From a virus, in IMG/VR virus record IMGVR_UViG_3300046167_000447, positions 1 through 64,000 of that record: 64,000 bases of DNA. One strand, given 5' to 3'. The notes beneath the pieces are model-generated. The model was not told the DNA's origin. It searched no databases and was given only the letters and a program-made list of their open reading frames with translations. The translations under genes were made by a program, and so were the position numbers. This document shows, in pieces, positions 1-64,000 of this stretch; the first letter of the stretch is position 1; each line of letters starts with the position of its first letter.

Positions 1-125
1 GTAGTTTTAGGTGGTTTACCGCCAAGTATACGAATAACAAAAGAAACAAAAGACAGCCCTAAACACAGAGCCGTGTACTTTAGTACGAATCTTAGGTATT
101 TCTTTAAGTTTTTGTAATATCCCAT
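1..125 (-). CDS. Partial small membrane protein, cut by left window edge
   Basis: An open frame begins at the ATG complementary to 123-125 and stays open to base 1, giving at least 41 residues starting MGYYKNLKKYLRFVLKY. A basic, lysine-rich N-terminus is followed by a hydrophobic stretch (about residues 14-34) typical of a single membrane span. A leftward Bacteroidota-type -7 box lies 31 nt upstream (156-163), which supports expression. I do not recognise a family. It may be the start of a leftward operon outside the window. Confidence 0.5.
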   Translation of the reverse strand, partial: MGYYKNLKKYLRFVLKYTALCLGLSFVSFVIRILGGKPPKT

Positions 126-155
126 TGCGGTGAAATTAGTTGCAGAATTGCCCTG

Positions 156-163
156 CAAAGATA
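156..163 (-). promoter_or_regulatory. Leftward Bacteroidota-type promoter (-7 box)
   Basis: The minus strand reads TATCTTTG followed by C, a match to the TAnnTTTG -7 element of Bacteroidota sigma-A promoters. It sits 31 nt before the leftward ORF that starts at 125. I see no convincing -33 TTG at the right distance. Confidence 0.5.
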
Positions 164-322
164 CGGCACAAAAGATAAACATTTACCCATAATCCCTTTA
201 TTTACAGTGTGTCCACGGTACACATACCCCTAAAACAAACACAAAGAACAGCCTAAAATATTGTTATATCCTTGTTTAATACCAACAAATGTGTTAAATT
301 CTTAACAAATAGGGGAATACCA

Positions 323-353
323 TTGACAATGTCGAAAATAATCACTACCTTTG
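323..353 (+). promoter_or_regulatory. Rightward early promoter
   Basis: TTG (323-325), then 20 nt, then TACCTTTG (346-353): both elements and the spacing match the Bacteroidota consensus TTG-N19/20-TAnnTTTG. It is the only clear + strand promoter of this type in the left region. It faces the long non-coding leader and the whole early gene block. A hairpin with 7-bp arms at 370-376 and 390-396, ending in TTTT, lies right at the start of the expected transcript. Confidence 0.7.
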
Positions 354-1539
354 CAGCAACCCTAATATTAAAAGACGACAGATTCAGGAGTCTTTTCAAC
401 TAAACACGACGGGTTTTCCAACAGACAAACCTCGCTCGTAACACATCTCTTCACAATTAGCCCATATTATACCCTTACGTGCGCACCTCGTTAGAACAGA
501 TTCTACCTCGTTACGCAGACAAGTATAATTCCCCCTCTGTGGGCTTATCTTTTTCACAGGTAGGCTAACGCCCCATAAAAATGAAAAAAGCCCCCTGATG
601 TAAAATTTAGAGGGTTATAAAGAATGTTTGGATGGTTATAAGGAATATTTGGAGTGTTATAAGGAATGTGGGGATTATACATACATACAGACGAATCGCA
701 AGCAAAACCGAAACGCATCCCGAAACCCATGCCCCGTGACCGAAGGGAACGACCCTAAAACCTTTTAGCTTTTTGTTCAGCCATTAGACTGACAGACTCA
801 ATCCATAGGAGTGTTTTGTTGGAGGGTAGGAGGATTAGAGGAGGGTTATAGGGGATGAGGGGATTCTCAACCCCCCACTTTTTCAACCATACCATAGCAC
901 TCAACACGGGGTTAACTTACTCACGTCCTATCTGCATTCCGCCAATGCAACCCGCCATAGCGCTCCGATTGGGTCATTCTACGAGTCTATGCGAGTCTAT
1001 CTTACAAGATAAAATGTGGGCAATCCATGATAAAATATGGGCATTGTAGTCTATAGGTCGGTTCAATGTTTACGGGGTCTCCCGTTGGTTGGTCTGTGCT
1101 GATATTGGGTGAAATCGTTATGGTACAATCGTACACTTCTAAAAATATGCGTTTTTGTTCTCTATCCCAATGTTTATAGGGGTTAAGGTTTTAGGTTTTC
1201 GATTAAAGGGTAGGTCGGGGACAATACTCTGTTATCCCTTGGTTTTATTGGGGTTGAGGGGCATTGGCTTTGGTTCGCCACGGCTCTTTATACATAACCA
1301 ATACGAGTCAAGTCCTTTTTTAGGGGAAATGGAGATGTTCCACGGCTCTAGCCCTTTGTCAGTCTGCGTTCCACGGGTTATCAACAAGGTGAAAAAAAAT
1401 TCAAATAATCTTTAACTCATTGAGGGAGAGAGGGTTTAGCTCTTGTCAAGTCTTTTTGGGAAAATTTCTTGATTTGGGGTTCTCCAAAAAAAAATTAAAA
1501 AAAGTTTTAGGGGAAAATGGGTACTGAAAATCAAGCAGT
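354..1539 (+). other. Non-coding region downstream of the early promoter
   Basis: About 1.2 kb with no supportable gene. Two open frames here (855-1049 and 1155-1415) have no recognisable leader, unusual residue composition and no neighbour overlap, unlike the real early genes, so I do not call them. The stretch contains a hairpin at 370-396, three 21-bp tandem repeats at 613-675, several purine-rich runs and a very A-rich tract near 1484-1505. It could be transcribed leader, part of a large RNA, or a replication region. Confidence 0.5.
613..675 (+). repeat. Three 21-bp tandem repeats
   Basis: Units at 613-633, 634-654 and 655-675 share the core GTTATAAnGAATnTTTGGA, with substitutions mainly at the unit ends and in the third copy. 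Short direct repeats in a non-coding region near a divergent promoter resemble iterons or repressor sites. Two DnaA-domain-IV-like proteins are encoded downstream, but nothing here proves an origin. Confidence 0.6.
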
Positions 1540-2160
1540 TACGAGGCTCTCTTCGCGGGTATCATTATAGGGATTTTTGAGGGGGAAAATTTTATTTGGC
1601 TCGTATCACATTTCTGCCCCATATTGCGAATGTCAAACGGAAAGGGGGTAACCCTAGATGAGTAACACATAGAAAGTCTTCCGTTAATGAGAGTGGAAAT
1701 CGAAAGACCACGAAACGAGTTCAACTGAACTGCCTCTAAGAAACGACCGCTTCGATAGTCACTAGACGGGGATTGCATCCCCACGGAGGTTCACCCAAGA
1801 CTGAGAGTAGCAATCGCTACGGCACATCTGCAACTCAGTTACAAGCCCTCCCAACGAACGCTGAACAGACCTAGAGTCCCTCGGGACAAGACGCACATTG
1901 ATACTGCGAGAGGGTCGAGAGTAAGCAACGGAACAAGTCAAAACATCGAATCGAGCAAGTCCCTTACAATATCGGGTAGAGTCTGCGTAACCGAGGTAGC
2001 GCCCCAAAATGACTCGTTGGAACACCATTCAACCCTAGACGATACGGAAACACTTGTAACCCATTCCCGTGGGGTGAGTTGTAGAGCATTCAGCGTTACG
2101 TAGAGTATGCAGATTGTGACTACCCAAGGGAGAGCGAGACTCCCCACCCCACCTAACCCG
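1540..2160 (+). ncRNA. Candidate large structured RNA
   Basis: About 600 nt that is richer in GC and in local self-complementarity than its surroundings and has no + strand gene. Examples are GGGGAT/ATCCCC around a TGC loop (1768-1782), GTAGC/GCTAC (1807-1820) enclosed by CTGAG/CTCAG (1801-1805 with 1834-1838), GTCC/GGAC (1876-1887), and CCCTC with GAGGG spanning 1846-1913. Minus-strand open frames across it have no leader and overlap each other. Large ornate phage RNAs (GOLLD, ROOL) also lie near tRNA-like sequences, but I cannot match this one to either. It ends in the tRNA-like fold at 2069-2152. Confidence 0.35.
2069..2152 (+). ncRNA. tRNA-like element 0 (degenerate T-arm)
   Basis: An 8-bp acceptor-like stem (2069-2076 GTGGGGTG with 2145-2152 CACCCCAC) encloses a 5-bp, 7-nt-loop arm at the T-arm position (2128-2144, GGGAG/CTCCC) that abuts the 3' acceptor strand exactly as in tRNA. 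The loop is AGCGAGA, not TTCGANT. The middle 51 nt can form a long arm (GTAG/CTAC, GCAT/ATGC). It lies just before the first ACCAC hairpin, in the place that clearer tRNA-like elements take before later genes. Confidence 0.4.
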
Positions 2161-2175
2161 AGCCGACCACGGCTC
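2160..2175 (+). promoter_or_regulatory. ACCAC-loop leader hairpin A
   Basis: Stem GAGCC/GGCTC with loop GACCAC, preceded by CTAACC and followed by ACAAA. It ends 15 nt before the ATG at 2191. First of six covarying copies. Confidence 0.75.
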
Positions 2176-2190
2176 ACAAATTGAATGATT

Positions 2191-2529
2191 ATGACTAATT
2201 CAGCGAAATTGATGGAATCTCTAGAGGTAGCGGGTGCTAACATCAACCAACAACCATTGGTAGTTCTAAAGGCTAACCCATACCTAGGTAAGTTCATCCT
2301 CAAGCAAAGCGATGTAAAGCTAAGTCTAGGAAGACCCGTAATCGAGACAACTCTTCACGATGCGGAAAGCGGTATGAAGATATTCACTGCTAGAGATGAG
2401 GATGCTGAGACCTTAGCATCAGCGAAATACGCTTTTACTGAGATGGAGTTCAACTGCATCCAAGATGCTATAGACAAGGCTAAAGCCAAAACCAAAGCGG
2501 TAGTAGATACGCTAGGATACTTAGAGTAA
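2191..2529 (+). CDS. Early protein of unknown function
   Basis: 112 residues. An in-frame ATG lies 6 nt upstream at 2185, but I choose 2191 because all six ACCAC-hairpin leaders place the start 15-16 nt after the hairpin. The C-terminal half (about residues 70-112) is predicted helical and alanine/lysine-rich. No family recognised. It is the first gene of the early block and is followed by tRNA-like element 1, so it is probably among the first and most abundant early proteins. Confidence 0.8.
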   Translation: MTNSAKLMESLEVAGANINQQPLVVLKANPYLGKFILKQSDVKLSLGRPVIETTLHDAESGMKIFTARDEDAETLASAKYAFTEMEFNCIQDAIDKAKAKTKAVVDTLGYLE

Positions 2530-2536
2530 TCCACCA

Positions 2537-2579
2537 AGCATATATGGTATTCAGCGGGGTTCGATTCCCCGCTATGCTA
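2537..2579 (+). ncRNA. tRNA-like minihelix 1
   Basis: Acceptor-like stem AGCATA (2537-2542) with TATGCT (2573-2578), a D-loop-like linker containing TGGTA, then a T-arm: GCGGGG, loop TTCGATT, CCCCGC (2554-2572), which abuts the 3' acceptor strand. There is no anticodon arm. Total about 43 nt, starting 7 nt after the stop codon and ending 6 nt before hairpin B. Confidence 0.7.
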
Positions 2580-2585
2580 CTAACC

Positions 2586-2601
2586 GACCCGACCACGGGT
2601 C
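2586..2601 (+). promoter_or_regulatory. ACCAC-loop leader hairpin B
   Basis: Stem GACCC/GGGTC with loop GACCAC, preceded by CTAACC and followed by ACAAA. It ends 15 nt before the ATG at 2617. The stem differs from copy A by compensatory changes. Confidence 0.75.
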
Positions 2602-2616
2602 ACAAATTCAATTGTT

Positions 2617-2889
2617 ATGAATATTATTTCATGCCCATCAGCACTCATTGGATGCAATGAGTCTAATTTCAATCTAATCACCAAGGACGTAGCGGTGGTT
2701 AAATTTCCTTGCAAGGATACATATATCCTATACAACAAGGAGCAACAGACCTACGGGGTCTTTGATAACGAGACCGATGAGTTGATATCCATAGGGTACA
2801 AAGGTCACGGATGCGTTATATTCGATAACCGATATTTCGGCAGAGATGAGTTCATCATCATAGAGACAATCTACAGAATGTCTCTCTAA
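2617..2889 (+). CDS. Early protein of unknown function
   Basis: 90 residues, start fixed by the hairpin B leader. Mixed beta-rich sequence with four cysteines (C6, C13, C32, C66) but no clear zinc motif. Its stop codon TAA shares its last A with the first base of tRNA-like element 2, so the gene and the RNA element are physically fused. No family recognised. Confidence 0.8.
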   Translation: MNIISCPSALIGCNESNFNLITKDVAVVKFPCKDTYILYNKEQQTYGVFDNETDELISIGYKGHGCVIFDNRYFGRDEFIIIETIYRMSL

Positions 2890-2931
2890 GCATATATGGT
2901 ACAACGGGAGGTTCGAGTCCTCCCTATGCTA
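2889..2931 (+). ncRNA. tRNA-like minihelix 2
   Basis: Same architecture as element 1 with a different T-stem. AGCATA (2889-2894) pairs with TATGCT (2925-2930), the linker contains ATGGTA, and the T-arm is GGGAGG, loop TTCGAGT, CCTCCC (2906-2924). The acceptor starts on the last base of the upstream stop codon. The different T-stem (compensated on both sides) supports a selected structure. Confidence 0.7.
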
Positions 2932-2937
2932 CTAACC

Positions 2938-2952
2938 GAGCCACCACGGCTC
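2938..2952 (+). promoter_or_regulatory. ACCAC-loop leader hairpin C
   Basis: Stem GAGCC/GGCTC with loop ACCAC (5 nt), preceded by CTAACC and followed by ACAAA. It ends 16 nt before the ATG at 2969. Confidence 0.75.
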
Positions 2953-2968
2953 ACAAATCCGATTGATT

Positions 2969-3355
2969 ATGAATTTTTCAATGAATTTTATGACCCGCCA
3001 ACTTGTACGTGCAAGAGGCATAGTGAACAACCGCATCGAGGCGGTAGAGTCCGACCTAACTAACGGGCTGAATGGAGGTCAAAGTCTGTCGCAGAAGTAC
3101 GAAGAGATAGGCATTCTGTTAGCCTTGAAACTTAGACTAAAGAAGTCTATCAAGGAAACGGCAGAAGAAGGGCACACTCGTAACTACCTAACGCTACCTA
3201 TAGCTGAGTTAGAAATGCTTGAGTTGTTGGTTGAGTCCAAGAAGTTGCAGATGGTTGCAAAGGTAGGCGAGATGGACTACGAGGCATCTCCCGATGAGAT
3301 ACAAGAGTTAGCTGATTTCTTCAGTATGGGTGTGATTATCAGCAAAATTCAATAG
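2969..3355 (+). CDS. Early helical protein of unknown function
   Basis: 128 residues. A TTG at 2963 is in frame, but the leader spacing argues for the ATG at 2969. Largely alpha-helical, charged sequence with heptad-like leucines around residues 45-100. No family recognised. It is followed by a two-armed tRNA-like fold at 3376-3429. Confidence 0.75.
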   Translation: MNFSMNFMTRQLVRARGIVNNRIEAVESDLTNGLNGGQSLSQKYEEIGILLALKLRLKKSIKETAEEGHTRNYLTLPIAELEMLELLVESKKLQMVAKVGEMDYEASPDEIQELADFFSMGVIISKIQ

Positions 3356-3375
3356 CTGACCCCTAATTTCACAAA

Positions 3376-3429
3376 GGGTAGTGGCTGACTGCAACAAGGT
3401 CAGCACCGACATCGTGGTCGGGCTACCCA
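3376..3429 (+). ncRNA. Two-armed cloverleaf-like RNA
   Basis: GGGTAG (3376-3381) pairs with CTACCC (3423-3428) and encloses two perfect hairpins: GCTGAC/GTCAGC (3384-3404, 9-nt loop) and CCGAC/GTCGG (3406-3421, 6-nt loop ATCGTG). This is the shape of a tRNA without a D-arm, but the T-loop consensus is absent. It occupies the slot between a stop codon and an ACCAC hairpin (3436-3450) that T-arm elements take elsewhere. Confidence 0.55.
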
Positions 3430-3435
3430 CTAACC

Positions 3436-3450
3436 GACCCACCACGGGTC
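3436..3450 (+). promoter_or_regulatory. ACCAC-loop leader hairpin D
   Basis: Stem GACCC/GGGTC with loop ACCAC, preceded by CTAACC and followed by ACAAA. It ends 16 nt before the ATG at 3467. Confidence 0.75.
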
Positions 3451-3466
3451 ACAAAACTGAATTGCT

Positions 3467-3700
3467 ATGGCTAAGGTCACAAGAAGTACGGCGGGTGCAA
3501 ACTTCCTCGCCAACAAGGATAAATTCAACGCAGAGTTCGTTGAGTTCAATGTCAATGAAAGACTCGTAGGTCGTGCAGAGCGCAAAGCCATGAAGCAAAG
3601 ACTTGCAGAGTACAACAGAATGAAAAATGCCCCAAAGACCCCCGTGACTGCGGGATTCGTTGAGGTGAAGTCTAACCTTAAATTTGCTTACGGAGTATGA
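3467..3700 (+). CDS. Small basic early protein
   Basis: 77 residues, start fixed by hairpin D. Rich in Lys/Arg and Ala, with a central helix (about residues 30-55) carrying many basic residues, so nucleic-acid binding is possible but not shown. The stop overlaps the next start as ATGA (3697-3700), indicating translational coupling. No family recognised. Confidence 0.75.
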   Translation: MAKVTRSTAGANFLANKDKFNAEFVEFNVNERLVGRAERKAMKQRLAEYNRMKNAPKTPVTAGFVEVKSNLKFAYGV

Positions 3701-4044
3701 GTGTTACTTTGAATACAATGATAGCCAAAGACCTATTCAATCTATGTGTTGATGGCGGTGCAAGTGTGTTAGGGAAGTTCGAGAATGACCGAGGTCAGCG
3801 TTTGCGTTTCTACGAGCACCCAATCTATGGGGAGGATTGCCCTATAATCGTAGCGTTCATAGACTACGGAGTTGCGTTCAACTCTACGTTCTATGATTTG
3901 CACGATATGACACAAAAGAACTGCGATGTTGTTTCCGTTGAGACTTGCATCAAGTTTGGGTTTGACCCTAATGCGGATGCGGACTACGTGCCGAGATACG
4001 TTGATGGGTATATGTTTTGTAAGTATGAAGAAAATGAAGATTGA
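3697..4044 (+). CDS. Early protein of unknown function
   Basis: 115 residues, coupled to the upstream gene by an ATGA overlap. Beta-rich, acidic overall, with several aromatic residues and cysteines and an acidic C-terminal tail (EENED). No motif recognised. Confidence 0.75.
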   Translation: MSVTLNTMIAKDLFNLCVDGGASVLGKFENDRGQRLRFYEHPIYGEDCPIIVAFIDYGVAFNSTFYDLHDMTQKNCDVVSVETCIKFGFDPNADADYVPRYVDGYMFCKYEENED

Positions 4045-4046
4045 TT

Positions 4047-4217
4047 ATGGATGGTTTTACTAAGAATGTTGTCGCTTACTTGTTTTGTTGCGTAGCATCG
4101 TTTCTGTCTTTTGTAGTGGCGTACTGCGGTCACCCACCATTTTTTTTGCTTAGTCTATTTAGCTTTGCTTGTAGCTTTTGTATTTTGTTGAACTCTAAAA
4201 TGAATGAGAATGAGTGA
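4047..4217 (+). CDS. Small two-span membrane protein
   Basis: 56 residues starting MDGFTKNVVAYLFCCVAS. Two hydrophobic segments (about 8-27 and 30-48) are separated by CGHPP, and the C-terminus (NSKMNENE) is hydrophilic. It starts 2 nt after the upstream stop and its last bases (ATGAGTGA) contain the next start, the same overlap pattern as 6977-7102 and 7294-7464. Cysteine-rich (6 Cys). Likely an early inner-membrane protein, function unknown. Confidence 0.65.
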   Translation: MDGFTKNVVAYLFCCVASFLSFVVAYCGHPPFFLLSLFSFACSFCILLNSKMNENE

Positions 4218-4506
4218 AGTTGTTGAAGTGAGAGACAATGTCTCTGTGAGATTTGCTTTCGGGCAGAACCAAAAAGTAGACCTTGGTAGAGCGGTCTATA
4301 TGGTGTATAGCCACGAGGATGTTTACCACCCTCAGCTACTGAAAGTCTTCCATAGATTGGAGGATGCCGTTGAGTATGCGAGTGCTTACGTTGAAGACAG
4401 AACGGACTCGTATTCTTGGATGGACTTCGAGATGCTCATCTATCAAGAGATGATTGCATTCGACTCCCATCTGCACGAGTTCGATGGCGATGACGATGAG
4501 GAATAG
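4210..4506 (+). CDS. Acidic early protein of unknown function
   Basis: 98 residues. Two starts are possible: 4204 (MRMSEV) and 4210 (MSEV). I prefer 4210 because it gives the ATGAGTGA overlap with the preceding stop that recurs among neighbours. The C-terminus is very acidic (EFDGDDDEE). No family recognised. tRNA-like element 3 follows 5 nt after the stop. Confidence 0.7.
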   Translation: MSEVVEVRDNVSVRFAFGQNQKVDLGRAVYMVYSHEDVYHPQLLKVFHRLEDAVEYASAYVEDRTDSYSWMDFEMLIYQEMIAFDSHLHEFDGDDDEE

Positions 4507-4511
4507 ACTCA

Positions 4512-4579
4512 TAAGGGTAAATGGTTGTCGAGTGTTCACTATCACTTGGCTCTGCGGGGTTCGATTCCCCGCTACCTTA
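4512..4579 (+). ncRNA. tRNA-like element 3 (with extra arm)
   Basis: TAAGG (4512-4516) pairs with CCTTA (4575-4579); one bulged G allows two more pairs. Next come TGGTT (D-loop-like), a hairpin with loop TTCACTAT at the anticodon-arm position (4530-4547), and a T-arm GCGGGG, TTCGATT, CCCCGC (4554-4572) abutting the acceptor. This is the most complete tRNA mimic here, but the middle loop has 8 nt and lacks a normal anticodon-loop pattern, so it is unlikely to decode. The T-arm is identical to element 1. Confidence 0.65.
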
Positions 4580-4590
4580 CAAGTTTAACC

Positions 4591-4606
4591 GACCCTACCA
4601 CGGGTC
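4591..4606 (+). promoter_or_regulatory. ACCAC-loop leader hairpin E
   Basis: Stem GACCC/GGGTC with loop TACCAC, preceded by TTAACC and followed by ACAAA. It ends 16 nt before the ATG at 4623. Confidence 0.75.
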
Positions 4607-4622
4607 ACAAAATTGAATAACT

Positions 4623-5990
4623 ATGGCTCGATTTGTAGCAGATGTTTGGGCACTTGCCCGATTGGAATTGAATCTTCAAGGATTCGAGATTATTGAAATG
4701 GCTTCCAAAAGCCAAGACTTATTCCGTAAGGCGGGAATCAACACCGCATCAACGGGTAAGATGAGTACGGGACAAGCCGTGAAGAAGATAGAGGCGGGTA
4801 GTAAATCCCACCCTATGGAAAGAGGAGGAGGCGAGGGAGTTGATTTGATTTTCGCTCTGCGTGATTCGGATGGTACGTTAGCCGTGTATAGCCAAGATAA
4901 ACCAAGCGGAGTTCAATACGATTGGGATTTACTTACCGAGGGTAAGGAATTTGGATGGTCTATAAAATCGGATGTCATTTCAAGATTCCGCTTTAGCCAT
5001 CATCAGCTATTCGGAGTTAGAGGAAAGATGTACAGATTCGAGGAGAAAGGAACAGAATTAAAAACGCAGACCGAGTCTGCACAAACCACAAAGAGTATGG
5101 GACAACAGACTGACCCCTCAGCGCTAATTGCTCAAGCGCTTGAAATGATGAGCAAAGGTGGTTCAATTGATGAGTCTCAAGTGGAGGCTATTGTTGAGCG
5201 CAAGTTGAAAGCGGTTCAGCCACTCAAGGTTGAGGTCGTATCTGCTACGTCTACCAAGCGAGTCGAGATGGCTCACAAGAGTTTCGCTGATGGCGTTGCG
5301 CTCTTGGGCTTAGGCAAGAATATCGCCTTAATTGGCGAGGCGGGTAGCGGTAAGTCTTTCGGGGCTATCCAAATGGCTCAGTCGTTAGACTTAGACTACG
5401 TAGTTGAGTCTTGTCACGGCAAGATGCAGTCATTCGATTTGGTCGGGGCTATGTCTCCAACCACGGGTAGCTACATCAGCACCAAGCTACGGGATGCCTA
5501 CGAGAATGGTAAGGTTCTCATCCTCGATGAGTTTGACCGCTCCAACACGGAGACCACTATCGCATTGAACGGAGTGTTAGCGGGTGATTGCTACGGATTT
5601 CCCGATGGGATGGTGACTCGCCACAAGGACTTCCGAGTGATTGCTTGTCAAAACACATTCGGAACGGGAGCATCCAAGACCTACGCATCAGCTAAGGCTC
5701 AAGATGGCTCTACGCTGACTCGATTCACTCGATTAGAGTGGAACATAGATGCTCACTTAGAGAGAGCTATCTGTGGTCACAACGATGTCACACGAGCGGT
5801 GCAGATGGTTCGCAAGAATGCTAAGGATAACGGCTACGACCAAATCCTTATCACTCCTCGCCAATGTATGGATGCTAACCAAATGGTTGATGCCCTTGGG
5901 TGGGATTTGAAAAAGGCTATCAACTTCTCTTGTCTCAATGGCTTGGCTGATGATATCAAGAAGAGATTACTCAATGGAGTGTCTCTCTAA
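4623..5990 (+). CDS. MoxR/CobS-like AAA+ ATPase
   Basis: 455 residues, start fixed by hairpin E. The N-terminal 200 residues are unfamiliar. The C-terminal AAA+ module has Walker A GEAGSGKS (238-245), Walker B LILDEFD (299-305) and a sensor-1 Asn in ACQN (344), the layout of MoxR/CobS-type remodelling ATPases. Such ATPases act as ring hexamers on a partner, often a VWA-type protein; the next gene (6093) is the obvious candidate. Phages of several hosts carry similar pairs early in their genomes, role unsettled. I infer remodelling of a host or phage complex. Confidence 0.85.
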   Translation: MARFVADVWALARLELNLQGFEIIEMASKSQDLFRKAGINTASTGKMSTGQAVKKIEAGSKSHPMERGGGEGVDLIFALRDSDGTLAVYSQDKPSGVQYDWDLLTEGKEFGWSIKSDVISRFRFSHHQLFGVRGKMYRFEEKGTELKTQTESAQTTKSMGQQTDPSALIAQALEMMSKGGSIDESQVEAIVERKLKAVQPLKVEVVSATSTKRVEMAHKSFADGVALLGLGKNIALIGEAGSGKSFGAIQMAQSLDLDYVVESCHGKMQSFDLVGAMSPTTGSYISTKLRDAYENGKVLILDEFDRSNTETTIALNGVLAGDCYGFPDGMVTRHKDFRVIACQNTFGTGASKTYASAKAQDGSTLTRFTRLEWNIDAHLERAICGHNDVTRAVQMVRKNAKDNGYDQILITPRQCMDANQMVDALGWDLKKAINFSCLNGLADDIKKRLLNGVSL

Positions 5991-6008
5991 GGCGTTCACT
6001 ATCACGCT
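5991..6008 (+). promoter_or_regulatory. TTCACTATCA hairpin (copy 2)
   Basis: GGCGT pairs with ACGCT around TCACTATC, directly after the TAA at 5990. The 10-mer TTCACTATCA (5995-6004) recurs at 4535-4544 and 9142-9151, each time in a hairpin loop next to a T-arm element but with a different stem. Confidence 0.5.
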
Positions 6009-6010
6009 GA

Positions 6011-6050
6011 GGGTGCATGGTGTAAGAGGGGGTTCGACTCCCCCTCACCC
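6011..6050 (+). ncRNA. tRNA-like minihelix 4
   Basis: GGGTG (6011-6015) pairs with CACCC (6046-6050). The linker has CATGGTGTAA (D-loop-like GG), and the T-arm is AGGGGG, loop TTCGACT, CCCCCT (6027-6045) abutting the acceptor. No anticodon arm. CTAATC and hairpin F follow within 12 nt, the same order as elements 1 and 2. Confidence 0.65.
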
Positions 6051-6061
6051 CACTACTAATC

Positions 6062-6077
6062 GAGTCTACCACGACTC
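6062..6077 (+). promoter_or_regulatory. ACCAC-loop leader hairpin F
   Basis: Stem GAGTC/GACTC with loop TACCAC, preceded by CTAATC and followed by ACAAA. It ends 15 nt before the ATG at 6093. This is the most diverged stem and it is still fully paired. Confidence 0.75.
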
Positions 6078-6092
6078 ACAAATAGATTGCTT

Positions 6093-6980
6093 ATGCGATA
6101 TGAAATCAAAGGGAAACTATGCAAGACCCACACCACGTTCAGCGAGTTCGTTGAGATGTCCAACAGAGAGGACTTAGTCTACGAGAGTTCGGATGCAAGA
6201 ACGGGAGCAAGAGATAGTTTCTACGGGAACATCAAGTCTTACCAAGAGATGTACGATGCTTGTTACAATGGTATGGGCGTTAAGAAGATGCTTAAGGCTC
6301 GTGCAGACCTCAACAACTTAATGAACCACGAGGTTGAAGAGCCACGCAAGGCTATCGTTGGAGAGACCCTAAACGTAGGGGCTTACTGCGCGGGTAATCC
6401 TCACCACTTCTACAAAGACGCTGATGAGTACGGAAGGCCACGGGTACACATAGTCTATAGCACTAATGCGGTAGCGGATGTTAGGTCTTCTCAGTTCACG
6501 AGACACGGGGCATCAATCTGTGCTTTGGTTGACCAACTTGGTGAGCAAGTCGATGTGAAGATTAGCCTGTACATCACAAACAAATGGGTTTTCGGTGGTA
6601 ATGGTTGTCAAATCGTTACTATCAAAGACTACGAGGATGTAATTGACGTGCCCCGTGTGTCAGCTACGGCTCATCCAAGTTTCTTCCGTAGAATAGGTTT
6701 TGCTTGGTTCGAGAATGCAGACAAGCTAATCCAAAAGGGATTAGGAACGGGTACGGGAGGCTCGTACACAGGTAGTGACAGACCTTACGTAATCAAGGAC
6801 GATGAGTTCATGGATTGGGTTGGAATCGAGAAAGGAGAGATGATGATTGACTTTCCCGCTCCCGATGAATACCAATTCAAAGATGATGAGGGTACTGCTT
6901 ATTGGCTGAAACAATCTACCAAGAAGATTGAGAAAGCGGTTGAGGAGGAAAGTAGTATCTGTAAATTATTCGGATTATGA
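6093..6980 (+). CDS. Likely partner of the MoxR-like ATPase
   Basis: 295 residues. A TTG at 6087 is in frame, but hairpin F spacing supports the ATG at 6093. The middle region (about residues 120-210: VHIVYSTNAVADV, then SICALVDQLGEQVDVKISLYI) has alternating strands and helices that resemble a degenerate VWA-like fold, as expected for a MoxR/CobS partner, but no complete MIDAS (DxSxS) is visible. Similar genes follow MoxR-like ATPases in other phages. No enzymatic motif seen. The stop overlaps the next small ORF (ATGA, 6977-6980). Confidence 0.65.
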   Translation: MRYEIKGKLCKTHTTFSEFVEMSNREDLVYESSDARTGARDSFYGNIKSYQEMYDACYNGMGVKKMLKARADLNNLMNHEVEEPRKAIVGETLNVGAYCAGNPHHFYKDADEYGRPRVHIVYSTNAVADVRSSQFTRHGASICALVDQLGEQVDVKISLYITNKWVFGGNGCQIVTIKDYEDVIDVPRVSATAHPSFFRRIGFAWFENADKLIQKGLGTGTGGSYTGSDRPYVIKDDEFMDWVGIEKGEMMIDFPAPDEYQFKDDEGTAYWLKQSTKKIEKAVEEESSICKLFGL

Positions 6981-7102
6981 TTTATTTAGACTTGGCGGTG
7001 GGCATCGTGCAAACGATGTTCGCCTTTAGTATTTTAGGACAAGCAACGCTGACTGCGGTGTTGCTAATTATAAACTCGTTAAAAAGTAAAAAAGATGAGT
7101 AA
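6977..7102 (+). CDS. Tiny membrane protein
   Basis: 41 residues starting MIYLDLAVGIVQTMFAFSIL. One long hydrophobic helix (about 3-34) ends in a lysine-rich tail (SLKSKKDE), suggesting an inner-membrane anchor with a cytoplasmic C-terminus. It overlaps the upstream gene by ATGA and the downstream gene by ATGAGTAA, which strongly supports it as real despite its size. Confidence 0.6.
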   Translation: MIYLDLAVGIVQTMFAFSILGQATLTAVLLIINSLKSKKDE

Positions 7103-7301
7103 GGATTTGACTTTTGCAATTGTCCTTGAGGACAATACGCTAACAGACTTGACCACCCGATTGGTGGGTGAGTTGGTTACTATGGGGCTTATTACTGATT
7201 ACAATTTCTCGGAAACGGAAACGGAAATCGAGGCTCATAATGTGATAATGGACTTTCTTCAAAATGAGATAAGTGTATTAAAAGCACAGACTGATGAGTG
7301 A
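7095..7301 (+). CDS. Small acidic early protein
   Basis: 68 residues, mostly helical and acidic (MSKDLTFAIVLEDNTLTDLT at the N-terminus). It overlaps the preceding stop and the following start by 8 nt. No family recognised. Confidence 0.65.
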   Translation: MSKDLTFAIVLEDNTLTDLTTRLVGELVTMGLITDYNFSETETEIEAHNVIMDFLQNEISVLKAQTDE

Positions 7302-7464
7302 TGGAAAGTTAGCACGGATAAATGGTTGGAGAGTCGTGCCTCCAACAGACAAGACCCATGAGTACAGGCTAACGGGTTTTACCTTAGGTAACAAGGTGGA
7401 GGTAGTCTGTTGTGCAAATGGACAGAGATTTGATACAATGCTAATACACAAGAATAAATTATGA
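7294..7464 (+). CDS. Small basic early protein
   Basis: 56 residues (MSDGKLARINGWRVVPPTDK onward, ending NKL). The start lies in the preceding gene's end (ATGAGTGA) and the stop overlaps the next start (ATGA, 7461-7464), so it fills the gap exactly. Predicted beta-rich (LTGFTLGNKVEVVCCANGQRF), perhaps a small OB or SH3-like barrel. No family recognised. Confidence 0.6.
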   Translation: MSDGKLARINGWRVVPPTDKTHEYRLTGFTLGNKVEVVCCANGQRFDTMLIHKNKL

Positions 7465-7760
7465 GAGATTTTATCGTGGGCACACTTATACTATCGAGCG
7501 GAGCGTGGGCATCGCTCGGGTTCTACAACAGAGATTTCGGGATGCTAATTATAGGAGCGATGTTTTCGCTACTTCTTCTGCTCTTTGTTGTTGGTGAGTT
7601 CATCTACAAAAGATGGATTCTAAGTAGACTACCTAAGTTCGTAGCTATCAGCTACGGAGATGAGTGGTTCTTGAGAGATGAGCGTGGTGTTATGCACCAA
7701 TCATACAGAAAAGAGGTCAGCGACCTAATGTTAAGTGGACAAGTAACTAAATTTGAATAG
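7461..7760 (+). CDS. Two-span membrane protein
   Basis: 99 residues. Two hydrophobic segments (about 5-22 and 27-49) are followed by a soluble domain of about 50 residues (KRWILSRLPKFVAISYGDEW onward). Topology suggests a short periplasmic hairpin and a cytoplasmic C-terminal domain. No family recognised. It belongs to a run of early membrane proteins (4047, 6977, 7461, 7762). Confidence 0.7.
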   Translation: MRDFIVGTLILSSGAWASLGFYNRDFGMLIIGAMFSLLLLLFVVGEFIYKRWILSRLPKFVAISYGDEWFLRDERGVMHQSYRKEVSDLMLSGQVTKFE

Positions 7761-7761
7761 C

Positions 7762-7881
7762 ATGCTAGTAGCAACTGCAATCATTTCATTCGTAGCTAAC
7801 ACAGGAGTGTTGGCTTATGTAGGTTATCAAAGCGGTAACCAAGTATCAACTTTAAAAGCAAGGAGCAATGCCCGTAAATAA
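7762..7881 (+). CDS. Tiny membrane protein
   Basis: 39 residues: MLVATAIISFVANTGVLAYV and a short basic tail (STLKARSNARK). One hydrophobic span. Starts 1 nt after the upstream stop and overlaps the next ORF, whose Shine-Dalgarno-like AGGAG lies within this gene. Confidence 0.5.
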   Translation: MLVATAIISFVANTGVLAYVGYQSGNQVSTLKARSNARK

Positions 7882-8047
7882 AGAGATATGGTTCGCTTAC
7901 CGAGGCGTACAAGATGCGGGTTACTTCAATGTGTTTGACCCAAGGGCGAGAGCGTTGGCTAACGAAGTCAACGATATGAATATCACAAAAGAACAATGGA
8001 CTTTTGTTATTACTAATTACGATAAATTAAAAGAGACCTATGAGTAG
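7868..8047 (+). CDS. Small early protein of unknown function
   Basis: 59 residues beginning MPVNKEIWFAYRGVQDAGYF. It has one of the few good Shine-Dalgarno sequences here (AGGAG, 2 nt before ATG) and ends within the next start (ATGAGTAG). Compact alpha/beta composition; no family recognised. Confidence 0.6.
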   Translation: MPVNKEIWFAYRGVQDAGYFNVFDPRARALANEVNDMNITKEQWTFVITNYDKLKETYE

Positions 8048-8393
8048 TCTAGTTGATGTGCGAGAACTTCCGATGCACACAAAAATGGAAGTAGCGGTTG
8101 GACACGCTTTTGATGTCCTAAACGGAAAGGTCAACTCTGTTTTGTTTGACTCGGATGCTCAACCACTTGATGAGGCAGAGCGTTCATTCTACCTAATCTC
8201 TCCCGACACTATGGTTGTCGTAGAGGGTGCTGAGGAAATTCGCAACATCATCGAGGAGGACTTCAAGTTTATCCAAGGTCGTGATGTGAAGTTACTAATC
8301 AACAGACTCTCCGAGAATGTGGTTGGTATTGCAGTCTGTCACTTTGATAAAGATTGCTTGAGTGTGTCTTCCTACAAGGGCGAGGAAGAGTAG
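8040..8393 (+). CDS. Acidic early protein of unknown function
   Basis: 117 residues, acidic, starting inside the previous stop (ATGAGTAG). The alpha/beta pattern has a helical centre (EEDFKFIQGRDVKLLINRLS) and an acidic tail (KGEEE). No catalytic motif seen. A 15-bp hairpin (8401-8439) follows directly. Confidence 0.7.
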   Translation: MSSLVDVRELPMHTKMEVAVGHAFDVLNGKVNSVLFDSDAQPLDEAERSFYLISPDTMVVVEGAEEIRNIIEEDFKFIQGRDVKLLINRLSENVVGIAVCHFDKDCLSVSSYKGEEE

Positions 8394-8400
8394 ACCCTAT

Positions 8401-8439
8401 AGTATGGAGGGCGGTGTGTAGCAGACCGCTCTCTGTACT
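8401..8439 (+). terminator. 15-bp hairpin without T-tract
   Basis: 8401-8415 pairs with 8425-8439 over 15 positions (including three G-T pairs) around a 9-nt loop, 8 nt after a stop codon. It lacks the U-run of an intrinsic terminator, so it may stabilise mRNA 3' ends, act as a processing site, or be a weak terminator. Confidence 0.4.
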
Positions 8440-8487
8440 TAATGATTAACCGCTACATCTTAAACAACAACTTTAATTCATATTCAA

Positions 8488-8670
8488 ATGAACAATTCAA
8501 TTATTTTCAAGTTTGGCTCACTAAAATTAGTAGGAACGCAAAAGGCTGATGGTAGCACTTTCAAGGTGTTTTGGGACGGCATATACCAAGAGTTAATCAC
8601 ATCCAAGGAGAAAGACTTAGATGTTGCCTCGGAGCGTGTTACTGAGCAGTTAATGGGTGTTATACTTTAA
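8488..8670 (+). CDS. Small early protein of unknown function
   Basis: 60 residues (MNNSIIFKFGSLKLVGTQKA at the N-terminus), beta-rich first half and helical end. It is preceded by an A/T-rich leader (ACTTTAATTCATATTCAA) like that of the ERF gene at 11109. No family recognised. Confidence 0.6.
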   Translation: MNNSIIFKFGSLKLVGTQKADGSTFKVFWDGIYQELITSKEKDLDVASERVTEQLMGVIL

Positions 8671-8682
8671 CACCAAAGAGAG

Positions 8683-9096
8683 ATGAGCAACACAACATCT
8701 TGGGGAGGAATCCCTTATAGCAGAGACTACTACATAGAGTTAGCAGAACTGCAAGACTTTGAGATGGTTAATCAGCTATTGGCTTATGCGATTGCTGAGT
8801 CCGAGTCTACGATAGAATACTACGTTAGTGTAGCTGACACGGAAGGTTACTTCTCGGAATCCGATGCTTGTTCGTACGGAGACCTTACAAGGGATATAGC
8901 TTACTCGGATATGGTGGATGACATCACCGAGACATTCCAAAAGGCTAACAGACTCGATTCAGTTCAGTCTGTTAATGATTTATACAAGAGTAAATTCAAG
9001 GACATCACCTTGCTTACTCCTTACGTGTTTGAAGAACTGATGGAAGAGATATCAAGCAACGTCGGTTTAGTGGTAGACTTAGAGCCTTGGGGCTAA
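8683..9096 (+). CDS. Acidic early protein; 3' end doubles as RNA element
   Basis: 137 residues, acidic and helical with many Tyr and Ser. The start follows the repeated TTTAACACCAAAGAGAG leader (8666-8682). The last codons also form the 5' acceptor strand of tRNA-like element 5 (9070-9077), so coding and RNA constraints overlap. No family recognised. Confidence 0.75.
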   Translation: MSNTTSWGGIPYSRDYYIELAELQDFEMVNQLLAYAIAESESTIEYYVSVADTEGYFSESDACSYGDLTRDIAYSDMVDDITETFQKANRLDSVQSVNDLYKSKFKDITLLTPYVFEELMEEISSNVGLVVDLEPWG

Positions 9097-9129
9097 TAAT
9101 AGGGGCGGGTTCGAATCCCGCTCTACCAC
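9070..9129 (+). ncRNA. tRNA-like element 5, overlapping a gene end
   Basis: Perfect 8-bp acceptor: GTGGTAGA (9070-9077, inside the upstream gene) with TCTACCAC (9122-9129). A 4-bp hairpin AGCC/GGCT (9083-9094) lies within, and a canonical T-arm GCGGG, loop TTCGAAT, CCCGC (9105-9121) abuts the acceptor. No anticodon arm. The upstream stop TAA (9094-9096) is within the element. A TTCACTATCA hairpin follows at 9136. Confidence 0.65.
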
Positions 9130-9135
9130 CTCAGT

Positions 9136-9158
9136 AGAATGTTCACTATCAACATTCT
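9136..9158 (+). promoter_or_regulatory. TTCACTATCA hairpin (copy 3)
   Basis: AGAATGTT pairs with AACATTCT (8 bp) around CACTATC. The longest stem of the three TTCACTATCA hairpins. The following 60 nt also fold: CCCTC/GAGGG enclosing CCCGA/TCGGG (about 9161-9210). Confidence 0.55.
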
Positions 9159-9244
9159 CACCCTCAGCGACCCCGACTAAAGTGGTTTTATAAATTCGGG
9201 ATAGAGGGTAACAATATTTATTCACCAATTTTAACTCAGTTGTT

Positions 9245-9658
9245 ATGATTAACACTAAAGAAAAGACCTTAGAGTATTGGCTCGGAGAAAGGTTAAAGAA
9301 GAGCGGAGAGGTTTCGCAGAGCGCAAAACTAAGAAACAGACTTGATGCTTGGTTCATCAAGAAAGGATTCAAACCAATTCACATAGCGTATAGTGAAAAC
9401 TTCTCGGAGTATTACAACAACACGACTTCACAAGTAATCTCTGTGAATGAGATAGACTACTTTGATGATAGTCTGTTAAGTAGTAACTCTTGGGTTTTGG
9501 CGCACGGATTCCTTATGCCGTATAATGCTCTATACGACTTTGGCGTTATGTGGGAGATTCGTGAAAAGTCTTACACAGATGTAGATAACTCAACTGAACG
9601 GCAGTTGATTGACACTTTAGAATTATTAATTGAAAATGGAATAGCTTATGAACTTTGA
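9245..9658 (+). CDS. Early protein of unknown function
   Basis: 137 residues starting MINTKEKTLEYWLGERLKKS. A basic helical N-terminus is followed by a mixed alpha/beta region and an acidic helical end. The stop overlaps the next gene by 11 nt. No family recognised. Confidence 0.7.
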   Translation: MINTKEKTLEYWLGERLKKSGEVSQSAKLRNRLDAWFIKKGFKPIHIAYSENFSEYYNNTTSQVISVNEIDYFDDSLLSSNSWVLAHGFLMPYNALYDFGVMWEIREKSYTDVDNSTERQLIDTLELLIENGIAYEL

Positions 9659-10055
9659 TGACATTATGAGTGGGGGACTCACACCCAAGTCAAGAATGGG
9701 AGAAAACATAACCGATATATTCGGTGTTGACTCGGACTTCGCAATGAAGACAACGAGGGATTTAGTCAAGCTAACAACTGACACGGAATCTACTGATGCT
9801 GACATCATTCAGTCTGCATTGGCGATGTGTGAAACCAAGGAAGAGTTGGCTGTTGTCTTGCACTTACACACTAAAACTTTGGTTAGCAAAATGGCTGACC
9901 AATTCGAGGAAGCAAGTGCGCTCTTAGAGGATACTAAGGATGTCCTTGAATCGTTGGGAGAAGATGTCTTGATGAGATACGCTGAAGGAATGATGCAGAA
10001 ACTCATGGAGAGAATGGGCGGTAGTCTTGACGACTTAAACTTAGATGAAGAGTAG
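9648..10055 (+). CDS. Acidic helical early protein
   Basis: 135 residues, strongly acidic and almost wholly helical (about residues 45-130), with coiled-coil-like EEASALLEDTKDVLESLGED. The overlapping start indicates coupling with the upstream gene. It is the last gene before the regulatory element at 10070-10142. It resembles small acidic phage proteins that bind host factors, but that is only composition. Confidence 0.7.
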   Translation: MNFDDIMSGGLTPKSRMGENITDIFGVDSDFAMKTTRDLVKLTTDTESTDADIIQSALAMCETKEELAVVLHLHTKTLVSKMADQFEEASALLEDTKDVLESLGEDVLMRYAEGMMQKLMERMGGSLDDLNLDEE

Positions 10056-10069
10056 TTACTTAGTAACTC

Positions 10070-10142
10070 ACACGTGCACGTGTACGCACTATATCATATA
10101 CCATTGTAGAGAGAGTAGCATATATGCTACTACTCTCTCTAC
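10070..10142 (+). promoter_or_regulatory. Palindrome + TATATCATATACCAT + bulged hairpin (copy 1)
   Basis: A 14-bp palindrome ACACGTGCACGTGT (10070-10083), the motif TATATCATATACCAT (10090-10104), one spacer base, then a long hairpin: outer 9-bp stem (10106-10114 with 10134-10142), inner palindromic stem (10115-10130) and a 3-nt bulge (10131-10133). A sister element with the same parts in the same order is at 44817-44883. It precedes the small operon starting at 10164. I infer a phage-specific promoter whose transcript begins with the hairpin. Confidence 0.55.
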
Positions 10143-10163
10143 TTAACTATTAATAATCACATT

Positions 10164-10361
10164 ATGAAAGTATTTGTAATAAAATTACTAACCCCTAACA
10201 GAAGAACGGGAGGATTCATCTCCGATGTCGTTGGGGTTTTTGACATTGAGTCTGTTGCTTTTGAGGAATCCGAAAGGATTGACAACGAACAGAAAGAAGA
10301 TTGGGGTGATGGAGGATTTACTACTATCGAGCCATTCGAATTAAATGAATCGACCTTATGA
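10164..10361 (+). CDS. Small acidic protein
   Basis: 65 residues, first gene after the shared regulatory element. The N-terminus (MKVFVIKLLTPNRRTGGFIS) is beta-like and the rest acidic. Overlaps the next gene by ATGA. No family recognised. Confidence 0.65.
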   Translation: MKVFVIKLLTPNRRTGGFISDVVGVFDIESVAFEESERIDNEQKEDWGDGGFTTIEPFELNESTL

Positions 10362-10654
10362 GTAGAATGCACAACCTAAGGGTAGATACCTACAAAGTAA
10401 CAGAATGCACATCTGTTAACTTAATCTCCTATGAAGATGACCTTGGTTCTACTAAGGTTATGATGGAAGGAGAGACATACTATTCCGTTGAGGGTAACAT
10501 TGCAGTTATGTCTGTGATGGATGAACAGACCATAGAGATATGGGATGAACGTGCTGAGAAAGGCATTGAGAACTTATTGTTTACGGATTATGAATCTGTA
10601 AGTAAGTATTGGGGTGATATAAAAGTGATATACAATTTAAACGAGAGAAAATGA
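10358..10654 (+). CDS. Protein of unknown function
   Basis: 98 residues, acidic, beta-rich, coupled at both ends by ATGA overlaps (10358 and 10651). No recognised motif. Confidence 0.65.
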   Translation: MSRMHNLRVDTYKVTECTSVNLISYEDDLGSTKVMMEGETYYSVEGNIAVMSVMDEQTIEIWDERAEKGIENLLFTDYESVSKYWGDIKVIYNLNERK

Positions 10655-11019
10655 CAGAATCAAATGTTTATGGGGTCTTGATAGACCCTATTAATGGAGT
10701 GACCATCAAAGAATTCGGTGGAGAGATTGGATTAGATGAGATGTATTCAGCAATCGATTGCGAATACGTTGAGCTATCAGTCCTAACCGATGAGCTAGAC
10801 CTATGGGTCGATGAGGAAGGATTCATCAACGGAGCAACACAGAGGGTTGGAGTGTTCCAAGTTCAAGATGCGGATGGCGAGAGACTCGGTCAGCCAATGT
10901 ATGCGGGTAAGGGTCTTATCCTTGCCTCCGACAACGAAGGTCGCATTGTAGGTCTAACGAAAGAACGGGCAGAGGCTATAGTCGGTAGCTTAATGTTTCA
11001 AACATCTATGTCTCTATGA
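10651..11019 (+). CDS. Protein of unknown function
   Basis: 122 residues, acidic. About residues 85-115 contain GKGLILASDNEGRIVGLTKE, a pattern like small phage proteins that report cognate or immediate-early functions, but I cannot assign a family. ATGA overlap with the gene before. Confidence 0.65.
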   Translation: MTESNVYGVLIDPINGVTIKEFGGEIGLDEMYSAIDCEYVELSVLTDELDLWVDEEGFINGATQRVGVFQVQDADGERLGQPMYAGKGLILASDNEGRIVGLTKERAEAIVGSLMFQTSMSL

Positions 11020-11090
11020 TAACAGAATCAACCAATGGAGAATTTATTTTTACGTTGCCTTGTTTTAGGGCAACATTTCATTTATATTAA
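11016..11090 (+). CDS. Possible 24-residue peptide
   Basis: MITESTNGEFIFTLPCFRAT followed by FHLY. It starts in an ATGA overlap with the previous stop and fills the gap before the ERF leader. The same bases contain a hairpin (GTTGCC 11054-11059 with GGCAAC 11069-11074) that could instead be a weak terminator. Too short to be certain. Confidence 0.25.
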   Translation: MITESTNGEFIFTLPCFRATFHLY

Positions 11091-11108
11091 TTTAAACAAC
11101 TTCAATTT

Positions 11109-11681
11109 ATGAGTAAACTTCAAACTGCTTTAATCAAGGTTCAATCGGAACTAAAAGCACCTAAGAACCAAAGAAACAACTTTGGGAAGTACAACTACCG
11201 CTCTGCTGAGGACATTCTCGAGGCGGTTAAACCTTTGCTATCTGCAAACGGATTGACAATGACAATCACGGACTCTGCTGAAGAGCTAGGCGGTATGGTG
11301 GTTATCACCTCTACTGCAACGATTACAGATGGTACTGACTCTGTTTCCTCATCTGCTCAAGCGGGTGTTGACCCTAACAGAAAAGGTATGGACATTGCTC
11401 AGTCATTCGGCTCATCGAGTTCTTATGCTCGTAAGTATGCAATGAACGGACTTCTTCTTATCGATGATACTAAGGATGCTGATGCTACCAATACTCACGG
11501 ACAGACTGCCTCAAGCAGACCCGCAACGTCTCAAGGCGATGATGGTGATTGGTTCTCGAAAGCCATTGAATATATAAAGAACGCTAACGACAAGAACCAA
11601 GCGTTCGAGTTAGTCAAGAACAAGTACGGAGCAACTGCAAGTGAAAAGCAGATTGGCGCACTAAAGAAGTTCGTTAAGTAA
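11109..11681 (+). CDS. erf: ERF-family single-strand annealing protein
   Basis: 190 residues. The N-terminal 130 residues match the ERF (P22 Erf-like) recombinase pattern: helical start (LQTALIKVQSELKAPKNQ), NFGKYNYRSAEDILEAVKPLL, a beta sheet with ITSTATITDG, and the signature region SFGSSSSYARKYAMNGLLLI near residues 97-116. A flexible linker and a C-terminal helical segment follow. It anneals complementary ssDNA for phage recombination and replication. It overlaps the exonuclease start by 1 nt and lies two genes before the SSB, a classic recombination module. Confidence 0.9.
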   Translation: MSKLQTALIKVQSELKAPKNQRNNFGKYNYRSAEDILEAVKPLLSANGLTMTITDSAEELGGMVVITSTATITDGTDSVSSSAQAGVDPNRKGMDIAQSFGSSSSYARKYAMNGLLLIDDTKDADATNTHGQTASSRPATSQGDDGDWFSKAIEYIKNANDKNQAFELVKNKYGATASEKQIGALKKFVK

Positions 11682-12484
11682 TGCAGTTCGCACAAGCAAT
11701 ACAAGAGAAAACGGGGAAGGGGTATGTATCCGCTTCCTCGTTGAAGTATGCTATCACGGGTAGCAAAGACTTCGATATGATGGCTTGGGAACTCAATATG
11801 AAAGGAGAACTCAAGAAGACTTCTAAGGCGTTCACATTCGGTGGATTCTTTGATAGTCTGTTGTTAACTCCCAATGAAACTTGGGACAGATACGTTGTCT
11901 TAAAGGATGATGAGATTTGTGAAGAGATTGGCGGTAAGAACCCTCGTGCTACTAAGCGTTACAAAGAATGGAAAGCAGAGCAGATGGGTGACAAGGAGTT
12001 AATCACACAAGTCGAGTACAATGTAGCTAAGGTTATGTGCCGTAGGTTACGCAACTCCGAGGTCGTTGACCACGACACGGGAGAGATTGTAAAGCTAGAC
12101 AGATTCATTCAAGGCAATGCTCAACAAGAGTTTAACACTTGGATTGGAGATGTGCCCGTACGAGGCTTCTTAGATGTCTTGGGCGATGGATTCATTACCG
12201 ATGTCAAGACTTCATCACGTAGTCTGTCTCAGTTCAAGTGGGATGTTCGTGACTACAACTACGACCTACAAGCGTGGATGTACTGCGAGGTCTACGGAAC
12301 TAAAGACTTCTATTGGTTAGTACAGACTAAAGACAAACCTTATACTTGTGGTCTGTTCAAAGCTACTGATGAGACTCTTGCTAACGGAGAGCGCAAGTTC
12401 TACGATGCGGTTGGAAACATCAGTAATTGGTTAGTGGAAGAACCTAAAGACACATCAACATTTGCCGTACAAGGCTCAATTTAA
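11681..12484 (+). CDS. PD-(D/E)XK recombination exonuclease
   Basis: 267 residues. RecE/RecB-type nuclease signature: GFLDVLGDGFITDVKTSS (Asp165, then Asp174-x-Lys176) and a downstream YDLQAWMYCEVYG (Gln197) as in the C-terminal motif of this superfamily. Predicted to resect double-stranded DNA 5' to 3' and hand ssDNA to the ERF protein immediately upstream, like lambda Exo with Bet. The 1-nt overlap suggests translational coupling. Confidence 0.85.
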   Translation: MQFAQAIQEKTGKGYVSASSLKYAITGSKDFDMMAWELNMKGELKKTSKAFTFGGFFDSLLLTPNETWDRYVVLKDDEICEEIGGKNPRATKRYKEWKAEQMGDKELITQVEYNVAKVMCRRLRNSEVVDHDTGEIVKLDRFIQGNAQQEFNTWIGDVPVRGFLDVLGDGFITDVKTSSRSLSQFKWDVRDYNYDLQAWMYCEVYGTKDFYWLVQTKDKPYTCGLFKATDETLANGERKFYDAVGNISNWLVEEPKDTSTFAVQGSI

Positions 12485-12496
12485 AATCAAGTAAGT

Positions 12497-12904
12497 ATGA
12501 ATATGTTTAGACTTAGGTTAGTGCTGAGGACACTTAAAAGAACCCTCAACAAAGTTATCTATGGTAGACACAAGGTCAACTATAATAACTCTACGCTCCT
12601 TTTCTTGGAGTCGGCTATGGAGAATATGTATGGAGTAGACTTAAACGTCCCGCAACACGGACACAAAGAAGTGCAACTCAAAAGATTCTTTATTAACTTC
12701 TTAGTCGCAGAAACAGATTGGAGCGTAATGGAAATCAGCAGAAGATTTAACTCTGCGGGTATCATAGCCAATGGATTATCGAGAAGAACTATGCAGTATT
12801 ACGTCAACTCTCACGCAGACGAACTGAAAGAAATTTCTCCTAATTCAGTAACTTACGCAAGAGCATACAGAACATTCACAAAAACTTTAATTTCAATTCT
12901 TTAA
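12497..12904 (+). CDS. DnaA-domain-IV-like DNA-binding protein
   Basis: 135 residues. The basic N-terminus (RLRLVLRTLKRTLNKVIYGR) is followed by a helical region (KEVQLKRFFINFLVAETDWS, then MEISRRFN, then SRRTMQYYVNSH) with the spacing of the DnaA C-terminal helix-turn-helix. A second protein of similar layout is at 16140. Likely binds DNA in replication initiation or as a regulator, between the recombination nuclease and the SSB. The assignment is by pattern only. Confidence 0.5.
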   Translation: MNMFRLRLVLRTLKRTLNKVIYGRHKVNYNNSTLLFLESAMENMYGVDLNVPQHGHKEVQLKRFFINFLVAETDWSVMEISRRFNSAGIIANGLSRRTMQYYVNSHADELKEISPNSVTYARAYRTFTKTLISIL

Positions 12905-12907
12905 ATT

Positions 12908-13228
12908 ATGAGCAATCAAAATCAAAACTATCAAAACGACCCATTAGTAGGATTCACTAACGCACCACGTGTTGAGTTACGAATCTCATTCACAGAGGCA
13001 GAACTCAATGACCTCAAGCAGTATCTAACGGGCAAGGACACCAAGCGTGTGTACTTAACAATCAAGTCGGGTGAGAAGAAAGACAAGAGCGGTACATACA
13101 ACATCTGCTCAGTCTACGACCCGAACAAAGGTCAAGGCACTCAAGCATCTCAGCAGTTTGCACAGAGCCAAGGCGCACCCGCACCGAGCCAAGCAAACAA
13201 CACGAATTCGGATGACTTACCATTCTAA
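12908..13228 (+). CDS. Single-stranded DNA-binding protein
   Basis: 106 residues. A short beta-rich core (RVELRISFTEAELNDLKQYL to YNICSVYDPN) is followed by a Gln/Ala/Pro-rich flexible linker and the C-terminal tip SDDLPF, which matches the DDxPF tail that SSBs use to recruit partners. Shorter than typical bacterial SSBs (about 170). It lies downstream of erf and the exonuclease. An intrinsic terminator follows 24 nt after the stop. Confidence 0.8.
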   Translation: MSNQNQNYQNDPLVGFTNAPRVELRISFTEAELNDLKQYLTGKDTKRVYLTIKSGEKKDKSGTYNICSVYDPNKGQGTQASQQFAQSQGAPAPSQANNTNSDDLPF

Positions 13229-13252
13229 GTCGCAGACTTAATAACTACATCA

Positions 13253-13280
13253 GCCTCGCTCCATCGGAGCGGGGCTTTTT
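13253..13280 (+). terminator. Intrinsic terminator after SSB gene
   Basis: Perfect 10-bp GC-rich stem (13253-13262 with 13266-13275) with an ATC loop, followed by TTTTT (13276-13280). The strongest terminator in the early block. Confidence 0.85.
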
Positions 13281-13283
13281 AAT

Positions 13284-13322
13284 GCAGAGGATGGTCAATG
13301 TGGTTCGACTCCACGCTCTTGC
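13284..13322 (+). ncRNA. tRNA-like minihelix 6
   Basis: GCAGAG (13284-13289) pairs with CTCT(T)GC (13316-13322), a linker with ATGGT, and a T-arm TGTGG, loop TTCGACT, CCACG (13299-13315). Same order as elements 1, 2 and 4, but it follows a terminator rather than a stop codon and has no ACCAC hairpin after it, so it may be a relic or belong to read-through transcripts. Confidence 0.5.
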
Positions 13323-13345
13323 CCTAATTTTAAATTCAATCACAA

Positions 13346-13474
13346 ATGAAAAAGCTATTATTACTTAGTCTGTTTGTTGTTTTACCAAGCGAATTAAACA
13401 CAACAGAAGAGGTCTACCTTGAATCAAAAAGAAACGAACTTGACTCTACTTCAGTCATTAAAACAAACCACTAA
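13346..13474 (+). CDS. Small secreted or membrane-anchored protein
   Basis: 42 residues: MKKLLLLSLFVVLPSELNTT is a textbook signal-like N-terminus (KK, hydrophobic core), followed by a short hydrophilic tail. The ATG is preceded by ATCACAA. No cysteine lipobox, so cleavage by signal peptidase I or retention as an anchor are both possible. Confidence 0.5.
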   Translation: MKKLLLLSLFVVLPSELNTTEEVYLESKRNELDSTSVIKTNH

Positions 13475-13485
13475 AATATTTAACT

Positions 13486-13566
13486 ATGACAGATTCAATA
13501 AGTGCAATATTTCTACTCATAGTCTTGGCTTATTGCTTAGACAAACTAACTTCGCTAATAGAATAA
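13486..13566 (+). CDS. Tiny membrane peptide
   Basis: 26 residues, MTDSISAIFLLIVLAYCLDK then LTSLIE. One hydrophobic span. The spacing to the next ATG (2 nt) and identical TAACT before both ATGs support it, but it is very short. Confidence 0.35.
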   Translation: MTDSISAIFLLIVLAYCLDKLTSLIE

Positions 13567-13568
13567 CT

Positions 13569-13907
13569 ATGAAAGCACTAACCAAAGTATTAGCTATGCA
13601 CCTTTACTCGGAAGGTATGGGTGAGGTTAGCGAGATAACAGACACGACCTTTTGGATTGAAGGTCAACGCAAGAACAAGGTTGAGGTTTACGGAACTCAC
13701 TTAGGCAGAGAAATTAATCTGTCAAATTGTTGTTTATGTGCGGATTTTTTATTACTATCTCTTTTCGACAAAACGGGTGACAACGTAATCCTAATGAAGA
13801 CAAGCGAAGTAAAAGACAGACTAAAAGACAATCAAATATCCTTAGTGGATATGGCTGAGATTATAGTTTATCGATGGCAAGTAGAATTTTTACCAACAAA
13901 AGAATAA
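13569..13907 (+). CDS. Protein of unknown function
   Basis: 112 residues from the ATG at 13569 (MKALTKVLAMHLYSEGMGEV). The frame is open further upstream to 13419, but that extension would overlap two small ORFs in other frames and lacks a leader, so I choose the internal start. Mixed alpha/beta; no family recognised. Confidence 0.6.
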   Translation: MKALTKVLAMHLYSEGMGEVSEITDTTFWIEGQRKNKVEVYGTHLGREINLSNCCLCADFLLLSLFDKTGDNVILMKTSEVKDRLKDNQISLVDMAEIIVYRWQVEFLPTKE

Positions 13908-13918
13908 AACCAAAGAGA

Positions 13919-14044
13919 ATGAATGAGCAAGAGAAAGTCACAAAGATTCTATTTGCCTTGATGGTATTTACAATTGTGCGTCTAGCCTTTATTGTTATTG
14001 GATTAATGTATGTCTATGCACACCCTACAATAAGTTTAAGATAA
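13919..14044 (+). CDS. Small membrane protein, paralogue A
   Basis: 41 residues: charged start (MNEQEKVTKI), one hydrophobic span (LFALMVFTIV onward), then MYVYAHPTISLR. A close paralogue is at 14847-14969; a stretch of over 30 nt around ACAAAGATTCTATTTGCC is identical in both, so this is a recent local duplication. The leader is AAAACCAAAGAGA, a member of the repeated leader family. Confidence 0.55.
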   Translation: MNEQEKVTKILFALMVFTIVRLAFIVIGLMYVYAHPTISLR

Positions 14045-14048
14045 AATT

Positions 14049-14162
14049 ATGAATAGAATACCAAGTTATCCAAGTGCAACAAAAGCAGTTTTTATAGGAA
14101 TAATTATAGCATTGATTTTATACTTTGTGATGCTGAATCTAATTTCCTACAACCCCCAATAA
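14049..14162 (+). CDS. Tiny membrane protein
   Basis: 37 residues (MNRIPSYPSATKAVFIGIII then hydrophobic, ending LISYNPQ). One transmembrane span. The sequence before its ATG (ACCCTACAATAAGTTTAAG) is repeated before the next gene at about 14164-14182, indicating duplication of the junction. Confidence 0.5.
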   Translation: MNRIPSYPSATKAVFIGIIIALILYFVMLNLISYNPQ

Positions 14163-14196
14163 ACACCCTACAATAAGTTTAAGATAAAATTATGGA

Positions 14197-14406
14197 ATGG
14201 ATAATATAGAAATTAAAAAAACAAGTATTGGAAAAGTAGGATTCTTTTTTAATAGCGATGAAGAAAAAACACATAGAATTGGTAGACTTGTATCAGTTAC
14301 GCAAAACGGGAATTGTCAAGATGAAGATGGTTGCTATTATGACAATTTTACACCAATGAAAAGAGCTGATTTGTTAGAATGTATTGATTTGGAATTTTTC
14401 TCTTAG
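14197..14406 (+). CDS. Small protein of unknown function
   Basis: 69 residues. The duplicated leader positions an ATG at 14192, but that frame stops after five codons; the real frame starts at 14197, so the leader was copied from the gene before and the start shifted. Beta-rich sequence with RLVSVTQNGNCQDEDGCYYD in the centre. No family recognised. Confidence 0.6.
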   Translation: MDNIEIKKTSIGKVGFFFNSDEEKTHRIGRLVSVTQNGNCQDEDGCYYDNFTPMKRADLLECIDLEFFS

Positions 14407-14462
14407 TTGTACATAAGACGAGTGTATGGCACGTTGCAACCACTAACTTAAATTAAAAAGAT

Positions 14463-14681
14463 ATGAATTGGATTAAGAGATTACTTGGATTGAAACCTAA
14501 AGAGCAATGTGCTATACACAATGTTAGCAAACGTTTTTGTGTTAAGTATGTTGTTGATGGGAATTTAGCATTAGAATACAGTTGGTTTTGTGATGCTACA
14601 AATGAAGCTATGGCAAGATACGATTTTTGGGATAATCATAATGGATTATATCACGATATAATTTCTGTAAATGTTTGCTAA
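14463..14681 (+). CDS. Small protein of unknown function
   Basis: 72 residues (MNWIKRLLGLKPKEQCAIHN at the start), an amphipathic basic N-terminal helix then a mixed domain with several Trp, Tyr and four Cys. No recognised motif. The sequence after its stop (AACCCCCAATAAACACC) repeats that at 14151-14167. Confidence 0.6.
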   Translation: MNWIKRLLGLKPKEQCAIHNVSKRFCVKYVVDGNLALEYSWFCDATNEAMARYDFWDNHNGLYHDIISVNVC

Positions 14682-14722
14682 CCCCCAATAAACACCATAA
14701 ACTAATTTAAAACCAAAGAGAG

Positions 14723-14854
14723 ATGAAAATGACAAACGAAGAGATTTACGAGAGAGTAATGGGACACAAGCCAAATAAAGATTTTGGCATTAAGGGTTCA
14801 TTTAGTTGGAATGATATAAACGCTTTGATGAATGAGGCAAAGAGAGATGAGTGA
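14723..14854 (+). CDS. Small protein with repeated leader
   Basis: 43 residues: MKMTNEEIYERVMGHKPNKD, then a short helix and EAKRDE. Preceded by TTTAAAACCAAAGAGAG (14706-14722) and overlapping the next start by 8 nt (ATGAGTGA). Resembles a short helical adaptor; no family recognised. Confidence 0.5.
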   Translation: MKMTNEEIYERVMGHKPNKDFGIKGSFSWNDINALMNEAKRDE

Positions 14855-14969
14855 GAGAGAAAAAGCCACAAAGATTCTATTTGCCTTGATGGTATTTACA
14901 ATCTGCACTTTAGCACTAATCGTATTAGCATTGATGTACGTATACGCTCACCCTACAATTAATTTATAA
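14847..14969 (+). CDS. Small membrane protein, paralogue B
   Basis: 40 residues (MSEREKATKILFALMVFTIC then hydrophobic, ending YAHPTINL). Paralogue of 13919-14044: same length, same TKILFALMVFTI core and same YAHPTI end, differing in the middle of the membrane span. Begins inside the previous stop. Confidence 0.55.
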   Translation: MSEREKATKILFALMVFTICTLALIVLALMYVYAHPTINL

Positions 14970-14988
14970 CCCTTTAAAACCAAAGAAA

Positions 14989-15354
14989 ATGGACAGAGAG
15001 TTAGCAAATAACATACTCCGAAACGGAGGTAGCGGACAAGCGGGAATGATTAGTTTCACCCGATGTAATCAAGAAACCATAGACAATATAGAGGCTATGG
15101 GCAACGAGCAACTTGAATTAGAGATGAGGTCTGCTTATTGGATGACGTATGTATACGGGCAGTTTTCAATAGCAGACTTGCAGTATGTTGAATTATTAGC
15201 CTTAGAGTTAGACTCAAGAGGTTGGACAGAGACAGATTGGGATAAGTTTAACGAATGGGCAGATGATGAAAAGATTAAATTCGATGAGAGCCAAGAAGAC
15301 TCAATGGGTTCTTTTGAAGTTGATAGTGAATCCGAAGAACCTTTATCTCTTTAG
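14989..15354 (+). CDS. Acidic protein of unknown function
   Basis: 121 residues, very acidic C-terminal third (FDESQEDSMGSFEVDSESEE). Leader TTTAAAACCAAAGAAA. The central part has a helix with aromatic residues (MRSAYWMTYVYGQFSIADLQ). No family recognised. Confidence 0.7.
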   Translation: MDRELANNILRNGGSGQAGMISFTRCNQETIDNIEAMGNEQLELEMRSAYWMTYVYGQFSIADLQYVELLALELDSRGWTETDWDKFNEWADDEKIKFDESQEDSMGSFEVDSESEEPLSL

Positions 15355-15357
15355 ACC

Positions 15358-15627
15358 ATGGGCAGAAGGAAGATGATTTACGACTCTATAGTTAGGGTTA
15401 AGTTCAAGAAGACAGCTAAAGCAAAAGGTTGGACTGAGAGAGAATTAAATACGGTGAGTGTATGTGAAACTCCAATAGAATTCAACTCAACTCCACGAGC
15501 CTTAGAGGGACTCAAGCAGATGGTATTCGATAAGAAGTCTGTCGGTTTTAGAACCAAGGGAAACTTTGTAGTTGTAGAGGTAAAGGAAAAGAAACCAATT
15601 AGTGAAAGTTTTTATTACTATGATTAA
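15358..15627 (+). CDS. Small basic protein of unknown function
   Basis: 89 residues, Lys-rich N-terminal half (MGRRKMIYDSIVRVKFKKTA). The stop overlaps the sigma-factor start by 8 nt. Basic charge and position suggest possible nucleic-acid contact, not shown. Confidence 0.65.
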   Translation: MGRRKMIYDSIVRVKFKKTAKAKGWTERELNTVSVCETPIEFNSTPRALEGLKQMVFDKKSVGFRTKGNFVVVEVKEKKPISESFYYYD

Positions 15628-16291
15628 ATTAACAGACAAGATAATATCCGAGTTCTTTCCGAGGGACAATCGGTTTCTCCACTTTGTAGCCAAGAAGCAC
15701 GGACAATTCTTCATAAACGAAGATGATGTTGAACGTGCGTCTTTCTACGCTTTGGAATACATACTCAAGAAGCGAGGCGAGGAGTTTGAGAATATGTCTC
15801 ATGTAAACTCGTTGGCTGAATGGGCTTTTCGTGGTGCTATTTCTAGGATGATATCCTACAACCAAGCACAGAAGAGAGATGTCGAGGTTTACTCCGAGTC
15901 GGACTTCTATGCAGACCATGATGATGCAAGAAGCGTTATGGACAATCTGTTCGAGATGCAACCCGAATTGGATACGCTACTGACAGATGCAAAGCAATGC
16001 TTGGAGGACAAGGATTACGACATCATTAAGATGATAACCCTTGGGTACAATATGGTCGAGATTGGAGAGAAGTACAATCAAAGTGCAGAATCCATAAGAC
16101 AAAGAAAAATCAAAGTTATTAAGCAATTAAGAGTTTATTATGAAATTGACAAGAGAACTGATAGAGTCAATGGCGAGAGTCTACGAAAAAGAATACAACG
16201 TAAATCCTCTAAAAAAGAGAAGGTACAAAGAAGTCGTGCTGAGTCGGCAATCGATTATCTCTATTCTAAAGAAAAGGTTTTCGCTGAGTGA
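15620..16291 (+). CDS. Phage sigma-70-family (ECF-like) factor
   Basis: 223 residues from the ATG at 15620. Region 2-like helices occupy about residues 30-90 (VERASFYALEYILKKRGEEF, then AEWAFRGAISRMISYNQAQK). A region 4-type helix-turn-helix is at about 135-172 (YDIIKMITLGYNMVEIGEKY then SAESIRQRKIKVIKQLR), matching sigma -35 recognition helices. It would redirect host RNA polymerase to phage promoters, possibly those of the paired elements at 10070 and 44817. The last 49 basic residues lie in a 152-nt overlap with the next gene and may not be conserved. Confidence 0.75.
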   Translation: MIKLTDKIISEFFPRDNRFLHFVAKKHGQFFINEDDVERASFYALEYILKKRGEEFENMSHVNSLAEWAFRGAISRMISYNQAQKRDVEVYSESDFYADHDDARSVMDNLFEMQPELDTLLTDAKQCLEDKDYDIIKMITLGYNMVEIGEKYNQSAESIRQRKIKVIKQLRVYYEIDKRTDRVNGESLRKRIQRKSSKKEKVQRSRAESAIDYLYSKEKVFAE

Positions 16292-16562
16292 GTCGCACTT
16301 ATCCAATCTGTTTGAGTGCGATAGAGCAACGATATATCATTCTGTGTACACAGTAGAAGAACAAATCAAGCTAAGAAGCACAGACTACGTTCAGTCTATT
16401 GAGAGATGGATTCCAATAATCGAAGAGTTCGAGGAACAGATGAAGAGCGTATCGGTAAGTGTAAATGCAAACACAACCGAAGAAATCATCTTGGGATTAC
16501 TATCAAAACATACGGCAGAAGAACGTGAGGAACTCTTATCTAACATAACAAATCAGTTATAA
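16140..16562 (+). CDS. DnaA-domain-IV-like replication protein
   Basis: 140 residues. Residues 5-60 follow the DnaA DNA-binding domain closely: LIESMARVYEKEYNVNPLKK, RRYKEVVLSRQSIISILKKR, then FECDRATIYHSVYTVEEQIK, where DnaA has aRqiamyL and GRDHsTVlha. The rest is helical. A standalone domain IV without AAA+ suggests origin binding or competition with host DnaA. It overlaps the sigma gene by 152 nt in another frame, far more than other junctions here. No leader is evident because the start lies deep within the sigma gene. Confidence 0.7.
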   Translation: MKLTRELIESMARVYEKEYNVNPLKKRRYKEVVLSRQSIISILKKRFSLSESHLSNLFECDRATIYHSVYTVEEQIKLRSTDYVQSIERWIPIIEEFEEQMKSVSVSVNANTTEEIILGLLSKHTAEEREELLSNITNQL

Positions 16563-16563
16563 C

Positions 16564-17028
16564 ATGACAAACGAAGAAAGGAAAGCCACTCCTATATTTC
16601 AAGGGGTGTTGCGTTATTTCCCAAACGCTTTAAGGGAAGTGTCTCGATGCAGTCTTGCATCAAACAAACAACACAATGGAGACGCTCCCGTTTATTGGGA
16701 TATGGAAAAATCTAAAGACGAACTTGGTTCTTTGACAAGACACCTTGTAGATTTAGCATCGGGCGAAGAGTACGATGAAGATGGTACACTCAATCTAGCC
16801 AAGATAGCTTGGAGGGCGTTAGGCGCACTAGAAAGACATCTGCAAGGAGATGAATCATTCGAAGGAGAAAACTTTTATAAAGAACTAAAACAAACGACAG
16901 ATGGCGAAGAAAACAGAACCGAGGGTAACGATGTTCGAGAGCGTGTTCAAGACGGACAAGCCTTACCACATAACACTTACTACCGCACTACAACGAATAG
17001 CAGACGGGTCGAGCAAGGAAACGATTGA
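16564..17028 (+). CDS. DUF5664-like dNTP-pyrophosphohydrolase-type protein
   Basis: 154 residues. The pattern NALREVSRCSLASNKQHNGD, then DELGSLTRHLVDLASGEEYD and LAKIAWRALGALERHL matches the DUF5664 (dATP/dGTP diphosphohydrolase N-terminal, MazG-like) fold seen in many phages, where the conserved R-H and the A-W-A-L-LE helix form the core. Likely adjusts nucleotide pools. The last about 42 residues overlap the primase-helicase frame and look non-conserved. Confidence 0.65.
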   Translation: MTNEERKATPIFQGVLRYFPNALREVSRCSLASNKQHNGDAPVYWDMEKSKDELGSLTRHLVDLASGEEYDEDGTLNLAKIAWRALGALERHLQGDESFEGENFYKELKQTTDGEENRTEGNDVRERVQDGQALPHNTYYRTTTNSRRVEQGND

Positions 17029-18736
17029 GAAGGTTCGTGAAGGCGATAAGAAAGCAAAGACAGATTTGCCCGTTGTTTTATTTTCGGGAGAGTTTACTGC
17101 TCGTGAAGATGACCAAATCATATCTCATAGCGGATTAGTAGTCTTAGACTTCGACCATATCGATGTCGAGGCTTACAAGAACATTCTATGTACTGACGAC
17201 CACATACTTGCGTGTTGGGTTTCACCAAGTGGTGATGGACTCAAGGCGTTGGTTCGCATCAGCAACCCCGAAAGACATCGTGACCACTTCCGTGCGTTGC
17301 AACAATACTTTGACAAGCAGTACAACTTAGAACTCGATTCTTCGGGGGCTAATGAGTCTCGTGCTTGTTTCGAGTCTTGGGATGAGCACATCTGCATCAA
17401 GGAAGATGCACAGACCTTTGGCGGGATGCTTTCGGATGAGGGTGCTACCAAGAATGCTAACGCTACAATCCTAGAAGGAGAGTTTACAGATTATCAAAAA
17501 CTCAACATCGCTTGTCGTATGATTCGTACGGCACAAGACGGAGAGAAACACTCTGTTCTTTTAAAGGCATCTGTACTTGTCGGTGGTTACATCGGAGCGG
17601 GTCGCATAGAAGAGCAAGAAGCTATCCGTGTACTTGAGCGTGAGATTGCACGGCACGATGTTGACTCAATGGAGACGGCTCGTAACACTATTCGTGACGG
17701 AGTCGAACAAGGTAAGCAGTTGCCTATCCGTGAGGTTATGGATGTTGAGAATGAGGTTCAGCGTGAGCAACTCATTGAATCTACAGATATGTCATTCATC
17801 TCATCCGATGATGAAGACTTGGCGTGGATTAACGCACTTGCAGAAGGTAAACTTCAGTTAGGTTTAGATACGGGTAATGAAGCCCTTGACGAACACTTCC
17901 GATACAAGAAGGATTTCTTTATCTTTAATGGACACTCCAACGTAGGTAAGACTACAATGGCTCTGTACTTAATGGTAAACTCATCTATGCGACACGGGTG
18001 GAAGTGGCTGATATACTCAGCAGAAAACAAGACCGCATCAATCAAATCTAAACTGATGCAGTTTGCGGGTAATCGCAGGCTTGAGTCTATGTCTTATCAC
18101 GAACGCAAGTTCTTGTACGAGTGGGTTAACGAACACTTCGTTGTCATTAGCAACAAGCAAGTGTACACATACTACGACTTGATTATATTCGCTGAGAAGA
18201 TGATGAAGAACGGAGGAATTGATGCGATGTTCATTGACCCTTATAACTCATTGAAGATTGACTTGAGTGGTCGTAACCAAATCGGTGTACACCAATACCA
18301 CTACGAGGCAGCGAGTGAATTCCTAACCTTTGCTAACAAGCACGACATTGCGCTATGGCTCAACACTCACGCAGTTACTGAAGCACAGAGAAGAAAAGGT
18401 CAAGACGGATTACCCGTAGCGCCATTCGCTGAAGACACAGAAGGTGGTGGTCTTTTCGTGAATCGTGCAGATTCATTCGCCACATTTCACAGAAAAATTC
18501 AGCACCCCGAGCCACATTGGAGAAGAACGATGGAGTTTCACATGAGAAAGGTTCGTGAGGTTGAGACGGGCGGTAGACCTACTCCATTTTTAGAGCCTCT
18601 GTACTTCGAGTTGAATGGCACGATGACGGGATTCTCAATCAACGGGCAATATTTATTTCAAGATTTGTTCACTACAAAGAATAGTAGCCAACAACAAGAA
18701 ATAAAACCGCCACAAGACTTGTCTAACGTGTTTTAA
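16901..18736 (+). CDS. Primase-helicase (VirE_N/BT4734-like primase + DnaB/RecA-like helicase)
   Basis: 611 residues. The N-terminal module (about 10-175) resembles the BT4734/VirE_N primase-like domain: VVLDFDHID (80-88, acidic pair D83/D85) and SPSGDGLKALVRI (108-120). The C-terminal module (about 320-590) is a RecA-fold ATPase: Walker A GHSNVGKTT (344-352), Walker B AMFIDPYN (442-449), then WLNTHAV. Together they give a fused primase-helicase for the replication fork. The start codon lies 128 nt inside the upstream gene. No DNA polymerase is present in the window. Confidence 0.8.
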   Translation: MAKKTEPRVTMFESVFKTDKPYHITLTTALQRIADGSSKETIEKVREGDKKAKTDLPVVLFSGEFTAREDDQIISHSGLVVLDFDHIDVEAYKNILCTDDHILACWVSPSGDGLKALVRISNPERHRDHFRALQQYFDKQYNLELDSSGANESRACFESWDEHICIKEDAQTFGGMLSDEGATKNANATILEGEFTDYQKLNIACRMIRTAQDGEKHSVLLKASVLVGGYIGAGRIEEQEAIRVLEREIARHDVDSMETARNTIRDGVEQGKQLPIREVMDVENEVQREQLIESTDMSFISSDDEDLAWINALAEGKLQLGLDTGNEALDEHFRYKKDFFIFNGHSNVGKTTMALYLMVNSSMRHGWKWLIYSAENKTASIKSKLMQFAGNRRLESMSYHERKFLYEWVNEHFVVISNKQVYTYYDLIIFAEKMMKNGGIDAMFIDPYNSLKIDLSGRNQIGVHQYHYEAASEFLTFANKHDIALWLNTHAVTEAQRRKGQDGLPVAPFAEDTEGGGLFVNRADSFATFHRKIQHPEPHWRRTMEFHMRKVREVETGGRPTPFLEPLYFELNGTMTGFSINGQYLFQDLFTTKNSSQQQEIKPPQDLSNVF

Positions 18737-18754
18737 TTGTTTATCTTTATAGTT

Positions 18755-19213
18755 ATGAGAAGTTATAACAGAAAACGCAAGACAGGTGCAGTCAATAGCA
18801 AGAAGAAAGTTATAGACGGGATTACGTTTGCATCTAGCCTAGAGGCTTATACTTACGCTAAACTAAAGGAGGTTGGCATTGATTTTAAATATGAGGGCGA
18901 ATCTTTCGAGGTTCTGCCCTCGTTTAAGTTTAAGGGGAAATACTTATCCTCTTCGCCAAAAAAGAAAGAGTTAGCAGACAAAAGCAGCAAGGTGGTACGA
19001 GCAATAACGTATACGCCCGACTTCGTTGGAGAAGATTGGGTAATAGAATGCAAGGGATTCATTCCAAGTAATCACTCGTTTCCACTTAGATGGAAGCTGT
19101 TCTTAAAGATTGCTGACAAGAGAGGCTTTGATGTCTATATGCCTAAGAATCAAAAACAAGTAGACGAAGTTATTAAATCAATTCAAGAAAAAGGATGGAC
19201 ATTGGGAATTTAG
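18755..19213 (+). CDS. DUF1064-like phage endonuclease
   Basis: 152 residues from the ATG at 18755. The pattern VIDGITFASSLEAYTYAKLK, ITYTPDFVGEDWVIECKGF and FPLRWKLFLKIADKRG matches DUF1064 phage endodeoxyribonucleases: a Glu in the first helix, then D-x(6-8)-E-x-K as the PD-(D/E)XK core. Probably resolves branched DNA. The frame is open upstream to 18737, but the ATG at 18755 begins the conserved Arg/Lys-rich N-terminus. Confidence 0.75.
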   Translation: MRSYNRKRKTGAVNSKKKVIDGITFASSLEAYTYAKLKEVGIDFKYEGESFEVLPSFKFKGKYLSSSPKKKELADKSSKVVRAITYTPDFVGEDWVIECKGFIPSNHSFPLRWKLFLKIADKRGFDVYMPKNQKQVDEVIKSIQEKGWTLGI

Positions 19214-19389
19214 AAATGTTTCAAAGAGAAACAACAGAAAGAATCTACAAGTTGGTAGACGAGTTAACATTGCTTACGGGTAACACAGACTTAAACATGG
19301 TCGACTTCGAGATAAAGCGAATACGCAAAGCTATAGAGGTCGAGACAGAAGCAATACTTGAGTCTGTAAAAGAATATCACGGAATTTAA
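19195..19389 (+). CDS. Small helical protein
   Basis: 64 residues from 19195, or 57 from the ATG at 19216, which lies just after the upstream stop. Helical, coiled-coil-like (IRKAIEVETEAILESVKEYH). No family recognised; lies between two nucleases. Confidence 0.6.
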   Translation: MDIGNLEMFQRETTERIYKLVDELTLLTGNTDLNMVDFEIKRIRKAIEVETEAILESVKEYHGI

Positions 19390-19400
19390 AAACAAACAAT

Positions 19401-19847
19401 ATGGCTAAAAGATTTGAAAGTCAAGAAGACCTTGACAGAGAAAAGAAAGCTATAGACTTGTTCGTTAGAGGTGCTGAAGGATTCTTCCCTAGAAAGATGC
19501 CTCCTTTCGAGATAGACTTTGCTATAGCTAGTAGAAAAGAGGGCAACAGAAATGTAGCCTACGTTGAAATCAAAGGAGTGAAGAAGGTTGAGTCTGTTCA
19601 TGATGAACACAACCCCGTTGTATCGGTAAAAAAGTTAGCATCCTTACAGAAGTATGTTAACGAGCGCAAGTGCCCTACCTATGTTGTATGGGCATATTCC
19701 GATGGAATTAAGTATGCTAACCTTATGGACTTGAAGGGAGTTATTCTTTGGAGCGGTCAGTTAATTAAAAGAGAAGGTTCTGCCAATGACCACGAACTAA
19801 TGTTCATCAACACAGACACTAACTTTAAAATCAAAACATTTAATTAA
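19401..19847 (+). CDS. PD-(D/E)XK-fold nuclease-like protein
   Basis: 148 residues. FEIDFAIASRKEGNRNVAYV is followed by EIKGVKK, giving Asp then E-x-K separated by a beta hairpin, as in VRR-NUC and Hjc-type nucleases. A preceding helix (residues 7-28) carries acidic residues. Likely DNA processing; the exact family is unclear. Neighbours are the DUF1064 nuclease and a phosphoesterase. Confidence 0.55.
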   Translation: MAKRFESQEDLDREKKAIDLFVRGAEGFFPRKMPPFEIDFAIASRKEGNRNVAYVEIKGVKKVESVHDEHNPVVSVKKLASLQKYVNERKCPTYVVWAYSDGIKYANLMDLKGVILWSGQLIKREGSANDHELMFINTDTNFKIKTFN

Positions 19848-19852
19848 ATCAA

Positions 19853-20584
19853 ATGAAAAATTCAGAAATCAGACCACGTTTAAGTGGAGCTAAGAAAGCA
19901 AATCACGAGTACTTCAACAACGGAGAAAACAGAGTATTGGTTATCGGTGATATCCATGCGCCATTCGACCTTGATGGTTATCTAGACCATTGTAAGGAGA
20001 CTTACGAGCGATACAATTGTAACAAGGTTGTATTCATTGGAGACGTAATCGACAATCACTATTCCTCGTACCACGAGACTGATGCCAACGGCATGGGCGG
20101 TGCAGACGAACTTGAGTTTGCGATTGACAGACTGAAGCCTTACTACGACGCTTTTCCCGAAGCAGTAGTTCTGTGGGGTAACCACGATAGAATTATTATG
20201 CGTAAAGCACAGACTAGCGGTCTACCAAGCCAATGGCTCAAGGACATCAATCAAGTGTTAGGCACACCTAAGTGGGAGTTTGTGATGGACTACTACCTAG
20301 ATGGTGTACGATACACACATGGAGATGGTTCGGGCAAAGCCAAAACGGCTTGTGTTCGTGATATGCAGTCTACGGTAACGGGACACTACCATACAGATTT
20401 CTATGTTAACTACCACGTTGGTGCTAACACCCGTGTGTTTGGCATGGCGGTAGGTTGCGGTATAAACGACAAGTCGTACGCTATGTCTTACGCTAAAGGC
20501 GGTAAGAAGAGTGCTATCGGATGTGGAGTTGTCCTTGGTGGTAGTACAGCTATAGCTGTCCCCATGAGACTAGGAGGTAAATAA
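19853..20584 (+). CDS. Calcineurin-like metallophosphoesterase
   Basis: 243 residues with the full motif set: GDIH (32-35), GDVIDN (63-68), GNHD (109-112), THGDG (155-159) and GHYHTD (177-182), which bind two metal ions. The family cleaves phosphomonoesters or phosphodiesters; phage members vary (nuclease, cyclic nucleotide or RNA end processing), so the substrate is open. Full length for a compact family member. Confidence 0.85.
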   Translation: MKNSEIRPRLSGAKKANHEYFNNGENRVLVIGDIHAPFDLDGYLDHCKETYERYNCNKVVFIGDVIDNHYSSYHETDANGMGGADELEFAIDRLKPYYDAFPEAVVLWGNHDRIIMRKAQTSGLPSQWLKDINQVLGTPKWEFVMDYYLDGVRYTHGDGSGKAKTACVRDMQSTVTGHYHTDFYVNYHVGANTRVFGMAVGCGINDKSYAMSYAKGGKKSAIGCGVVLGGSTAIAVPMRLGGK

Positions 20585-20601
20585 TTTAAAACCAAAGAGA
20601 G

Positions 20602-20835
20602 ATGAGTTGGAACCACAGAATATTAGCACACAAAGACGGAGACGAAATGTATTTCCAAATACACGAAGTTTACTATGATGAGGATGGTAAACCTATAAGC
20701 TATACTACCGATGGCGCAAATGTAGGGTCTGAAAGTTTAGATGGTATTAAACGGGTATTAGATAAAATGAAAGAGTGTGTTAATAAGCCTATTCTTTCAG
20801 CTGATGATTTCCCGAATGAGTACAATGGTGCATAA
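20602..20835 (+). CDS. Small protein of unknown function
   Basis: 77 residues beginning MSWNHRILAHKDGDEMYFQI, a start seen in widespread small phage and bacterial hypotheticals (MSWN-R). The helical end is LDGIKRVLDKMKECVNKPIL. Preceded by the repeated leader (20585-20601). Confidence 0.65.
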   Translation: MSWNHRILAHKDGDEMYFQIHEVYYDEDGKPISYTTDGANVGSESLDGIKRVLDKMKECVNKPILSADDFPNEYNGA

Positions 20836-20839
20836 AAAA

Positions 20840-20856
20840 TTTAAAACCAAAGAGAG
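20840..20856 (+). repeat. Representative of the repeated leader TTTAAAACCAAAGAGAG
   Basis: This 17-mer directly before an ATG also occurs (A or C at position 7) at 8666-8682, 14706-14722, 20585-20601, 20976-20992, 21292-21308 and 21489-21505, with shortened forms before 13919 and 14989. It contains a GAGAG purine run next to the ATG, so it probably acts as a shared ribosome-binding leader. The copy at 21489 also encodes the last residues (FNTKER) of the gene before it. Confidence 0.7.
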
Positions 20857-20964
20857 ATGAAGATAATGAAGCTAATTAGGTTTTTAGGACTGCTTATACT
20901 GATAATGCTTTTACCTGTGTTAATTATATTATCTCCGATAGCTACTTTATATGAACGCAGTTAA
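20857..20964 (+). CDS. Tiny membrane protein
   Basis: 35 residues: MKIMKLIRFLGLLILIMLLP and a second hydrophobic half, ending ATLYERS. A single span with basic N-terminus. The perfect leader copy in front supports it. Confidence 0.5.
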   Translation: MKIMKLIRFLGLLILIMLLPVLIILSPIATLYERS

Positions 20965-20992
20965 TACACCCTAAATTTAAAACCAAAGAGAG

Positions 20993-21253
20993 ATGAAAAT
21001 GGAAAGTGAACAAACAAATTGGAATGACCTTACATTAAAAGAAAGACTTGCTTTTGTAAAGCATAATGAGCAATTGGATTTATACAGTGTTAGTGGTAGT
21101 TGTTTTGCTATTAACGCTTTTGTAAGGTGTAAGAACAACGGAATTATTAGGTACATAAGCGAACAGAATGGTAGAACATTTAAGGATGATGGAAAAATAA
21201 GTGGGTGTGAACCTTCTCCATTTTGCCACTATGAAAATTATGTGATGATATAA
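20993..21253 (+). CDS. Protein of unknown function
   Basis: 86 residues, preceded by the repeated leader (20976-20992). The N-terminus MKMESEQTNWNDLTLKERLA is helical and the C-terminal half beta-rich with four Cys. No family recognised. The 40 nt after it contain an AACGTGTTA-type inverted repeat. Confidence 0.6.
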   Translation: MKMESEQTNWNDLTLKERLAFVKHNEQLDLYSVSGSCFAINAFVRCKNNGIIRYISEQNGRTFKDDGKISGCEPSPFCHYENYVMI

Positions 21254-21308
21254 TTAATAACGTGTTACATTTTAATACATTTTTAACACGATTTAACACC
21301 AAAGAGAG

Positions 21309-21509
21309 ATGAGTGAGAAACAAACACAACCAACAGAACAACCAACAGAACAACAAAACGATAATTTTCTTGTATGGGATAAATTGTTTTCAATATTAGC
21401 TTGGAAATTTATACCAACCAAAAGTGGTGATATGATGATTAACGCTGAGGATGTTTACAATGAATTGAAAGATGAATTTAATTTAACCTTTAACACCAAA
21501 GAGAGATGA
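21309..21509 (+). CDS. Small protein with Gln/Pro/Thr-rich start
   Basis: 66 residues. A low-complexity N-terminus (TQPTEQPTEQQ) is followed by a helical segment. Its final codons are also the leader of the next gene, and the ATGA of the next start overlaps its stop. Confidence 0.6.
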   Translation: MSEKQTQPTEQPTEQQNDNFLVWDKLFSILAWKFIPTKSGDMMINAEDVYNELKDEFNLTFNTKER

Positions 21510-21709
21510 GTAAATGTAATTGCGTTTGCGGAAACTGCAAACAAGACCCAAACAAAACGGGAGTCTACGGAGTAGACACAACAGATGCCTTGCAATCGTG
21601 GCAGACAGAAATCATAAACAAAGAGATTGAAGACCGATATAGGGATAACCAAGACCCATTCGGAGACCATTTTAGTATTAACCCTAATTCAGCAAAAGAA
21701 AATGAGTAA
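21506..21709 (+). CDS. Small cysteine-rich protein
   Basis: 67 residues with an N-terminal C-x-C-x-C-x-x-C cluster (CNCVCGNC, residues 4-11), a possible small zinc or iron-sulfur site, then a hydrophilic tail. Starts in the ATGA overlap and ends 8 nt into the next gene. No family recognised. Confidence 0.6.
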   Translation: MSKCNCVCGNCKQDPNKTGVYGVDTTDALQSWQTEIINKEIEDRYRDNQDPFGDHFSINPNSAKENE

Positions 21710-22043
21710 AGCGTATGCAACAGAAGCTATCCTTATAGAGAAAGGAAAGTTTAAAATCTATCAAGTAACATGGGTAGACACGAAAGGAAAACAAAGAGTG
21801 ACCGATGTAAAAGGTCACAATATGAAATCAGCACTAGACACGGTTCTGAGACAGAGAACTGCCGACAAGGTTAAGTCTGTTCCTTTATTCGTATGGATAG
21901 CAGGATATCTAGTAGTCATGTTAGGATTCACTTGGAGTGTGTTATACGGAGGTGTAAGCATACTTGGAGGAGTTTTAGGCATGGGAGGGCTTATATCTAC
22001 GGGCTTAATGTTTGTAAACAAATACTTTAGATATACAGAATAA
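21702..22043 (+). CDS. Small membrane protein with soluble N-terminal domain
   Basis: 113 residues from the ATG at 21702 (MSKAYATEAILIEKGKFKIY). A beta-rich N-terminal domain (1-65) is followed by two hydrophobic spans (about 66-85 and 88-107) with many glycines. The frame stays open upstream to 21627, but that part is inside another gene. A terminator follows. Confidence 0.65.
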   Translation: MSKAYATEAILIEKGKFKIYQVTWVDTKGKQRVTDVKGHNMKSALDTVLRQRTADKVKSVPLFVWIAGYLVVMLGFTWSVLYGGVSILGGVLGMGGLISTGLMFVNKYFRYTE

Positions 22044-22069
22044 TTCCGTATATTTATCGGTTCAATAGG

Positions 22070-22098
22070 AAGGGTGCTTATGGCATCCTTTCTTTTTC
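22070..22098 (+). terminator. Intrinsic terminator
   Basis: 8-bp stem AAGGGTGC/GCATCCTT (22070-22077 with 22083-22090), loop TTATG, followed by TCTTTTTC. Confidence 0.7.
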
Positions 22099-22123
22099 TA
22101 TAATCACTTTAAAAAACAAAACA

Positions 22124-22243
22124 ATGGATGACTTCCAACTTGAAGGAGACTTCGCAGATTTCGTAGACGAATTAGAGAGCAGCGAAAAGAATGAAAACGC
22201 TTGTAGCATTGACAACCCCGATTGTGAAGGGTGTGGCTCATGA
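22124..22243 (+). CDS. Small acidic cysteine-containing protein
   Basis: 39 residues, acidic (MDDFQLEGDFADFVDELESS) ending with C-x(6)-C-x(2)-C (CSIDNPDCEGCGS), a possible metal-binding tail. The stop overlaps the next start. No family recognised. Confidence 0.5.
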   Translation: MDDFQLEGDFADFVDELESSEKNENACSIDNPDCEGCGS

Positions 22244-22425
22244 TGAGTCCTAAAAGAGAAAAGAAGTACGTAGATGAAATCTTAGAGAAGTGCGCTGTAA
22301 TACACTCCAATTTGGGTATAGACTCAACCGCTGAAGAAAAGCTGTCAGCTAAACTAGAGTGTGAGTCACTTATAAAAGAGATACAAGGGTTTGCTCCCGA
22401 TGTCTACGACAGACTGAAAGATTAA
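22240..22425 (+). CDS. Small helical protein
   Basis: 61 residues from 22240 (or 60 from the adjacent ATG at 22243). Wholly helical, alternating charge (KREKKYVDEILEKCAVIHSN). No family recognised. Confidence 0.6.
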   Translation: MMSPKREKKYVDEILEKCAVIHSNLGIDSTAEEKLSAKLECESLIKEIQGFAPDVYDRLKD

Positions 22426-22440
22426 TTTAATTCAAAAGAG

Positions 22441-22644
22441 ATGCCAAATTATAAAAACAAAGAGACGGGTGAGATAAAAAGATTCGCCTCAGTTAGAACA
22501 AAGTTCAACGCAGACGGAACTAAGACAGACATCTGTCTGACCACGGGTGAAGAGCTCAATAAGAATTGGAACTTCGTTCCTTGGGACGGAGAATACAACG
22601 TCAAGATGAAGAAAGCTAATGGCGATGGAAGAGGGATGCGCTAA
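22441..22644 (+). CDS. Last rightward early gene, small basic protein
   Basis: 67 residues, Lys-rich (MPNYKNKETGEIKRFASVRT). The short leader TTCAAAAGAG resembles a shortened member of the repeated leader family. Followed by a structured region (22660-22706) and the block's final terminator. Confidence 0.6.
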   Translation: MPNYKNKETGEIKRFASVRTKFNADGTKTDICLTTGEELNKNWNFVPWDGEYNVKMKKANGDGRGMR

Positions 22645-22659
22645 CGCATTATAACCCAC

Positions 22660-22706
22660 GCTCTGTGATAGATTTAATCTACGAAGGTTTGCGACCTACA
22701 CAGAGC
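22660..22706 (+). ncRNA. Three-helix junction RNA
   Basis: GCTCTGTG (22660-22667) pairs perfectly with CACAGAGC (22699-22706) and encloses two hairpins: TAGAT/ATCTA (22669-22681) and AGGT/ACCT (22685-22697). Same two-armed layout as 3376-3429. It lies between the last early gene and the terminator, where a 3'-end processing or protective structure would be expected. Confidence 0.5.
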
Positions 22707-22760
22707 CCTAGAGACGATTACAAGTCTATAAATTGTAAAACTCACCCACGGGAATGGGAC

Positions 22761-22795
22761 AATAGGAAGGGGCATTGCGCCCCTCTCTATTTTTT
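22761..22795 (+). terminator. Terminator between convergent early and late blocks
   Basis: AATAG/CTATT outer pairs and AGGGGC/GCCCCT inner stem (22768-22773 with 22779-22784), followed by TTTTTT. The T-run includes the late holin gene's stop on the other strand. Good signal for rightward transcripts; weaker leftward. Confidence 0.8.
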
Positions 22796-23204
22796 ACTTC
22801 TGTTTATTCCAAACACGAACTGCCTTTTCAATACCACGACTACCAATGTAGAATGTGATGAACGCAGTGTACGTTGTTTCGATTAACGGGAGATAGGCTT
22901 TGTTGATAGTAAACGAGCCTATGTTACCATCTGTAAAGATGATTAACAGAATCATAACTGTCCAAAGCATAAAGCCAATAGGTCGTACAGACTTAGCTAA
23001 CCAATTGTCGCTAGACATATCCGCCTCTAGTCTCTTGGTGAGTTCTTTCTCGTACTCGACCTCAGCCTTAGCAATCTCTTCTTCTGTTAACTTGTACTCG
23101 TCTATGAGTTCAGCAAGTTTACCTACACTACCATCTTTGATAGCTGATTGAGCCCCACCAAGGAGGCTCTTTAGCATTAATGTTAATTTATTCATTGTTT
23201 CCAA
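22794..23204 (-). CDS. Holin (3-TM phage holin type)
   Basis: 136 residues from 23204, or 133 from the in-frame ATG at 23195. An amphipathic, charged N-terminal region with coiled-coil character precedes the motif SVRPIGFMLWTVMILLIIF and a second span ETTYTAFITFYIG, a layout shared with phage 3TM holins (the R-P before the first membrane helix is typical). It would form membrane lesions at lysis. Unusually, it is at the far end of the late block, 22 kb from the amidase at 45621. Confidence 0.7.
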   Translation of the reverse strand: METMNKLTLMLKSLLGGAQSAIKDGSVGKLAELIDEYKLTEEEIAKAEVEYEKELTKRLEADMSSDNWLAKSVRPIGFMLWTVMILLIIFTDGNIGSFTINKAYLPLIETTYTAFITFYIGSRGIEKAVRVWNKQK

Positions 23205-26200
23205 ATTTAAGTATATCTGCGATAGCTTGACTCTTAACAGTCTCTACTCCGTATTTTATTCCGAAGTATAGGTACGAGTCTAGCACGAATTGTTTAGCTT
23301 CTTCGGGAGACATATCCTCAGCGATGTGGTGAATCATAATCGCCCTACCTCTATTGCTAGTTTCTGACTTGTCTATCACACGCATCGTGTTGATGTTCTC
23401 CTTACTTACAAGACTCTCCATAATCTCGTTAGAACCTTTGGCTTTTTTGATTATGCTGTCTATCTTAGACATTGCATTAGTTGGGTCACCTTCTATCTCG
23501 GTATTTAGGTAGTCTATCATTTCATCTAGACCAACATCGTTACCCGCCATTATCTCGTTGCCAATCCAACGCTCTATGTCCGTCTCTGCTCTGCTCTCCA
23601 TAGGTTTCTTCCCTTCCTTGAGAATCTTAGACAACTCTTTAGAATGGAGACCCGTTCCCGCCATTATACCTAACAGGACAAGTCTACCTGTTTCAATCAA
23701 AAGCATCTTATCTGCATCTTTCGTTGATATGTATTTCTTTTTCCCCGTTGAGGTTGTGTAGCTAGGTATATTTTCACTAAGAGTCATGTCTGTATTTAAT
23801 TCCATCATAAGCGTCTTGATGTTTGACATAGTGTTGGTTATGTCGTAAGCAACATTACCCGTCACACCAAGCATAGAGAAGAAATTCTTAGAACTAAAGT
23901 CATCACGACCCGCACCTTTGAATATAGGCATTCCATTCATTTTTTCCCATCTTTCGAAACCTTTAGACCAAGTCTCGTCTGCGTATCTCCAATCATCTTG
24001 GTCTTGAGTTAGACCGTACTGAGCCATGTTAGACAGATGCAAGAACCAATGCTCCATAGCAGCCACAGGAACTACAAGTGGATTTAAGTCTAGGTACATA
24101 CCACGCTTAATCATTTGACTTCCAAACTTCTTGTCCCACCAAGACTCTTCTTCTTCGTCATCTGCTCCAAATAGTGCGCTACCTATAGCAGCATACATAG
24201 GGGACAGAATAGCCCACGCTGCTGCTTGGAATGCGTACACCTCGGCAACTGTACCTAATAATGAACGAATAGCCTCACCTTTAGCTTTCTTGTCGCCAAC
24301 AAACACCTTCTGCATATCCAACGCTAGGTTTAATTTTTTGTTAAATAGGAAGTTAGCAAACGGCATAGCGACCATCTTAACCACTTGCATTAACTGACCT
24401 CTCATAATCTCATTGATACGAGACTTGTCTCTTTTGGTGGATATGTTTTGGTCTTTTACAGTCATTTGTTCTGCAAACATAGCAGCGTCCTCATTAGGGG
24501 AATCAGACTCTTTAGCCCAATCTATATCGCTAGGGTCTACTCCTTCTTCGGAAATCAAGTAGTCTGCATAGTAAGCCAACCAAGTAGCAGTAGCTACCAT
24601 CTCGTCAGTTCCCCTTAGGAATGTTGTAGACTTCTCTACACCCTTTTCGATTCTTCCCTTTTCTCCAATCTTAGCTTCCGCGCCAACCATAAGAACCTCT
24701 GTGGTGATGTTTCTGTTCCCGATAGGGAATTTGTTTATCAGTCCCGCGTAAGGTAGACTAGAGTCTATTCCCTTGCCTATAATAGCTCCTCTCAAGTCTC
24801 CCATTACGTTGAAGTAAATCATACGTGCAGCCATGCTCCTAGTCTCAAACAAGGCATTAGCCATTGCAGAGCCTTGCTTCAAGAGCTGTTCTATAGTTGC
24901 GCCAAAGTAAGCTACAACGGTAATATTCATAGCGTACTTAGCAGCCTTTGCGCCATGCTTACCTAAGATTTCATCCGCTTGTTGGTAGTCTGATGCGTTT
25001 ACTAGGTAATTGTATACCTTCTTACGGATAGCCGCACGAATATCCTTATCATCAATAGAATCAACAAACGAGTCATTCTTCTCGCTAGTCATGACAGAAA
25101 TGTAAGCAACATCCTCTGCTGTAGCTGTTTTGATTTCGTTCTCCTTGTAAGTCTTCTCAATAGCAGACAAGAAGTTCAAGTCTATGTATCTCTTTTGAGA
25201 TTTGATAGCATTAGCATCACGTTCGTAAGTCGAACTAGCTTGTGAGTTGGCACGAGTCAAATTATGCTGACCTATGGCTTTGCCTACGTTCTCAACCTTT
25301 TGTATTAAATCATCAACCTCACTTGCTTTAGAGCCAACTGCACGGAACATCATAGGTAGATAATTAGCCTCTTCCTTGAAGTGCATTCCTAAGAAGTTTT
25401 CTGCGTATTCCTTAACCTTAGGCTCTTGAGCAGCGAATTCCATCTCTAGGTATTCAACTGCCTCTACAACTCCCTCTGTTTGCTCTAGTTGCTCTATAAT
25501 CTGTGATAGTGAACGAGAACGTCTACCATCCTTTAAAACGGCTAGTGCTGATTCTATTTCAGCTCTCTGCTTGTCAGAGATTCTAGTGTCCTCTGCTAGT
25601 GCTAACTCGATAGAGTTCTTGATGTAAACTACCCAAGCAGCATCTGTAACGCCTTCGGGCTTCTGTTTAAGCAAAGAGTATAACTGCATCTGTGTTTGAG
25701 CCTTAGAACTCAGCATGCCAAGCTCACCTAGCTTAGTACGGACACGACCAACAAACGCTTCGTGTCTAGCTTCTGCTTGTGCCACATTCTTACGGATGTT
25801 ACCGAATCCAATAGCGTTCATATACTGAGCTACCTTTCCTTGAGAGTATTTCTTGAATATTCTGCGGAAAAAAGTAGGAGTATTTTCCATTAGACTGAAG
25901 TAACCACCACGCAGACCTTTTGTTGCAGGAGACGCTTTCATGTTCAGTTTATTCAACTTAGCATTGCCATCGTTCTTCGCTCTAACAACCGCAGACAGAG
26001 CTTTAAGACCATAAGTCTTTCCGTTTGTTAGGTAGTCGTAAGTAAAGAATTCTAAACGCTTTAATTCGCTGAGTTTCAACTCGTTAAGCCTAGCCTTTAC
26101 GTTGTCTATGTTAGTCTCATAAGGTAGGTCAGGATTCCAACCTAGGATGTCCTGAAAATCACTGTTAGACAGCAATAGACTGAGGTGAGTCTGAACAACA

Positions 26201-26955
26201 GGAAGGATAGCATCATTTATAATGATGGATTTAGTCTGTTCTTCTCCCTCTCTTTTTTCTTCCTCGTAAATCTCGAATGCAGTTTCCATGTCGTCAACAT
26301 TATCCAAGTCTAACCCTAAATCATCAGCAATAGCTTTGAGCTTCTTCTCCATTGGCTTCAGCTCTTTCTCCATCTTCTTACGTAGTAACTCTTGGTAAGC
26401 TGTGTACCAATCTGTTCCTTCTTCGTAAGCCTTGTCCATTGCTAATTCAATCATCCTTTCTTCGGTACGTTGAATCTCTTCGTTTTTCAGTTCATTGAAC
26501 ACCTCGTCAAAGTACATTTTGGCTCTCCTTCCGTTAACCATTTCACCCTCTACTTCGAAGTATGGATTACCCAATACTTTTTCTCCGTCTTCGTTCTTGC
26601 GTACTGATACTGATTTAACAGTAACTTCTAATGATGATAAAGCATCACTAAGTCTCTCTAATGATTCATAGCTTAATACTCCACCATCTAATGATATAAG
26701 ATTATCTACTTGTTTGATATAAGAAGTCAAAGGGCTTTTAGAAGCCTTTGACATATTCTTTATTCTATTCTTTAACTTACTCTGTTGTTTGTTAACCTTA
26801 CGTAATAGATTAGCATGTTCTTCAATCTGTTTAGCATCCATCTGCTTATCTATAATTCTAGCAACAGCATCTACAAACGATGTGAAGACAGCGTACTGAT
26901 GATTAGGGTCAGTCTTCTTTCCAATACTTCTGTGAGCGGCATTCATCAATCTCAA
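23188..26955 (-). CDS. Large internal virion / ejection protein
   Basis: 1255 residues. The charged, helical N-terminal third has coiled-coil stretches, the middle contains hydrophobic segments (NITVVAYFGATIEQLL; VVKMVAMPFANFLF; YAFQAAAWAILSPMYAAIGS), and the C-terminus is helical. The size, amphipathic helices and position next to a still larger protein fit the ejected internal proteins of podoviruses, which line a channel through the envelope. No enzymatic motif seen. It overlaps the holin start by 17 nt and follows the 2126-residue protein by 28 nt. Confidence 0.6.
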   Translation of the reverse strand: MRLMNAAHRSIGKKTDPNHQYAVFTSFVDAVARIIDKQMDAKQIEEHANLLRKVNKQQSKLKNRIKNMSKASKSPLTSYIKQVDNLISLDGGVLSYESLERLSDALSSLEVTVKSVSVRKNEDGEKVLGNPYFEVEGEMVNGRRAKMYFDEVFNELKNEEIQRTEERMIELAMDKAYEEGTDWYTAYQELLRKKMEKELKPMEKKLKAIADDLGLDLDNVDDMETAFEIYEEEKREGEEQTKSIIINDAILPVVQTHLSLLLSNSDFQDILGWNPDLPYETNIDNVKARLNELKLSELKRLEFFTYDYLTNGKTYGLKALSAVVRAKNDGNAKLNKLNMKASPATKGLRGGYFSLMENTPTFFRRIFKKYSQGKVAQYMNAIGFGNIRKNVAQAEARHEAFVGRVRTKLGELGMLSSKAQTQMQLYSLLKQKPEGVTDAAWVVYIKNSIELALAEDTRISDKQRAEIESALAVLKDGRRSRSLSQIIEQLEQTEGVVEAVEYLEMEFAAQEPKVKEYAENFLGMHFKEEANYLPMMFRAVGSKASEVDDLIQKVENVGKAIGQHNLTRANSQASSTYERDANAIKSQKRYIDLNFLSAIEKTYKENEIKTATAEDVAYISVMTSEKNDSFVDSIDDKDIRAAIRKKVYNYLVNASDYQQADEILGKHGAKAAKYAMNITVVAYFGATIEQLLKQGSAMANALFETRSMAARMIYFNVMGDLRGAIIGKGIDSSLPYAGLINKFPIGNRNITTEVLMVGAEAKIGEKGRIEKGVEKSTTFLRGTDEMVATATWLAYYADYLISEEGVDPSDIDWAKESDSPNEDAAMFAEQMTVKDQNISTKRDKSRINEIMRGQLMQVVKMVAMPFANFLFNKKLNLALDMQKVFVGDKKAKGEAIRSLLGTVAEVYAFQAAAWAILSPMYAAIGSALFGADDEEEESWWDKKFGSQMIKRGMYLDLNPLVVPVAAMEHWFLHLSNMAQYGLTQDQDDWRYADETWSKGFERWEKMNGMPIFKGAGRDDFSSKNFFSMLGVTGNVAYDITNTMSNIKTLMMELNTDMTLSENIPSYTTSTGKKKYISTKDADKMLLIETGRLVLLGIMAGTGLHSKELSKILKEGKKPMESRAETDIERWIGNEIMAGNDVGLDEMIDYLNTEIEGDPTNAMSKIDSIIKKAKGSNEIMESLVSKENINTMRVIDKSETSNRGRAIMIHHIAEDMSPEEAKQFVLDSYLYFGIKYGVETVKSQAIADILKFGNNE

Positions 26956-26983
26956 TATTGTTTTTAACTGAGACGCCTTGATG

Positions 26984-29900
26984 TTAATCTTCTTGTCCTT
27001 TTAGGTAATCCGAAATCTCTTTAATCATAGCATCGGTTACTCTCTTCTCTCTCTTGAAGATTTCTTTTGCTCTTTGACGAAGGAACTTAGCCTCTAGTCT
27101 TTCTTCAGCTAACTGCTTCTTGCGAGCCTCACGATAAGCCTCGTTACGCTCTTTGACTCCTTGTCTGTATCCTGCATTGTTACCTATCTTGTAACCTGCT
27201 GCTTTTTGATACAGACTATTTGCATCTTTCTTAGAGTAGCCTCTGTCCACAAGTTCTGCGATTATATCCTTCTTAGAAACATTGTCTCTAATCTGTTGTG
27301 CTACTTCTATGTAGGTCTGAGTCTTCTGCTTTTTTAGGTCGCTCTTCTCTTGCTTTTCTAACGTAGGGGAAGGCTTATATTCAGACTTTACTTGCTTTCC
27401 TTGGAATAGTTCAGCAACAGACAAATCTAAGAAACTTTCTAGAGTTAATCTCTCAAAGAACTCTTTTTTCTCAGCCTTCTTCATTCTCATGCTGTCTTTG
27501 CTGTCTCTAGAGAATATAACCTTGAAGTTGGTTCTGATTAACTGATAAAGACCTTTCATCCAAGACTTGAATGTGTTTTTGGCAGCCTCTTGTATGTTTT
27601 TCCCTTTGTTTCCTATAAGTTGAGCCAACGTATCTTTAGCAGCAGCATCTTCATCTCCGTTTCTTTTTTCTAGATTTTGCTCATACAAGTCTGTTTCTTT
27701 TGCAAGTGCTAGTCCTTTAGCTAATAGGTCTCTACCGAACTTGGAAGCACCCTCAGACAAGAACTTTAACCAAACGTGACCAAATTGACCTACAGCGGAA
27801 TTAACTGTATCGATACTTGGATTTAAGACTATAACTCCGTCTTTTGTAACTGCATACAAAACAACCCCGTCAGGAGATGTTACGACTTCCGCTCCATCTT
27901 GACTAGCTGTTTCTTCAAATGACTCTTGAGTTTTAGCCAAGTGAACGAATGGGAAAGCGTGACGCATTTTAGCAATAATGGTCTGAACTTCGCTAGACTC
28001 TTCGGTCTGAACCGCAGCACCACGGAACACTTTGTCTCCAAAGAATGTACTACCAACAGATGACAACGCTTTGGAATCCTTGGTTTTAGTGCCTGATGTA
28101 GCCATACGAGACAGCTTAACCTCCCATTCAGGGAATATGTCAGCACCATGTCGTGGGTCGCTCAATACCGCTATAAATCTACCTTTTGGGCCGAATCCGT
28201 AGTTTTCATGAGTCGTTTCCAAAACCGCAGGGTTTAGTACATCAACTCCCATAACAGCTACAGCGTGATTAGACTTAACATCTCTCATAGATGGTTCACC
28301 TATAGACTCAGCAACATTATGGAATGTGAATTTTTCTGCATCTCCTTCCTGTTCTCCAAACAACTCCTTAACTATTTCATTAGGCTTTGAGCGAGTTTTG
28401 TATCCACTCTTAGTGTCTGCATGAACACGGAAAAGAATAGAAGTGATATATTCCTTATCTGTAAGCTGTATGAATTTCTCAGACGCTTCTTTATCTACAG
28501 CAGCTCTTGCTCTTTTGTGAGAATCCTCTGCAATTGCGTCCATCAATTGGTCTAGAGTAGTTATATTATTTTTCTCAAAAAACTCTAGTAGACGCTCTTG
28601 AGACTTAATCTGATTAGATTCTAGCTTTGATAAGTCTGATTGTTTTACACTTGGGTCTTTAACGGTTCTAGAACGCTTATCCATCATAGGGAGACCTTGC
28701 TCGAAACGCTCTTTCTTTTCATCTAACCAAGCTTTGTCTGCTTCTACACGTGCTTTAAACGCATTAAATGCCTTTACTCTATTCTCTTTTGGAAAGTTCT
28801 TTATGTATGGAGATATGTATCTAAACACAGCTTCGTTTGAATTCACAGCAGTGTCAGACATTCTCATTATAACCATAGGAACATGACCGTAGGGAATAGG
28901 GTTTGTCTCGTCTGCCCAAATTTTCTCGAAGTATGCTTTATTCGCATTGTAAACATTTAAGGCATCGTTAAGTTGAACCTCTGCGTCATGCTTTGTAACA
29001 CCACACCAAGCTACTCCGTCCTTAAAACTACTACCAAACAAACCTGTAGTTATACCTCCGTTTACACTCATGGGATTACCATTAGCGTCCTTTGCGTTTC
29101 CTGAGCTCAACATATCACTCATAGCAGGAATACTAGGTATGCCGTTAAATGCTGAAGTAGGTTTAGTTAAATCACTAACAGATTTATATCCCAACGCTTT
29201 TAGTATAGCTTTGGTTACTTTGTTAGGATTGGCTTTTATAGGGTCTACTATTACTGAAGCCGTCCCTACAGGTTCTACCCATTCTATTTGAGCAGAAGGC
29301 ATAGAAAGCATCATTTGTGTATACTTCTCTACCTCCGACCTATCGTCTAATATTTTTTGTTTCTTTAAATCAGGGGAGTCTCTGTTATCGTGGTCTTCTT
29401 CGGTAGCTGTAGGTATGTAGTCTCCTGTACTCATGTCAAATACACCAAACTCTTTTCTTTTCTTACCTAGTCTTACTGCCGTATCTCTGTTGTCATATAC
29501 CTCAGATACATCTAAATAGAACATACCGTTCTCAGAGTTGAACCATCCGCCTATAGCTGCGATTGGGTTTTTTAAAGCTCGTTCGATTATTTTTTCTATA
29601 ACTTCAGTCGCAATATTAACTACACCACCAAATCCTACGGACACTTCACCTTTAGCGTCACCAACAGCAACGCCTTTAGTCATGAACTCTCCTGTTATTG
29701 GGTCTATAGTAAACCCTTCGGATTTGTTTTCAATCTCTTTTTGAACTTTTTCTATTGTCTTTTTTCTAGCCTCCTCAGACTGAACTCGTTTAGTATATCC
29801 TTTGCTGTCTGCGATTTTATAAGCCTCTGTGATGGCGTTGGTTAAGAAACTTGAAGCAACATCAGCGTTAGGACTACTTGTGTCTACTGAATCCAAAGCT

Positions 29901-32900
29901 GTTTCTAGCAACTCAATGTATTCGTCTATGTTGTTAACAGCACCGAATCTTCCGTCTAACGCAGAGTAAGACATCTTGTCTAACCTCATGTACAACGAAG
30001 AAGGTATAGCTCCTTTTACAGCATTTAATATGGATTTAGCTTGTGCGTTTACGGCTTTCCTAGAGTCGGTAGCTTCTACTACTTCCGTCTCGATGTCGTA
30101 AAGATTAACGGGGTCAAACTCAACGTAAGGTGCTACTTCCAATTTAGAGACTGTTTGTGCTCTAACTTTGGTAGAAGTCCAAGGAGTAACAACCATTTTG
30201 TACCCCTTCGCAGCAGCCATCTTAGACGCTAGAGCATAAACTGTATTATCTGATGCGGCTTTTCCTTGCTCCTTTAGCTGAGCCTTTGCTTTTTTTACAA
30301 AACCCTCAGAGTCATCAACGGCATTGTATACCTCGTTAGGGTTTATTTCAACCATATAGGTGTATTCTCCCGCTACATCTATGTCATTTGGGTTAACACC
30401 ATACATAGACAAAGAAACGCCTGCTAATCCAACGTCACGACGCTCTTCTGAGCTAGTTAAGTGGTTCTTACCAAAGTATTGAGGGTCTACGTTAGTTAGT
30501 TTTTTACCTGAAACATGAGAGAAAACAAAGTTACCATTTTTATTCATCTGCATCTTGTCTGTAATAGTAGAGTTTTCCATAGACCAATTGTCTCCTAGAA
30601 TCTCTTGTTCAGACATACTCTGCTGAATTGGACGCTTGTTGTTTTCTGAGTCTTGCTTTAACTGCTTAAAGAAGCCAACGGCTGTCTTAGGGTTTTTTGA
30701 TGCCCAAGTTTCATCTCCTGTTAGTTCAGTTCCGCTTCTTAGGTTACCCGCTTCTGTTTCCAAGAAGCTAACAAAATCCTTGAACGTAGGGAGTTTTTTG
30801 CCTTTCATGAGCCCTGCTCCTTGAATGATTTTAAATACCTGTCCCATAGCCATTGATGCTACAGATGTCCCCACGCCTTCTATGCTTATAGCTCCTGTTG
30901 CAACGTCAGCTAACATTTCGACGAACATTTCCTCAAACATTAGCTTTTTGTCGCCTTTGTATTGCTGACCAAAGTCTTTGTATTTTTTAGCTAACTCTTC
31001 ATCCATTCCCGCTATAGCAGCTTCTACAAACTTTTCTCTGTATTTTGGGTCAATTGTTTCAGCAATCTTGTGGAATGCCTCGTGGTAGGATGTATTTTCC
31101 ATAGCGGCAGGCAAGAAGATGTGAACGCTTCCGTCCTTTCCGTTGTATATACCCGCAGAGTCTTCAACTTCGCTTTTATCTACACCAAGAGACTTAGCCA
31201 TAGACTCGTAAGAATCATGGACTTGAACCTTGGCTTTTTTACCTAACGCTTTCTTTATATTCTTTAAACCTTCTAGAATCTTTATTCCTTTTGTGTCTGT
31301 GTTTTCGTCAATTTCTAAACTTCCTGACTCGCCATAATCAAAGTTTTTAACAGCTTCTCTCTGTTCTTGAACAGACTTGACCTGACCTTCGTACTTAGCT
31401 TCAATAGACTGAATTGCTTTTAGGGCAGCTTTTGCTTCTGCACGGGCAGCGTCTTTTTCTTTTCTTCCTTCCGCTTTCTTATATTTAAGCATAGCGTTTT
31501 GGAATTTCTGATTCTCTTTGATTGTGTTTTCAGCATCTTCGTCTGAGTATTCAGAGTAGACATCATCCATGTCTCTCTTTAGGTTTAACTCTATCTTAGT
31601 CAGTGACTTTAACTTAGATTCTATTTGAGTTCTACGAACACTATCTGTAGTTTTTGCTAATTCTTTAGCTAACTTTTGTTTTTGTCCTTTTATTTTAACT
31701 AAGTTTTTTCTAATCCCACCGAACCCTAGCGATGACGCTGTTGCAGTTATGGTTTCGTTTACAGCACGGAATCCTCTAGATTTAGCACCCGCACCAAAAC
31801 CTACAATCATGCCGTCAATGACTTCAAACAAATTCATTTCTTCGTCGTTGATAACACGGTGTAGGAACTGAGAGCCTATTCCTGCAATCATCTCCTCCAT
31901 ACCTTCTTCTAAACCACTTTCTAAAACTTGAACACCTGTTCTTTGAGCGTGTTCAGTAGCCATCCTTCTAAACTCTTTACTCATAAGACCTTTCTTAAAG
32001 AAATCTCTACGTATAACGTCTAGACTAACGCCTTTGTATTGTTTTTTGGTTAAAGCCATCATGTCATCAGGGAAAGCTCGTTCAGAAAGAGTCTCCACAA
32101 GAGCGTCTCCAAATGCCATCACATAACGCTTATGGTCATCAACTAATCCATAATACTGAGCTGAAGTACCGCCAAAGGTATTAAGACCCATTACACCCGC
32201 ACTAACCCACATGGACGCTGATGCACTCAATCCTAAGCCACCTGTACCTGCCGCTATAGCAGCCTGCATCATTAACTGAGGAGCTGTTTGCGCTAACTGA
32301 GTTCCAAGCATAGCTGAAAAAGCGTTCCAATTACCTTCCTTGAGGTTTCTAGATAAGCCTTTTTCAATTTCTTCATCTGTAAGACCTTCTATCTTGTAGG
32401 ATGCTTGAGTACGTGTTCCGTCTTGATAAAGATTGTATTGAGATTGCTCAGGATTCCACAGACCCATAAACCTAAATCCAATACTACGAGCACCTGTCCA
32501 TAAGTCGTATGCAACTTCTTGAACTTCGTTTTTTTGAGCTAGTTTGCCCATTTCCTCAGTGAATCTGCGCTCATCATCCTCTAGAACTTCCTGCATTTTT
32601 ATGCTGTATTGCCCGTAAGCAATTGGATTAATTCTCATTATTCCATTCTCATCTTCTTCAAAGAATGAATTTTCTGATTCGGGGAATGCCTCTTTGTACT
32701 TCTCGTTTATATCATCAGAGAGCCCAAATTGACGAAAATTGTAATCAAGCATCTCGTCCATAGAAGCGCCCGATTCAATCATTCTTTTCGTCTCTTTCTT
32801 GACTTCGACTAAATTTTCCCCGACAGCCTCACCGAGCTCTTCTTTCCTTGCTTGAATTTGAGCGTAAGTCGGGTCTTCTTGCCGCCTACCCATGTCAATA

Positions 32901-33364
32901 CCATATATAAATTCAGCAAATTTTACGTCGCTGTCTATAGTAGAAATATCCTCTATTCCGTCCTTTATTCCTTGTTCTATCTCGAAGGCTGTCATAACAT
33001 CAGCCCCAAGGTCTCTAATTCTGTTAATGGATACTACTCTTGACTTTTCAGCCGAAGTAGCATCCAAGTCTGATTCTGTAGAACTTCCGTCCTGACCTCC
33101 ATCCGAGGGAGAGACCTGTGAATTTTCCGAATCCAATCCCGAAGATAACGGAGAATTGGAATTTTTTTTTTGAGCTCCTTGAAACCCTACAAGGGTATTG
33201 AAGTCTCCTTCATTTTTTTTATAACCATCAGACTGAGCTAACGAATACATTTTACTAACAGCGTCTTTGTTAGTTTTCATTAGAGTTTTAAACTCTTCTA
33301 AGGATTTATCGTATCCGTCTTTTTTCGCAAGACTATATAGCGTCTCTAGTGCCTTCTCGTTCAT
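26984..33364 (-). CDS. Giant polyvalent virion protein with HExxH motif
   Basis: 2126 residues. The N-terminus has two imperfect 25-residue repeats (LYSLAKKDGYDKSLEEF and MYSLAQSDGYKKNEGDF). A zincin-like YHEAFHKIAE (HExxH, residues 761-765) suggests a metallopeptidase module. Long charged coiled coils occur around residues 570-700 and at the C-terminus (about 1990-2126). The modular, multi-domain build resembles large polyvalent proteins that are packaged and injected with the DNA. I see no RNA polymerase signature. It has its own promoter (33394-33424). Confidence 0.6.
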   Translation of the reverse strand: MNEKALETLYSLAKKDGYDKSLEEFKTLMKTNKDAVSKMYSLAQSDGYKKNEGDFNTLVGFQGAQKKNSNSPLSSGLDSENSQVSPSDGGQDGSSTESDLDATSAEKSRVVSINRIRDLGADVMTAFEIEQGIKDGIEDISTIDSDVKFAEFIYGIDMGRRQEDPTYAQIQARKEELGEAVGENLVEVKKETKRMIESGASMDEMLDYNFRQFGLSDDINEKYKEAFPESENSFFEEDENGIMRINPIAYGQYSIKMQEVLEDDERRFTEEMGKLAQKNEVQEVAYDLWTGARSIGFRFMGLWNPEQSQYNLYQDGTRTQASYKIEGLTDEEIEKGLSRNLKEGNWNAFSAMLGTQLAQTAPQLMMQAAIAAGTGGLGLSASASMWVSAGVMGLNTFGGTSAQYYGLVDDHKRYVMAFGDALVETLSERAFPDDMMALTKKQYKGVSLDVIRRDFFKKGLMSKEFRRMATEHAQRTGVQVLESGLEEGMEEMIAGIGSQFLHRVINDEEMNLFEVIDGMIVGFGAGAKSRGFRAVNETITATASSLGFGGIRKNLVKIKGQKQKLAKELAKTTDSVRRTQIESKLKSLTKIELNLKRDMDDVYSEYSDEDAENTIKENQKFQNAMLKYKKAEGRKEKDAARAEAKAALKAIQSIEAKYEGQVKSVQEQREAVKNFDYGESGSLEIDENTDTKGIKILEGLKNIKKALGKKAKVQVHDSYESMAKSLGVDKSEVEDSAGIYNGKDGSVHIFLPAAMENTSYHEAFHKIAETIDPKYREKFVEAAIAGMDEELAKKYKDFGQQYKGDKKLMFEEMFVEMLADVATGAISIEGVGTSVASMAMGQVFKIIQGAGLMKGKKLPTFKDFVSFLETEAGNLRSGTELTGDETWASKNPKTAVGFFKQLKQDSENNKRPIQQSMSEQEILGDNWSMENSTITDKMQMNKNGNFVFSHVSGKKLTNVDPQYFGKNHLTSSEERRDVGLAGVSLSMYGVNPNDIDVAGEYTYMVEINPNEVYNAVDDSEGFVKKAKAQLKEQGKAASDNTVYALASKMAAAKGYKMVVTPWTSTKVRAQTVSKLEVAPYVEFDPVNLYDIETEVVEATDSRKAVNAQAKSILNAVKGAIPSSLYMRLDKMSYSALDGRFGAVNNIDEYIELLETALDSVDTSSPNADVASSFLTNAITEAYKIADSKGYTKRVQSEEARKKTIEKVQKEIENKSEGFTIDPITGEFMTKGVAVGDAKGEVSVGFGGVVNIATEVIEKIIERALKNPIAAIGGWFNSENGMFYLDVSEVYDNRDTAVRLGKKRKEFGVFDMSTGDYIPTATEEDHDNRDSPDLKKQKILDDRSEVEKYTQMMLSMPSAQIEWVEPVGTASVIVDPIKANPNKVTKAILKALGYKSVSDLTKPTSAFNGIPSIPAMSDMLSSGNAKDANGNPMSVNGGITTGLFGSSFKDGVAWCGVTKHDAEVQLNDALNVYNANKAYFEKIWADETNPIPYGHVPMVIMRMSDTAVNSNEAVFRYISPYIKNFPKENRVKAFNAFKARVEADKAWLDEKKERFEQGLPMMDKRSRTVKDPSVKQSDLSKLESNQIKSQERLLEFFEKNNITTLDQLMDAIAEDSHKRARAAVDKEASEKFIQLTDKEYITSILFRVHADTKSGYKTRSKPNEIVKELFGEQEGDAEKFTFHNVAESIGEPSMRDVKSNHAVAVMGVDVLNPAVLETTHENYGFGPKGRFIAVLSDPRHGADIFPEWEVKLSRMATSGTKTKDSKALSSVGSTFFGDKVFRGAAVQTEESSEVQTIIAKMRHAFPFVHLAKTQESFEETASQDGAEVVTSPDGVVLYAVTKDGVIVLNPSIDTVNSAVGQFGHVWLKFLSEGASKFGRDLLAKGLALAKETDLYEQNLEKRNGDEDAAAKDTLAQLIGNKGKNIQEAAKNTFKSWMKGLYQLIRTNFKVIFSRDSKDSMRMKKAEKKEFFERLTLESFLDLSVAELFQGKQVKSEYKPSPTLEKQEKSDLKKQKTQTYIEVAQQIRDNVSKKDIIAELVDRGYSKKDANSLYQKAAGYKIGNNAGYRQGVKERNEAYREARKKQLAEERLEAKFLRQRAKEIFKREKRVTDAMIKEISDYLKGQED

Positions 33365-33393
33365 CTGATGTCATCATTTGGTTTATGATGTTA

Positions 33394-33424
33394 CAAATAT
33401 ACGAAAAAACTATTTAAAAACAAA
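33394..33424 (-). promoter_or_regulatory. Late promoter for the giant virion protein
   Basis: On the minus strand: TTTG (33421-33424), 19 nt, TATATTTG (33394-33401). A perfect Bacteroidota promoter spacing, 30 nt before the start at 33364, with the -33 box touching the stop codon of the upstream gene. Confidence 0.8.
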
Positions 33425-33425
33425 G

Positions 33426-34934
33426 TTAGTAATCACCCATTGTTCCACTACTTTCCCCCTTGTCTTCGTTGTCTTTGTTTAGCCCTTCTTGAGCTCTTCT
33501 TGCTTCATTGAAGGCAAGCTGTTGCATAGCGTTTAATTGACCTTGAGGTATGTCTCCTTTCATTGTCCCTAAAGGCACAGGCGTTAATGTGTAGTCTACT
33601 AGGTTAAATATATCCTCAGGACTCATATTATCGTTTTCTCTTAGGGCTATTATTTGAGCAAGTTCACCTTCAGCGGGCACTCTAGTGTTTAATAAGAATT
33701 CACGAGTTCCTTTAACTAGTTCTCCTTTTTCGTTAAACTCAGCATCCTTAGAGAGAACACAGGTAATACCTTCGTAATAAACAGCATTCTTTCCTTTCCC
33801 TATGGACTTGAGTGTTCCTCCCTTTGTAGAGGCTTTACCTAAAGCCATATCTGACATACCTTCTACATCAGGGACTTTACTTAAATCAGCTCCTTCTCCT
33901 AAGAGACCCTCAAAGCTATAAGCAGCGTTTATACCATAGTCTGAGCCGTCTTCTCCTGTTGTTGCTCCTGTGGCTCTTCCTTCTTGTGTTCTGTCTCTAA
34001 CTTCAGCTTTTTCTACTAGCGTGTTAACCCATCTTTCTCTACCAAAGTTGTCAATATCCTGAGGAAGATTAAAAAGGTCTTTAACTCTTCTCATTTCAGC
34101 GGGATTGGCTTTTAGGTATGGGTCTTTTTCAATGTTTTCAATTTTTTCGTACTCAGCTATGATGTCTTTAGACTGATTCAACATATTATTCATTTCTGTA
34201 ACATCCTCGTCCGTAAACCTGTCTATATCTCCAAATCTTTTTTGGAAGTAGGCTTCTTCAACGACCTTTTGATTGGTTGGTGACTTTGTAAATTCATCAT
34301 ATAGAGAGTTAGCCTTTGCTTCAGCTTTGTCTTTTTGAAAACGAGTAACAGAAGTGCCTTTTTCGTCTGTGTGTTGATAAGTGCCCATTTCCCTTACTAG
34401 AACTACGTCTTGAAGAGCCATTTCGTTTAAACTGCTCGGAGCAATGTCTTTCTTGGGTATGTACTGATAACTATCCTCTCTAGCTATAAAGTCCTTGTCT
34501 TTAGACAGAGCTGTTTCTTTTCTCCTAGTTTCCCATTCTCCTCTGTAGTACGCAGGGTCATCAGATGCGGTTATTACCTCTAAAGTTCGGAAGTCTTGCT
34601 CGTTAATCATTTGAGACTCTTTAATCTGTCTAGAAAGAGTTGATTGTAATTCTAGTGCTCTTTGTGCATCAGCAGGGTCTTCAGACAACTGAGCCTTAGT
34701 AGCAGCTTCCATGTATTCATCTTTTGAAGCCTCTAAAAATTCTTTATCTACGTCTCTGACCATTGTAACCTCAGGCTTTTCTTGAAGTTTAGAGCCATAT
34801 TGAGTCTTAAATTTCTGAGACTTCTTTTCTCTCTTAGCTTCATTCATAGCGTCTAATTGCAAACCAAATTCTGCAATTCCACTAAAATCAAATACTGTTT
34901 GGTCTAAACCAAGACCTGTAGTTCCGTTAGCCAT
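33426..34934 (-). CDS. Putative virion protein, helical
   Basis: 502 residues, acidic, mostly helical with long charged stretches (EFLEASKDEYMEAATKAQLS region near 65-85). No catalytic motif. The position between two ejection-type proteins suggests an internal virion protein. There is a 33-nt gap to the gene upstream without a clear promoter, so probably the same transcript. Confidence 0.55.
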   Translation of the reverse strand: MANGTTGLGLDQTVFDFSGIAEFGLQLDAMNEAKREKKSQKFKTQYGSKLQEKPEVTMVRDVDKEFLEASKDEYMEAATKAQLSEDPADAQRALELQSTLSRQIKESQMINEQDFRTLEVITASDDPAYYRGEWETRRKETALSKDKDFIAREDSYQYIPKKDIAPSSLNEMALQDVVLVREMGTYQHTDEKGTSVTRFQKDKAEAKANSLYDEFTKSPTNQKVVEEAYFQKRFGDIDRFTDEDVTEMNNMLNQSKDIIAEYEKIENIEKDPYLKANPAEMRRVKDLFNLPQDIDNFGRERWVNTLVEKAEVRDRTQEGRATGATTGEDGSDYGINAAYSFEGLLGEGADLSKVPDVEGMSDMALGKASTKGGTLKSIGKGKNAVYYEGITCVLSKDAEFNEKGELVKGTREFLLNTRVPAEGELAQIIALRENDNMSPEDIFNLVDYTLTPVPLGTMKGDIPQGQLNAMQQLAFNEARRAQEGLNKDNEDKGESSGTMGDY

Positions 34935-34967
34935 TATCCCGTGTTCTGTTTTTAGTAATTAAATTGG

Positions 34968-35732
34968 TTACTTAAATCTCTTTTGTTTAAGAAGGTTTCT
35001 GAAGAATTTAGACTCTTTTGAAATAGACTTGGCTTGTTTTGGGTTAAGTATATACTCACCTCCTGTAGCTTCACCTGTTACGTTTCCTTCCTTGTCTACT
35101 AGGTAAAGTGGATTTGAATCATGCGAAAACTCGCCTTTAGTCTTCATTCCGTTTTTAGCTTCCTTAAACTCATCGTAAGATGTACCCGCAGCCATAGCTC
35201 CTTTTGCAGCAGAGCTTATTCCTCCACCGATATTAGCTAATGCGGCTTGTTTTGCAGCGTTAGCTTGACCGTATTGCATTTGGAATCTTTGCTCCCTCAT
35301 TTGTTGATTTGCTGCTTGCGCTCCACCAAGAACCTGTAGTCCTTGCATCTCTCTTTGTCTTTGTGCGTCTTGTGCAGTAATTTCAGCAGTGTTAGCGGCA
35401 GTAACCTGACTCTGAAGACCACCCAATAAAGCACGACCACCTGCCTTGCTTAGAGCGTCTGTAGATGTAGCCAACCTTCTGTTGATAGCTTCAGTCTGAG
35501 CTCTTAACGCTGACTTGTCCATAGCTTTCTGAGCGTACTCAGTGTAAGCAGACGGTAATGTTAACTCAGGGGCATCAGCTAACAGCCTATTCATAGCTGC
35601 GTTAGCTTTTTTTGCTTGACCTATTCCGTATATAGTCTGACCGATACCCGCTACTCCTTGTACCGCTCCACCGATTATACCGCCAACATTGTACTTCTTT
35701 ATTTTACCTTCTTGAGATTTCTTGATTTTCAT
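34968..35732 (-). CDS. Small internal virion protein (gp14-like)
   Basis: 254 residues. The Gly-rich hydrophobic N-terminus (YNVGGIIGGAVQGVAGIGQT) is followed by long Ala/Gln-rich helices (about 40-190), a pattern shared with the small ejection proteins of podoviruses that form the membrane pore. The C-terminal part (DSNPLYLVDKEGNVTGEATG, then GEYILNPKQA) is a separate small domain common in phage virion proteins. Own -7 box 5 nt upstream of the start. Confidence 0.6.
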   Translation of the reverse strand: MKIKKSQEGKIKKYNVGGIIGGAVQGVAGIGQTIYGIGQAKKANAAMNRLLADAPELTLPSAYTEYAQKAMDKSALRAQTEAINRRLATSTDALSKAGGRALLGGLQSQVTAANTAEITAQDAQRQREMQGLQVLGGAQAANQQMREQRFQMQYGQANAAKQAALANIGGGISSAAKGAMAAGTSYDEFKEAKNGMKTKGEFSHDSNPLYLVDKEGNVTGEATGGEYILNPKQAKSISKESKFFRNLLKQKRFK

Positions 35733-35737
35733 ATTTG

Positions 35738-35745
35738 CAAATATA
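35738..35745 (-). promoter_or_regulatory. Late promoter -7 box
   Basis: Minus strand GTATATTTGC, identical to other late promoters. It lies only 5 nt upstream of the ATG at 35732, so transcripts would be nearly leaderless, or the box is a downstream relic. Confidence 0.55.
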
Positions 35746-35752
35746 CGAATTA

Positions 35753-38700
35753 TTACTGACTTGCGTCGTTATTATGTAGGTTGCTTTCAGCTACAGAGGC
35801 ATTTACTGCAAATACCTCTATATCCTTTACATCATCAAATGTAAACTTAGCTGTAGAGTAAGAACCCCTCATTGGCTCTCCGTCTATAACTCCTTCTCCT
35901 GATATCGCTACTATTGTATCAAGGGACAGATTAGAAGCGTTAACAAAGGACAAAGTGTAAGCATCAACCACTCCGCTAACAGAAGTTCCTGCAACAGAAG
36001 TGTATGTACTTCCTGACTGAACAAAAGCATCGCCACCTAATTTAAAAGGTATTCTGTTTACTCTATTTTGGAATGTTACATTGTCTCCGTTTATACTAGC
36101 GACCTTACCAACAACTATTTTGTTAAAATCAGAGTCTGACCTACCTACCTTGGTATAATACTCACCCTCTCTAAGTTTAAATGATTCTTGTGGTATTGTA
36201 AGGTTTTGGTTATTAGATGTAGTTATTTCAACGTCAGCGTCAGCAGTACCCTCTATACTTAAAGCATGAAACACTTTGTTCAAGCTAGGTGACTGATTAA
36301 ACGACACCTTAAAATAAGCGTCTTCTTGGTTTCCGTAAAAGTTTCCTTTAGTGTTGTTTGTATTTTGTTCCCAAGCATCGTCATCTCTAAATGAAAAGAA
36401 TCTAAGTCCTAGTGTTCCAAAGTACGGAGCGGCAACAGAGCTCTTTGAAGTAAACTTGTCTAGCTGCTTAGAGTAAACTATTGACTCTGAGTATGATGTA
36501 AGCGGAAGATTCTGTAATGAAAAGTACACCTCGTCATTATCTTTGTCTACTCCTACGCTAACAAAGTAACCATTAGCATCTTCAAGCATAGAGCTCGTTC
36601 TTTCGTTTATCCAAGAATCTACTCCTAAGTCGTTAAGAACCTTTACGCCTTGTTGTGTTATGGCTACAATCTTAGAACGTGTTACATCTACTAGATATAC
36701 AGTTCCGTCGTCGTTTAGGAAAGCTGTTCTGTTTTCGTTAATCCCAAAGTTTCCTGAGTAATGTTGCTGAAGACCTAAAATATCCGTAGACTGAGTTACA
36801 AGCTCAGAACCTGTTCCTGTAGCAAGTATTTGGCGACTTAGAGGAACTCTAGAAACCTTGTCAGACTGAAGTATCATTATGCTATCAGACATATCTACAA
36901 GACCGTAAATACCACCATAGTTCATTTCGTAGTCTGCAAAATTAGCTAGACTAGCGTTGAATGATGACAAGTTATTCTGAGCATTGTCTGCTAATTGAGG
37001 CTCTGAATAAGTTATAGAAGATATTCTATTTTGCTCTACCTCAGAGTTCAACACAGCATACGGTTTACCTCCTAAGTCTCCTATAGTTGATTTGTCTAGG
37101 TCGCTATACTGCTGAGATTCAACAAAAGCATAAGAATTAATTAATCTATTTCCTCCTGACTTGAATTGGATTTGTCTTCTTTTGTACCAAGCGTTACCTT
37201 CTGTTAAAGTCTGCGTAGTACTACCTATATCAGAGACATTGTATTTTTGTGACAATGCTCTGTATATTTTTGTTTCATTTTCTTTCTTAGGGGTAAATAC
37301 CTCTACTAAAACATTGTCCTCCCAAAGGTTATCGTCTGTTCCTACATAAGCAACGCCGAATCCTTCGTGGTTAGCATTTTCTAAAACCAAAAAACTACCC
37401 GTTCCTTGGAAATCATTATCTGAACTAAGAGCACCGCTTTCGTTGTTTGTATACACACCCGAAACATCAAAGACATATTCGTCAGGATATGTTTTACTTG
37501 TTTCCCCATGGGAGAGTATACGTAGCTTGTCCCCTTTCGAAAAGCCTGTGTTTAAATCCCCTCCTCTAGAGTTTATGGACTGACCATTTCCTTCTATGCT
37601 CCTTAAAGCAACAAAAATAGAATCCTCGCTAAATTGCTCTTTTACATTGTCAGAAACCGCAGTTACCGCTTCAGAAACACCAAACTGCAAGTAACTATCT
37701 ATACTGCTGCCTCCTCCGTAAACGTAGAAAAATTTACTTAAAGATGGGTCTAAATTAGAGACGGTCAAGGTTGAATCTATACTAGCAGAGCCTTTGCTGC
37801 CTGCTGCTCTAGAGCCTATTCCTTCTATTTCAATGCTATCTAATTCGTAAACACCTGTAGTTCTTCCCAATTGGTCTTCAAAAACCACACCAATTGAGTG
37901 AGACTCGTTGGCTTTAAATGTCTTGTTACTTATGTTAGCTAGATATGCTATAGTGTTATTAGCTCCGTAGTCAAAACCTGAGACAGTTGTTGCTCCTGAT
38001 TCAGAAACACTTGCCGAGTATCCATCAGCAACAGTGTAATCAGAAGGGGTAGAACCGCCTCCTGTTCTTTCACGAACTTCGGAAGAATTTAATTTGTAAG
38101 CAATTATATCGTTTTCTATTGAAACACCGTTTGTATCTACTACTGCTGTAATTTCAATTACAGCAAACCCTTCCCATTTAAAAGCCCAATCCGTATGGTA
38201 GTCTATAAGGGAAGAGCTAGGTATACCTATCGTAAATTGCAGTCCATCAAGCTGTGCAGCCATTTTAGTTTTAAAGTCAGCTATGGTAGATGGGTTTTTA
38301 ACGATAATGCTTGCTGATATACTAGTTCCTTTTATTACTCTAAATTGAGGGTTTGACGTAACGGTGGCAGCGACAGTGTTGGTTTCATCTTTTATATTAA
38401 ATGACGGAGCTGTTGATGTTGACACAATGTAATACCCTAGAGATGTGTCACCTAGAGTGTAGTCCACAATTACATTTACATCCTCTCCTGTTCCGACAAG
38501 TGAGCTAATGTTAGTAGTGCTTAAAATAATTTCAGTAGAAGCTCCTGATGTTACGCTTATTGGCATTGTTTCTCCAATAGTCTCGTCAGAGTAGTTTGCT
38601 GCTAATGTTGAACTAACCGTAGCTTTATCAAACCCTTCTGTATAATTTCCGTAAAACAGCCTATTTGAACTTATTGTTTGAGCCTTAGCCTTCTTGGGTA

Positions 38701-39613
38701 CTAGGTCTTGCAGTTTATTGTAGTCGTTATCAGAAACCTGTGTGTAAACTCCGTCATTATAAAAATTTATACCTGTCACAAGTTCTGAGTAAGTAAACTC
38801 TCCAATCCTGAACATTGTGTTGTCATAAACATCCCTGAAATAAACACGAATATTAGGCACTAAAGATGCACCTATCCCGATTATAGACGTTTGTTGTATT
38901 TTTATGCTATTGGAGTTATTATCTTCTGTTTTTGTGTCACTTATGGATTCGGATAATGTGTTTGCAGCACATAAGTTACCACTGTATTGACCAATTGCAG
39001 AAACCTCACCATCTGCATAAACATACTGAAGGGCAAACTGAAAAGACTTTCCTTTTATGTTATTTGTACTTATGCTTGAGTCGGTTTGAAAGGTTACCGT
39101 GGGTGACAATGGAGAGACTTTCATTACAGCAGACTCAGTTGTAGAAGACGGGTAAGTGCCCACTACTAAACTAGTGTCTACGTTTATCTTTTGTGGCTCT
39201 TCAACACCGTCAGTAAAATACAAGAACAGGTCTCCGTTAATAACCATTCCGTCAATGTGTAGAGGCTCTCCTGAAAGAAGAATATTAGCAGACTCAATAA
39301 TTTTAACAAAAGAGTTGCTAGATTGCTCTAGTTCGTAAACTGTATTTATACCTAAACTGTTATAAACAAAAACAAAAAACCTGTTAGTCCCTTCATGTTC
39401 GTAAGTGCCTACTATCTTGTTTGTACTTCCTGTGGTTGTGTTTCCTAAAGCACCAAGAGAAGTATTGCCGTCTACATTCTTAACAACACCTGCATCTCCG
39501 TTGTCTTCCGCTGTTATACGAATGTTAAGAGCATCAGACATTTCAGTTGTCTGTAATACTCTTTCGTCGCTATCTGTATTTAAGTAACGTGGTGTGTTTT
39601 TTATAGTAGCCAT
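35753..39613 (-). CDS. Tail nozzle / stabilisation-type protein
   Basis: 1286 residues. The N-terminus (MATIKNTPRYLNTDSDERVL, then ALNIRITAEDNGDAGVVKNV, NGNTSL-type repeats) is the typical opening of nozzle or stabilisation proteins in podoviruses, which describe a beta-propeller-like barrel under the portal. The rest is beta-rich with many Ser/Thr, with a late segment (GIYGLVDMSDSIMILQSDKV, then KIVAITQQGVKVLNDLGVDS) that fits propeller blades. It is the longest tail gene and follows the two connector genes, as in related phages. Confidence 0.65.
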   Translation of the reverse strand: MATIKNTPRYLNTDSDERVLQTTEMSDALNIRITAEDNGDAGVVKNVDGNTSLGALGNTTTGSTNKIVGTYEHEGTNRFFVFVYNSLGINTVYELEQSSNSFVKIIESANILLSGEPLHIDGMVINGDLFLYFTDGVEEPQKINVDTSLVVGTYPSSTTESAVMKVSPLSPTVTFQTDSSISTNNIKGKSFQFALQYVYADGEVSAIGQYSGNLCAANTLSESISDTKTEDNNSNSIKIQQTSIIGIGASLVPNIRVYFRDVYDNTMFRIGEFTYSELVTGINFYNDGVYTQVSDNDYNKLQDLVPKKAKAQTISSNRLFYGNYTEGFDKATVSSTLAANYSDETIGETMPISVTSGASTEIILSTTNISSLVGTGEDVNVIVDYTLGDTSLGYYIVSTSTAPSFNIKDETNTVAATVTSNPQFRVIKGTSISASIIVKNPSTIADFKTKMAAQLDGLQFTIGIPSSSLIDYHTDWAFKWEGFAVIEITAVVDTNGVSIENDIIAYKLNSSEVRERTGGGSTPSDYTVADGYSASVSESGATTVSGFDYGANNTIAYLANISNKTFKANESHSIGVVFEDQLGRTTGVYELDSIEIEGIGSRAAGSKGSASIDSTLTVSNLDPSLSKFFYVYGGGSSIDSYLQFGVSEAVTAVSDNVKEQFSEDSIFVALRSIEGNGQSINSRGGDLNTGFSKGDKLRILSHGETSKTYPDEYVFDVSGVYTNNESGALSSDNDFQGTGSFLVLENANHEGFGVAYVGTDDNLWEDNVLVEVFTPKKENETKIYRALSQKYNVSDIGSTTQTLTEGNAWYKRRQIQFKSGGNRLINSYAFVESQQYSDLDKSTIGDLGGKPYAVLNSEVEQNRISSITYSEPQLADNAQNNLSSFNASLANFADYEMNYGGIYGLVDMSDSIMILQSDKVSRVPLSRQILATGTGSELVTQSTDILGLQQHYSGNFGINENRTAFLNDDGTVYLVDVTRSKIVAITQQGVKVLNDLGVDSWINERTSSMLEDANGYFVSVGVDKDNDEVYFSLQNLPLTSYSESIVYSKQLDKFTSKSSVAAPYFGTLGLRFFSFRDDDAWEQNTNNTKGNFYGNQEDAYFKVSFNQSPSLNKVFHALSIEGTADADVEITTSNNQNLTIPQESFKLREGEYYTKVGRSDSDFNKIVVGKVASINGDNVTFQNRVNRIPFKLGGDAFVQSGSTYTSVAGTSVSGVVDAYTLSFVNASNLSLDTIVAISGEGVIDGEPMRGSYSTAKFTFDDVKDIEVFAVNASVAESNLHNNDASQ

Positions 39614-39616
39614 TTA

Positions 39617-40423
39617 TTAAAATTTAGGAGATTGCTTAGTGTTCTTTCTGATTGTGTAAAGAGCTTCTTCTTTAGTAAACTTCTTCAATCTAGCATTAGC
39701 GCGTCTCAATTCGTTAAAATACTCTGCACGAGCACGTTGTTTTTCTACAGCAGGTACATTAGACTTGCGTTGGATAACCTTCAAGTACATATACTGACGT
39801 AGAGCCTCCTCTGTGTATACATGGATAGAAGGATTTGTTTCTAAAGCTGCGTCAGCGATATACTCTACAATTATTTCCTCAGCACCATTATTACTAGGTA
39901 ATTCTATTCTGTTTTGGTCGTAGTTTATTCTGAACTCGTTTCTAGCGTGAGCTCCTCCATATCCATACCAACGACCCTGTATGCTGTCGTATAAGTATCT
40001 AGCGTTTATGAAATCGTCAGCTATGATACCTGTAGGAGATTCACCAACAGTCTTAGCGTCTTCTCTTTCATACACCCCGTCGCCGTCTGAGTCTACAGGA
40101 TTACCGTCTGCATCTAGACAGTAGGTCATAGCCATGTTGATGTTGTTGTTTTCTTTGTACGTATAGACTAGACCGTTCTGAACTTCCCCTATCTTCTTGT
40201 AGTCTACAAAATCATCAGGTAGTTCAACTGTGTTTAACGTAGAGTTAACCTGCAAAGTAACAGACTTGATTCTACGCATTATGTCAAAACCTAGTTCACG
40301 AGCTCCACGAAGAGCTAAATTCCTTAAATGGTAATCAGGCACGTTAGAAGCGTAATCATCTTCTGAAGTTCCTAACATAAAGTCATTAACGACTTGTTCT
40401 ATTGTAACTAAGTTTCTAGCCAT
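39617..40423 (-). CDS. Head-tail connector / adaptor protein
   Basis: 268 residues. The pattern YHLRNLALRGARELGFDIMR, RIKSVTLQVNSTLNTVELPD, DFVDYKKIG is common to head-tail adaptors upstream of nozzle proteins in Bacteroidota podoviruses. The C-terminal helix is basic. Overlaps the upstream connector by 1 nt and is 3 nt from the nozzle-like gene. Likely forms the ring between portal and nozzle. Confidence 0.6.
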   Translation of the reverse strand: MARNLVTIEQVVNDFMLGTSEDDYASNVPDYHLRNLALRGARELGFDIMRRIKSVTLQVNSTLNTVELPDDFVDYKKIGEVQNGLVYTYKENNNINMAMTYCLDADGNPVDSDGDGVYEREDAKTVGESPTGIIADDFINARYLYDSIQGRWYGYGGAHARNEFRINYDQNRIELPSNNGAEEIIVEYIADAALETNPSIHVYTEEALRQYMYLKVIQRKSNVPAVEKQRARAEYFNELRRANARLKKFTKEEALYTIRKNTKQSPKF

Positions 40424-41197
40424 TATTCGTATCTTTTATTGGTTTCTTCAGACTGAGTGTATTGGAATACATCAGCTTGACGCAGACTAACTCCCATCAT
40501 TTTAGCTATTTCTAAGACTAGCTCAGGAACGTAATGGTCAGGTAGCTCAAAGTCTACAGTTGTGTTTATATCGTAAACCTCTTGGTTAGAAGCACTTACA
40601 GTGTATCCGAACTTAGGCTGCGAAGCTGTCTGAGCTCCCGTCAATGGATTAACCCCTTCAGGAGTTTTGTAGTATCTGAGTCTAATGTTCTCTATGCTAG
40701 TAGGAAATACTAGTATGTCTCTAGACACTAAAGCTACAGGTGTATCGATTGTAGGTGCTGACAAACTAGAACGAAGAATCATATCTAGCTTTGCTTCATC
40801 ATATACGATATCAATATGTTTTGTTTCTCTGTTTTTAACAGTTAATGTGGTCTCGTCTAGGTATTGGTCATCATTTGTCGTCATAGAGATGATTCTAGCC
40901 ATGTCTACGGGCTTTTCAAACAATCCTGAGGTGGATGTATCAACTGCAATAGTTAAGGTCTTAGAAAAGACGCTAATGTCTTCTTGTAATTGCTTTACTC
41001 TGTTCTTATCTCCACCACCGTCAACTTGACGTAATGAATTCTTTTTGTTTAGCTGAAACTCTTTAAATATGTCGTTAAACACTTTTACCTTGAGCGTGTG
41101 CTGCAAACGCATTAAACTGAGACGGAGATACCATACCTCTAGCATCCTTGTTAGCCAAGTCTCTAATAACGCTATATACTTCAAATACTGATGCCAT
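40423..41197 (-). CDS. Head-tail connector component (frameshifted)
   Basis: Reading from the ATG at 41197 gives MASVFEVYSVIRDLANKDAR and then SPSQFNAFAAHAQGK, but the frame stops after AHAQGKSV. Removing one base from the TTTT run at 41083-41086 joins it to the long frame VFNDIFKEFQLNKKNS onward, which ends at 40423, giving about 257 residues. The N-terminal part (NKD-RG...SPSQFN) is a conserved opening of a Bacteroidota podovirus connector protein, so the gene is 1 nt out of frame here. Sequencing error or a real lesion; see findings. Confidence 0.7.
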
Positions 41198-41214
41198 AAT
41201 TATTACTTATGATG

Positions 41215-41222
41215 CAAATATA
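41215..41222 (-). promoter_or_regulatory. Late promoter -7 box for the connector-nozzle operon
   Basis: Minus strand GTATATTTGC, 18 nt upstream of the ATG at 41197. A terminator for the preceding unit lies just upstream (41249-41276), so this starts a new transcript. That also supports 41197 as the true start. Confidence 0.7.
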
Positions 41223-41248
41223 CGAAATTATAGCTAGACGATAGCAAC

Positions 41249-41276
41249 AAAAAAGAGCGAGACGTTAGCCCCACTC
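41249..41276 (-). terminator. Leftward intrinsic terminator
   Basis: On the minus strand GAGTGGGGC/GTCTCGCTC (9 pairs, three G-T) with loop TAAC, then TTTTTT. Separates the capsid-side unit ending at 41304 from the connector operon. Confidence 0.75.
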
Positions 41277-41303
41277 TTTCGTTATTTGTCTATGTAATGT
41301 CTA

Positions 41304-42137
41304 TTACAATTCTCCTAACTGACGCTCTAATTCGTCACGTACAGGGTTTCCTTTATCTGTCATTAAGAATCTAGTGAAGACATCGGTAGTGTTTTTGCCC
41401 TAACGGTGTAGGCATAATCAAGGTATTAGAATCGTGCCAATACATACCGTCTTCTGTTTCTCTTAGAATCTGAAAGTCAATAGCAGTAATAATATCTGCC
41501 TTTAAGCGAACAACAGGGCTATCTACTAGACCCATGAAAGACGCAGGGTTAGCCTTTGCCTTGTTGCTAGTAGAGCTCTTTTAATTTCAATACTTGACAT
41601 ATCTGCTGAAATGCCATACGATAAAGCGATAGGAATAAGAGCGTCTAGCTCGCTAGTCTTGATTACAGCTATAGCATCGTGCAACGCAAACTCATTTTCA
41701 AGTTCCTTGGCAGCGTCTACCTCAGTGTTAACTTCATTAAATAGACTACCTCCGTTTGCTGTGTTGTCAGGATGTAAACGTAAATATGCTAATAAAGAAG
41801 GACTAGTGTGTTCAACAACTAAAGAGCCTTCAGTAAATACAATCTGCTCTCTGCGTGCAGCGTCAGACTGTTCTTCTTTAAATATAGATTTTTCAGCAGG
41901 ACAGAACCGTAATTCACGATTGTATCCTTTCTCTTCATCAAATACAACAATGTTGTTTTGTCGTAACTTCATCCAAATACCACCACCTGTAACTACGCTG
42001 AACACTACAGGCTTTGGTGCTGATGGTTTGCGTGATGTAGGGGTTTTCTTGGGGGCTACGTTTTTAGCTCCCTTTAATGTAGGTTGAGCAACCTTAGGTT
42101 TGTTTGTGCTCTTGCGAGCTACTTTCTTTTCTGCCAT
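41304..42137 (-). CDS. Virion-associated protein downstream of MCP (two frameshifts)
   Basis: The N-terminal 180 residues (basic Lys/Pro/Thr-rich start, then VVFSVVTGGGIWMKLRQNNI) are open from 42137. The frame then breaks at the TTTT run 41579-41582 (one base too few) and at the CCC run 41398-41400 (one base too many). Correcting both gives SSTSNKAKANPASFMGLVDS, then MYWHDSNTLIMPTPLGKNTT and a natural end ELERQLGEL at 41304, about 277 residues in all. A terminator follows. Likely a structural protein encoded after the MCP; family not identified. Confidence 0.6.
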
Positions 42138-42166
42138 GATGCAATTAAATTAAATTATTATTGTCG

Positions 42167-42174
42167 CAAATATA
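42167..42174 (-). promoter_or_regulatory. Late promoter -7 box
   Basis: Minus strand GTATATTTGC, 30 nt before the start at 42137, immediately after the MCP terminator. A TTTG lies 14 nt further upstream, closer than usual. Confidence 0.65.
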
Positions 42175-42203
42175 CGAAATTTTTGTTACAAAGTTTTAAG
42201 CAT

Positions 42204-42225
42204 AAAGAAAGGGGCATAAAGCCCC
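42204..42225 (-). terminator. Terminator after MCP
   Basis: Minus strand GGGGC TTTAT GCCCC followed by TTTCTTT, starting 28 nt after the MCP stop. Limits read-through from the most abundant late gene. Confidence 0.75.
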
Positions 42226-42252
42226 CTCCTAAATAATATATGTTGTAAGTTA

Positions 42253-43536
42253 TTACTTCAACAATACGTGACGGTTCGCAGCACGAGTGATTAAGTTACA
42301 CTCAGTACGGTAGTTGAACTGAGCAGCATCAACAGTACCGTTCTTAGCACCTAGTACAGAACCTGTTAACCAATGCTCCATTTCACGGCTGTAACCGTTA
42401 GAAGCCTTGTAGTTAAGCTCTAGAGCAGGAGACTTGTCACCTGTCTTAGCATCAGCAACCATAGCCATAGGAATCATAACACCCTTAGCAACAGACGCTC
42501 CTGAAGCACCTAAAAGAGTTGGGTCGTTAAGAAGTTTCCAATCATGCTTGTGGAAAGTGTAACCACCACGTCCGAATGATTTGAATCCTAATTCAACAGC
42601 CATATTCTTGTCATTGTTGAATGCACCGTAAGCGTTAGCTAGACCGCCTTCACCTGCTAGACCTGAAACCATATCGTCGATAGCTAAATCAACTGCACGG
42701 TTAACATACATAGCGTACTCAGAGTTAGCACCTTGCTTGTCCAATTGTACGATTATGTCATCAATAGCAGTAAGACCGTTAGAACCCATGTTTCCAACAA
42801 AGTCAGCATCGATAAGACCACGGTCTTCGATAGCAGCGAAGTAACCTTCACCTGAAGTAAGACCTGCAACACCTGACTCCTGACCTAGCAATAGCATCAT
42901 TTCACGCTTGTCGATAAAACGCTTACGAGTATCACCTTCAGACTTCAAGTACCACTTGAACTCACCACCGCCTAAGTCTACCCAACCGATGTTAGTCGCT
43001 TGAGAACCTGAAACAGCGTAAGTTTCTTTCATAATCATGAAGCTGTTAGTGCGCTTAGTAACCCCACTTTCTAAGTAAGCAGAACCTTGGTCAGAGCCTT
43101 GCTCGTACAAGTTACCAATAATAGGGTAGTCGCCGTCTGTGATAGAAGTCAAAGCACTTCCGTCAGTCAAGTCTACCATTGCAGTACCGTTGTAGAAAGC
43201 ACGAGTGCTTCCAATTAATACAACGTCGTTAGCACGGATTGCAGAACCCGTTGCAGGAACATTTGAAGTAATTGCACCTACAGCGTGTAGACGACCTTCT
43301 TCCCAAAAAGTAACGTCATCTTGAACAGCTTGTGCTTTAGTAGCACCTACCATTTTCAAGAATCCTGTGATACCTTGGTCACCGAAAGTTTTAATAAGAG
43401 CAGAACGGTTGTCAGGTTTCCCTAAATCACCGTCTAACAAGTCAGCTAGTGACGTGTAGTTTGCAGCAGAAGGAGTAGGAGCACCGTAGCCTGTACCTAG
43501 TCCGTTTCCACCTTGGGCATTATTTGTTAAAGCCAT
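42253..43536 (-). CDS. Major capsid protein
   Basis: 427 residues. Assigned from context and pattern: it follows an acidic scaffold-like gene, has its own terminator, and its composition (balanced, Ala/Gly-rich, few Cys) and features such as ALIKTFGDQGITGFLKMVGA near the N-terminus and the FGRGGYTFHKHDWKLLNDPT region fit HK97-fold capsids of Bacteroidota podoviruses. No separate protease or delta domain is visible. Confidence 0.75.
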   Translation of the reverse strand: MALTNNAQGGNGLGTGYGAPTPSAANYTSLADLLDGDLGKPDNRSALIKTFGDQGITGFLKMVGATKAQAVQDDVTFWEEGRLHAVGAITSNVPATGSAIRANDVVLIGSTRAFYNGTAMVDLTDGSALTSITDGDYPIIGNLYEQGSDQGSAYLESGVTKRTNSFMIMKETYAVSGSQATNIGWVDLGGGEFKWYLKSEGDTRKRFIDKREMMLLLGQESGVAGLTSGEGYFAAIEDRGLIDADFVGNMGSNGLTAIDDIIVQLDKQGANSEYAMYVNRAVDLAIDDMVSGLAGEGGLANAYGAFNNDKNMAVELGFKSFGRGGYTFHKHDWKLLNDPTLLGASGASVAKGVMIPMAMVADAKTGDKSPALELNYKASNGYSREMEHWLTGSVLGAKNGTVDAAQFNYRTECNLITRAANRHVLLK

Positions 43537-43573
43537 AATAAAGTTTGTTTAAAAAAAATAGTTATTGTTGTTT

Positions 43574-44740
43574 CTAAAATTTAATACGCATGGTATCTTC
43601 GCCACCACGCAAAGCGTTTAGAACCTGTTGTCTGACTTTATCTTGAGCCGAGGCTGCATCAACTGTTTGACTTCTTTCGGGATTTGGAGAAGATGGATTA
43701 ATCGCATCTTGCACTACTCTAGACTGACCATCAGACATTCCCTGTGCGTAGATTGAGGCAGCAATGCTGTCTATGTTATCTATGATTGCACGGTGTGCAG
43801 ACAGTGTGTCAAAGTCCCAATTCCCTGAGTTGTCAACATATTGGTCGAAAAACTCATCCAACTTGGAGTTCTTGTCCTTCAGAGTAGATTTGTATTCGTC
43901 AGTCATGCCAAAGCTAAAAGACTTATCACCCCCTAGCGAGAATTCTAAAGAATCTATTGCATCGACTTCTTCTGACATACTACTTACCCACTCTTCAGTA
44001 ATAGGGCTTTCAAGTTCTTCTTCACCTGCGAATTCATTAGTCTGCATTGGAGCAGCATAAGATTCACGAATAGTGTCGAGTTCCTCTCTAGCCTTTTGAG
44101 CGTCCATCTTTAGATTCAACTTACCGATACGCAATTCATTTTCAGAATGCATATCCTCGTCCATTTTGTACTTATCGCCTAATAAGAGTTGCGCTTCCTC
44201 GTTAGACATATCAGGAAAGTCCTGCTTGAGTTTAGCTGTCATTACAGTCATATCGTCCATTTCAGACGGATTAAAAGACTGATAAGTAAACCAATCATCA
44301 ACAGAGCGACCTGTTTCTTGTACAAAATCAGCGATAGCCTTAACCTGTGGGTCAAGTTCAGTTGGCTCTAGATTTTGCTCAGGTTCAAGCATACCTCTAA
44401 GTTCATCAATGCTGTTTGCCTCAGTCCCTAACATTTCATTAAAAGACATTAACAAATCCTCACTGTTTATCTCTTCAGTAGGCTCTATATTTTCATTTGC
44501 TTGTAGAGTATTTAACTCAGGCTCTAAACCTTCATTATCAACTTCTAATGGCTCGTCAGCAACAACAGGCTCATTCCCTTCAGTCACTTCCTCACCGCCA
44601 AGCGGTTCATTTTGTAAAGAACTTTCAGGCTGTTCTCCATCTTGTGGTGTAGCCGCCTCTGCTTGTCCTGCTAAGTCTTCAGGGGAATCACCGAAGCTCA
44701 TTCCCATGCTGCTTAGAGCACTTTCTAAATCGTTACTCAT
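43574..44740 (-). CDS. Capsid scaffolding protein
   Basis: 388 residues, very acidic (a Glu/Asp/Gln-rich first 110 residues) and then helical, with a basic C-terminal tip (LRGGEDTMRIKF). This charge pattern and the position directly before the MCP are typical of phage scaffolds, which bind the capsid through a basic C-terminal end. First gene of a promoter-terminator unit with the MCP. Confidence 0.75.
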   Translation of the reverse strand: MSNDLESALSSMGMSFGDSPEDLAGQAEAATPQDGEQPESSLQNEPLGGEEVTEGNEPVVADEPLEVDNEGLEPELNTLQANENIEPTEEINSEDLLMSFNEMLGTEANSIDELRGMLEPEQNLEPTELDPQVKAIADFVQETGRSVDDWFTYQSFNPSEMDDMTVMTAKLKQDFPDMSNEEAQLLLGDKYKMDEDMHSENELRIGKLNLKMDAQKAREELDTIRESYAAPMQTNEFAGEEELESPITEEWVSSMSEEVDAIDSLEFSLGGDKSFSFGMTDEYKSTLKDKNSKLDEFFDQYVDNSGNWDFDTLSAHRAIIDNIDSIAASIYAQGMSDGQSRVVQDAINPSSPNPERSQTVDAASAQDKVRQQVLNALRGGEDTMRIKF

Positions 44741-44764
44741 AATGAATTGAATTTACTTATTGTG

Positions 44765-44772
44765 CAAATATA
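44765..44772 (-). promoter_or_regulatory. Late promoter -7 box for scaffold-MCP unit
   Basis: Minus strand GTATATTTGC, 25 nt before the start at 44740. No clear -33 TTG at 19-20 nt. Confidence 0.65.
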
Positions 44773-44816
44773 CAAAAACTTTTTTAATAAAACATTTGGA
44801 AGTTTGGTTTTTTATA

Positions 44817-44883
44817 CACACGTGTGCGCTATATCATATACCATGGTTCTAGTAGTTGCATTATATGCAACAACTACTAGAAC
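44817..44883 (+). promoter_or_regulatory. Palindrome + TATATCATATACCAT + bulged hairpin (copy 2)
   Basis: CACACGTGTG palindrome (44817-44826), TATATCATATACCAT (44830-44844), one spacer base, then a hairpin: outer 9-bp stem (44846-44854 with 44875-44883), inner 7-bp stem GTTGCAT/ATGCAAC (44855-44861 with 44865-44871) and a 3-nt bulge AAC (44872-44874). Identical plan to 10070-10142 but with different stem sequences. It drives, or marks the start of, the + strand lysis island. Confidence 0.6.
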
Positions 44884-44982
44884 AATAAAGACATAGTATT
44901 CACAGTATATAATTATTTATGTGTTTTACTTGTTTTTTAGTTAAGAGTTGTTTATATTAGAATTGTAACAAAAAGGAAAATT

Positions 44983-45282
44983 ATGAAAAAGTTGTTAGTT
45001 TGTTTAAGTTTGATTGTTTTTTCAAGCTGTTCTATACTACCTGTTAGACAAACAGAATCAGAATGGGTAAGTATCATAAACGTATGGGATTCTGATATAA
45101 CTAAAGCACAGGCTAAGTTAATGAATGATTTCATGGAGAACAGTGTAGATTCTACTTGGACAGATACAGATGATGGTTGGATTAATGTTCACGGAACTAA
45201 TGCAGCATTTGACACCGTAGTGGTGCAGGAGACAAGCCCTGAAGGTAAAAAAGGACATCAAATGTTATATTGGAAAGAGTAA
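44983..45282 (+). CDS. Lipoprotein, possible outer-membrane spanin
   Basis: 99 residues. The signal peptide MKKLLVCLSLIVFSSC ends in a good lipobox (FSSC, Cys16), so the mature protein is lipidated. The remainder is soluble and acidic, with several Trp. First gene of a four-gene + strand unit ending in a cell-wall amidase, so an o-spanin or u-spanin-like role is plausible. Not proline-rich like Rz1, so the function stays open. Confidence 0.65.
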   Translation: MKKLLVCLSLIVFSSCSILPVRQTESEWVSIINVWDSDITKAQAKLMNDFMENSVDSTWTDTDDGWINVHGTNAAFDTVVVQETSPEGKKGHQMLYWKE

Positions 45283-45295
45283 ATAACAGATTAAT

Positions 45296-45445
45296 ATGCA
45301 AGAGCTAAACGAAAAAGATATGGAGCGTTATGAGACAATGTCCAACGCTCGTCTTGAAGGAGAGTCTTTCGAAGACTATAAACAACGAAGAGTAATTACA
45401 AACAGAATGATTAAACAATACCTAAAAGGAAGAAGAATAAAATGA
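45296..45445 (+). CDS. Small charged protein
   Basis: 49 residues, fully helical, charged (MQELNEKDMERYETMSNARL then basic KQYLKGRRIK). Overlaps the next start by ATGA. Part of the lysis island; no family recognised. Confidence 0.55.
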   Translation: MQELNEKDMERYETMSNARLEGESFEDYKQRRVITNRMIKQYLKGRRIK

Positions 45446-45612
45446 GTAAAGAACTAAAAACGATTAAAAAAAGAGAAGAAGAAGCTGTAACCCTTTACAA
45501 TAAGGTAGCTAAAGAGATAGTTAGTCGCAACGAAGACAGGAAGGAAATAGTAGATGCGTGGGATTCCATTAGACCGCAGTTTGAAGATGCTTTTCGTTCA
45601 ATCCTTAAATAA
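45442..45612 (+). CDS. Small helical protein
   Basis: 56 residues, helical with mixed charge (MSKELKTIKKREEEAVTLYN onward). ATGA overlap with the upstream gene and 8 nt before the amidase gene. Could regulate lysis or be a chaperone for the amidase; nothing specific seen. Confidence 0.55.
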   Translation: MSKELKTIKKREEEAVTLYNKVAKEIVSRNEDRKEIVDAWDSIRPQFEDAFRSILK

Positions 45613-45620
45613 AGTATAAA

Positions 45621-46037
45621 ATGAGACCAATAAACAAGATAATACTACACAGCACATACACACCTGAGGGTCGTGAGCACGATGTAGAAGACATTAGAGC
45701 TTGGCACATAGCTAGAGGATGGAAGGATATAGGTTATCACTACTTGATTCAGTTAGATGGTACTATAGAGCAGGGTCGTCCTTTAGACAATATAGGAGCT
45801 CATGCCAAAGGATACAACCAAGGTAGCATAGGTCTCGTTTATGTCGGAGGGATGTCATCTAGCGGAAGGACACCACAAGACACTAGAACACCTGAACAGA
45901 TTAAGTCTATAAGTAAATTGGTTGATAGTCTGAACTTGGTTTTAGGCGGGAACTTGACCGTAATGGGTCACAACGAGGTTAGCTCTAAGGCTTGTCCTTG
46001 TTTCGATGTAGCAGAGGAATTCCCTCAGTACAGATAA
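45621..46037 (+). CDS. N-acetylmuramoyl-L-alanine amidase (T7 lysozyme-like endolysin)
   Basis: 138 residues, the size of T7 lysozyme. Amidase_2 fold: zinc ligand His10 (IILHST), GYHYLI (Tyr39), IGAHAKGYNQGSIGLVYVGG, and VMGHNEVSSKACPCFDV, where His117 and Cys125 match the T7 zinc ligands. It cleaves the MurNAc-L-Ala bond of peptidoglycan at lysis. T7 lysozyme also inhibits T7 RNA polymerase, but no such polymerase is encoded here. No signal peptide, so it needs the holin. Confidence 0.85.
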   Translation: MRPINKIILHSTYTPEGREHDVEDIRAWHIARGWKDIGYHYLIQLDGTIEQGRPLDNIGAHAKGYNQGSIGLVYVGGMSSSGRTPQDTRTPEQIKSISKLVDSLNLVLGGNLTVMGHNEVSSKACPCFDVAEEFPQYR

Positions 46038-46042
46038 AGAGA

Positions 46043-46060
46043 AAGGGGCTAATGCCCCTT
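46043..46060 (+). terminator. Bidirectional terminator
   Basis: AAGGGGC TAAT GCCCCTT with T-rich flanks on both strands (CTTCTATTTT rightward, TTTCTCTTT leftward). Ends both the + strand lysis unit and the convergent - strand unit of small basic genes. Confidence 0.75.
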
Positions 46061-46063
46061 CTT

Positions 46064-46303
46064 CTATTTTCTAAATCTTCTTACTAGCCTAGCTATCCTC
46101 TTAGGCTGTTTTACAAACTGTTTACCTTTCTTATTACCCTTAGCTTTAGCTGCATTTGTTGAAGCCTTCTCTTCAGGTGTTAACGCATTCCAAGCAGCCT
46201 TAGGCAGATACCTTTTCTTTCCTTCAGACTTAGAGCCATCCGATGTAGTCCACTGTTGAGATGTCCATTTACGTAGACTCTTTTGTGATTTACTTAGACT
46301 CAT
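46064..46303 (-). CDS. Small basic virion-associated type protein
   Basis: 79 residues, very basic (KRIARLVRRFRK end). KRYLPKAAWNALTPEEKAST then NAAKAKGNKKGKQFVKQPK resembles small basic proteins (DUF5872-like pattern) found in large viruses and marine phages. Could bind packaged DNA. Overlaps the upstream gene by 1 nt. Confidence 0.6.
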   Translation of the reverse strand: MSLSKSQKSLRKWTSQQWTTSDGSKSEGKKRYLPKAAWNALTPEEKASTNAAKAKGNKKGKQFVKQPKRIARLVRRFRK

Positions 46304-46617
46304 TAGTTTCTGTATCCTCCTCCGTTCTCTTTGTATCGCTTTGCTAAAAGCTGTGCCTTACGGGCAGACCATTGTCCTGCGCGACCACCTTTAGTCCCTG
46401 CCATAATTCTATTAAACAGATTCTTTCGCATAGTCGGCTTAGTGTAGTTTCCTGCCTCGTTTACTTTAGATTTAGTTTTCCCTCCTTTATCGTACTTAGG
46501 CTTATCGTGACCATACCCTTGTCTCTTTAAACGCAAGTGGTCAGCCATAGTCTTAGCCATGACAGCCTTCTTGCCCTTGTACATCATGTGAGGCTTAAAC
46601 TTTTTCTTTACGTTCAT
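46303..46617 (-). CDS. Small basic protein
   Basis: 104 residues, Lys-rich throughout. The C-terminal GRAGQWSARKAQLLAKRYKE then NGGGY is a motif shared by short basic proteins of many marine phages (function unknown). ATGA-type overlap with the frame-restored HNH gene upstream supports both reading frames. Confidence 0.6.
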   Translation of the reverse strand: MNVKKKFKPHMMYKGKKAVMAKTMADHLRLKRQGYGHDKPKYDKGGKTKSKVNEAGNYTKPTMRKNLFNRIMAGTKGGRAGQWSARKAQLLAKRYKENGGGYRN

Positions 46618-46884
46618 TTTTTTGCTCTGTTTTTAGACTTTGTCAAAACCCCTAGATTTGCTCTAGAGTTATTCTGTAGGATTTCCATCTTTATGGTCTA
46701 CGTCTTTTCCGTCACCCTTCTTAACTAATCCTAATGAAGCCAAAGCTCTACGAGCCATGTTTCTACTTGAACGGTTTTTACGCTGTTCTGATTTAGCATT
46801 ATACCCCTTGTCGTATTTAGCCTTTTTAGCTTTAGCTTCAGGGTTATTGTTATAGAATGTTTGGGTTCTTTTTGCCATTACCAC
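46614..46884 (-). CDS. HNH-like small protein, frameshifted
   Basis: From the start at 46884 the frame reads to GDGKDVDHKDGNPTE and stops at 46669. A +1 shift near 46672-46677 continues with NNSRANLGVLTKSKNRAKK to a TGA that overlaps the next start (ATGA). The joined DHKDGNPTNNSRANLGVLTK matches the core of HNH motifs (DHxDGNPxNNxxxNL). So an intact about 90-residue HNH-type protein appears to be broken by one base. The start could also be the ATG two codons downstream (46878). Confidence 0.6.
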
Positions 46885-47393
46885 TTTACCTTATTAGCAA
46901 CAGCTGTACACATATCAACAAACTCTTCTTGAGTATATCGCTGTTTGCACATATTAACCATCTTATGAACCCACTGAACATTTCCTTCAATGTATCCTTT
47001 TGATGAATCTATTCTATCTAAAGACGCTGTATTGCCGTTTACCTCCATAGCATCAATATCCCAATCTGTTAAAGCACATTTAAAGTCTTGTTCAATCAAC
47101 AAGTCTGCTAGATATTCAAACGTAACGTCCCAATCCAAATCTCTTAAATCTGCGTTTACTTTGTATTTACGGCAGAAAGACTCTCTTAAAACATCCTTTA
47201 CCCAACCCTTGTGAGAATTATTCTCAGGTTTTTTATTAGAGCAAGGTTTGCATTCCTTTCCCTCATTGTATGATGTAACAGCATAGTTACGCCTCAGATA
47301 TGATTGCATATCGCCACAACTAGGACACGGTTTATACCAACGTCCATCTTCGCCTTTATATACTTTTTTTGGTAATTCTAAAGGGAAAGCCAT
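46878..47393 (-). CDS. HNH endonuclease
   Basis: 171 residues from the ATG at 47393. An N-terminal C-x2-C...C-x2-C zinc pair (CPSCG, CKPC) is followed by the HNH core CALTDWDI, then ASLDRIDSSKGYIEGNVQWV and a downstream MVNMCKQ. The LDRIDss-GY---NvqwV motif is typical of phage HNH nucleases. It may act in packaging or as a homing-type nuclease. Its start lies inside the next gene's end (overlap of about 16 nt). Confidence 0.75.
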   Translation of the reverse strand: MAFPLELPKKVYKGEDGRWYKPCPSCGDMQSYLRRNYAVTSYNEGKECKPCSNKKPENNSHKGWVKDVLRESFCRKYKVNADLRDLDWDVTFEYLADLLIEQDFKCALTDWDIDAMEVNGNTASLDRIDSSKGYIEGNVQWVHKMVNMCKQRYTQEEFVDMCTAVANKVKW

Positions 47394-47701
47394 AATGGTA
47401 GTATTAGAATCCACTTAACTTTATTAGCCCAATAAGCTGCACTTAAAACTCCTTTAGCTATGTTTCTAGCGTGACGAGCTTTAAAACTCTTTCTTCGGTT
47501 TCTGTGTGACTTAGACTCACCCTGTTTTTTAGGAGAGCCTGACACGCCTTGTTGACCGAATCGTATAGTCTTTACAGTGCTCCCTGACTTAGCTACAACA
47601 ACGTGAGACTTAGTAGGATGGCTAGGGGTACGTTTTGGTTTGTTGTACCCGCTAACACCTATCCTTTTAAGAACACCATCTTTTTTCTTTACAGAAGCCA
47701 T
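47378..47701 (-). CDS. Small basic conserved phage protein
   Basis: 107 residues, basic. GYNKPKRTPSHPTKSHVVVA, TVKTIRFGQQGVSGSPKKQG and ARHARNIAKGVLSAAYWANK then VKW is a strongly recurring pattern in phages and plastid-related viruses (DUF6321-like), function unknown. Here the C-terminus continues with ILILPLWLSL, read into the HNH gene, so the annotated end may be longer than the family's natural end. Confidence 0.65.
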   Translation of the reverse strand: MASVKKKDGVLKRIGVSGYNKPKRTPSHPTKSHVVVAKSGSTVKTIRFGQQGVSGSPKKQGESKSHRNRRKSFKARHARNIAKGVLSAAYWANKVKWILILPLWLSL

Positions 47702-47704
47702 TAT

Positions 47705-48031
47705 TTATTTATCGCTTACGCTTTTAGGAAAACCATAACTAGCTAATCTATCTTTAGTAGCTTTCGCTTTAGCCCGCTTAAAATTTTCATCTGTTCTGTC
47801 CATCCATTTTTCTTTCAAATAACGACTCGCTGTTATTCCGTCTTTTATATCATTCTTATATGCCCGTTCTTTATCAGCTTTTTTATTATGAGCTACAATA
47901 TAGGCTTGCTCTTTTTTACTTGGTATGCCTCCGCCTTTGTTGTATTTAGGGATGTTGTTTTTTCTTGTTTTACGCGCCTTTGGTGCGGCAGCCCCTTTCT
48001 TTTTGGTTAGCTTTTTCTTTACTACTTTCAT
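47705..48031 (-). CDS. Small basic lysine-rich protein
   Basis: 108 residues, Lys/Arg-rich with two KK clusters at the N-terminus and charged helices after residue 40. Similar in composition to its neighbours at 46303 and 48072; all three start MKVVKKK- or MNVKKK-like, suggesting duplication. May bind DNA. Confidence 0.55.
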   Translation of the reverse strand: MKVVKKKLTKKKGAAAPKARKTRKNNIPKYNKGGGIPSKKEQAYIVAHNKKADKERAYKNDIKDGITASRYLKEKWMDRTDENFKRAKAKATKDRLASYGFPKSVSDK

Positions 48032-48071
48032 GTTACTTGTTTTTTAAGATATTAATTCCTTACTTTACTAG

Positions 48072-48479
48072 CTACTTCCTCTGCTTTCTATTTGCCTTAA
48101 CTGACTCACGGACTTTTTTACGAGTCTTAGGAGCAGCAGCACCTGCAACAGCACCTGCAAACCAATCACCTGTACTCTTAATAACCTTTGCCTCGTCTAG
48201 TACAATTTTGCTATCTTCAGAGCGTTTAGTCTCCCTGTACTCCTTACGAGCAGCCTCTAGGTTTTTATTTTGCTTACTTGTGTTCTCTTTTTGAACAGCT
48301 ACTTGAGTTTGTTTAGATTTTTTTACTCTAACCTTTTCTGCTGATTTTTCTTCGTTTTCCTTTTTTTTAGCCTCAGCTTCAGCAGCTAGGCGTTCTTTCT
48401 TTTCCTCAAGAGTTTCCTTCTTTCTTTTGTTTTTTACCTTGCCGCCTTCGTTGTAGGTATTCTTTTTTACTACCTTCAT
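48072..48479 (-). CDS. Small basic protein, coiled-coil
   Basis: 135 residues. The basic N-terminus (MKVVKKNTYNEGGKVKNKRK) leads into a long charged helix (about 20-95). Shares its opening with the 47705 gene. A histone- or scaffold-like role inside the virion is possible but only composition supports it. Confidence 0.55.
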   Translation of the reverse strand: MKVVKKNTYNEGGKVKNKRKKETLEEKKERLAAEAEAKKKENEEKSAEKVRVKKSKQTQVAVQKENTSKQNKNLEAARKEYRETKRSEDSKIVLDEAKVIKSTGDWFAGAVAGAAAPKTRKKVRESVKANRKQRK

Positions 48480-48480
48480 G

Positions 48481-48813
48481 TTATTTGTTTTTCAGGATAT
48501 TGTTTTCTGCCCTAAGGACTTTGTTTTCTATTTCGAGTTCTTCAACCCTTCCTTCTAGCTCGACTATCCTTCCTGATAGATTAGCTCTTTCTTTTTCAGA
48601 CTGAATAAAGTTATCATGGAGCTCGGTGATTCTGTCTTCTAGTCTAAGGTATCTTTTTTGTAAGTCTGCTATAAACTCATCCTTAGCTTCTATCAGAGCA
48701 TTGTCTTTCTTTTCGTCGCCTTCTTTACGTTGCTTAAAATAATCCCAAGCTCCCTTAGAAGTAACTCCTGCTGCTAATGCAGCTACCGCTCCCCAAATCC
48801 CCGTTGAATCCAT
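48481..48813 (-). CDS. Membrane-anchored coiled-coil protein
   Basis: 110 residues. A hydrophobic, Ala/Gly-rich N-terminal segment (GIWGAVAALAAGVTSKGAWD) is followed by an almost uninterrupted coiled coil (about 35-110). This is the shape of an inner-membrane spanin (Rz-like), which could pair with the lipoprotein at 44983, though the two are in separate units. First gene after a GTATATTTGC promoter. Confidence 0.55.
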   Translation of the reverse strand: MDSTGIWGAVAALAAGVTSKGAWDYFKQRKEGDEKKDNALIEAKDEFIADLQKRYLRLEDRITELHDNFIQSEKERANLSGRIVELEGRVEELEIENKVLRAENNILKNK

Positions 48814-48841
48814 TAGATAGTTCTATTATTTGTCATAGTTG

Positions 48842-48849
48842 CAAATATA
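48842..48849 (-). promoter_or_regulatory. Late promoter -7 box
   Basis: Minus strand GTATATTTGC, 29 nt upstream of the start at 48813, directly after the adhesin gene's stop. Confidence 0.65.
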
Positions 48850-48856
48850 CAAAAAA

Positions 48857-51403
48857 TTAAGTATACCTGATATCGCTTTTTATTGCACTTGGAAGTTTGT
48901 TCTCAAGTTCTGTTTTAACCAACCCTGCGACTGCTGCGTATCCAAACTCATTCCAATGCTGATGGTCTGTTTGTAGAAATTGAGCATCCATATATCCATC
49001 GCCATCTAAATCTAAAACACCCATAATATCTATCAGAGAAACTAGGTCTGAGTTTTCTGAATACTCAGCTACAACCTCCTGCTGCCAAGTCCATATTTTC
49101 TCACCACCATCTTTAAGTTCCGCTATAGGAAATGTAGTATAAGACGCACCTACTGTAAAAGCACCTTCTATTATCGTAAGTATGCCCTGACTTATGTTAT
49201 AGTCTAACAGCTTTCTTAGTTTGCTTTTTATTAAGTCTTCTGCTTCTGCATCGGTTAAAGGTTCTGCTCCTGTGTAACTAGCAGCCATTTGGAATCTAGT
49301 AATCGTCCCTCCGCTAGTAATAATACAGTCAGGATTGATGGAGTACAATCCTGTGCTCTTTTTTGTAGAAAGGTTCTTGAACGAAGATGGGGCTGAATCC
49401 CACCTGTTGTTAAAGTCTGTTTCATTTTTTGGATTGCTACTTGAGTCTAAATGAAGGTCTACCTCTTCTCTAAAGAATAACGCATTAATTGTGTATGAGT
49501 AAGCGTCAAAATTATCATGACTATGCAGAAAACTCCATTGAGATTTATTATCTATATCGGGTTCTGAAGCTAAATCACCTTGCTCTAAACCCCCGTAAAA
49601 TAAGGAACTTGGACCGATTTGCGCAACCACAGAGCCTACGGGATTATTGTCCGTATACTCTATAGCTTTATCTCTAGTTATGTTTTCTTCTTTACTGAAC
49701 GCTATGCTTCTTATCCTTCCGTCAAAGTAAAAGCTATCGGAAGTGGTATTGTTAGAACCTGTGAAAAATTGAGAAGCTCCCGATAATTCTGCTGTTCCTT
49801 CTGCTGAGTTGACAACAACTCCGTTAATAGCATAGAATTGGTCTCCTTCATGGTATTTTATAAGAACCTTGTTGAACTCGCCTAATCTGAAGTAAGACTT
49901 TGCATTAGTTTCATCTAATAAAAGATTCGTTGCTGTTCCCCTAACTATTACTTTAGACTTCATGTCTGACTCGCAGTATACCAAAACCCTGTTGTCTAGC
50001 GTAGTATCGCTAACACTAAGTGTAGGAAATTCTGTGCTGCTTCTCGGTGTATTAAACATAACATCGAGATACATATAAGCGTTTTCGTCAAATAAACTAC
50101 TTCCTGTTATAGATAAGTTTTCGGCAGCTCTAACTATAGAAGTTCCCGAACGAGGAATAACGCTGCTAGGCTCTAGTCTTTTTTCTACAGTTGCTTCGTA
50201 TAACGCTATGGTTTCATTTTCTCCACTCCAAAGTTCATTTCCATCAGAGTCTAAAAAATATATAGCGAACCTTGAGTTACCCGCACTAGAGGCAGACCCG
50301 CTCATGACTATTCTTTGATAGCCTGCTACGTCTAACGAAAACCTTCCTGTTGCGTTTGTCTCGCTAGAAACAGTCCCCAAGCCTAAATCATAAACAACAG
50401 AATCTTGCTCAACGTAAGAAGCATCAACTCTTTTTAGTTTTACTTTGCTAATATTCCCTATGTTTTTTACATGGATGGCAAATGAATAATTCTGACCTGT
50501 TAAAAAATTAACCAAGTCAGATGCTATTAAATATTCGCTTGAATCTCCTCCTAGGGTTATTCTAGATGCGTTGTTTTGATTTTCAGGGCTTAGTTCAGCA
50601 CAATTCAAAACATCTACATTAAATGTATTCCAATATAAATTTTTGAAGCTGTTAGAGTCTTCTAATGCGTTTTCAGATTCAGTTTCAACGAGTAACGAAG
50701 AGCAATCACCGCCGTAAGCGTAATCATATCTAGGCGTGTTTACGGGAATTTCCCCTGATGTTACATAGTTATAAACACCGCTGCCAACAGAAATCATTGG
50801 CTTAGTAACTGTTATACTTCCTTGTGTTCCGCTAAGAACCCCATCAACATTAATAGGATAGGCTCTGTAATCATCTGTAGGTTCTTCACAAACAAAAGAA
50901 CATCTGTAGAAGCCGTTTTCTGAGGCAGACATTTCAACCCCGTATGCGCCAACAGTTTTAGAAGCTGTAGCAACGCCTGTTTGTAAGTCAAAAGTAGCGT
51001 ACTCAGAGCCACCTGATGTTTTGCTTACAGAAAGCGTAAGGTATCTAGAAGTCTCTTGTTTGGCTTCTATGTAATACCTCCTCTCTCCGTCTTCCGATAT
51101 GAGTTGACCAAGATAAAGCAATCCCGTTTCGGAATCAACTACAGCCTCTGTTCCGTCGACTGTTACGTCAGCAGTAGATGTAGCCCAATCCGAACTTCCA
51201 AAATTCTTCGAAGAGCGTATGTTGTTTTCGCTGTATCTAGCAATGTATCCGTTTGAGTCTACATAGGTAGCGGGAAATCCACAAGCTCTTGTTACAGATA
51301 AGTCTCCTAATCCATTGTTGGGTTTAACAGAGTGTACTTTGCCTGACTTTCCCATTGCAGGTCTTCCGTCAAACCACATTGATGTAAAATCTACTTGACT
51401 CAT
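48857..51403 (-). CDS. Receptor-binding / tail fibre protein with SGNH-like C-terminus
   Basis: 848 residues, Ser/Thr/Asn-rich beta protein. The N-terminal part (MWFDGRPAMGKSGKVHSVKP) and the middle (IYNYVTSGEIPVNTPRYDYA type segment, then a LamG-like region near 410-560) fit carbohydrate-binding fibres. The C-terminus has LDLDGDGYMDAQFLQTDHQH then WNEFGYAAVAGLVKTEL, resembling block V (DxxH) of SGNH hydrolases; block I Ser is not obvious. Likely recognises or deacetylates host surface glycan. Confidence 0.6.
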   Translation of the reverse strand: MSQVDFTSMWFDGRPAMGKSGKVHSVKPNNGLGDLSVTRACGFPATYVDSNGYIARYSENNIRSSKNFGSSDWATSTADVTVDGTEAVVDSETGLLYLGQLISEDGERRYYIEAKQETSRYLTLSVSKTSGGSEYATFDLQTGVATASKTVGAYGVEMSASENGFYRCSFVCEEPTDDYRAYPINVDGVLSGTQGSITVTKPMISVGSGVYNYVTSGEIPVNTPRYDYAYGGDCSSLLVETESENALEDSNSFKNLYWNTFNVDVLNCAELSPENQNNASRITLGGDSSEYLIASDLVNFLTGQNYSFAIHVKNIGNISKVKLKRVDASYVEQDSVVYDLGLGTVSSETNATGRFSLDVAGYQRIVMSGSASSAGNSRFAIYFLDSDGNELWSGENETIALYEATVEKRLEPSSVIPRSGTSIVRAAENLSITGSSLFDENAYMYLDVMFNTPRSSTEFPTLSVSDTTLDNRVLVYCESDMKSKVIVRGTATNLLLDETNAKSYFRLGEFNKVLIKYHEGDQFYAINGVVVNSAEGTAELSGASQFFTGSNNTTSDSFYFDGRIRSIAFSKEENITRDKAIEYTDNNPVGSVVAQIGPSSLFYGGLEQGDLASEPDIDNKSQWSFLHSHDNFDAYSYTINALFFREEVDLHLDSSSNPKNETDFNNRWDSAPSSFKNLSTKKSTGLYSINPDCIITSGGTITRFQMAASYTGAEPLTDAEAEDLIKSKLRKLLDYNISQGILTIIEGAFTVGASYTTFPIAELKDGGEKIWTWQQEVVAEYSENSDLVSLIDIMGVLDLDGDGYMDAQFLQTDHQHWNEFGYAAVAGLVKTELENKLPSAIKSDIRYT

Positions 51404-52383
51404 TATAGTAAGTTGTATTTATCGATTAATTCATCTTCAGCGTCAGAAACACTAGCAGGAGTTGAGTTAAGAAAAACAACAGCCTTAAACATAGAGTTAT
51501 TGAAAGAAGGAAGGTTTCCGTAACCTATCTGAATCTTTCTTTTATTCAATGTGTTACCTGTGGTCTTGACCAAATGAAAGTCACCAAAAACTTCATTATA
51601 TATATCATCTCTAGTAGCTGAAGGAATTTCTGTCTTGTTTACATGGTATGACATAGAACTAAACTCGCCCGTATGAGGGTCTAAACCGCTTCCGCTTTGT
51701 GCTATCAAATGGTACTGACCACTGTTTTCTGTTCCTAAAACAACCGCATTGCCTGAAACTTTAACCACACTCAGCATTGTGAACGCAGTAGAGTTTGAGA
51801 GTTTTCTTTTAGTTAGTAGACCTGTTCCTGTATTTAATACTTGGTTTTCTATATACCCTAAGTAAACGCCTGATTTCGCTATGTACGGCATTAGCGCGGG
51901 GTCTGTGACTTCCGCATGACCTCCATTTACACCTTGGTCGTACCAAGTATGAACCAAAACATCTCCCCCTTGGGAAAAATTCACAATAGAGCTTGAGTCT
52001 ATAAGCCCACCGTCAGAAAAACCTATATCTAAAGTCTCTCCATCAGAGTCTCTATATACTTTAAGGCATTTTCCAAAGTAGTCCCCTCTTTCTAAGAAAA
52101 GAGAAAAAACAGAAGCCGTTTCTATTCCTGATATATTTAACAAGCCTGTAACTGAGGATGGTGCTGTCGGGTTTAACTCCTCAATAACACTTTCCAAGCA
52201 GGACTCGCTGCCTACTAAGCCACCGTCAGATTCAACTCTCTCCAATATACTTGAAAGGTATATACTGTTGTAGCTAACAGCATCAGCTCCTGACGTATCT
52301 ATGGAAAAAGTAAAAACATCATGACTCAGCTTTAGAGACACAGGAACTGCGCTCTGATTTTCTATTTGTATGCTTTTAATCAT
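51403..52383 (-). CDS. Adhesin with arabinofuranosidase-B-like domain
   Basis: 326 residues. The segment LKVYRDSDGETLDIGFSDGG, then VHTWYDQGVNGGHAEVTDPA is the recognisable AbfB-catalytic-like lectin fold that also occurs in 57928-60234. Predicted glycan binding. Overlaps the fibre gene downstream by 1 nt, so the two are probably co-translated parts of a host-recognition complex. Confidence 0.6.
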   Translation of the reverse strand: MIKSIQIENQSAVPVSLKLSHDVFTFSIDTSGADAVSYNSIYLSSILERVESDGGLVGSESCLESVIEELNPTAPSSVTGLLNISGIETASVFSLFLERGDYFGKCLKVYRDSDGETLDIGFSDGGLIDSSSIVNFSQGGDVLVHTWYDQGVNGGHAEVTDPALMPYIAKSGVYLGYIENQVLNTGTGLLTKRKLSNSTAFTMLSVVKVSGNAVVLGTENSGQYHLIAQSGSGLDPHTGEFSSMSYHVNKTEIPSATRDDIYNEVFGDFHLVKTTGNTLNKRKIQIGYGNLPSFNNSMFKAVVFLNSTPASVSDAEDELIDKYNLL

Positions 52384-52385
52384 TC

Positions 52386-52757
52386 TTACTGAGTTACGTC
52401 TTCATTTATTGCAAAAAGACCGTAAAGCCAAGTTTGAACGTAAAGATTGTCTATTCTTGTGGACTCTAAATCATAAACATATCTCCCTGCTGTAGCAACA
52501 GATGCAGAGTCTATAGAGATTACTAGTCTACCTGTTGTCGAGTCAGAGTTCTTTGTATAAGTTACCGAAGCCTTGCTTATAACTACCGAATCTGAAGCGT
52601 CTCTTACTTCTAGCTCAAAACTATATAAAGACAAATCTATAGGACTTCCGTCAGCGTCTGTAAAATCAACAGTAAGAGAAAATGAATCTCCTTTTCTGCA
52701 CGTAACATCTAGCCTTTTAGCTATGTCTAAGTTTACTAATGAATTTGTTGATGCCAT
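52386..52757 (-). CDS. Small baseplate/fibre-attachment protein (BppU-like)
   Basis: 123 residues, beta-rich: CRKGDSFSLTVDFTDADGSP then DLSLYSFELEVRDASDSVVI resembles the N-terminal domain of phage baseplate upper proteins, which attach receptor-binding modules. Three nt from the adhesin downstream. It would connect adhesins to the tail. Confidence 0.55.
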   Translation of the reverse strand: MASTNSLVNLDIAKRLDVTCRKGDSFSLTVDFTDADGSPIDLSLYSFELEVRDASDSVVISKASVTYTKNSDSTTGRLVISIDSASVATAGRYVYDLESTRIDNLYVQTWLYGLFAINEDVTQ

Positions 52758-52768
52758 TTTTTTGTCTA

Positions 52769-55210
52769 TTATCCGTTGTTAATAAATTGTTGTAGGAAGT
52801 CATCTTCCTCTTCTACTGAATTATCTTCAAGCTCGCCTCTGTCTCCTTTTCGTTGTGATATTAGTTTAGACTGCTCAACTGCTTGTTTTTTAACACGCTC
52901 ATCTTTACGGTCTTCCATAACTTTCTGAACCTCAGACTTTACGTTTCCTTGAGCCTCAGCTACTTGCTTAGAGTTAGCTCCTTTGAGTTTCTCAAGCTCC
53001 ATTTCAAACTTGTACTTTAACTCCATTTCCTGCATCTTGAGATTACCTCTCATTTGCTCTTCCTGCATTCTTATTTGAGCTTTAAGCTGTTCTAACTGAG
53101 CATCAGACTGAGCCTTTGCTTGGGTAGCCTGCATATTGGCTTGAGCTTGAGCTTGGGAGTTTTGTTGAGCCATTTGCTGTAGTCTTTTTATTCTCTTTTG
53201 TCTGCGAACAACTAAGAGTCTTTCAGCTTGGTCAACATCCTTTAGTCTACGTATAGCTATAGCGTCCTCTAAGTCTAATTCCTTTTGAGCTATTGCCTGT
53301 GCGATGTTCTGCTCTAAGTATACTCTGTCCTTGTCATTCATCTCTGTTGTAACACCTACTCCAAAGTTATACATAGGAAGTTTTTCGAATTCTTTTATAA
53401 TCTTCATAGAATCCTTCCCTATTGCTTTTTCGTAAGTCTTAAACAAGACAGAATCCTTAGGTAGTATCTGAAGGGATTTAATTACATCCTCACACACTTT
53501 CTTGTACAGAACCAATGAAGAATGAGTTATGTCGTAAATAGCGTTGTTAGCGGCAGCCATTTGCTGCTCACGAACACCTACTAAAGCATCCCCCTTTGGA
53601 GTTGAGCCGTCCATGGCTTCATTTATACCTGTAGCGTCACGAATCATTCGTAAATAATGGTTGTACAGGTTTATTAGTTCGTTTATGTTTCTTATCGAGT
53701 TGTTTATCTCCTTGATAGGAGGGTTTTGGAATCCACCTTCAGGATTCTTGCTACGGTAGTACATAACACCCGTTTGCTCGTAGATATCCTGCAACTCTAG
53801 AGGTGATAAATCACCACCCGCTCCTAGCTGTACATTTTCTAGACCTTCGATATCAATCATAATCCCATCAGGCTTTGCCTTAGCGATAGCTTGTTGAATC
53901 TTTAGGTGAGTAAGCTGTAGTTGGTCTGCGAATCCCGTGATTCCTCCAACCATAGACTTAGGCTTCATTCTACGTATATTTGTAGCTACAGCCGAGTAAG
54001 ATAATGTTGTTCTAGATAAATCGTGTATGTTGCGTGGTTGGTTTTCTTTCTTTCCGTAGTTAACAATCATGTTACACCCCTCAAGATAAAGACCACCGTA
54101 GATGCACATTATATCCATGTAAAACGGCTTGCGCTCAAATACAGACTGAGTAGGCATCTTGTATTCCTCTCCCTTAAAGTAAAAGCCTATGTTGCCGTAC
54201 TTAGAGTCCTTCTGTTCGTATACCTTGGTGTCTAATCCAATGAACTCAAAATCCAATACAGGTATCTTAAACTCATCATAACCGTAGGATGTAGTTCCGC
54301 TACTTTGGTCATAATGCGATTGACCGATAAGACTAGAATTGTTATCATACTTTCCTTTTACTTTTTGAGCCACCTTTAACCATTGGTCTTCGGTTAAGTC
54401 TTTAGCGATTCTTTTTAAGTCTAGTATAGACATCTGTCTTATCTCACCTGCGTAGACTAAATCACGCATAGCGAAATCATCAGTATGGGAATGAATAAAC
54501 TCTGAAGGGTTTACGTATCTTTCAACTATACCGTAGTTTGGGTCGTTCTCTCTTTTAACAACAGCCATACCTGATACAACTAAATCTTCCACAGCTCTAC
54601 GGAATGTAGTATCATTAAAGTCGTTCCACTCTAGGGTAAGGTTGGTTGCTATTTGTGCAGCAATCTCTGCTGCTACTTTTACATTCGTGTCTAGAAATAT
54701 CTCAGCCTCCTCTACAGTATCAGGAAGAGCATCTAGGTTTTCACCTATCTCTACACCACTTTCTTTGATTTCTTTTAGAAAGTCTTTATTCTGTATTGTA
54801 GCTTTTACTCTAGCTTTTCTATTCTCTTTTTCAGAACGGGACACAGGGTCAACAGCCTCTACATTAGGGTAGGGTCTTCTAGAAAGTATCTTGTTTACTA
54901 CTATCTTAACAAACTTAGGAACGATAGGAACAGGAGACCAATCTAAGTTAAGTAGAGTTCCGTCGCTGTTGTTAGGGTCTAACGTGTTAAGTATCTGTTT
55001 GTAGATTTCTGTAGACTGAGTTCCCTGAGCGTAATCTCTGTTATTCTCAAATTCTTTCTTTCTTGTCTGATATAAACCTGTGTTTGAATCTGTTCCTCCC
55101 CATTGAGATAAAATAGCTTTAGCATACTTGATTCCGTAAGCCTTTGACATCTTCTCCATTGATGGAGCTGCGGGGTTTGGAAAGTTTCCGATTTTCTTGT
55201 TTCCGTTCAT
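52769..55210 (-). CDS. Portal protein
   Basis: 813 residues. The N-terminal half has a portal-like core (RRAVEDLVVSGMAVVKREND, PSEFIHSHTDDFAMRDLVYA), a clip/stem region (about 440-560: INELINLYNHYLRMIRDATG, then GVREQQMAAANNAIYDI) and a long C-terminal Gln/Ala-rich coiled coil (about 660-780), as in large podovirus portals. First gene of a promoter-started unit and the expected size. The dodecameric ring is the packaging motor docking site and DNA exit. Confidence 0.8.
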   Translation of the reverse strand: MNGNKKIGNFPNPAAPSMEKMSKAYGIKYAKAILSQWGGTDSNTGLYQTRKKEFENNRDYAQGTQSTEIYKQILNTLDPNNSDGTLLNLDWSPVPIVPKFVKIVVNKILSRRPYPNVEAVDPVSRSEKENRKARVKATIQNKDFLKEIKESGVEIGENLDALPDTVEEAEIFLDTNVKVAAEIAAQIATNLTLEWNDFNDTTFRRAVEDLVVSGMAVVKRENDPNYGIVERYVNPSEFIHSHTDDFAMRDLVYAGEIRQMSILDLKRIAKDLTEDQWLKVAQKVKGKYDNNSSLIGQSHYDQSSGTTSYGYDEFKIPVLDFEFIGLDTKVYEQKDSKYGNIGFYFKGEEYKMPTQSVFERKPFYMDIMCIYGGLYLEGCNMIVNYGKKENQPRNIHDLSRTTLSYSAVATNIRRMKPKSMVGGITGFADQLQLTHLKIQQAIAKAKPDGIMIDIEGLENVQLGAGGDLSPLELQDIYEQTGVMYYRSKNPEGGFQNPPIKEINNSIRNINELINLYNHYLRMIRDATGINEAMDGSTPKGDALVGVREQQMAAANNAIYDITHSSLVLYKKVCEDVIKSLQILPKDSVLFKTYEKAIGKDSMKIIKEFEKLPMYNFGVGVTTEMNDKDRVYLEQNIAQAIAQKELDLEDAIAIRRLKDVDQAERLLVVRRQKRIKRLQQMAQQNSQAQAQANMQATQAKAQSDAQLEQLKAQIRMQEEQMRGNLKMQEMELKYKFEMELEKLKGANSKQVAEAQGNVKSEVQKVMEDRKDERVKKQAVEQSKLISQRKGDRGELEDNSVEEEDDFLQQFINNG

Positions 55211-55235
55211 TTCGTACGAATAAATGTTGTAATTG

Positions 55236-55243
55236 CAAAGATA
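55236..55243 (-). promoter_or_regulatory. Late promoter -7 box (portal unit)
   Basis: Minus strand TATCTTTG followed by C (TAnnTTTG), 26 nt before the portal ATG. A TTTG lies 16 nt further upstream (55260-55263). The terminator of the fibre unit lies just upstream. Confidence 0.65.
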
Positions 55244-55256
55244 ATGAATTTTAAGT

Positions 55257-55285
55257 AAACAAAAAGGAGAGCCGAAGCCCTCCTT
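55257..55285 (-). terminator. Leftward terminator with UUCG tetraloop
   Basis: Minus strand AAGGAGGGC TTCG GCTCTCCTT (9 pairs) followed by TTTTTGTTT. Ends the unit starting at 60497. Confidence 0.85.
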
Positions 55286-55304
55286 CTGTTTCTTTCAAAT
55301 TTAA

Positions 55305-56882
55305 TTACGGAGCATCCGTAACTATGTCTGAGGCGGTCATATTATACATTTGGAAAATACAATTTGCCTCTGTACCGCTGTCTTGAAGATAAGGAAATGT
55401 ATCTCCGTCTCCCATTCTCCACCAATGCTTAGGCTCTGTGGTTAGCGTAGATAAATCGAAAGGATTACCACCATTATATATAGATGAAACATTTGCTGTT
55501 TGGTCGCTGTCCCATATAGCTAACTCGTCTATTTTTTCTCCCGCTAAAGTGTTTCCACTTATCAACTTACCGATTCTTAGGTTTTGACCGCTCAAAGCTC
55601 CACTCCAACCATAGTTGCTGTGAGTGTTTGCTGTACTTTGACTAACTCCATCAACAAATAGCTCAAATCTGCTGTAGTAGTTGCCTATACTTCCGCTTGA
55701 TGCGCCTGTAGTTCCTCCGTCATAAGTATAGACTATATGCTGCCAAACATTATTTGCTAATGCGTTTGCTGACACCATTTTGATATTATTATTTGCACTA
55801 CCGTACTGAAGCCTCAACTTGTGGGTGTTTGTCATTCTTATCTCTAGTATGCCACCGTTTGTGGTATCGTTAGAGCCGTAATACAATACAACCCTTCCGC
55901 TTGTTGTGTGCGTTGGCTTTATCCAAAAAGAAACAGTCCAAGCATCTGAAGAACCGCTACCATTTCCACTTCTTCCTAATGTACTATCTAATAGTGCTGC
56001 GTTTGCGCCTAAGTAATCCGAACTATTTAACTGAACGCTTTTAGTATTGGAAAAAAGAGGTGCAGAAACTGTTAAAACTATTGTTTCGGAATCTTCACCG
56101 TTGTAGTTGATTGCCTTTACAGGTATGTTGTAAGTACCTACTGCTAAAGACGAGCCACCTATAAGCTTTCTTAAATTTCCTTCTACTGTAGTTACTCCAC
56201 TGACATTAGACAAGTCCCACTCAAATCCAACGCCATTGTCTGCTGTTAATTCGTAATTCAGAGTTTCTCCTTCTGTAAGCGAAACAGCCAAACTTGATGT
56301 TATAACAGGCGCGTCCGAAGACGAAGTCCCTGAGTTCTGAAACAGTGCGTTTAGTGTATTTATTTTATCGTTGTCGGTTCCTGATAAAGTTACCCCGTCT
56401 ATAGAAACATTGTTAAGGTTTATGTTTGAGTAGTAAGTCTTTGAACCTGCGACAGACGTTATGCTCATTGTGTCGGACTCTAATACGGCGTGTATTGTAT
56501 TTACAGGGAAGTAATCGCCTGTACTCATTATAACCGTATAGTCACGGGAATCCAAGTAAAAGTTAAATAAATCTGTATCCGATGCCACCTGCTGTCCTAT
56601 GCTACCCAACACATTAGCTTCTTGAGTAATGTAGTCTGCGGCAGCTTGAGCGTTAGCAAAAGCATTACCATCAGCATCTAAAAACTCTGTGTAAGGTATT
56701 CTAAAGAACTCATATACTGTTCTTTCTTCTGTGACGGTTCTTACGTCATTCTTTATATTAACAGCATTTGAATCAACGCTGTCTACTTCACCGCTAAGGC
56801 AAGAGTTCCAATATACAGGGTTACTTGACCCCTGAAAGGTTACACAGTTACCTGCCTCGTTTCTTACAATTTTAACAGCCAT
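55305..56882 (-). CDS. Tail fibre with LamG domain
   Basis: 525 residues. An N-terminal beta region, an Ig/cadherin-like segment (about 195-275: PVITSSLAVSLTEGETLNYE, YNIPVKAINYNGEDSETIVL) and a C-terminal LamG/concanavalin-type domain (about 280-500: SDAWTVSFWIKPTHTTSGRV, NVWQHIVYTYDGG, KHWWRMGDGDTFPYLQDSGT). LamG domains bind glycans or proteins; a role in host recognition is likely. Confidence 0.75.
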   Translation of the reverse strand: MAVKIVRNEAGNCVTFQGSSNPVYWNSCLSGEVDSVDSNAVNIKNDVRTVTEERTVYEFFRIPYTEFLDADGNAFANAQAAADYITQEANVLGSIGQQVASDTDLFNFYLDSRDYTVIMSTGDYFPVNTIHAVLESDTMSITSVAGSKTYYSNINLNNVSIDGVTLSGTDNDKINTLNALFQNSGTSSSDAPVITSSLAVSLTEGETLNYELTADNGVGFEWDLSNVSGVTTVEGNLRKLIGGSSLAVGTYNIPVKAINYNGEDSETIVLTVSAPLFSNTKSVQLNSSDYLGANAALLDSTLGRSGNGSGSSDAWTVSFWIKPTHTTSGRVVLYYGSNDTTNGGILEIRMTNTHKLRLQYGSANNNIKMVSANALANNVWQHIVYTYDGGTTGASSGSIGNYYSRFELFVDGVSQSTANTHSNYGWSGALSGQNLRIGKLISGNTLAGEKIDELAIWDSDQTANVSSIYNGGNPFDLSTLTTEPKHWWRMGDGDTFPYLQDSGTEANCIFQMYNMTASDIVTDAP

Positions 56883-56890
56883 ATTTTTAT

Positions 56891-57688
56891 TTATTTTGTA
56901 ATAGTTACTAAAAGGGATAAAGGTTGAATTAACACAGGGTTGTCTGACTTAATTACAGGAAGAGTAATTGCATTGATGTCTTCGTTGGAAGCTAAGTAAG
57001 CCGTTGAAGTAACACGCTGTAGTTTAGTTTCACCTACAGTGCCTGTTCCGAAAAAATTTGTAGCCCCTTGTAAGAAAAACTCAAAAGTAATGTTATCTGA
57101 GCTGTCTCGTGTAGCCCACCATAAACCACTCTCTACGGTGGTGTTTTGAACCTGAGGGACGATATTGTAGTCAAAACGAACAGATACCAAATCACCTACA
57201 CTCAAGCCATCTAAAGCGATAGTGCCCGTGTCAGTTGATTGATTGCCTGTCATACTTGATGCAGACCATCCCGAAAAGTCGTAATCTATAAGGGTGGTTG
57301 TTTTTCCTGCGGGTAAATGGTCACCTGCAAACATACCGAAACCTTCGAAGTTCATGTTCGGTGAAGGACTAGACCAATAAGGAGCATCAACAGTTTCATG
57401 CACTGTCCTGTCTAATCCAAACCTAAGATAGTCTCCATTTGTAGCGTTTTGTGTTGTGTAAGATACGCTGTTGCTTGAATCCCATACAAACCCTGTTAAA
57501 TCTGTCTTAGCTTGAAACCCTCCTGTGAACTCATAACCCGACGAGTTTACAACCATTTCCAAGTTTGCTTTCTTTGTAGTCCCTGTGTCTGCTTGTGTTG
57601 TGTCGTTTGTGTCAACGACAGGGACGAACATCCCCGAACCATCCACGTTACCAACATTTGATAACTGAGATATTTTTGTATTAGGCAT
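56891..57688 (-). CDS. Tail-fibre-like protein
   Basis: 265 residues starting MPNTKISQLSNVGNVDGSGM, a common opening of phage tail-fibre proteins (TKISQL...D), then a beta-sandwich-like sequence with LSVGDLVSVRFDYNIVP near residue 170. Adhesin or fibre component between two larger fibre genes. Confidence 0.6.
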   Translation of the reverse strand: MPNTKISQLSNVGNVDGSGMFVPVVDTNDTTQADTGTTKKANLEMVVNSSGYEFTGGFQAKTDLTGFVWDSSNSVSYTTQNATNGDYLRFGLDRTVHETVDAPYWSSPSPNMNFEGFGMFAGDHLPAGKTTTLIDYDFSGWSASSMTGNQSTDTGTIALDGLSVGDLVSVRFDYNIVPQVQNTTVESGLWWATRDSSDNITFEFFLQGATNFFGTGTVGETKLQRVTSTAYLASNEDINAITLPVIKSDNPVLIQPLSLLVTITK

Positions 57689-57709
57689 AGTTTATTTGTG
57701 TTTATTGTT

Positions 57710-57928
57710 CTATGTATTACTTTGTAAAAACCAATCATTACTGAGTGATTCCACCAAAGTCAGTGCTGCATCATATTTAGGATGCTTCAGTATAGCGTAA
57801 TCCGTTCCGCTTGGATGTTCTGTAATAGATGCCCAATCGGTAGTGTAAATGCCATCATAACCCTCGCCTTCAACTACTAAAGTATTGTAGGCTACTAATT
57901 CTTCTTTATTTTGTGAGGTGTAGTACAT
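57710..57928 (-). CDS. Small fibre-operon protein
   Basis: 72 residues (MYYTSQNKEELVAYNTLVVE start), soluble alpha/beta, overlapping the Ig-repeat adhesin gene end by 1 nt. Small open frames of this type between fibre genes often encode fibre chaperones, but nothing specific is visible. Confidence 0.55.
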   Translation of the reverse strand: MYYTSQNKEELVAYNTLVVEGEGYDGIYTTDWASITEHPSGTDYAILKHPKYDAALTLVESLSNDWFLQSNT

Positions 57929-60234
57929 TAGTATATTGAGTAGAAGTCGTTAATATTCGTTTCTATTCCACTTATATTAGAGCCTTGATTCGAATCATAA
58001 ATTATAAATTCAGAAATCTTACCGCTATATAAAAAGCTTGAATTTCCGAATATTTGCCGAACACTCAATGCCGTTGTGTTTGAGGTAAAAGGTGAGTTAT
58101 TCATTTCGCTTCCATTCCTTCTTAGCGTTAAAGATGTACCATTTCTTGAACCATTAAATAAAGAAAATTCATTTTCATCACCGACATCAGTTCCTATGTA
58201 ATTATCACCGCCGTAATTGTATCTATAATTACCATCAATTTTAATATATCCACCTATTTTTGCTACAAATCCTGCGCCCTCGTTTATATGAATAATACTA
58301 AAATCATTTGCAGATATGGAAAGTCCTGTGAGTACACCATTGCCTCCTTGTATTGATGGCTTTCCACCTAATGTTATGGTAGTGCCACTACTCACGATTT
58401 GATTTTGACTAGATGCGTTTGTTTGCGTTGCATTACTGCCATTCCCACTTTGGTCATACCATACGGTTACAAATCCATCCGTACCGATACAAAAAGTCTC
58501 AAGGCTTGAAGTGTCAAGCTCGTTATCTACAAAACCAATATCTTGCTCCGTATTGTCGGAAGCTCTACGCACCTTAATAGCATTACCGCTATAGGAAGAG
58601 TCTAATAATCGTAAAGAGTAAGCTGCTGTTGCACCGCTATAGTCGTCAAGTAATCCTGTGAACAAACCTGCCACTTGAGTGGTCGCTACACTGCTTGCTG
58701 TATCACCACCTATAACATTGGTTTCTGTCTGTACAACCCGTAAATATTTATCCTCATCTGAAGATAGCGCGGTGTATGTAGAAGATGTAGCTCCGCTGAT
58801 AGTAGACCAACCTGATACACCATCGTTACTAACCTCCCATTGTAATGTAGATGTTGGCGTTGGAGTACCCGAAACGCTTGCTGATGTAGCTGTAAGAACC
58901 TCATCGACCTTAGCCGTTCCACTTATCGTAGGCACACCGCTAATAACAGGAACAGTACCTGCAATATTTGTTATATCGTTGGAATCCTGATTAAGACTTC
59001 CTAAAGAATTTGTAGCAGTAACTACACAATCTATGTCTGTAGTGTAATCAGAGGCAGTTAATGTATAAGTGCTTGATGTTGCTCCGTTAATATCAATTCC
59101 GTCTCTACGCCATTGATAAGAAAACACTATGGTAGACACTCCCTGCCAAGTTCCGTCTGTTGTAGACAACACTTGGTCTACTTGAGCTGAACCACTTGCA
59201 AAAGGCAGTGCTAGATTAAACGGTAATCCTAAGACTACGCTTGTAGATGTCGAAGAAGCTGTATCAGTCCCTTGCCCGTTTGTTGATGTTTGTACAACCC
59301 TTAGGTACTTATTCTCGTCTGAAGATACTATTGTGTGTGTCGTAGATGTTTCTCCTGAGATGTCAGACCAACCGCTTATCCCGTCGTTGCTCACTTGCCA
59401 CTGCAAAGAGTTTACAGGAGCAGGGTCTCCGCTTACTGAGGCTAATGTAGCTGTAACAACTTCTCCAAGTTCAATTACTCCACTTATCGTAGGCACACCG
59501 CTAATAACAGGTGTAATGCCCGCAATGTTTTCTACGGTATTAGACTCAGCGTCAACATTTCCTAGAGAGTTTGATGCTGTAACTACACAGTCTATATCAG
59601 TATCGTAATCAATAGTAACTAAGGTGTATGTGCTTGAATTAGCACCACTTATGTCGATACCATCTCTACGCCATTGGTAAGCGAATGTAATAGTAGGTAC
59701 ACCTACCCAAGTTCCATCCGTTGTGGATAGCGTTTGTCCTAATTCAGCAGTGCCACTTACCGCAGGTGATGTTGAGTTGAACGGCAATCCTAACGGTACG
59801 CTTGAAGACACTGAAGAAGCTGTATCGCTTCCTTGGTTGTTTGTAGCTGTCTGAACAACTCGTAAGTAATTTCCTGTATCAGAAGGCTGAACAACGTAAG
59901 ACGAAGAGGTAGCTCCGCTAATCGAAGTCCACCCTGTCGAGCCGTCAGCACTGCTTTCCCACTGCCATGAAACAGTTGGAGTAGGGACGCCTGTAATCGT
60001 ATCAGATGTTGCTATTAATGTTTGTCCTTCGTTCGGTACACCTAAAACTACAGGTATTCCTTCTATAACAGGAGGAGCAGAAGCTCCGTTAGCGTTTTCC
60101 ATTATTATACAGCTCGTTCCATCCTCTTGAAGAATAGCATCACCATTTTCATCAAGAAGACAAGCGTTGTCAAACAAGTTGCTGCTCGCCTGACTAACGA
60201 TAAACTGTAAACCGAATATATTACCTAAAGGCAT
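57928..60234 (-). CDS. Adhesin with five Ig-like repeats and AbfB-like domain
   Basis: 768 residues. After a short N-terminus, five Ig-like repeats of about 95 residues alternate in an A-B-A-B-A order (about 53-520): A units carry WQ.S.DG..GW..ISG and YLRVVQT, B units YQWRRDGIDI.GA.SSTYTL and DCVVTA.NSLG. The C-terminal domain (about 525-768) is AbfB-like (SGNAIKVRRASDNTEQDIGF, VWYDQSGNGSNATQ). Probable long receptor-binding fibre. Confidence 0.7.
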   Translation of the reverse strand: MPLGNIFGLQFIVSQASSNLFDNACLLDENGDAILQEDGTSCIIMENANGASAPPVIEGIPVVLGVPNEGQTLIATSDTITGVPTPTVSWQWESSADGSTGWTSISGATSSSYVVQPSDTGNYLRVVQTATNNQGSDTASSVSSSVPLGLPFNSTSPAVSGTAELGQTLSTTDGTWVGVPTITFAYQWRRDGIDISGANSSTYTLVTIDYDTDIDCVVTASNSLGNVDAESNTVENIAGITPVISGVPTISGVIELGEVVTATLASVSGDPAPVNSLQWQVSNDGISGWSDISGETSTTHTIVSSDENKYLRVVQTSTNGQGTDTASSTSTSVVLGLPFNLALPFASGSAQVDQVLSTTDGTWQGVSTIVFSYQWRRDGIDINGATSSTYTLTASDYTTDIDCVVTATNSLGSLNQDSNDITNIAGTVPVISGVPTISGTAKVDEVLTATSASVSGTPTPTSTLQWEVSNDGVSGWSTISGATSSTYTALSSDEDKYLRVVQTETNVIGGDTASSVATTQVAGLFTGLLDDYSGATAAYSLRLLDSSYSGNAIKVRRASDNTEQDIGFVDNELDTSSLETFCIGTDGFVTVWYDQSGNGSNATQTNASSQNQIVSSGTTITLGGKPSIQGGNGVLTGLSISANDFSIIHINEGAGFVAKIGGYIKIDGNYRYNYGGDNYIGTDVGDENEFSLFNGSRNGTSLTLRRNGSEMNNSPFTSNTTALSVRQIFGNSSFLYSGKISEFIIYDSNQGSNISGIETNINDFYSIY

Positions 60235-60497
60235 TACTTAATGTATGCTATAAGTTCACCCGTCCCAACTGAGACTGCGGTAATGTTACCGTAGATAATC
60301 ATTCCTTGCTGAAGGTCTCTACCGTTAAGGTCGTCACCGTTAGCTGTAGTTAATACTGTGTTCGTAGTGTTAGCTATGCAATAAACAGCTACATACTCTT
60401 CACCCGCAGGTTGAACAAATGTATTGTCTACTACACGGAATCCGTCTTGAGCAAAAGTCTGTCTACGGTATTCTGTTGGGTTTGTTAAATTAGCCAT
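60234..60497 (-). CDS. Small beta protein at start of fibre unit
   Basis: 87 residues, beta-rich (EYVAVYCIANTTNTVLTTAN then GDDLNGRDLQQGMIIYGNIT). First gene after a GTATATTTGC promoter, 1 nt overlap with the adhesin. Resembles short tail or head-decoration proteins; role unknown. Confidence 0.6.
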   Translation of the reverse strand: MANLTNPTEYRRQTFAQDGFRVVDNTFVQPAGEEYVAVYCIANTTNTVLTTANGDDLNGRDLQQGMIIYGNITAVSVGTGELIAYIK

Positions 60498-60522
60498 ATC
60501 TTTTTTTTAATCTTGTGAATTG

Positions 60523-60530
60523 CAAATATA
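60523..60530 (-). promoter_or_regulatory. Late promoter -7 box (fibre unit)
   Basis: Minus strand GTATATTTGC, 26 nt before the start at 60497, immediately after the terminase stop. Confidence 0.65.
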
Positions 60531-60538
60531 CAAAAAAA

Positions 60539-62662
60539 TTAAGCATTAGGTTTGTACCTTCTAAAGAATTCTTTTTTAGAGAAGTCTGTTCTTTTTACCT
60601 CTTTGTGCGGTGTCTGAGCACCGAGTAAGCACAACCCTGAGCTAATAGTTAAATCGTATTTAGTACGCTTATCTATCCTAAACCCAATCCAATCTTCTAG
60701 GGTTCTGTTGAAATACATCTTACCCACCTTTCCTGTTTCGGGGTCTTCCCCAACATGGTTGTGTATGTATGCCTCTATAGACTGAGCGTGTGCTTGCAGT
60801 ATATCAGCTCCATTAGAAGGTATTCCTTTTGTTTTAGTTTTACTAGCAGCTCCGCCTAAATGTTTAGGTCTGTCCATCAAATACTCCAAGTACCCTCTTT
60901 GTTCAAAATACCTAGCTATACCGTACTTGTTGTTTTCTATAAGAACAGGATACCCAAAGAATACAGCAGCCATCAATACATCCTCGTAGAATATCTTAGC
61001 TAACGGAGGACGACTAGCGTACTCTGCGACAAAGACATTAGAAGGATAGCTCATGTTAAACTTGTTATAGAAGTGACAAGCTCCTTTAGAGCCTCTTCCG
61101 TCTACAGTACCATCTAAGTCATAACTATCGACACCCCCTATACCGATGTGGGGATTTGCAGCCATCCAATGACCGTTCCTGTGTCTAGTCTTCTTGTTTC
61201 TAGACTCTTCGGGCGGCATCCATGATAAACGCCACCTACCCTCGGGGTTGGGTTCGAAAACAACCTCTGAATCCGTCTCTCCATTTTTCCAATGGAAGTT
61301 CCCTACAATTACAGGGTCAGGGTACATCATTTCGTTTGCCTGTATTTGCTCGTATATCTTACCGATGTTAAATATAGAAGAGTCAACAGAATCTCTAAAC
61401 GCTTCATCAGGAGAAAACGGAAACTGACGTATAACCTCGTTCAGCTCGTTAGCATCTCCTTTGAGTGCGTCTCTTTCGTTCAGCAGGTACGTACGAGCAC
61501 CTATGCTCACGTAATCTCCGTCAATAGTCTGCACGGGCTCTTCAGGGTCTTCTATGATTGGATTCCCATAAACGTCAAAGAACCCCTCTAGGGCTTCGTA
61601 AGCAGGTATGAATATCCTATATAGCATAGAGCGAGTTCTGCCGTTAGCGTTACGCTCTGAAGGGTCTGAGTCAGCCCACAGGTCTTTGTACTGTTGACCA
61701 CCTTTGTCCATGGGGTTTACAGTAGACCCAACAAGTGCAGTACCCACAATTTTCCTACCCACAATAAGACAAGTCCTGTTAATACGCCAAGCCTCTCTAA
61801 TGTCTGCGGGTTTCTCCCACTTTCCTGCTTCATCTAAGAATAAGTAGTATAGACGCTCACCATCGTATGCGTTGTTCACAGTGTTGCGCCAATTAATAGT
61901 AGTGTTCAGTGCCTCACCTGCAACAGCAGACTTATTAGTCTTTGTGATACGTTTAGCAGGTTCACGGAAAGCTAACTCCATACGTGGGTTTGTAGTACCG
62001 TCCTGTATTGGCTTAAAGAAGAACGGGAAGTGCCTATACATAGACACAACCTTCTTCATGAATATATTGTCCTGAGCGTCCTTACCTGTCTTGGACATGA
62101 TTCCTAAAACCTTATCCTTAACAACTGTGCCCTTGGCTAATAACTTACCTACAGCTATGTTTGTATATCCCGAACGTCTACACTTAACGAAGTTCTGCCC
62201 TACAGCTCTAGGGTCTACCTCACAAGCCTCTGCGTGAATCTGTAACTTTCTTTGGAACGCTAGGTAATACCCATAGAACGAACCATCTATCTTAGTCCAC
62301 TGCAACAGCATATAATGGTCTCCTGTGATGTATGTAGGCACACCATTGTTATAAAACCAAAGACCTTCCACCCTGCGACGGAACTCTTCCTTAATGTAGT
62401 CCGTGTGCTTCTTTCTAAACTCCTTAGGCATATCCATCCAATCGTCCATGCTCTTGAGTTTAAACAAGTCGCTGCTTGGCTCGGCTCTTACCCAACGCTG
62501 TTCGCTTTTGGGCAGGTCGTGATAAAGTATATCCTCGTGTTTAGGCTGCTTAGGTAGCTGTATATTTAGCCCATCTATTTCTATTACCTTTCCTTTCGTG
62601 TCATTAGGACAGATATTTACGACCTCCTCGTCATACCCTATTATCTTTACTAGCCCTGCCAT
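60539..62662 (-). CDS. terL: Terminase large subunit
   Basis: 707 residues. The ATPase part has Walker A in the variant RRSGYT (162-167; Lys of GKT replaced) and Walker B LYYLFLDEAG (271-280, D277/E278). The C-terminal nuclease has an acidic GGVDSYDLDG and ENNKYGIARYFEQRG segment in the usual order. Drives DNA packaging through the portal. Long for a TerL, with an N-terminal extension (DVTFW-free, acidic) as in several Bacteroidota phages. A small gene precedes it by 2 nt. Confidence 0.85.
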   Translation of the reverse strand: MAGLVKIIGYDEEVVNICPNDTKGKVIEIDGLNIQLPKQPKHEDILYHDLPKSEQRWVRAEPSSDLFKLKSMDDWMDMPKEFRKKHTDYIKEEFRRRVEGLWFYNNGVPTYITGDHYMLLQWTKIDGSFYGYYLAFQRKLQIHAEACEVDPRAVGQNFVKCRRSGYTNIAVGKLLAKGTVVKDKVLGIMSKTGKDAQDNIFMKKVVSMYRHFPFFFKPIQDGTTNPRMELAFREPAKRITKTNKSAVAGEALNTTINWRNTVNNAYDGERLYYLFLDEAGKWEKPADIREAWRINRTCLIVGRKIVGTALVGSTVNPMDKGGQQYKDLWADSDPSERNANGRTRSMLYRIFIPAYEALEGFFDVYGNPIIEDPEEPVQTIDGDYVSIGARTYLLNERDALKGDANELNEVIRQFPFSPDEAFRDSVDSSIFNIGKIYEQIQANEMMYPDPVIVGNFHWKNGETDSEVVFEPNPEGRWRLSWMPPEESRNKKTRHRNGHWMAANPHIGIGGVDSYDLDGTVDGRGSKGACHFYNKFNMSYPSNVFVAEYASRPPLAKIFYEDVLMAAVFFGYPVLIENNKYGIARYFEQRGYLEYLMDRPKHLGGAASKTKTKGIPSNGADILQAHAQSIEAYIHNHVGEDPETGKVGKMYFNRTLEDWIGFRIDKRTKYDLTISSGLCLLGAQTPHKEVKRTDFSKKEFFRRYKPNA

Positions 62663-62664
62663 AT

Positions 62665-62955
62665 CTACTTTTTACTAAATTTTTCGGCAAACCCCGCACC
62701 AAAGTCAGCTTCATCTTCGATTTCGCCTCCTTCGGATAAGCTCTTAATTGTCTCGTCTAACTCCTGTAGAGTTCTGAGCATCTCCCTAGCATCAGTTGTA
62801 GCTAACGCTATAGACTGTAGTTCTGCCTTTCTAGCAGAGCCACTTAGCTCATTATCAACGGGTTTGCGTATCTCGCCTATTAAGTTATCAATAGCAAGAG
62901 CCACGCTATGGCGCAGCTCTACAGCATAATCATAAGTTGATTTAACCTTTGACAT
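62665..62955 (-). CDS. Candidate small terminase subunit
   Basis: 96 residues, helical (TYDYAVELRHSVALAIDNLI, REMLRTLQELDETIKSLSEG), acidic tail. Assigned only because it immediately precedes terL and has a plausible size and helical content; no DNA-binding helix-turn-helix is clear. Overlaps the upstream gene by 14 nt. Confidence 0.4.
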   Translation of the reverse strand: MSKVKSTYDYAVELRHSVALAIDNLIGEIRKPVDNELSGSARKAELQSIALATTDAREMLRTLQELDETIKSLSEGGEIEDEADFGAGFAEKFSKK

Positions 62956-63523
62956 AATAAATATCGTTTATCGACATTCTAAATACGTCACCATGTGGTT
63001 CGGGCAGTCTAATGCGATAGTCTGCGTTTTCCCTAAACCCTACAGTGTCTCCTACTTCAATGTCGGTTATTGATTGATTTTTCGCCTTTACCACACCTTC
63101 GGTGTTGGTTGTATCGGGCTGCACTAGCCCTAAAAACAGTCCTGATTCCGATTTCTCTTCTTCAATCTTTTCTTCGGGTGCTTCTAAGAATACCCAATTA
63201 GTTAGGGTAATTATCTCACCACTAGGCTTAATCACCCCAAAAGCATGACAGCTTCTCTCATTCGGGTCGTACGTCACCATGTAATGGTCGTCTCCAATTC
63301 CATACTTGTGCGTCTCCTGACACACATGGTGGTGAAATATCAATGTATCACCAACTCTAGCGGGTGTATCGTACTTCTCAGGGACAGCAGTTATCTCCCC
63401 GTAAGAGATACGTCCCTTGAAGTCATCAAATCTAGTATCCTTGTAAAGCTCAACTCCATTCAGATTAATAGTGTCTTCGTACAGTTTAGGAACTTTAACG
63501 ATAAATTCAAATAAAGGTCTCAT
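62942..63523 (-). CDS. GroES/Cpn10-like co-chaperonin candidate
   Basis: 193 residues from the ATG at 63523 (MRPLFEFIVKVPKLYEDTIN); the open frame extends to 63553, but that part overlaps the gene before. GDTLIFHHHV and VGDTVGFRENADYRIRLPEP are like the repeated beta-barrel motifs of Cpn10 (GD.V.f....). Many Bacteroidota phages encode such a co-chaperonin near the terminase, presumably for capsid folding by host GroEL. Twice the length of bacterial GroES. Confidence 0.5.
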   Translation of the reverse strand: MRPLFEFIVKVPKLYEDTINLNGVELYKDTRFDDFKGRISYGEITAVPEKYDTPARVGDTLIFHHHVCQETHKYGIGDDHYMVTYDPNERSCHAFGVIKPSGEIITLTNWVFLEAPEEKIEEEKSESGLFLGLVQPDTTNTEGVVKAKNQSITDIEVGDTVGFRENADYRIRLPEPHGDVFRMSINDIYYVKG

Positions 63524-63524
63524 A

Positions 63525-63776
63525 CTACTCGAATCTACAGTCAAATTCAACAATACAAGGCATATTTACTACCCATTTCCATAGGATAGTTCCTTCTCCT
63601 TCGACATCTATGTATATCAGAAAGCGTTCCTTGCCGTGCTTGTAGAGGTACGGCTCGTCAAACATGATTGCTGTTACCTGTCCTCCCCCTGCTCTCATTC
63701 CTAGGTAGTACGCCATTGCGTTCTTTGGGTCTTCACCTATAATGATTTTTCTTATTATATTTGAATTAGTTGACAT
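63525..63776 (-). CDS. Small protein of unknown function
   Basis: 83 residues (MSTNSNIIRKIIIGEDPKNA start). GEDPKNAMAYYLGMRAGGGQ and a beta-rich C-terminus. No family recognised. Overlaps the upstream partial gene by 11 nt and lies 1 nt from the co-chaperonin start. Confidence 0.6.
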   Translation of the reverse strand: MSTNSNIIRKIIIGEDPKNAMAYYLGMRAGGGQVTAIMFDEPYLYKHGKERFLIYIDVEGEGTILWKWVVNMPCIVEFDCRFE

Positions 63777-64000
63777 CGTTATCTCCTTTTTTATTTAAGT
63801 AATCCATCCACTCATCAACACCCCAATCCTCTGTATCTTCTAGAGATTTAGGCATGACTTCCTTTGCTTCCTCCATTACGTCGTCGTTCATAATGGTGTA
63901 TAACTGCTCCGCAGCGTCAAGTAGTTCGTCTAGCTCCTCGCTATCTGCAACCACAAAATCTGCTGTAGCGGCTAGCTTGGTAGCACCCTCGTCTGTTACG
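63766..64000 (-). CDS. Partial acidic protein, cut by right window edge
   Basis: The frame is open from the right edge (residues VTDEGATKLAATADFVVADS onward) to the stop at 63766, at least 77 residues. An internal GTG at 63954 could be read as a start, but the frame continues upstream with sensible sequence, so I call it partial. Acidic and helical (ELDELLDAAEQLYTIMNDDV). No family recognised. Confidence 0.6.
   Translation of the reverse strand, partial: VTDEGATKLAATADFVVADSEELDELLDAAEQLYTIMNDDVMEEAKEVMPKSLEDTEDWGVDEWMDYLNKKGDNDVN

Follow-up and report, generated by a model that had tools for sequence, protein, structure and literature searches.

Known tRNA-like RNAs and the phage elements

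The closest described systems are the plant mitochondrial t-elements and mitochondrial tRNA punctuation, in which acceptor/T-arm structures likewise lie at the gene junctions of polycistronic transcripts and cutting by the tRNA-maturation enzymes has been proposed. The mascRNA and menRNA of MALAT1 and MEN beta (RF01684) are also anticodon-less and short-armed, and are known substrates of RNase P and RNase Z, while the tRNA-like domain of tmRNA (RF00023) also comprises an acceptor, a stem-less D-loop and a T-arm, with no anticodon arm. Among phage RNAs, a T-arm or tRNA-like structure is present in T4 rnaC (species 1) and in the C4 antisense RNA of P1/P7. The early mRNA of phage T7 is punctuated by RNase III, which acts at structured sites between the early genes and yields gene-sized mRNAs.

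The window analysed here comprises 64,000 bases of a 65,574-base IMG/VR virus record. It contains six tRNA-like elements (E1 to E6), all on the coding strand, which share with t-elements the tRNA-like structure, the sense-strand orientation and the position at gene junctions of a putative co-transcribed unit. The t-elements are organellar, whereas the phage elements occur in many copies per genome, are mostly devoid of a D-stem and are overlapped by stop codons, and we infer their cutting. Unlike them, mascRNA and menRNA belong to vertebrate lncRNAs, possess a small D-arm and form a single element at the RNA 3' end; E1 scored 19.8 bits against RF01684, below the gathering threshold of 42.5, and was not assigned to it. 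The phage elements differ from tmRNA in having neither a message-like domain nor an encoded tag and in lying in several copies within one mRNA; only the T-arm of E5 matched RF00023 (15.8 bits, gathering threshold 47), and membership was again rejected. T4 rnaC and the C4 RNA are single discrete RNAs, whereas the phage elements form a series that would punctuate mRNAs. With the RNase III sites of T7 they share a similar placement between genes, but the structure and the proposed enzyme differ.

With respect to canonical tRNA, a stacked acceptor and a 5-bp TTCRANY T-arm were present; D and anticodon arms, and recognition by tRNA models, were absent. At the gathering threshold, Rfam returned nothing for the elements in the window. 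Judged on these sequence features, and with the defining tests for tRNA, tmRNA and mascRNA negative, the elements are probably a previously undescribed variant among tRNA-like processing elements.

According to the original prediction, no phage had been described with a series of such elements; searches of an open-access library of incomplete coverage likewise turned up no publication that describes the class for phages. If the proposed processing is true, it would be, as far as the searchable literature shows, the first case of tRNA punctuation in viruses. It would account for what becomes of long early transcripts in phages, provide an in-cell test of the minimal tRNA portion that maturation enzymes need and trace how phage tRNA genes can become RNA signals without a decoding role. 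The elements also constitute a covarying RNA family missed by present annotation (Rfam, ARAGORN).

Position and anatomy of the six elements

The terminase of the virus resembles those of Flavobacterium, Cellulophaga and Maribacter phages. The virus is a marine bacterial virus, and its promoter type is that of Bacteroidota. The early operon likely begins at a candidate Bacteroidota-type promoter at positions 323-353 (+; TTGACA-N-TACCTTTG), the sole strong match of this type on the + strand within the early region, and an intrinsic terminator was predicted at 13252-13281 (+), directly 5' of E6. These two features, which are consensus matches and not mapped ends, would bound the early region. E1 to E5 lie inside the early operon and E6 immediately past the terminator, in agreement with the original prediction, which placed the elements at the ends of early genes.

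Exactly six copies of GGTTCGANTCC, all on the + strand, were found in the 65.6-kb record, at the six places predicted, with none on the - strand and none in the reversed control. A T-arm scan requiring five paired bp recovered these same six elements on the + strand, and all six predicted combinations of an acceptor with a TTCGANT T-arm are thus real. The layout consists of an acceptor of 6-8 bp, ATGGT (5/6), either a few linker bases or an additional hairpin, the T-arm and the 3' acceptor strand, past which there is one unpaired base, mostly A, and then C-A/T-A. The T-arm with its TTCGANT loop was perfect in all six, and the T-stems (GCGGGG, GGGAGG, AGGGGG, GCGGG, TGTGG) differ yet pair, as had been stated. 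The D-loop-like TGGT attributed to five elements was found as ATGGT, immediately 3' of the first acceptor strand, in E1-E4 and E6; the TGGT of E5 sits inside the acceptor.

E1 (2537-2579, +) has the acceptor AGCATA/TATGCT, ATGGT, a 6-bp T stem and the loop TTCGATT, and the same element is present in the relative L014. In E2 (2889-2931, +) the first base of the acceptor is the final A of the upstream TAA stop codon. E3 (4514-4579, +) carries, at the place of the anticodon arm, an extra hairpin with an 8-bp stem and an 8-nt loop (TTCACTAT), which is not an anticodon arm. E4 (6011-6052, +) lies 3' of the AAA ATPase gene, and E6 (13284-13322, +) separates the terminator from a small lipoprotein-like gene; the acceptors of E4 and E6 have one mismatch or bulge. 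E5 (9070-9129, +) has an 8-bp acceptor (GTGGTAGA/TCTACCAC) and starts within the upstream ORF, overlapping its 3' end. A D-arm and an anticodon arm with a 7-nt loop were absent from E1-E6 and from the elements of the relatives, which bears out the predicted lack of a normal anticodon arm.

The gene preceding each of E1-E6 has its stop codon at -56 to +26 relative to the element. In most elements this codon adjoins or overlaps the acceptor, with overlap in E2 and in the elements of L008, L009, L011 and L130. The distance from the element 3' end to the next start codon is mostly 17-45 nt.

ARAGORN called a tRNA-Tyr(gta) at 9038-9130, over E5, and missed E1-E4 and E6. A decoding tRNA-Tyr was rejected, and the call considered false, because its 'anticodon' falls inside one strand of the 8-bp acceptor and three relatives have a plain anticodon-less element at this junction. 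Plain secondary-structure folding gave z-scores of about -2.7 to -3.4 for five element regions and -0.6 for E5, and preferred competing pairings over the tRNA-like fold for E1 and E4. An alternative acceptor/tail pairing, TGGTA with TACTA, was seen in E1, E2, E4 and L014.

Covariation, stack length and spread among viruses

Relatives were collected through the ATPase and the helicase. A covariance model built from six copies, a check of the kind originally suggested, was run on 1.08 Mb of relatives; its 31 hits at E values up to 10 all share the sense of the helicase gene. The elements lie between genes and are co-directional with their neighbours. Conservation at the same junctions, by which the original prediction was to be judged, is present, with sequences that changed and remain paired. 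The E6 junction has an element in five phages (the window virus, L021, L024, L008 and L011), each between the terminator and the small lipoprotein-like gene, and their acceptors GCAGAG, GCGGAG, AGGGTG, CGAGAA and GGGGGT all differ and are all still paired. The E5 junction has one in four phages (the window virus, L008, L009 and L011), in which the acceptors of the relatives differ but pair. No tRNA-like element was found in the early regions of Elemovirus (L089) and MW202828 (L088).

Among 21 distinct cores, 97.8% of pair cells were paired, against 63.2% after the 3' letters were dealt anew and at most 62.4% in a sliding control; the first figure is somewhat inflated because part of the set came from a pairing-based scan. 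Two-sided changes affected 10 of the 11 pairs, with 80 two-sided cells observed versus 20.2 in shuffles (0/500), and the covariation score was 0.976 versus 0.229 in the control. In elongator tRNAs the acceptor/T stack measures 12 bp, and in tRNA-His 13. The summed acceptor and T-arm pairs of 23 elements, a set partly selected by pairing, came to 12 bp for 17 elements and 13 bp for six, and in all except one, which has an unpaired base, the base separating T stem and acceptor was paired to one side or the other.

A less biased test was the scan of viral contigs with the pattern GTATGGT-N4-11-GGTTCGANTCC, in which nothing is fixed but the T-loop, two pairs of the T stem and GTATGGT. It matched at least 120 viral stretches, versus 7 in a full scan with scrambled T-loop letters. 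For 95 distinct matches among those listed, the outer three T-stem pairs were 91-99% paired versus 41-53% when shuffled, and an in-register acceptor of at least 6 bp was found in 34, versus 4.25 expected. By crude ORF calling, 87 of the 122 viral matches among those listed were intergenic, mostly co-directional with their neighbours. A stricter pattern gave at least 32 matches in viral contigs versus 7 in prokaryote genomes (257 Gb), five of the latter seven being true elements by pairing. A chance origin of the elements was excluded by the strand, shuffle, scrambled and reversed controls.

The class is spread over many unrelated viruses, among them phages of several hosts (flavobacteria, cyanobacteria, Weissella and others). 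Two cultured phages have such elements: Cellulophaga phage phi38:1 (NC_021796, about 20678-20818 on the - strand, 28 nt upstream of rtcB) and Maribacter phage Panino (PP540027, 4941-5031). At the gathering threshold, Rfam recognized only true tRNAs, manA and PhotoRC-II at 12 wider viral loci; neither Rfam nor ARAGORN recognized the elements of the wider viral set, with the exception of a single odd call. Blastn matched no named phage when the queries were L190 or two elements of the wider viral set, L171 and L133, with flanking sequence.

Proposed processing and exchange at the junctions

RNase P gauges the T-arm/acceptor stack and depends on the T-loop, the D-loop being dispensable, and RNase Z likewise measures from the elbow (PMC4919913). 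Known phage substrates of RNase P include the C4 RNA and the gene 32 mRNA of T4 (PMC11143913). The phage elements retain the features read by both enzymes, namely the T-loop and the fixed length of the acceptor plus T stack, and have dropped those needed for decoding. We consider it somewhat more likely than not that they act in cis as tRNA-like processing signals, at which host tRNA-maturation enzymes cut and so punctuate the polycistronic phage mRNA. Each element would fold as the top half of a tRNA, with the 12-13-bp acceptor/T stack and the T-loop, into which its GG could dock as G18G19 of the D-loop do. RNase Z would cut 3' of the discriminator base and create a new 5' end for the message of the next gene, about 20-45 nt before its start codon; RNase P may cut 5' of the acceptor, with more or less efficiency. 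A stop codon within the acceptor strand would favour the 3' cut alone, and the element would stay on the upstream message, capping its 3' end as a folded structure.

The 3' tails resemble those of the tRNA genes of the same phages: CCA is encoded in neither, and C occupies position 74 in 16 of 21 elements versus 62% of 407 phage tRNAs, for which the ends called by ARAGORN are blurred by a base. The 5' side is less tRNA-like. At +1, 67% of the elements have A and 64% of the tRNAs of the same phages have G; at -1, U is found in 38% versus 68%, so that the bases typical of an RNase P 5' site (U-1, G+1) are not characteristic of the elements. These tails, the un-tRNA-like +1 and -1 bases and the stops in the acceptor together favour the RNase Z 3' cut over full excision. 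The predicted RNase P/RNase Z substrate shape therefore stands in part, upheld by the 12-13-bp stack and by the replacement of a tRNA-Arg described below; its RNase P half is weakened by the A+1 and because a 5' cut would often remove the upstream stop codon. Recognition by RNase P may also be poor given the +1 and -1 bases, which counts against the processing view.

Excision could instead release free mini-tRNAs acting in trans, for instance as decoys that draw off host factors binding or cutting tRNA. T4 rnaC is a discrete stable RNA of unknown function (PMC9697503). The 3' end of rnaC is a T-arm, CCGGG TTCGAAT CCCGG, and several element copies occur per phage, both of which agree with such a role, but the acceptor sequences vary among copies, leaving no shared identity, and a role in cis is suggested by their location between genes and their distance from the next start codon; we regard this reading as improbable.

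The tRNA-like elements are one among several structured RNAs occupying early junctions. An element of a different sequence family lies before the first early gene (2069-2152, +; fold z = -5.0), with an 8-bp outer helix (GTGGGGTG/CACCCCAC) and a contiguous 5-bp hairpin (loop AGCGAGA) that completes a 13-bp stack; it is kept with compensatory changes in L007-L011 and L014. A three-way-junction RNA occupies a similar slot at 3376-3429 (+), where a 5-bp hairpin (loop ATCGTG) contiguous with a 7-bp outer helix forms a 12-bp stack and one hairpin has the loop TGCAACAAG. In 10 distinct relatives this RNA was 99.4% paired versus 81.3% when shuffled, with two-sided changes in 12 of 17 pairs. The ACTAA tail is also found 3' of three-way-junction RNAs, which are without TGGT. 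A TTCACTATC hairpin (5991-6008, +) lies between the ATPase stop codon and E4, and related hairpins are present in E3 and at 9136-9156.

The slot 3' of the ATPase holds a T-arm element in the window virus and L009 and the three-way-junction RNA in L007, L008 and L011. In the slot 5' of the ATPase are E3 in the window, a three-way junction in L010-L011 and, in L007-L009, a different folded element that shares the outer stem and includes a T-loop-like hairpin. This swapping of the tRNA-like element for other folds at homologous junctions, together with the several hairpin kinds at early junctions, is what would be expected of uncut structural insulators, the main rival to processing, in which a compact tRNA-elbow fold would block exonucleases and protect the upstream message (3' side) or the downstream one (5' side). 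The exact T-loop, the 12-13-bp stack, the tRNA-like tails and the exchange with a true tRNA, however, exceed the needs of a generic barrier, and the three-way-junction elements retain the 12-bp stack; insulation is considered unlikely. Against the processing view, the three-way-junction RNA of the same slots is no obvious substrate of RNase P or RNase Z; the competing pairings preferred for E1 and E4 in plain folding also count against it.

At E1-E4, as at other early junctions, a second conserved hairpin follows downstream, just 5' of the start codon. This 5'-leader hairpin, with an ACCACG-type loop followed by TCACAAA and the start codon, is located at 2160-2175 (+), with more copies at 2586-2601, 2938-2952, 3436-3450, 4591-4606 and 6062-6077 (+); the stems include GAGCC/GGCTC, GACCC/GGGTC and GAGTC/GACTC, and ACCACGNNTCACAAA occurs in six exact copies on the + strand. 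Placement in early-gene leaders, ahead of such a hairpin, would suit regulatory leaders for the next gene, either antiterminators like the HK022 put RNAs or tRNA-binding or translation-coupling switches. This is quite improbable, as E6 comes after a terminator and not before one, and the downstream genes are unrelated across many phages.

True tRNA genes are exchanged as well. In five cyanophage-like contigs, one of which also carries manA and PhotoRC-II RNAs, an element takes the place of the tRNA-Arg of cyanophage P-TIM40: it lies at the corresponding junction and overlaps the same stop codon. The D and anticodon arms were lost and the T stem passed from GTTGG/CCAAC to ATAGG/CCTAT, with every variable T-stem pair altered on both sides. 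A flavophage element (L039, position 3142) occupies the site of its relatives' tRNA-Arg(cct). Both sites would also fit functionless decaying tRNA genes, a reading already disfavoured and very improbable given the compensatory changes in acceptor and T stem with pairing above shuffles, the recurrent GG motif directly after the acceptor, which is not a tRNA D-arm, the several copies per genome and the occupation of the same junctions in many phages.

In its reach the original prediction was too narrow, since other structured RNAs share the junctions and the class occurs in many unrelated viruses. We give an even chance to a broader proposal, by which these elements would be a widespread, undescribed viral cis-RNA class, derived from tRNAs cut down to acceptor and T-arm, multiplied between genes and used for operon cutting by the essential tRNA-maturation enzymes of the host, with the three-way junction and other RNAs evolved to the same 12-bp ruler. 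The true tRNA-Arg of P-TIM40 also overlaps its upstream stop codon, which tempers the stop-codon objection to a 5' cut.

A three-way-junction RNA at gene junctions

A folded RNA with a three-way junction, which swaps with the tRNA-like elements at homologous gene junctions, was found at a gene junction of the window (3376-3429) and in the related phage sequences L007 (11363), L008 (1762 and 3911), L009 (8280 and 8835), L010 (8728 and 9914), L011 (1899 and 4531) and L014 (11385). The copies are likewise located at gene junctions, their pairs covary, and their loops are TGNRAYAAG, matching the UNNRA T-loop motif, and RTCRTG. This covarying RNA at phage gene junctions is new.

Other folded RNAs at junctions and start codons

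The stretch 3' of E5, the tRNA-like element at 9070-9129, is structured and conserved (window 9133-9240; L008 6357-6460; L009 13982-14090; L011 6431-6530), and comprises a first TTCACTAT hairpin followed by an outer stem, CCCTC/GAGGG, enclosing AGCGACC..AAGTGGTT. Junction hairpins with the constant loop CTGACA were detected in L039, a flavophage (~2900 and ~3045), and in L052 (~4480 and ~4620); their stems differ yet pair, the stop codon lies within the loop and an ATG is immediately 3' of each hairpin. A long, near-perfect intergenic hairpin, GTAGAGAGAGTAGCATATATGCTACTACTCTCTCTAC, is present at window 10103-10141.

A 5'-leader hairpin is repeated at window 2160-2175, 2586-2601, 2938-2952, 3436-3450, 4591-4606 and 6062-6077, 10-20 nt before start codons, with an invariant ACCACG-type loop and compensatory changes in the stems. 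The hosts of this phage do not rely on Shine-Dalgarno sites.

Unannotated tRNA-like RNAs in cultured phages

Two cultured phages carry unannotated tRNA-like RNAs. That of Cellulophaga phage phi38:1 (NC_021796; 20678-20818, minus strand, ~141 nt) precedes rtcB, which encodes an RNA ligase, by 28 nt; it has a D-like arm and a T-arm but lacks an anticodon arm. In Maribacter phage Panino (PP540027), an anticodon-less element of 91 nt (4941-5031) lies between CDS0022 and CDS0023.

Early leader and gene duplication

The first early gene is preceded by a 1.8-kb non-coding leader (window 360-2185, notably 1618-2160), which looks like a large structured RNA and had no match in Rfam. Window 1618-2331 is 75% identical to L014 10149-10858, and segment 1336-1457 of the leader is kept in L007 and L008. 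Additionally, a small membrane-protein gene is duplicated in a tandem-like arrangement (window 13919-14038 and 14847-14966; 78% DNA identity).
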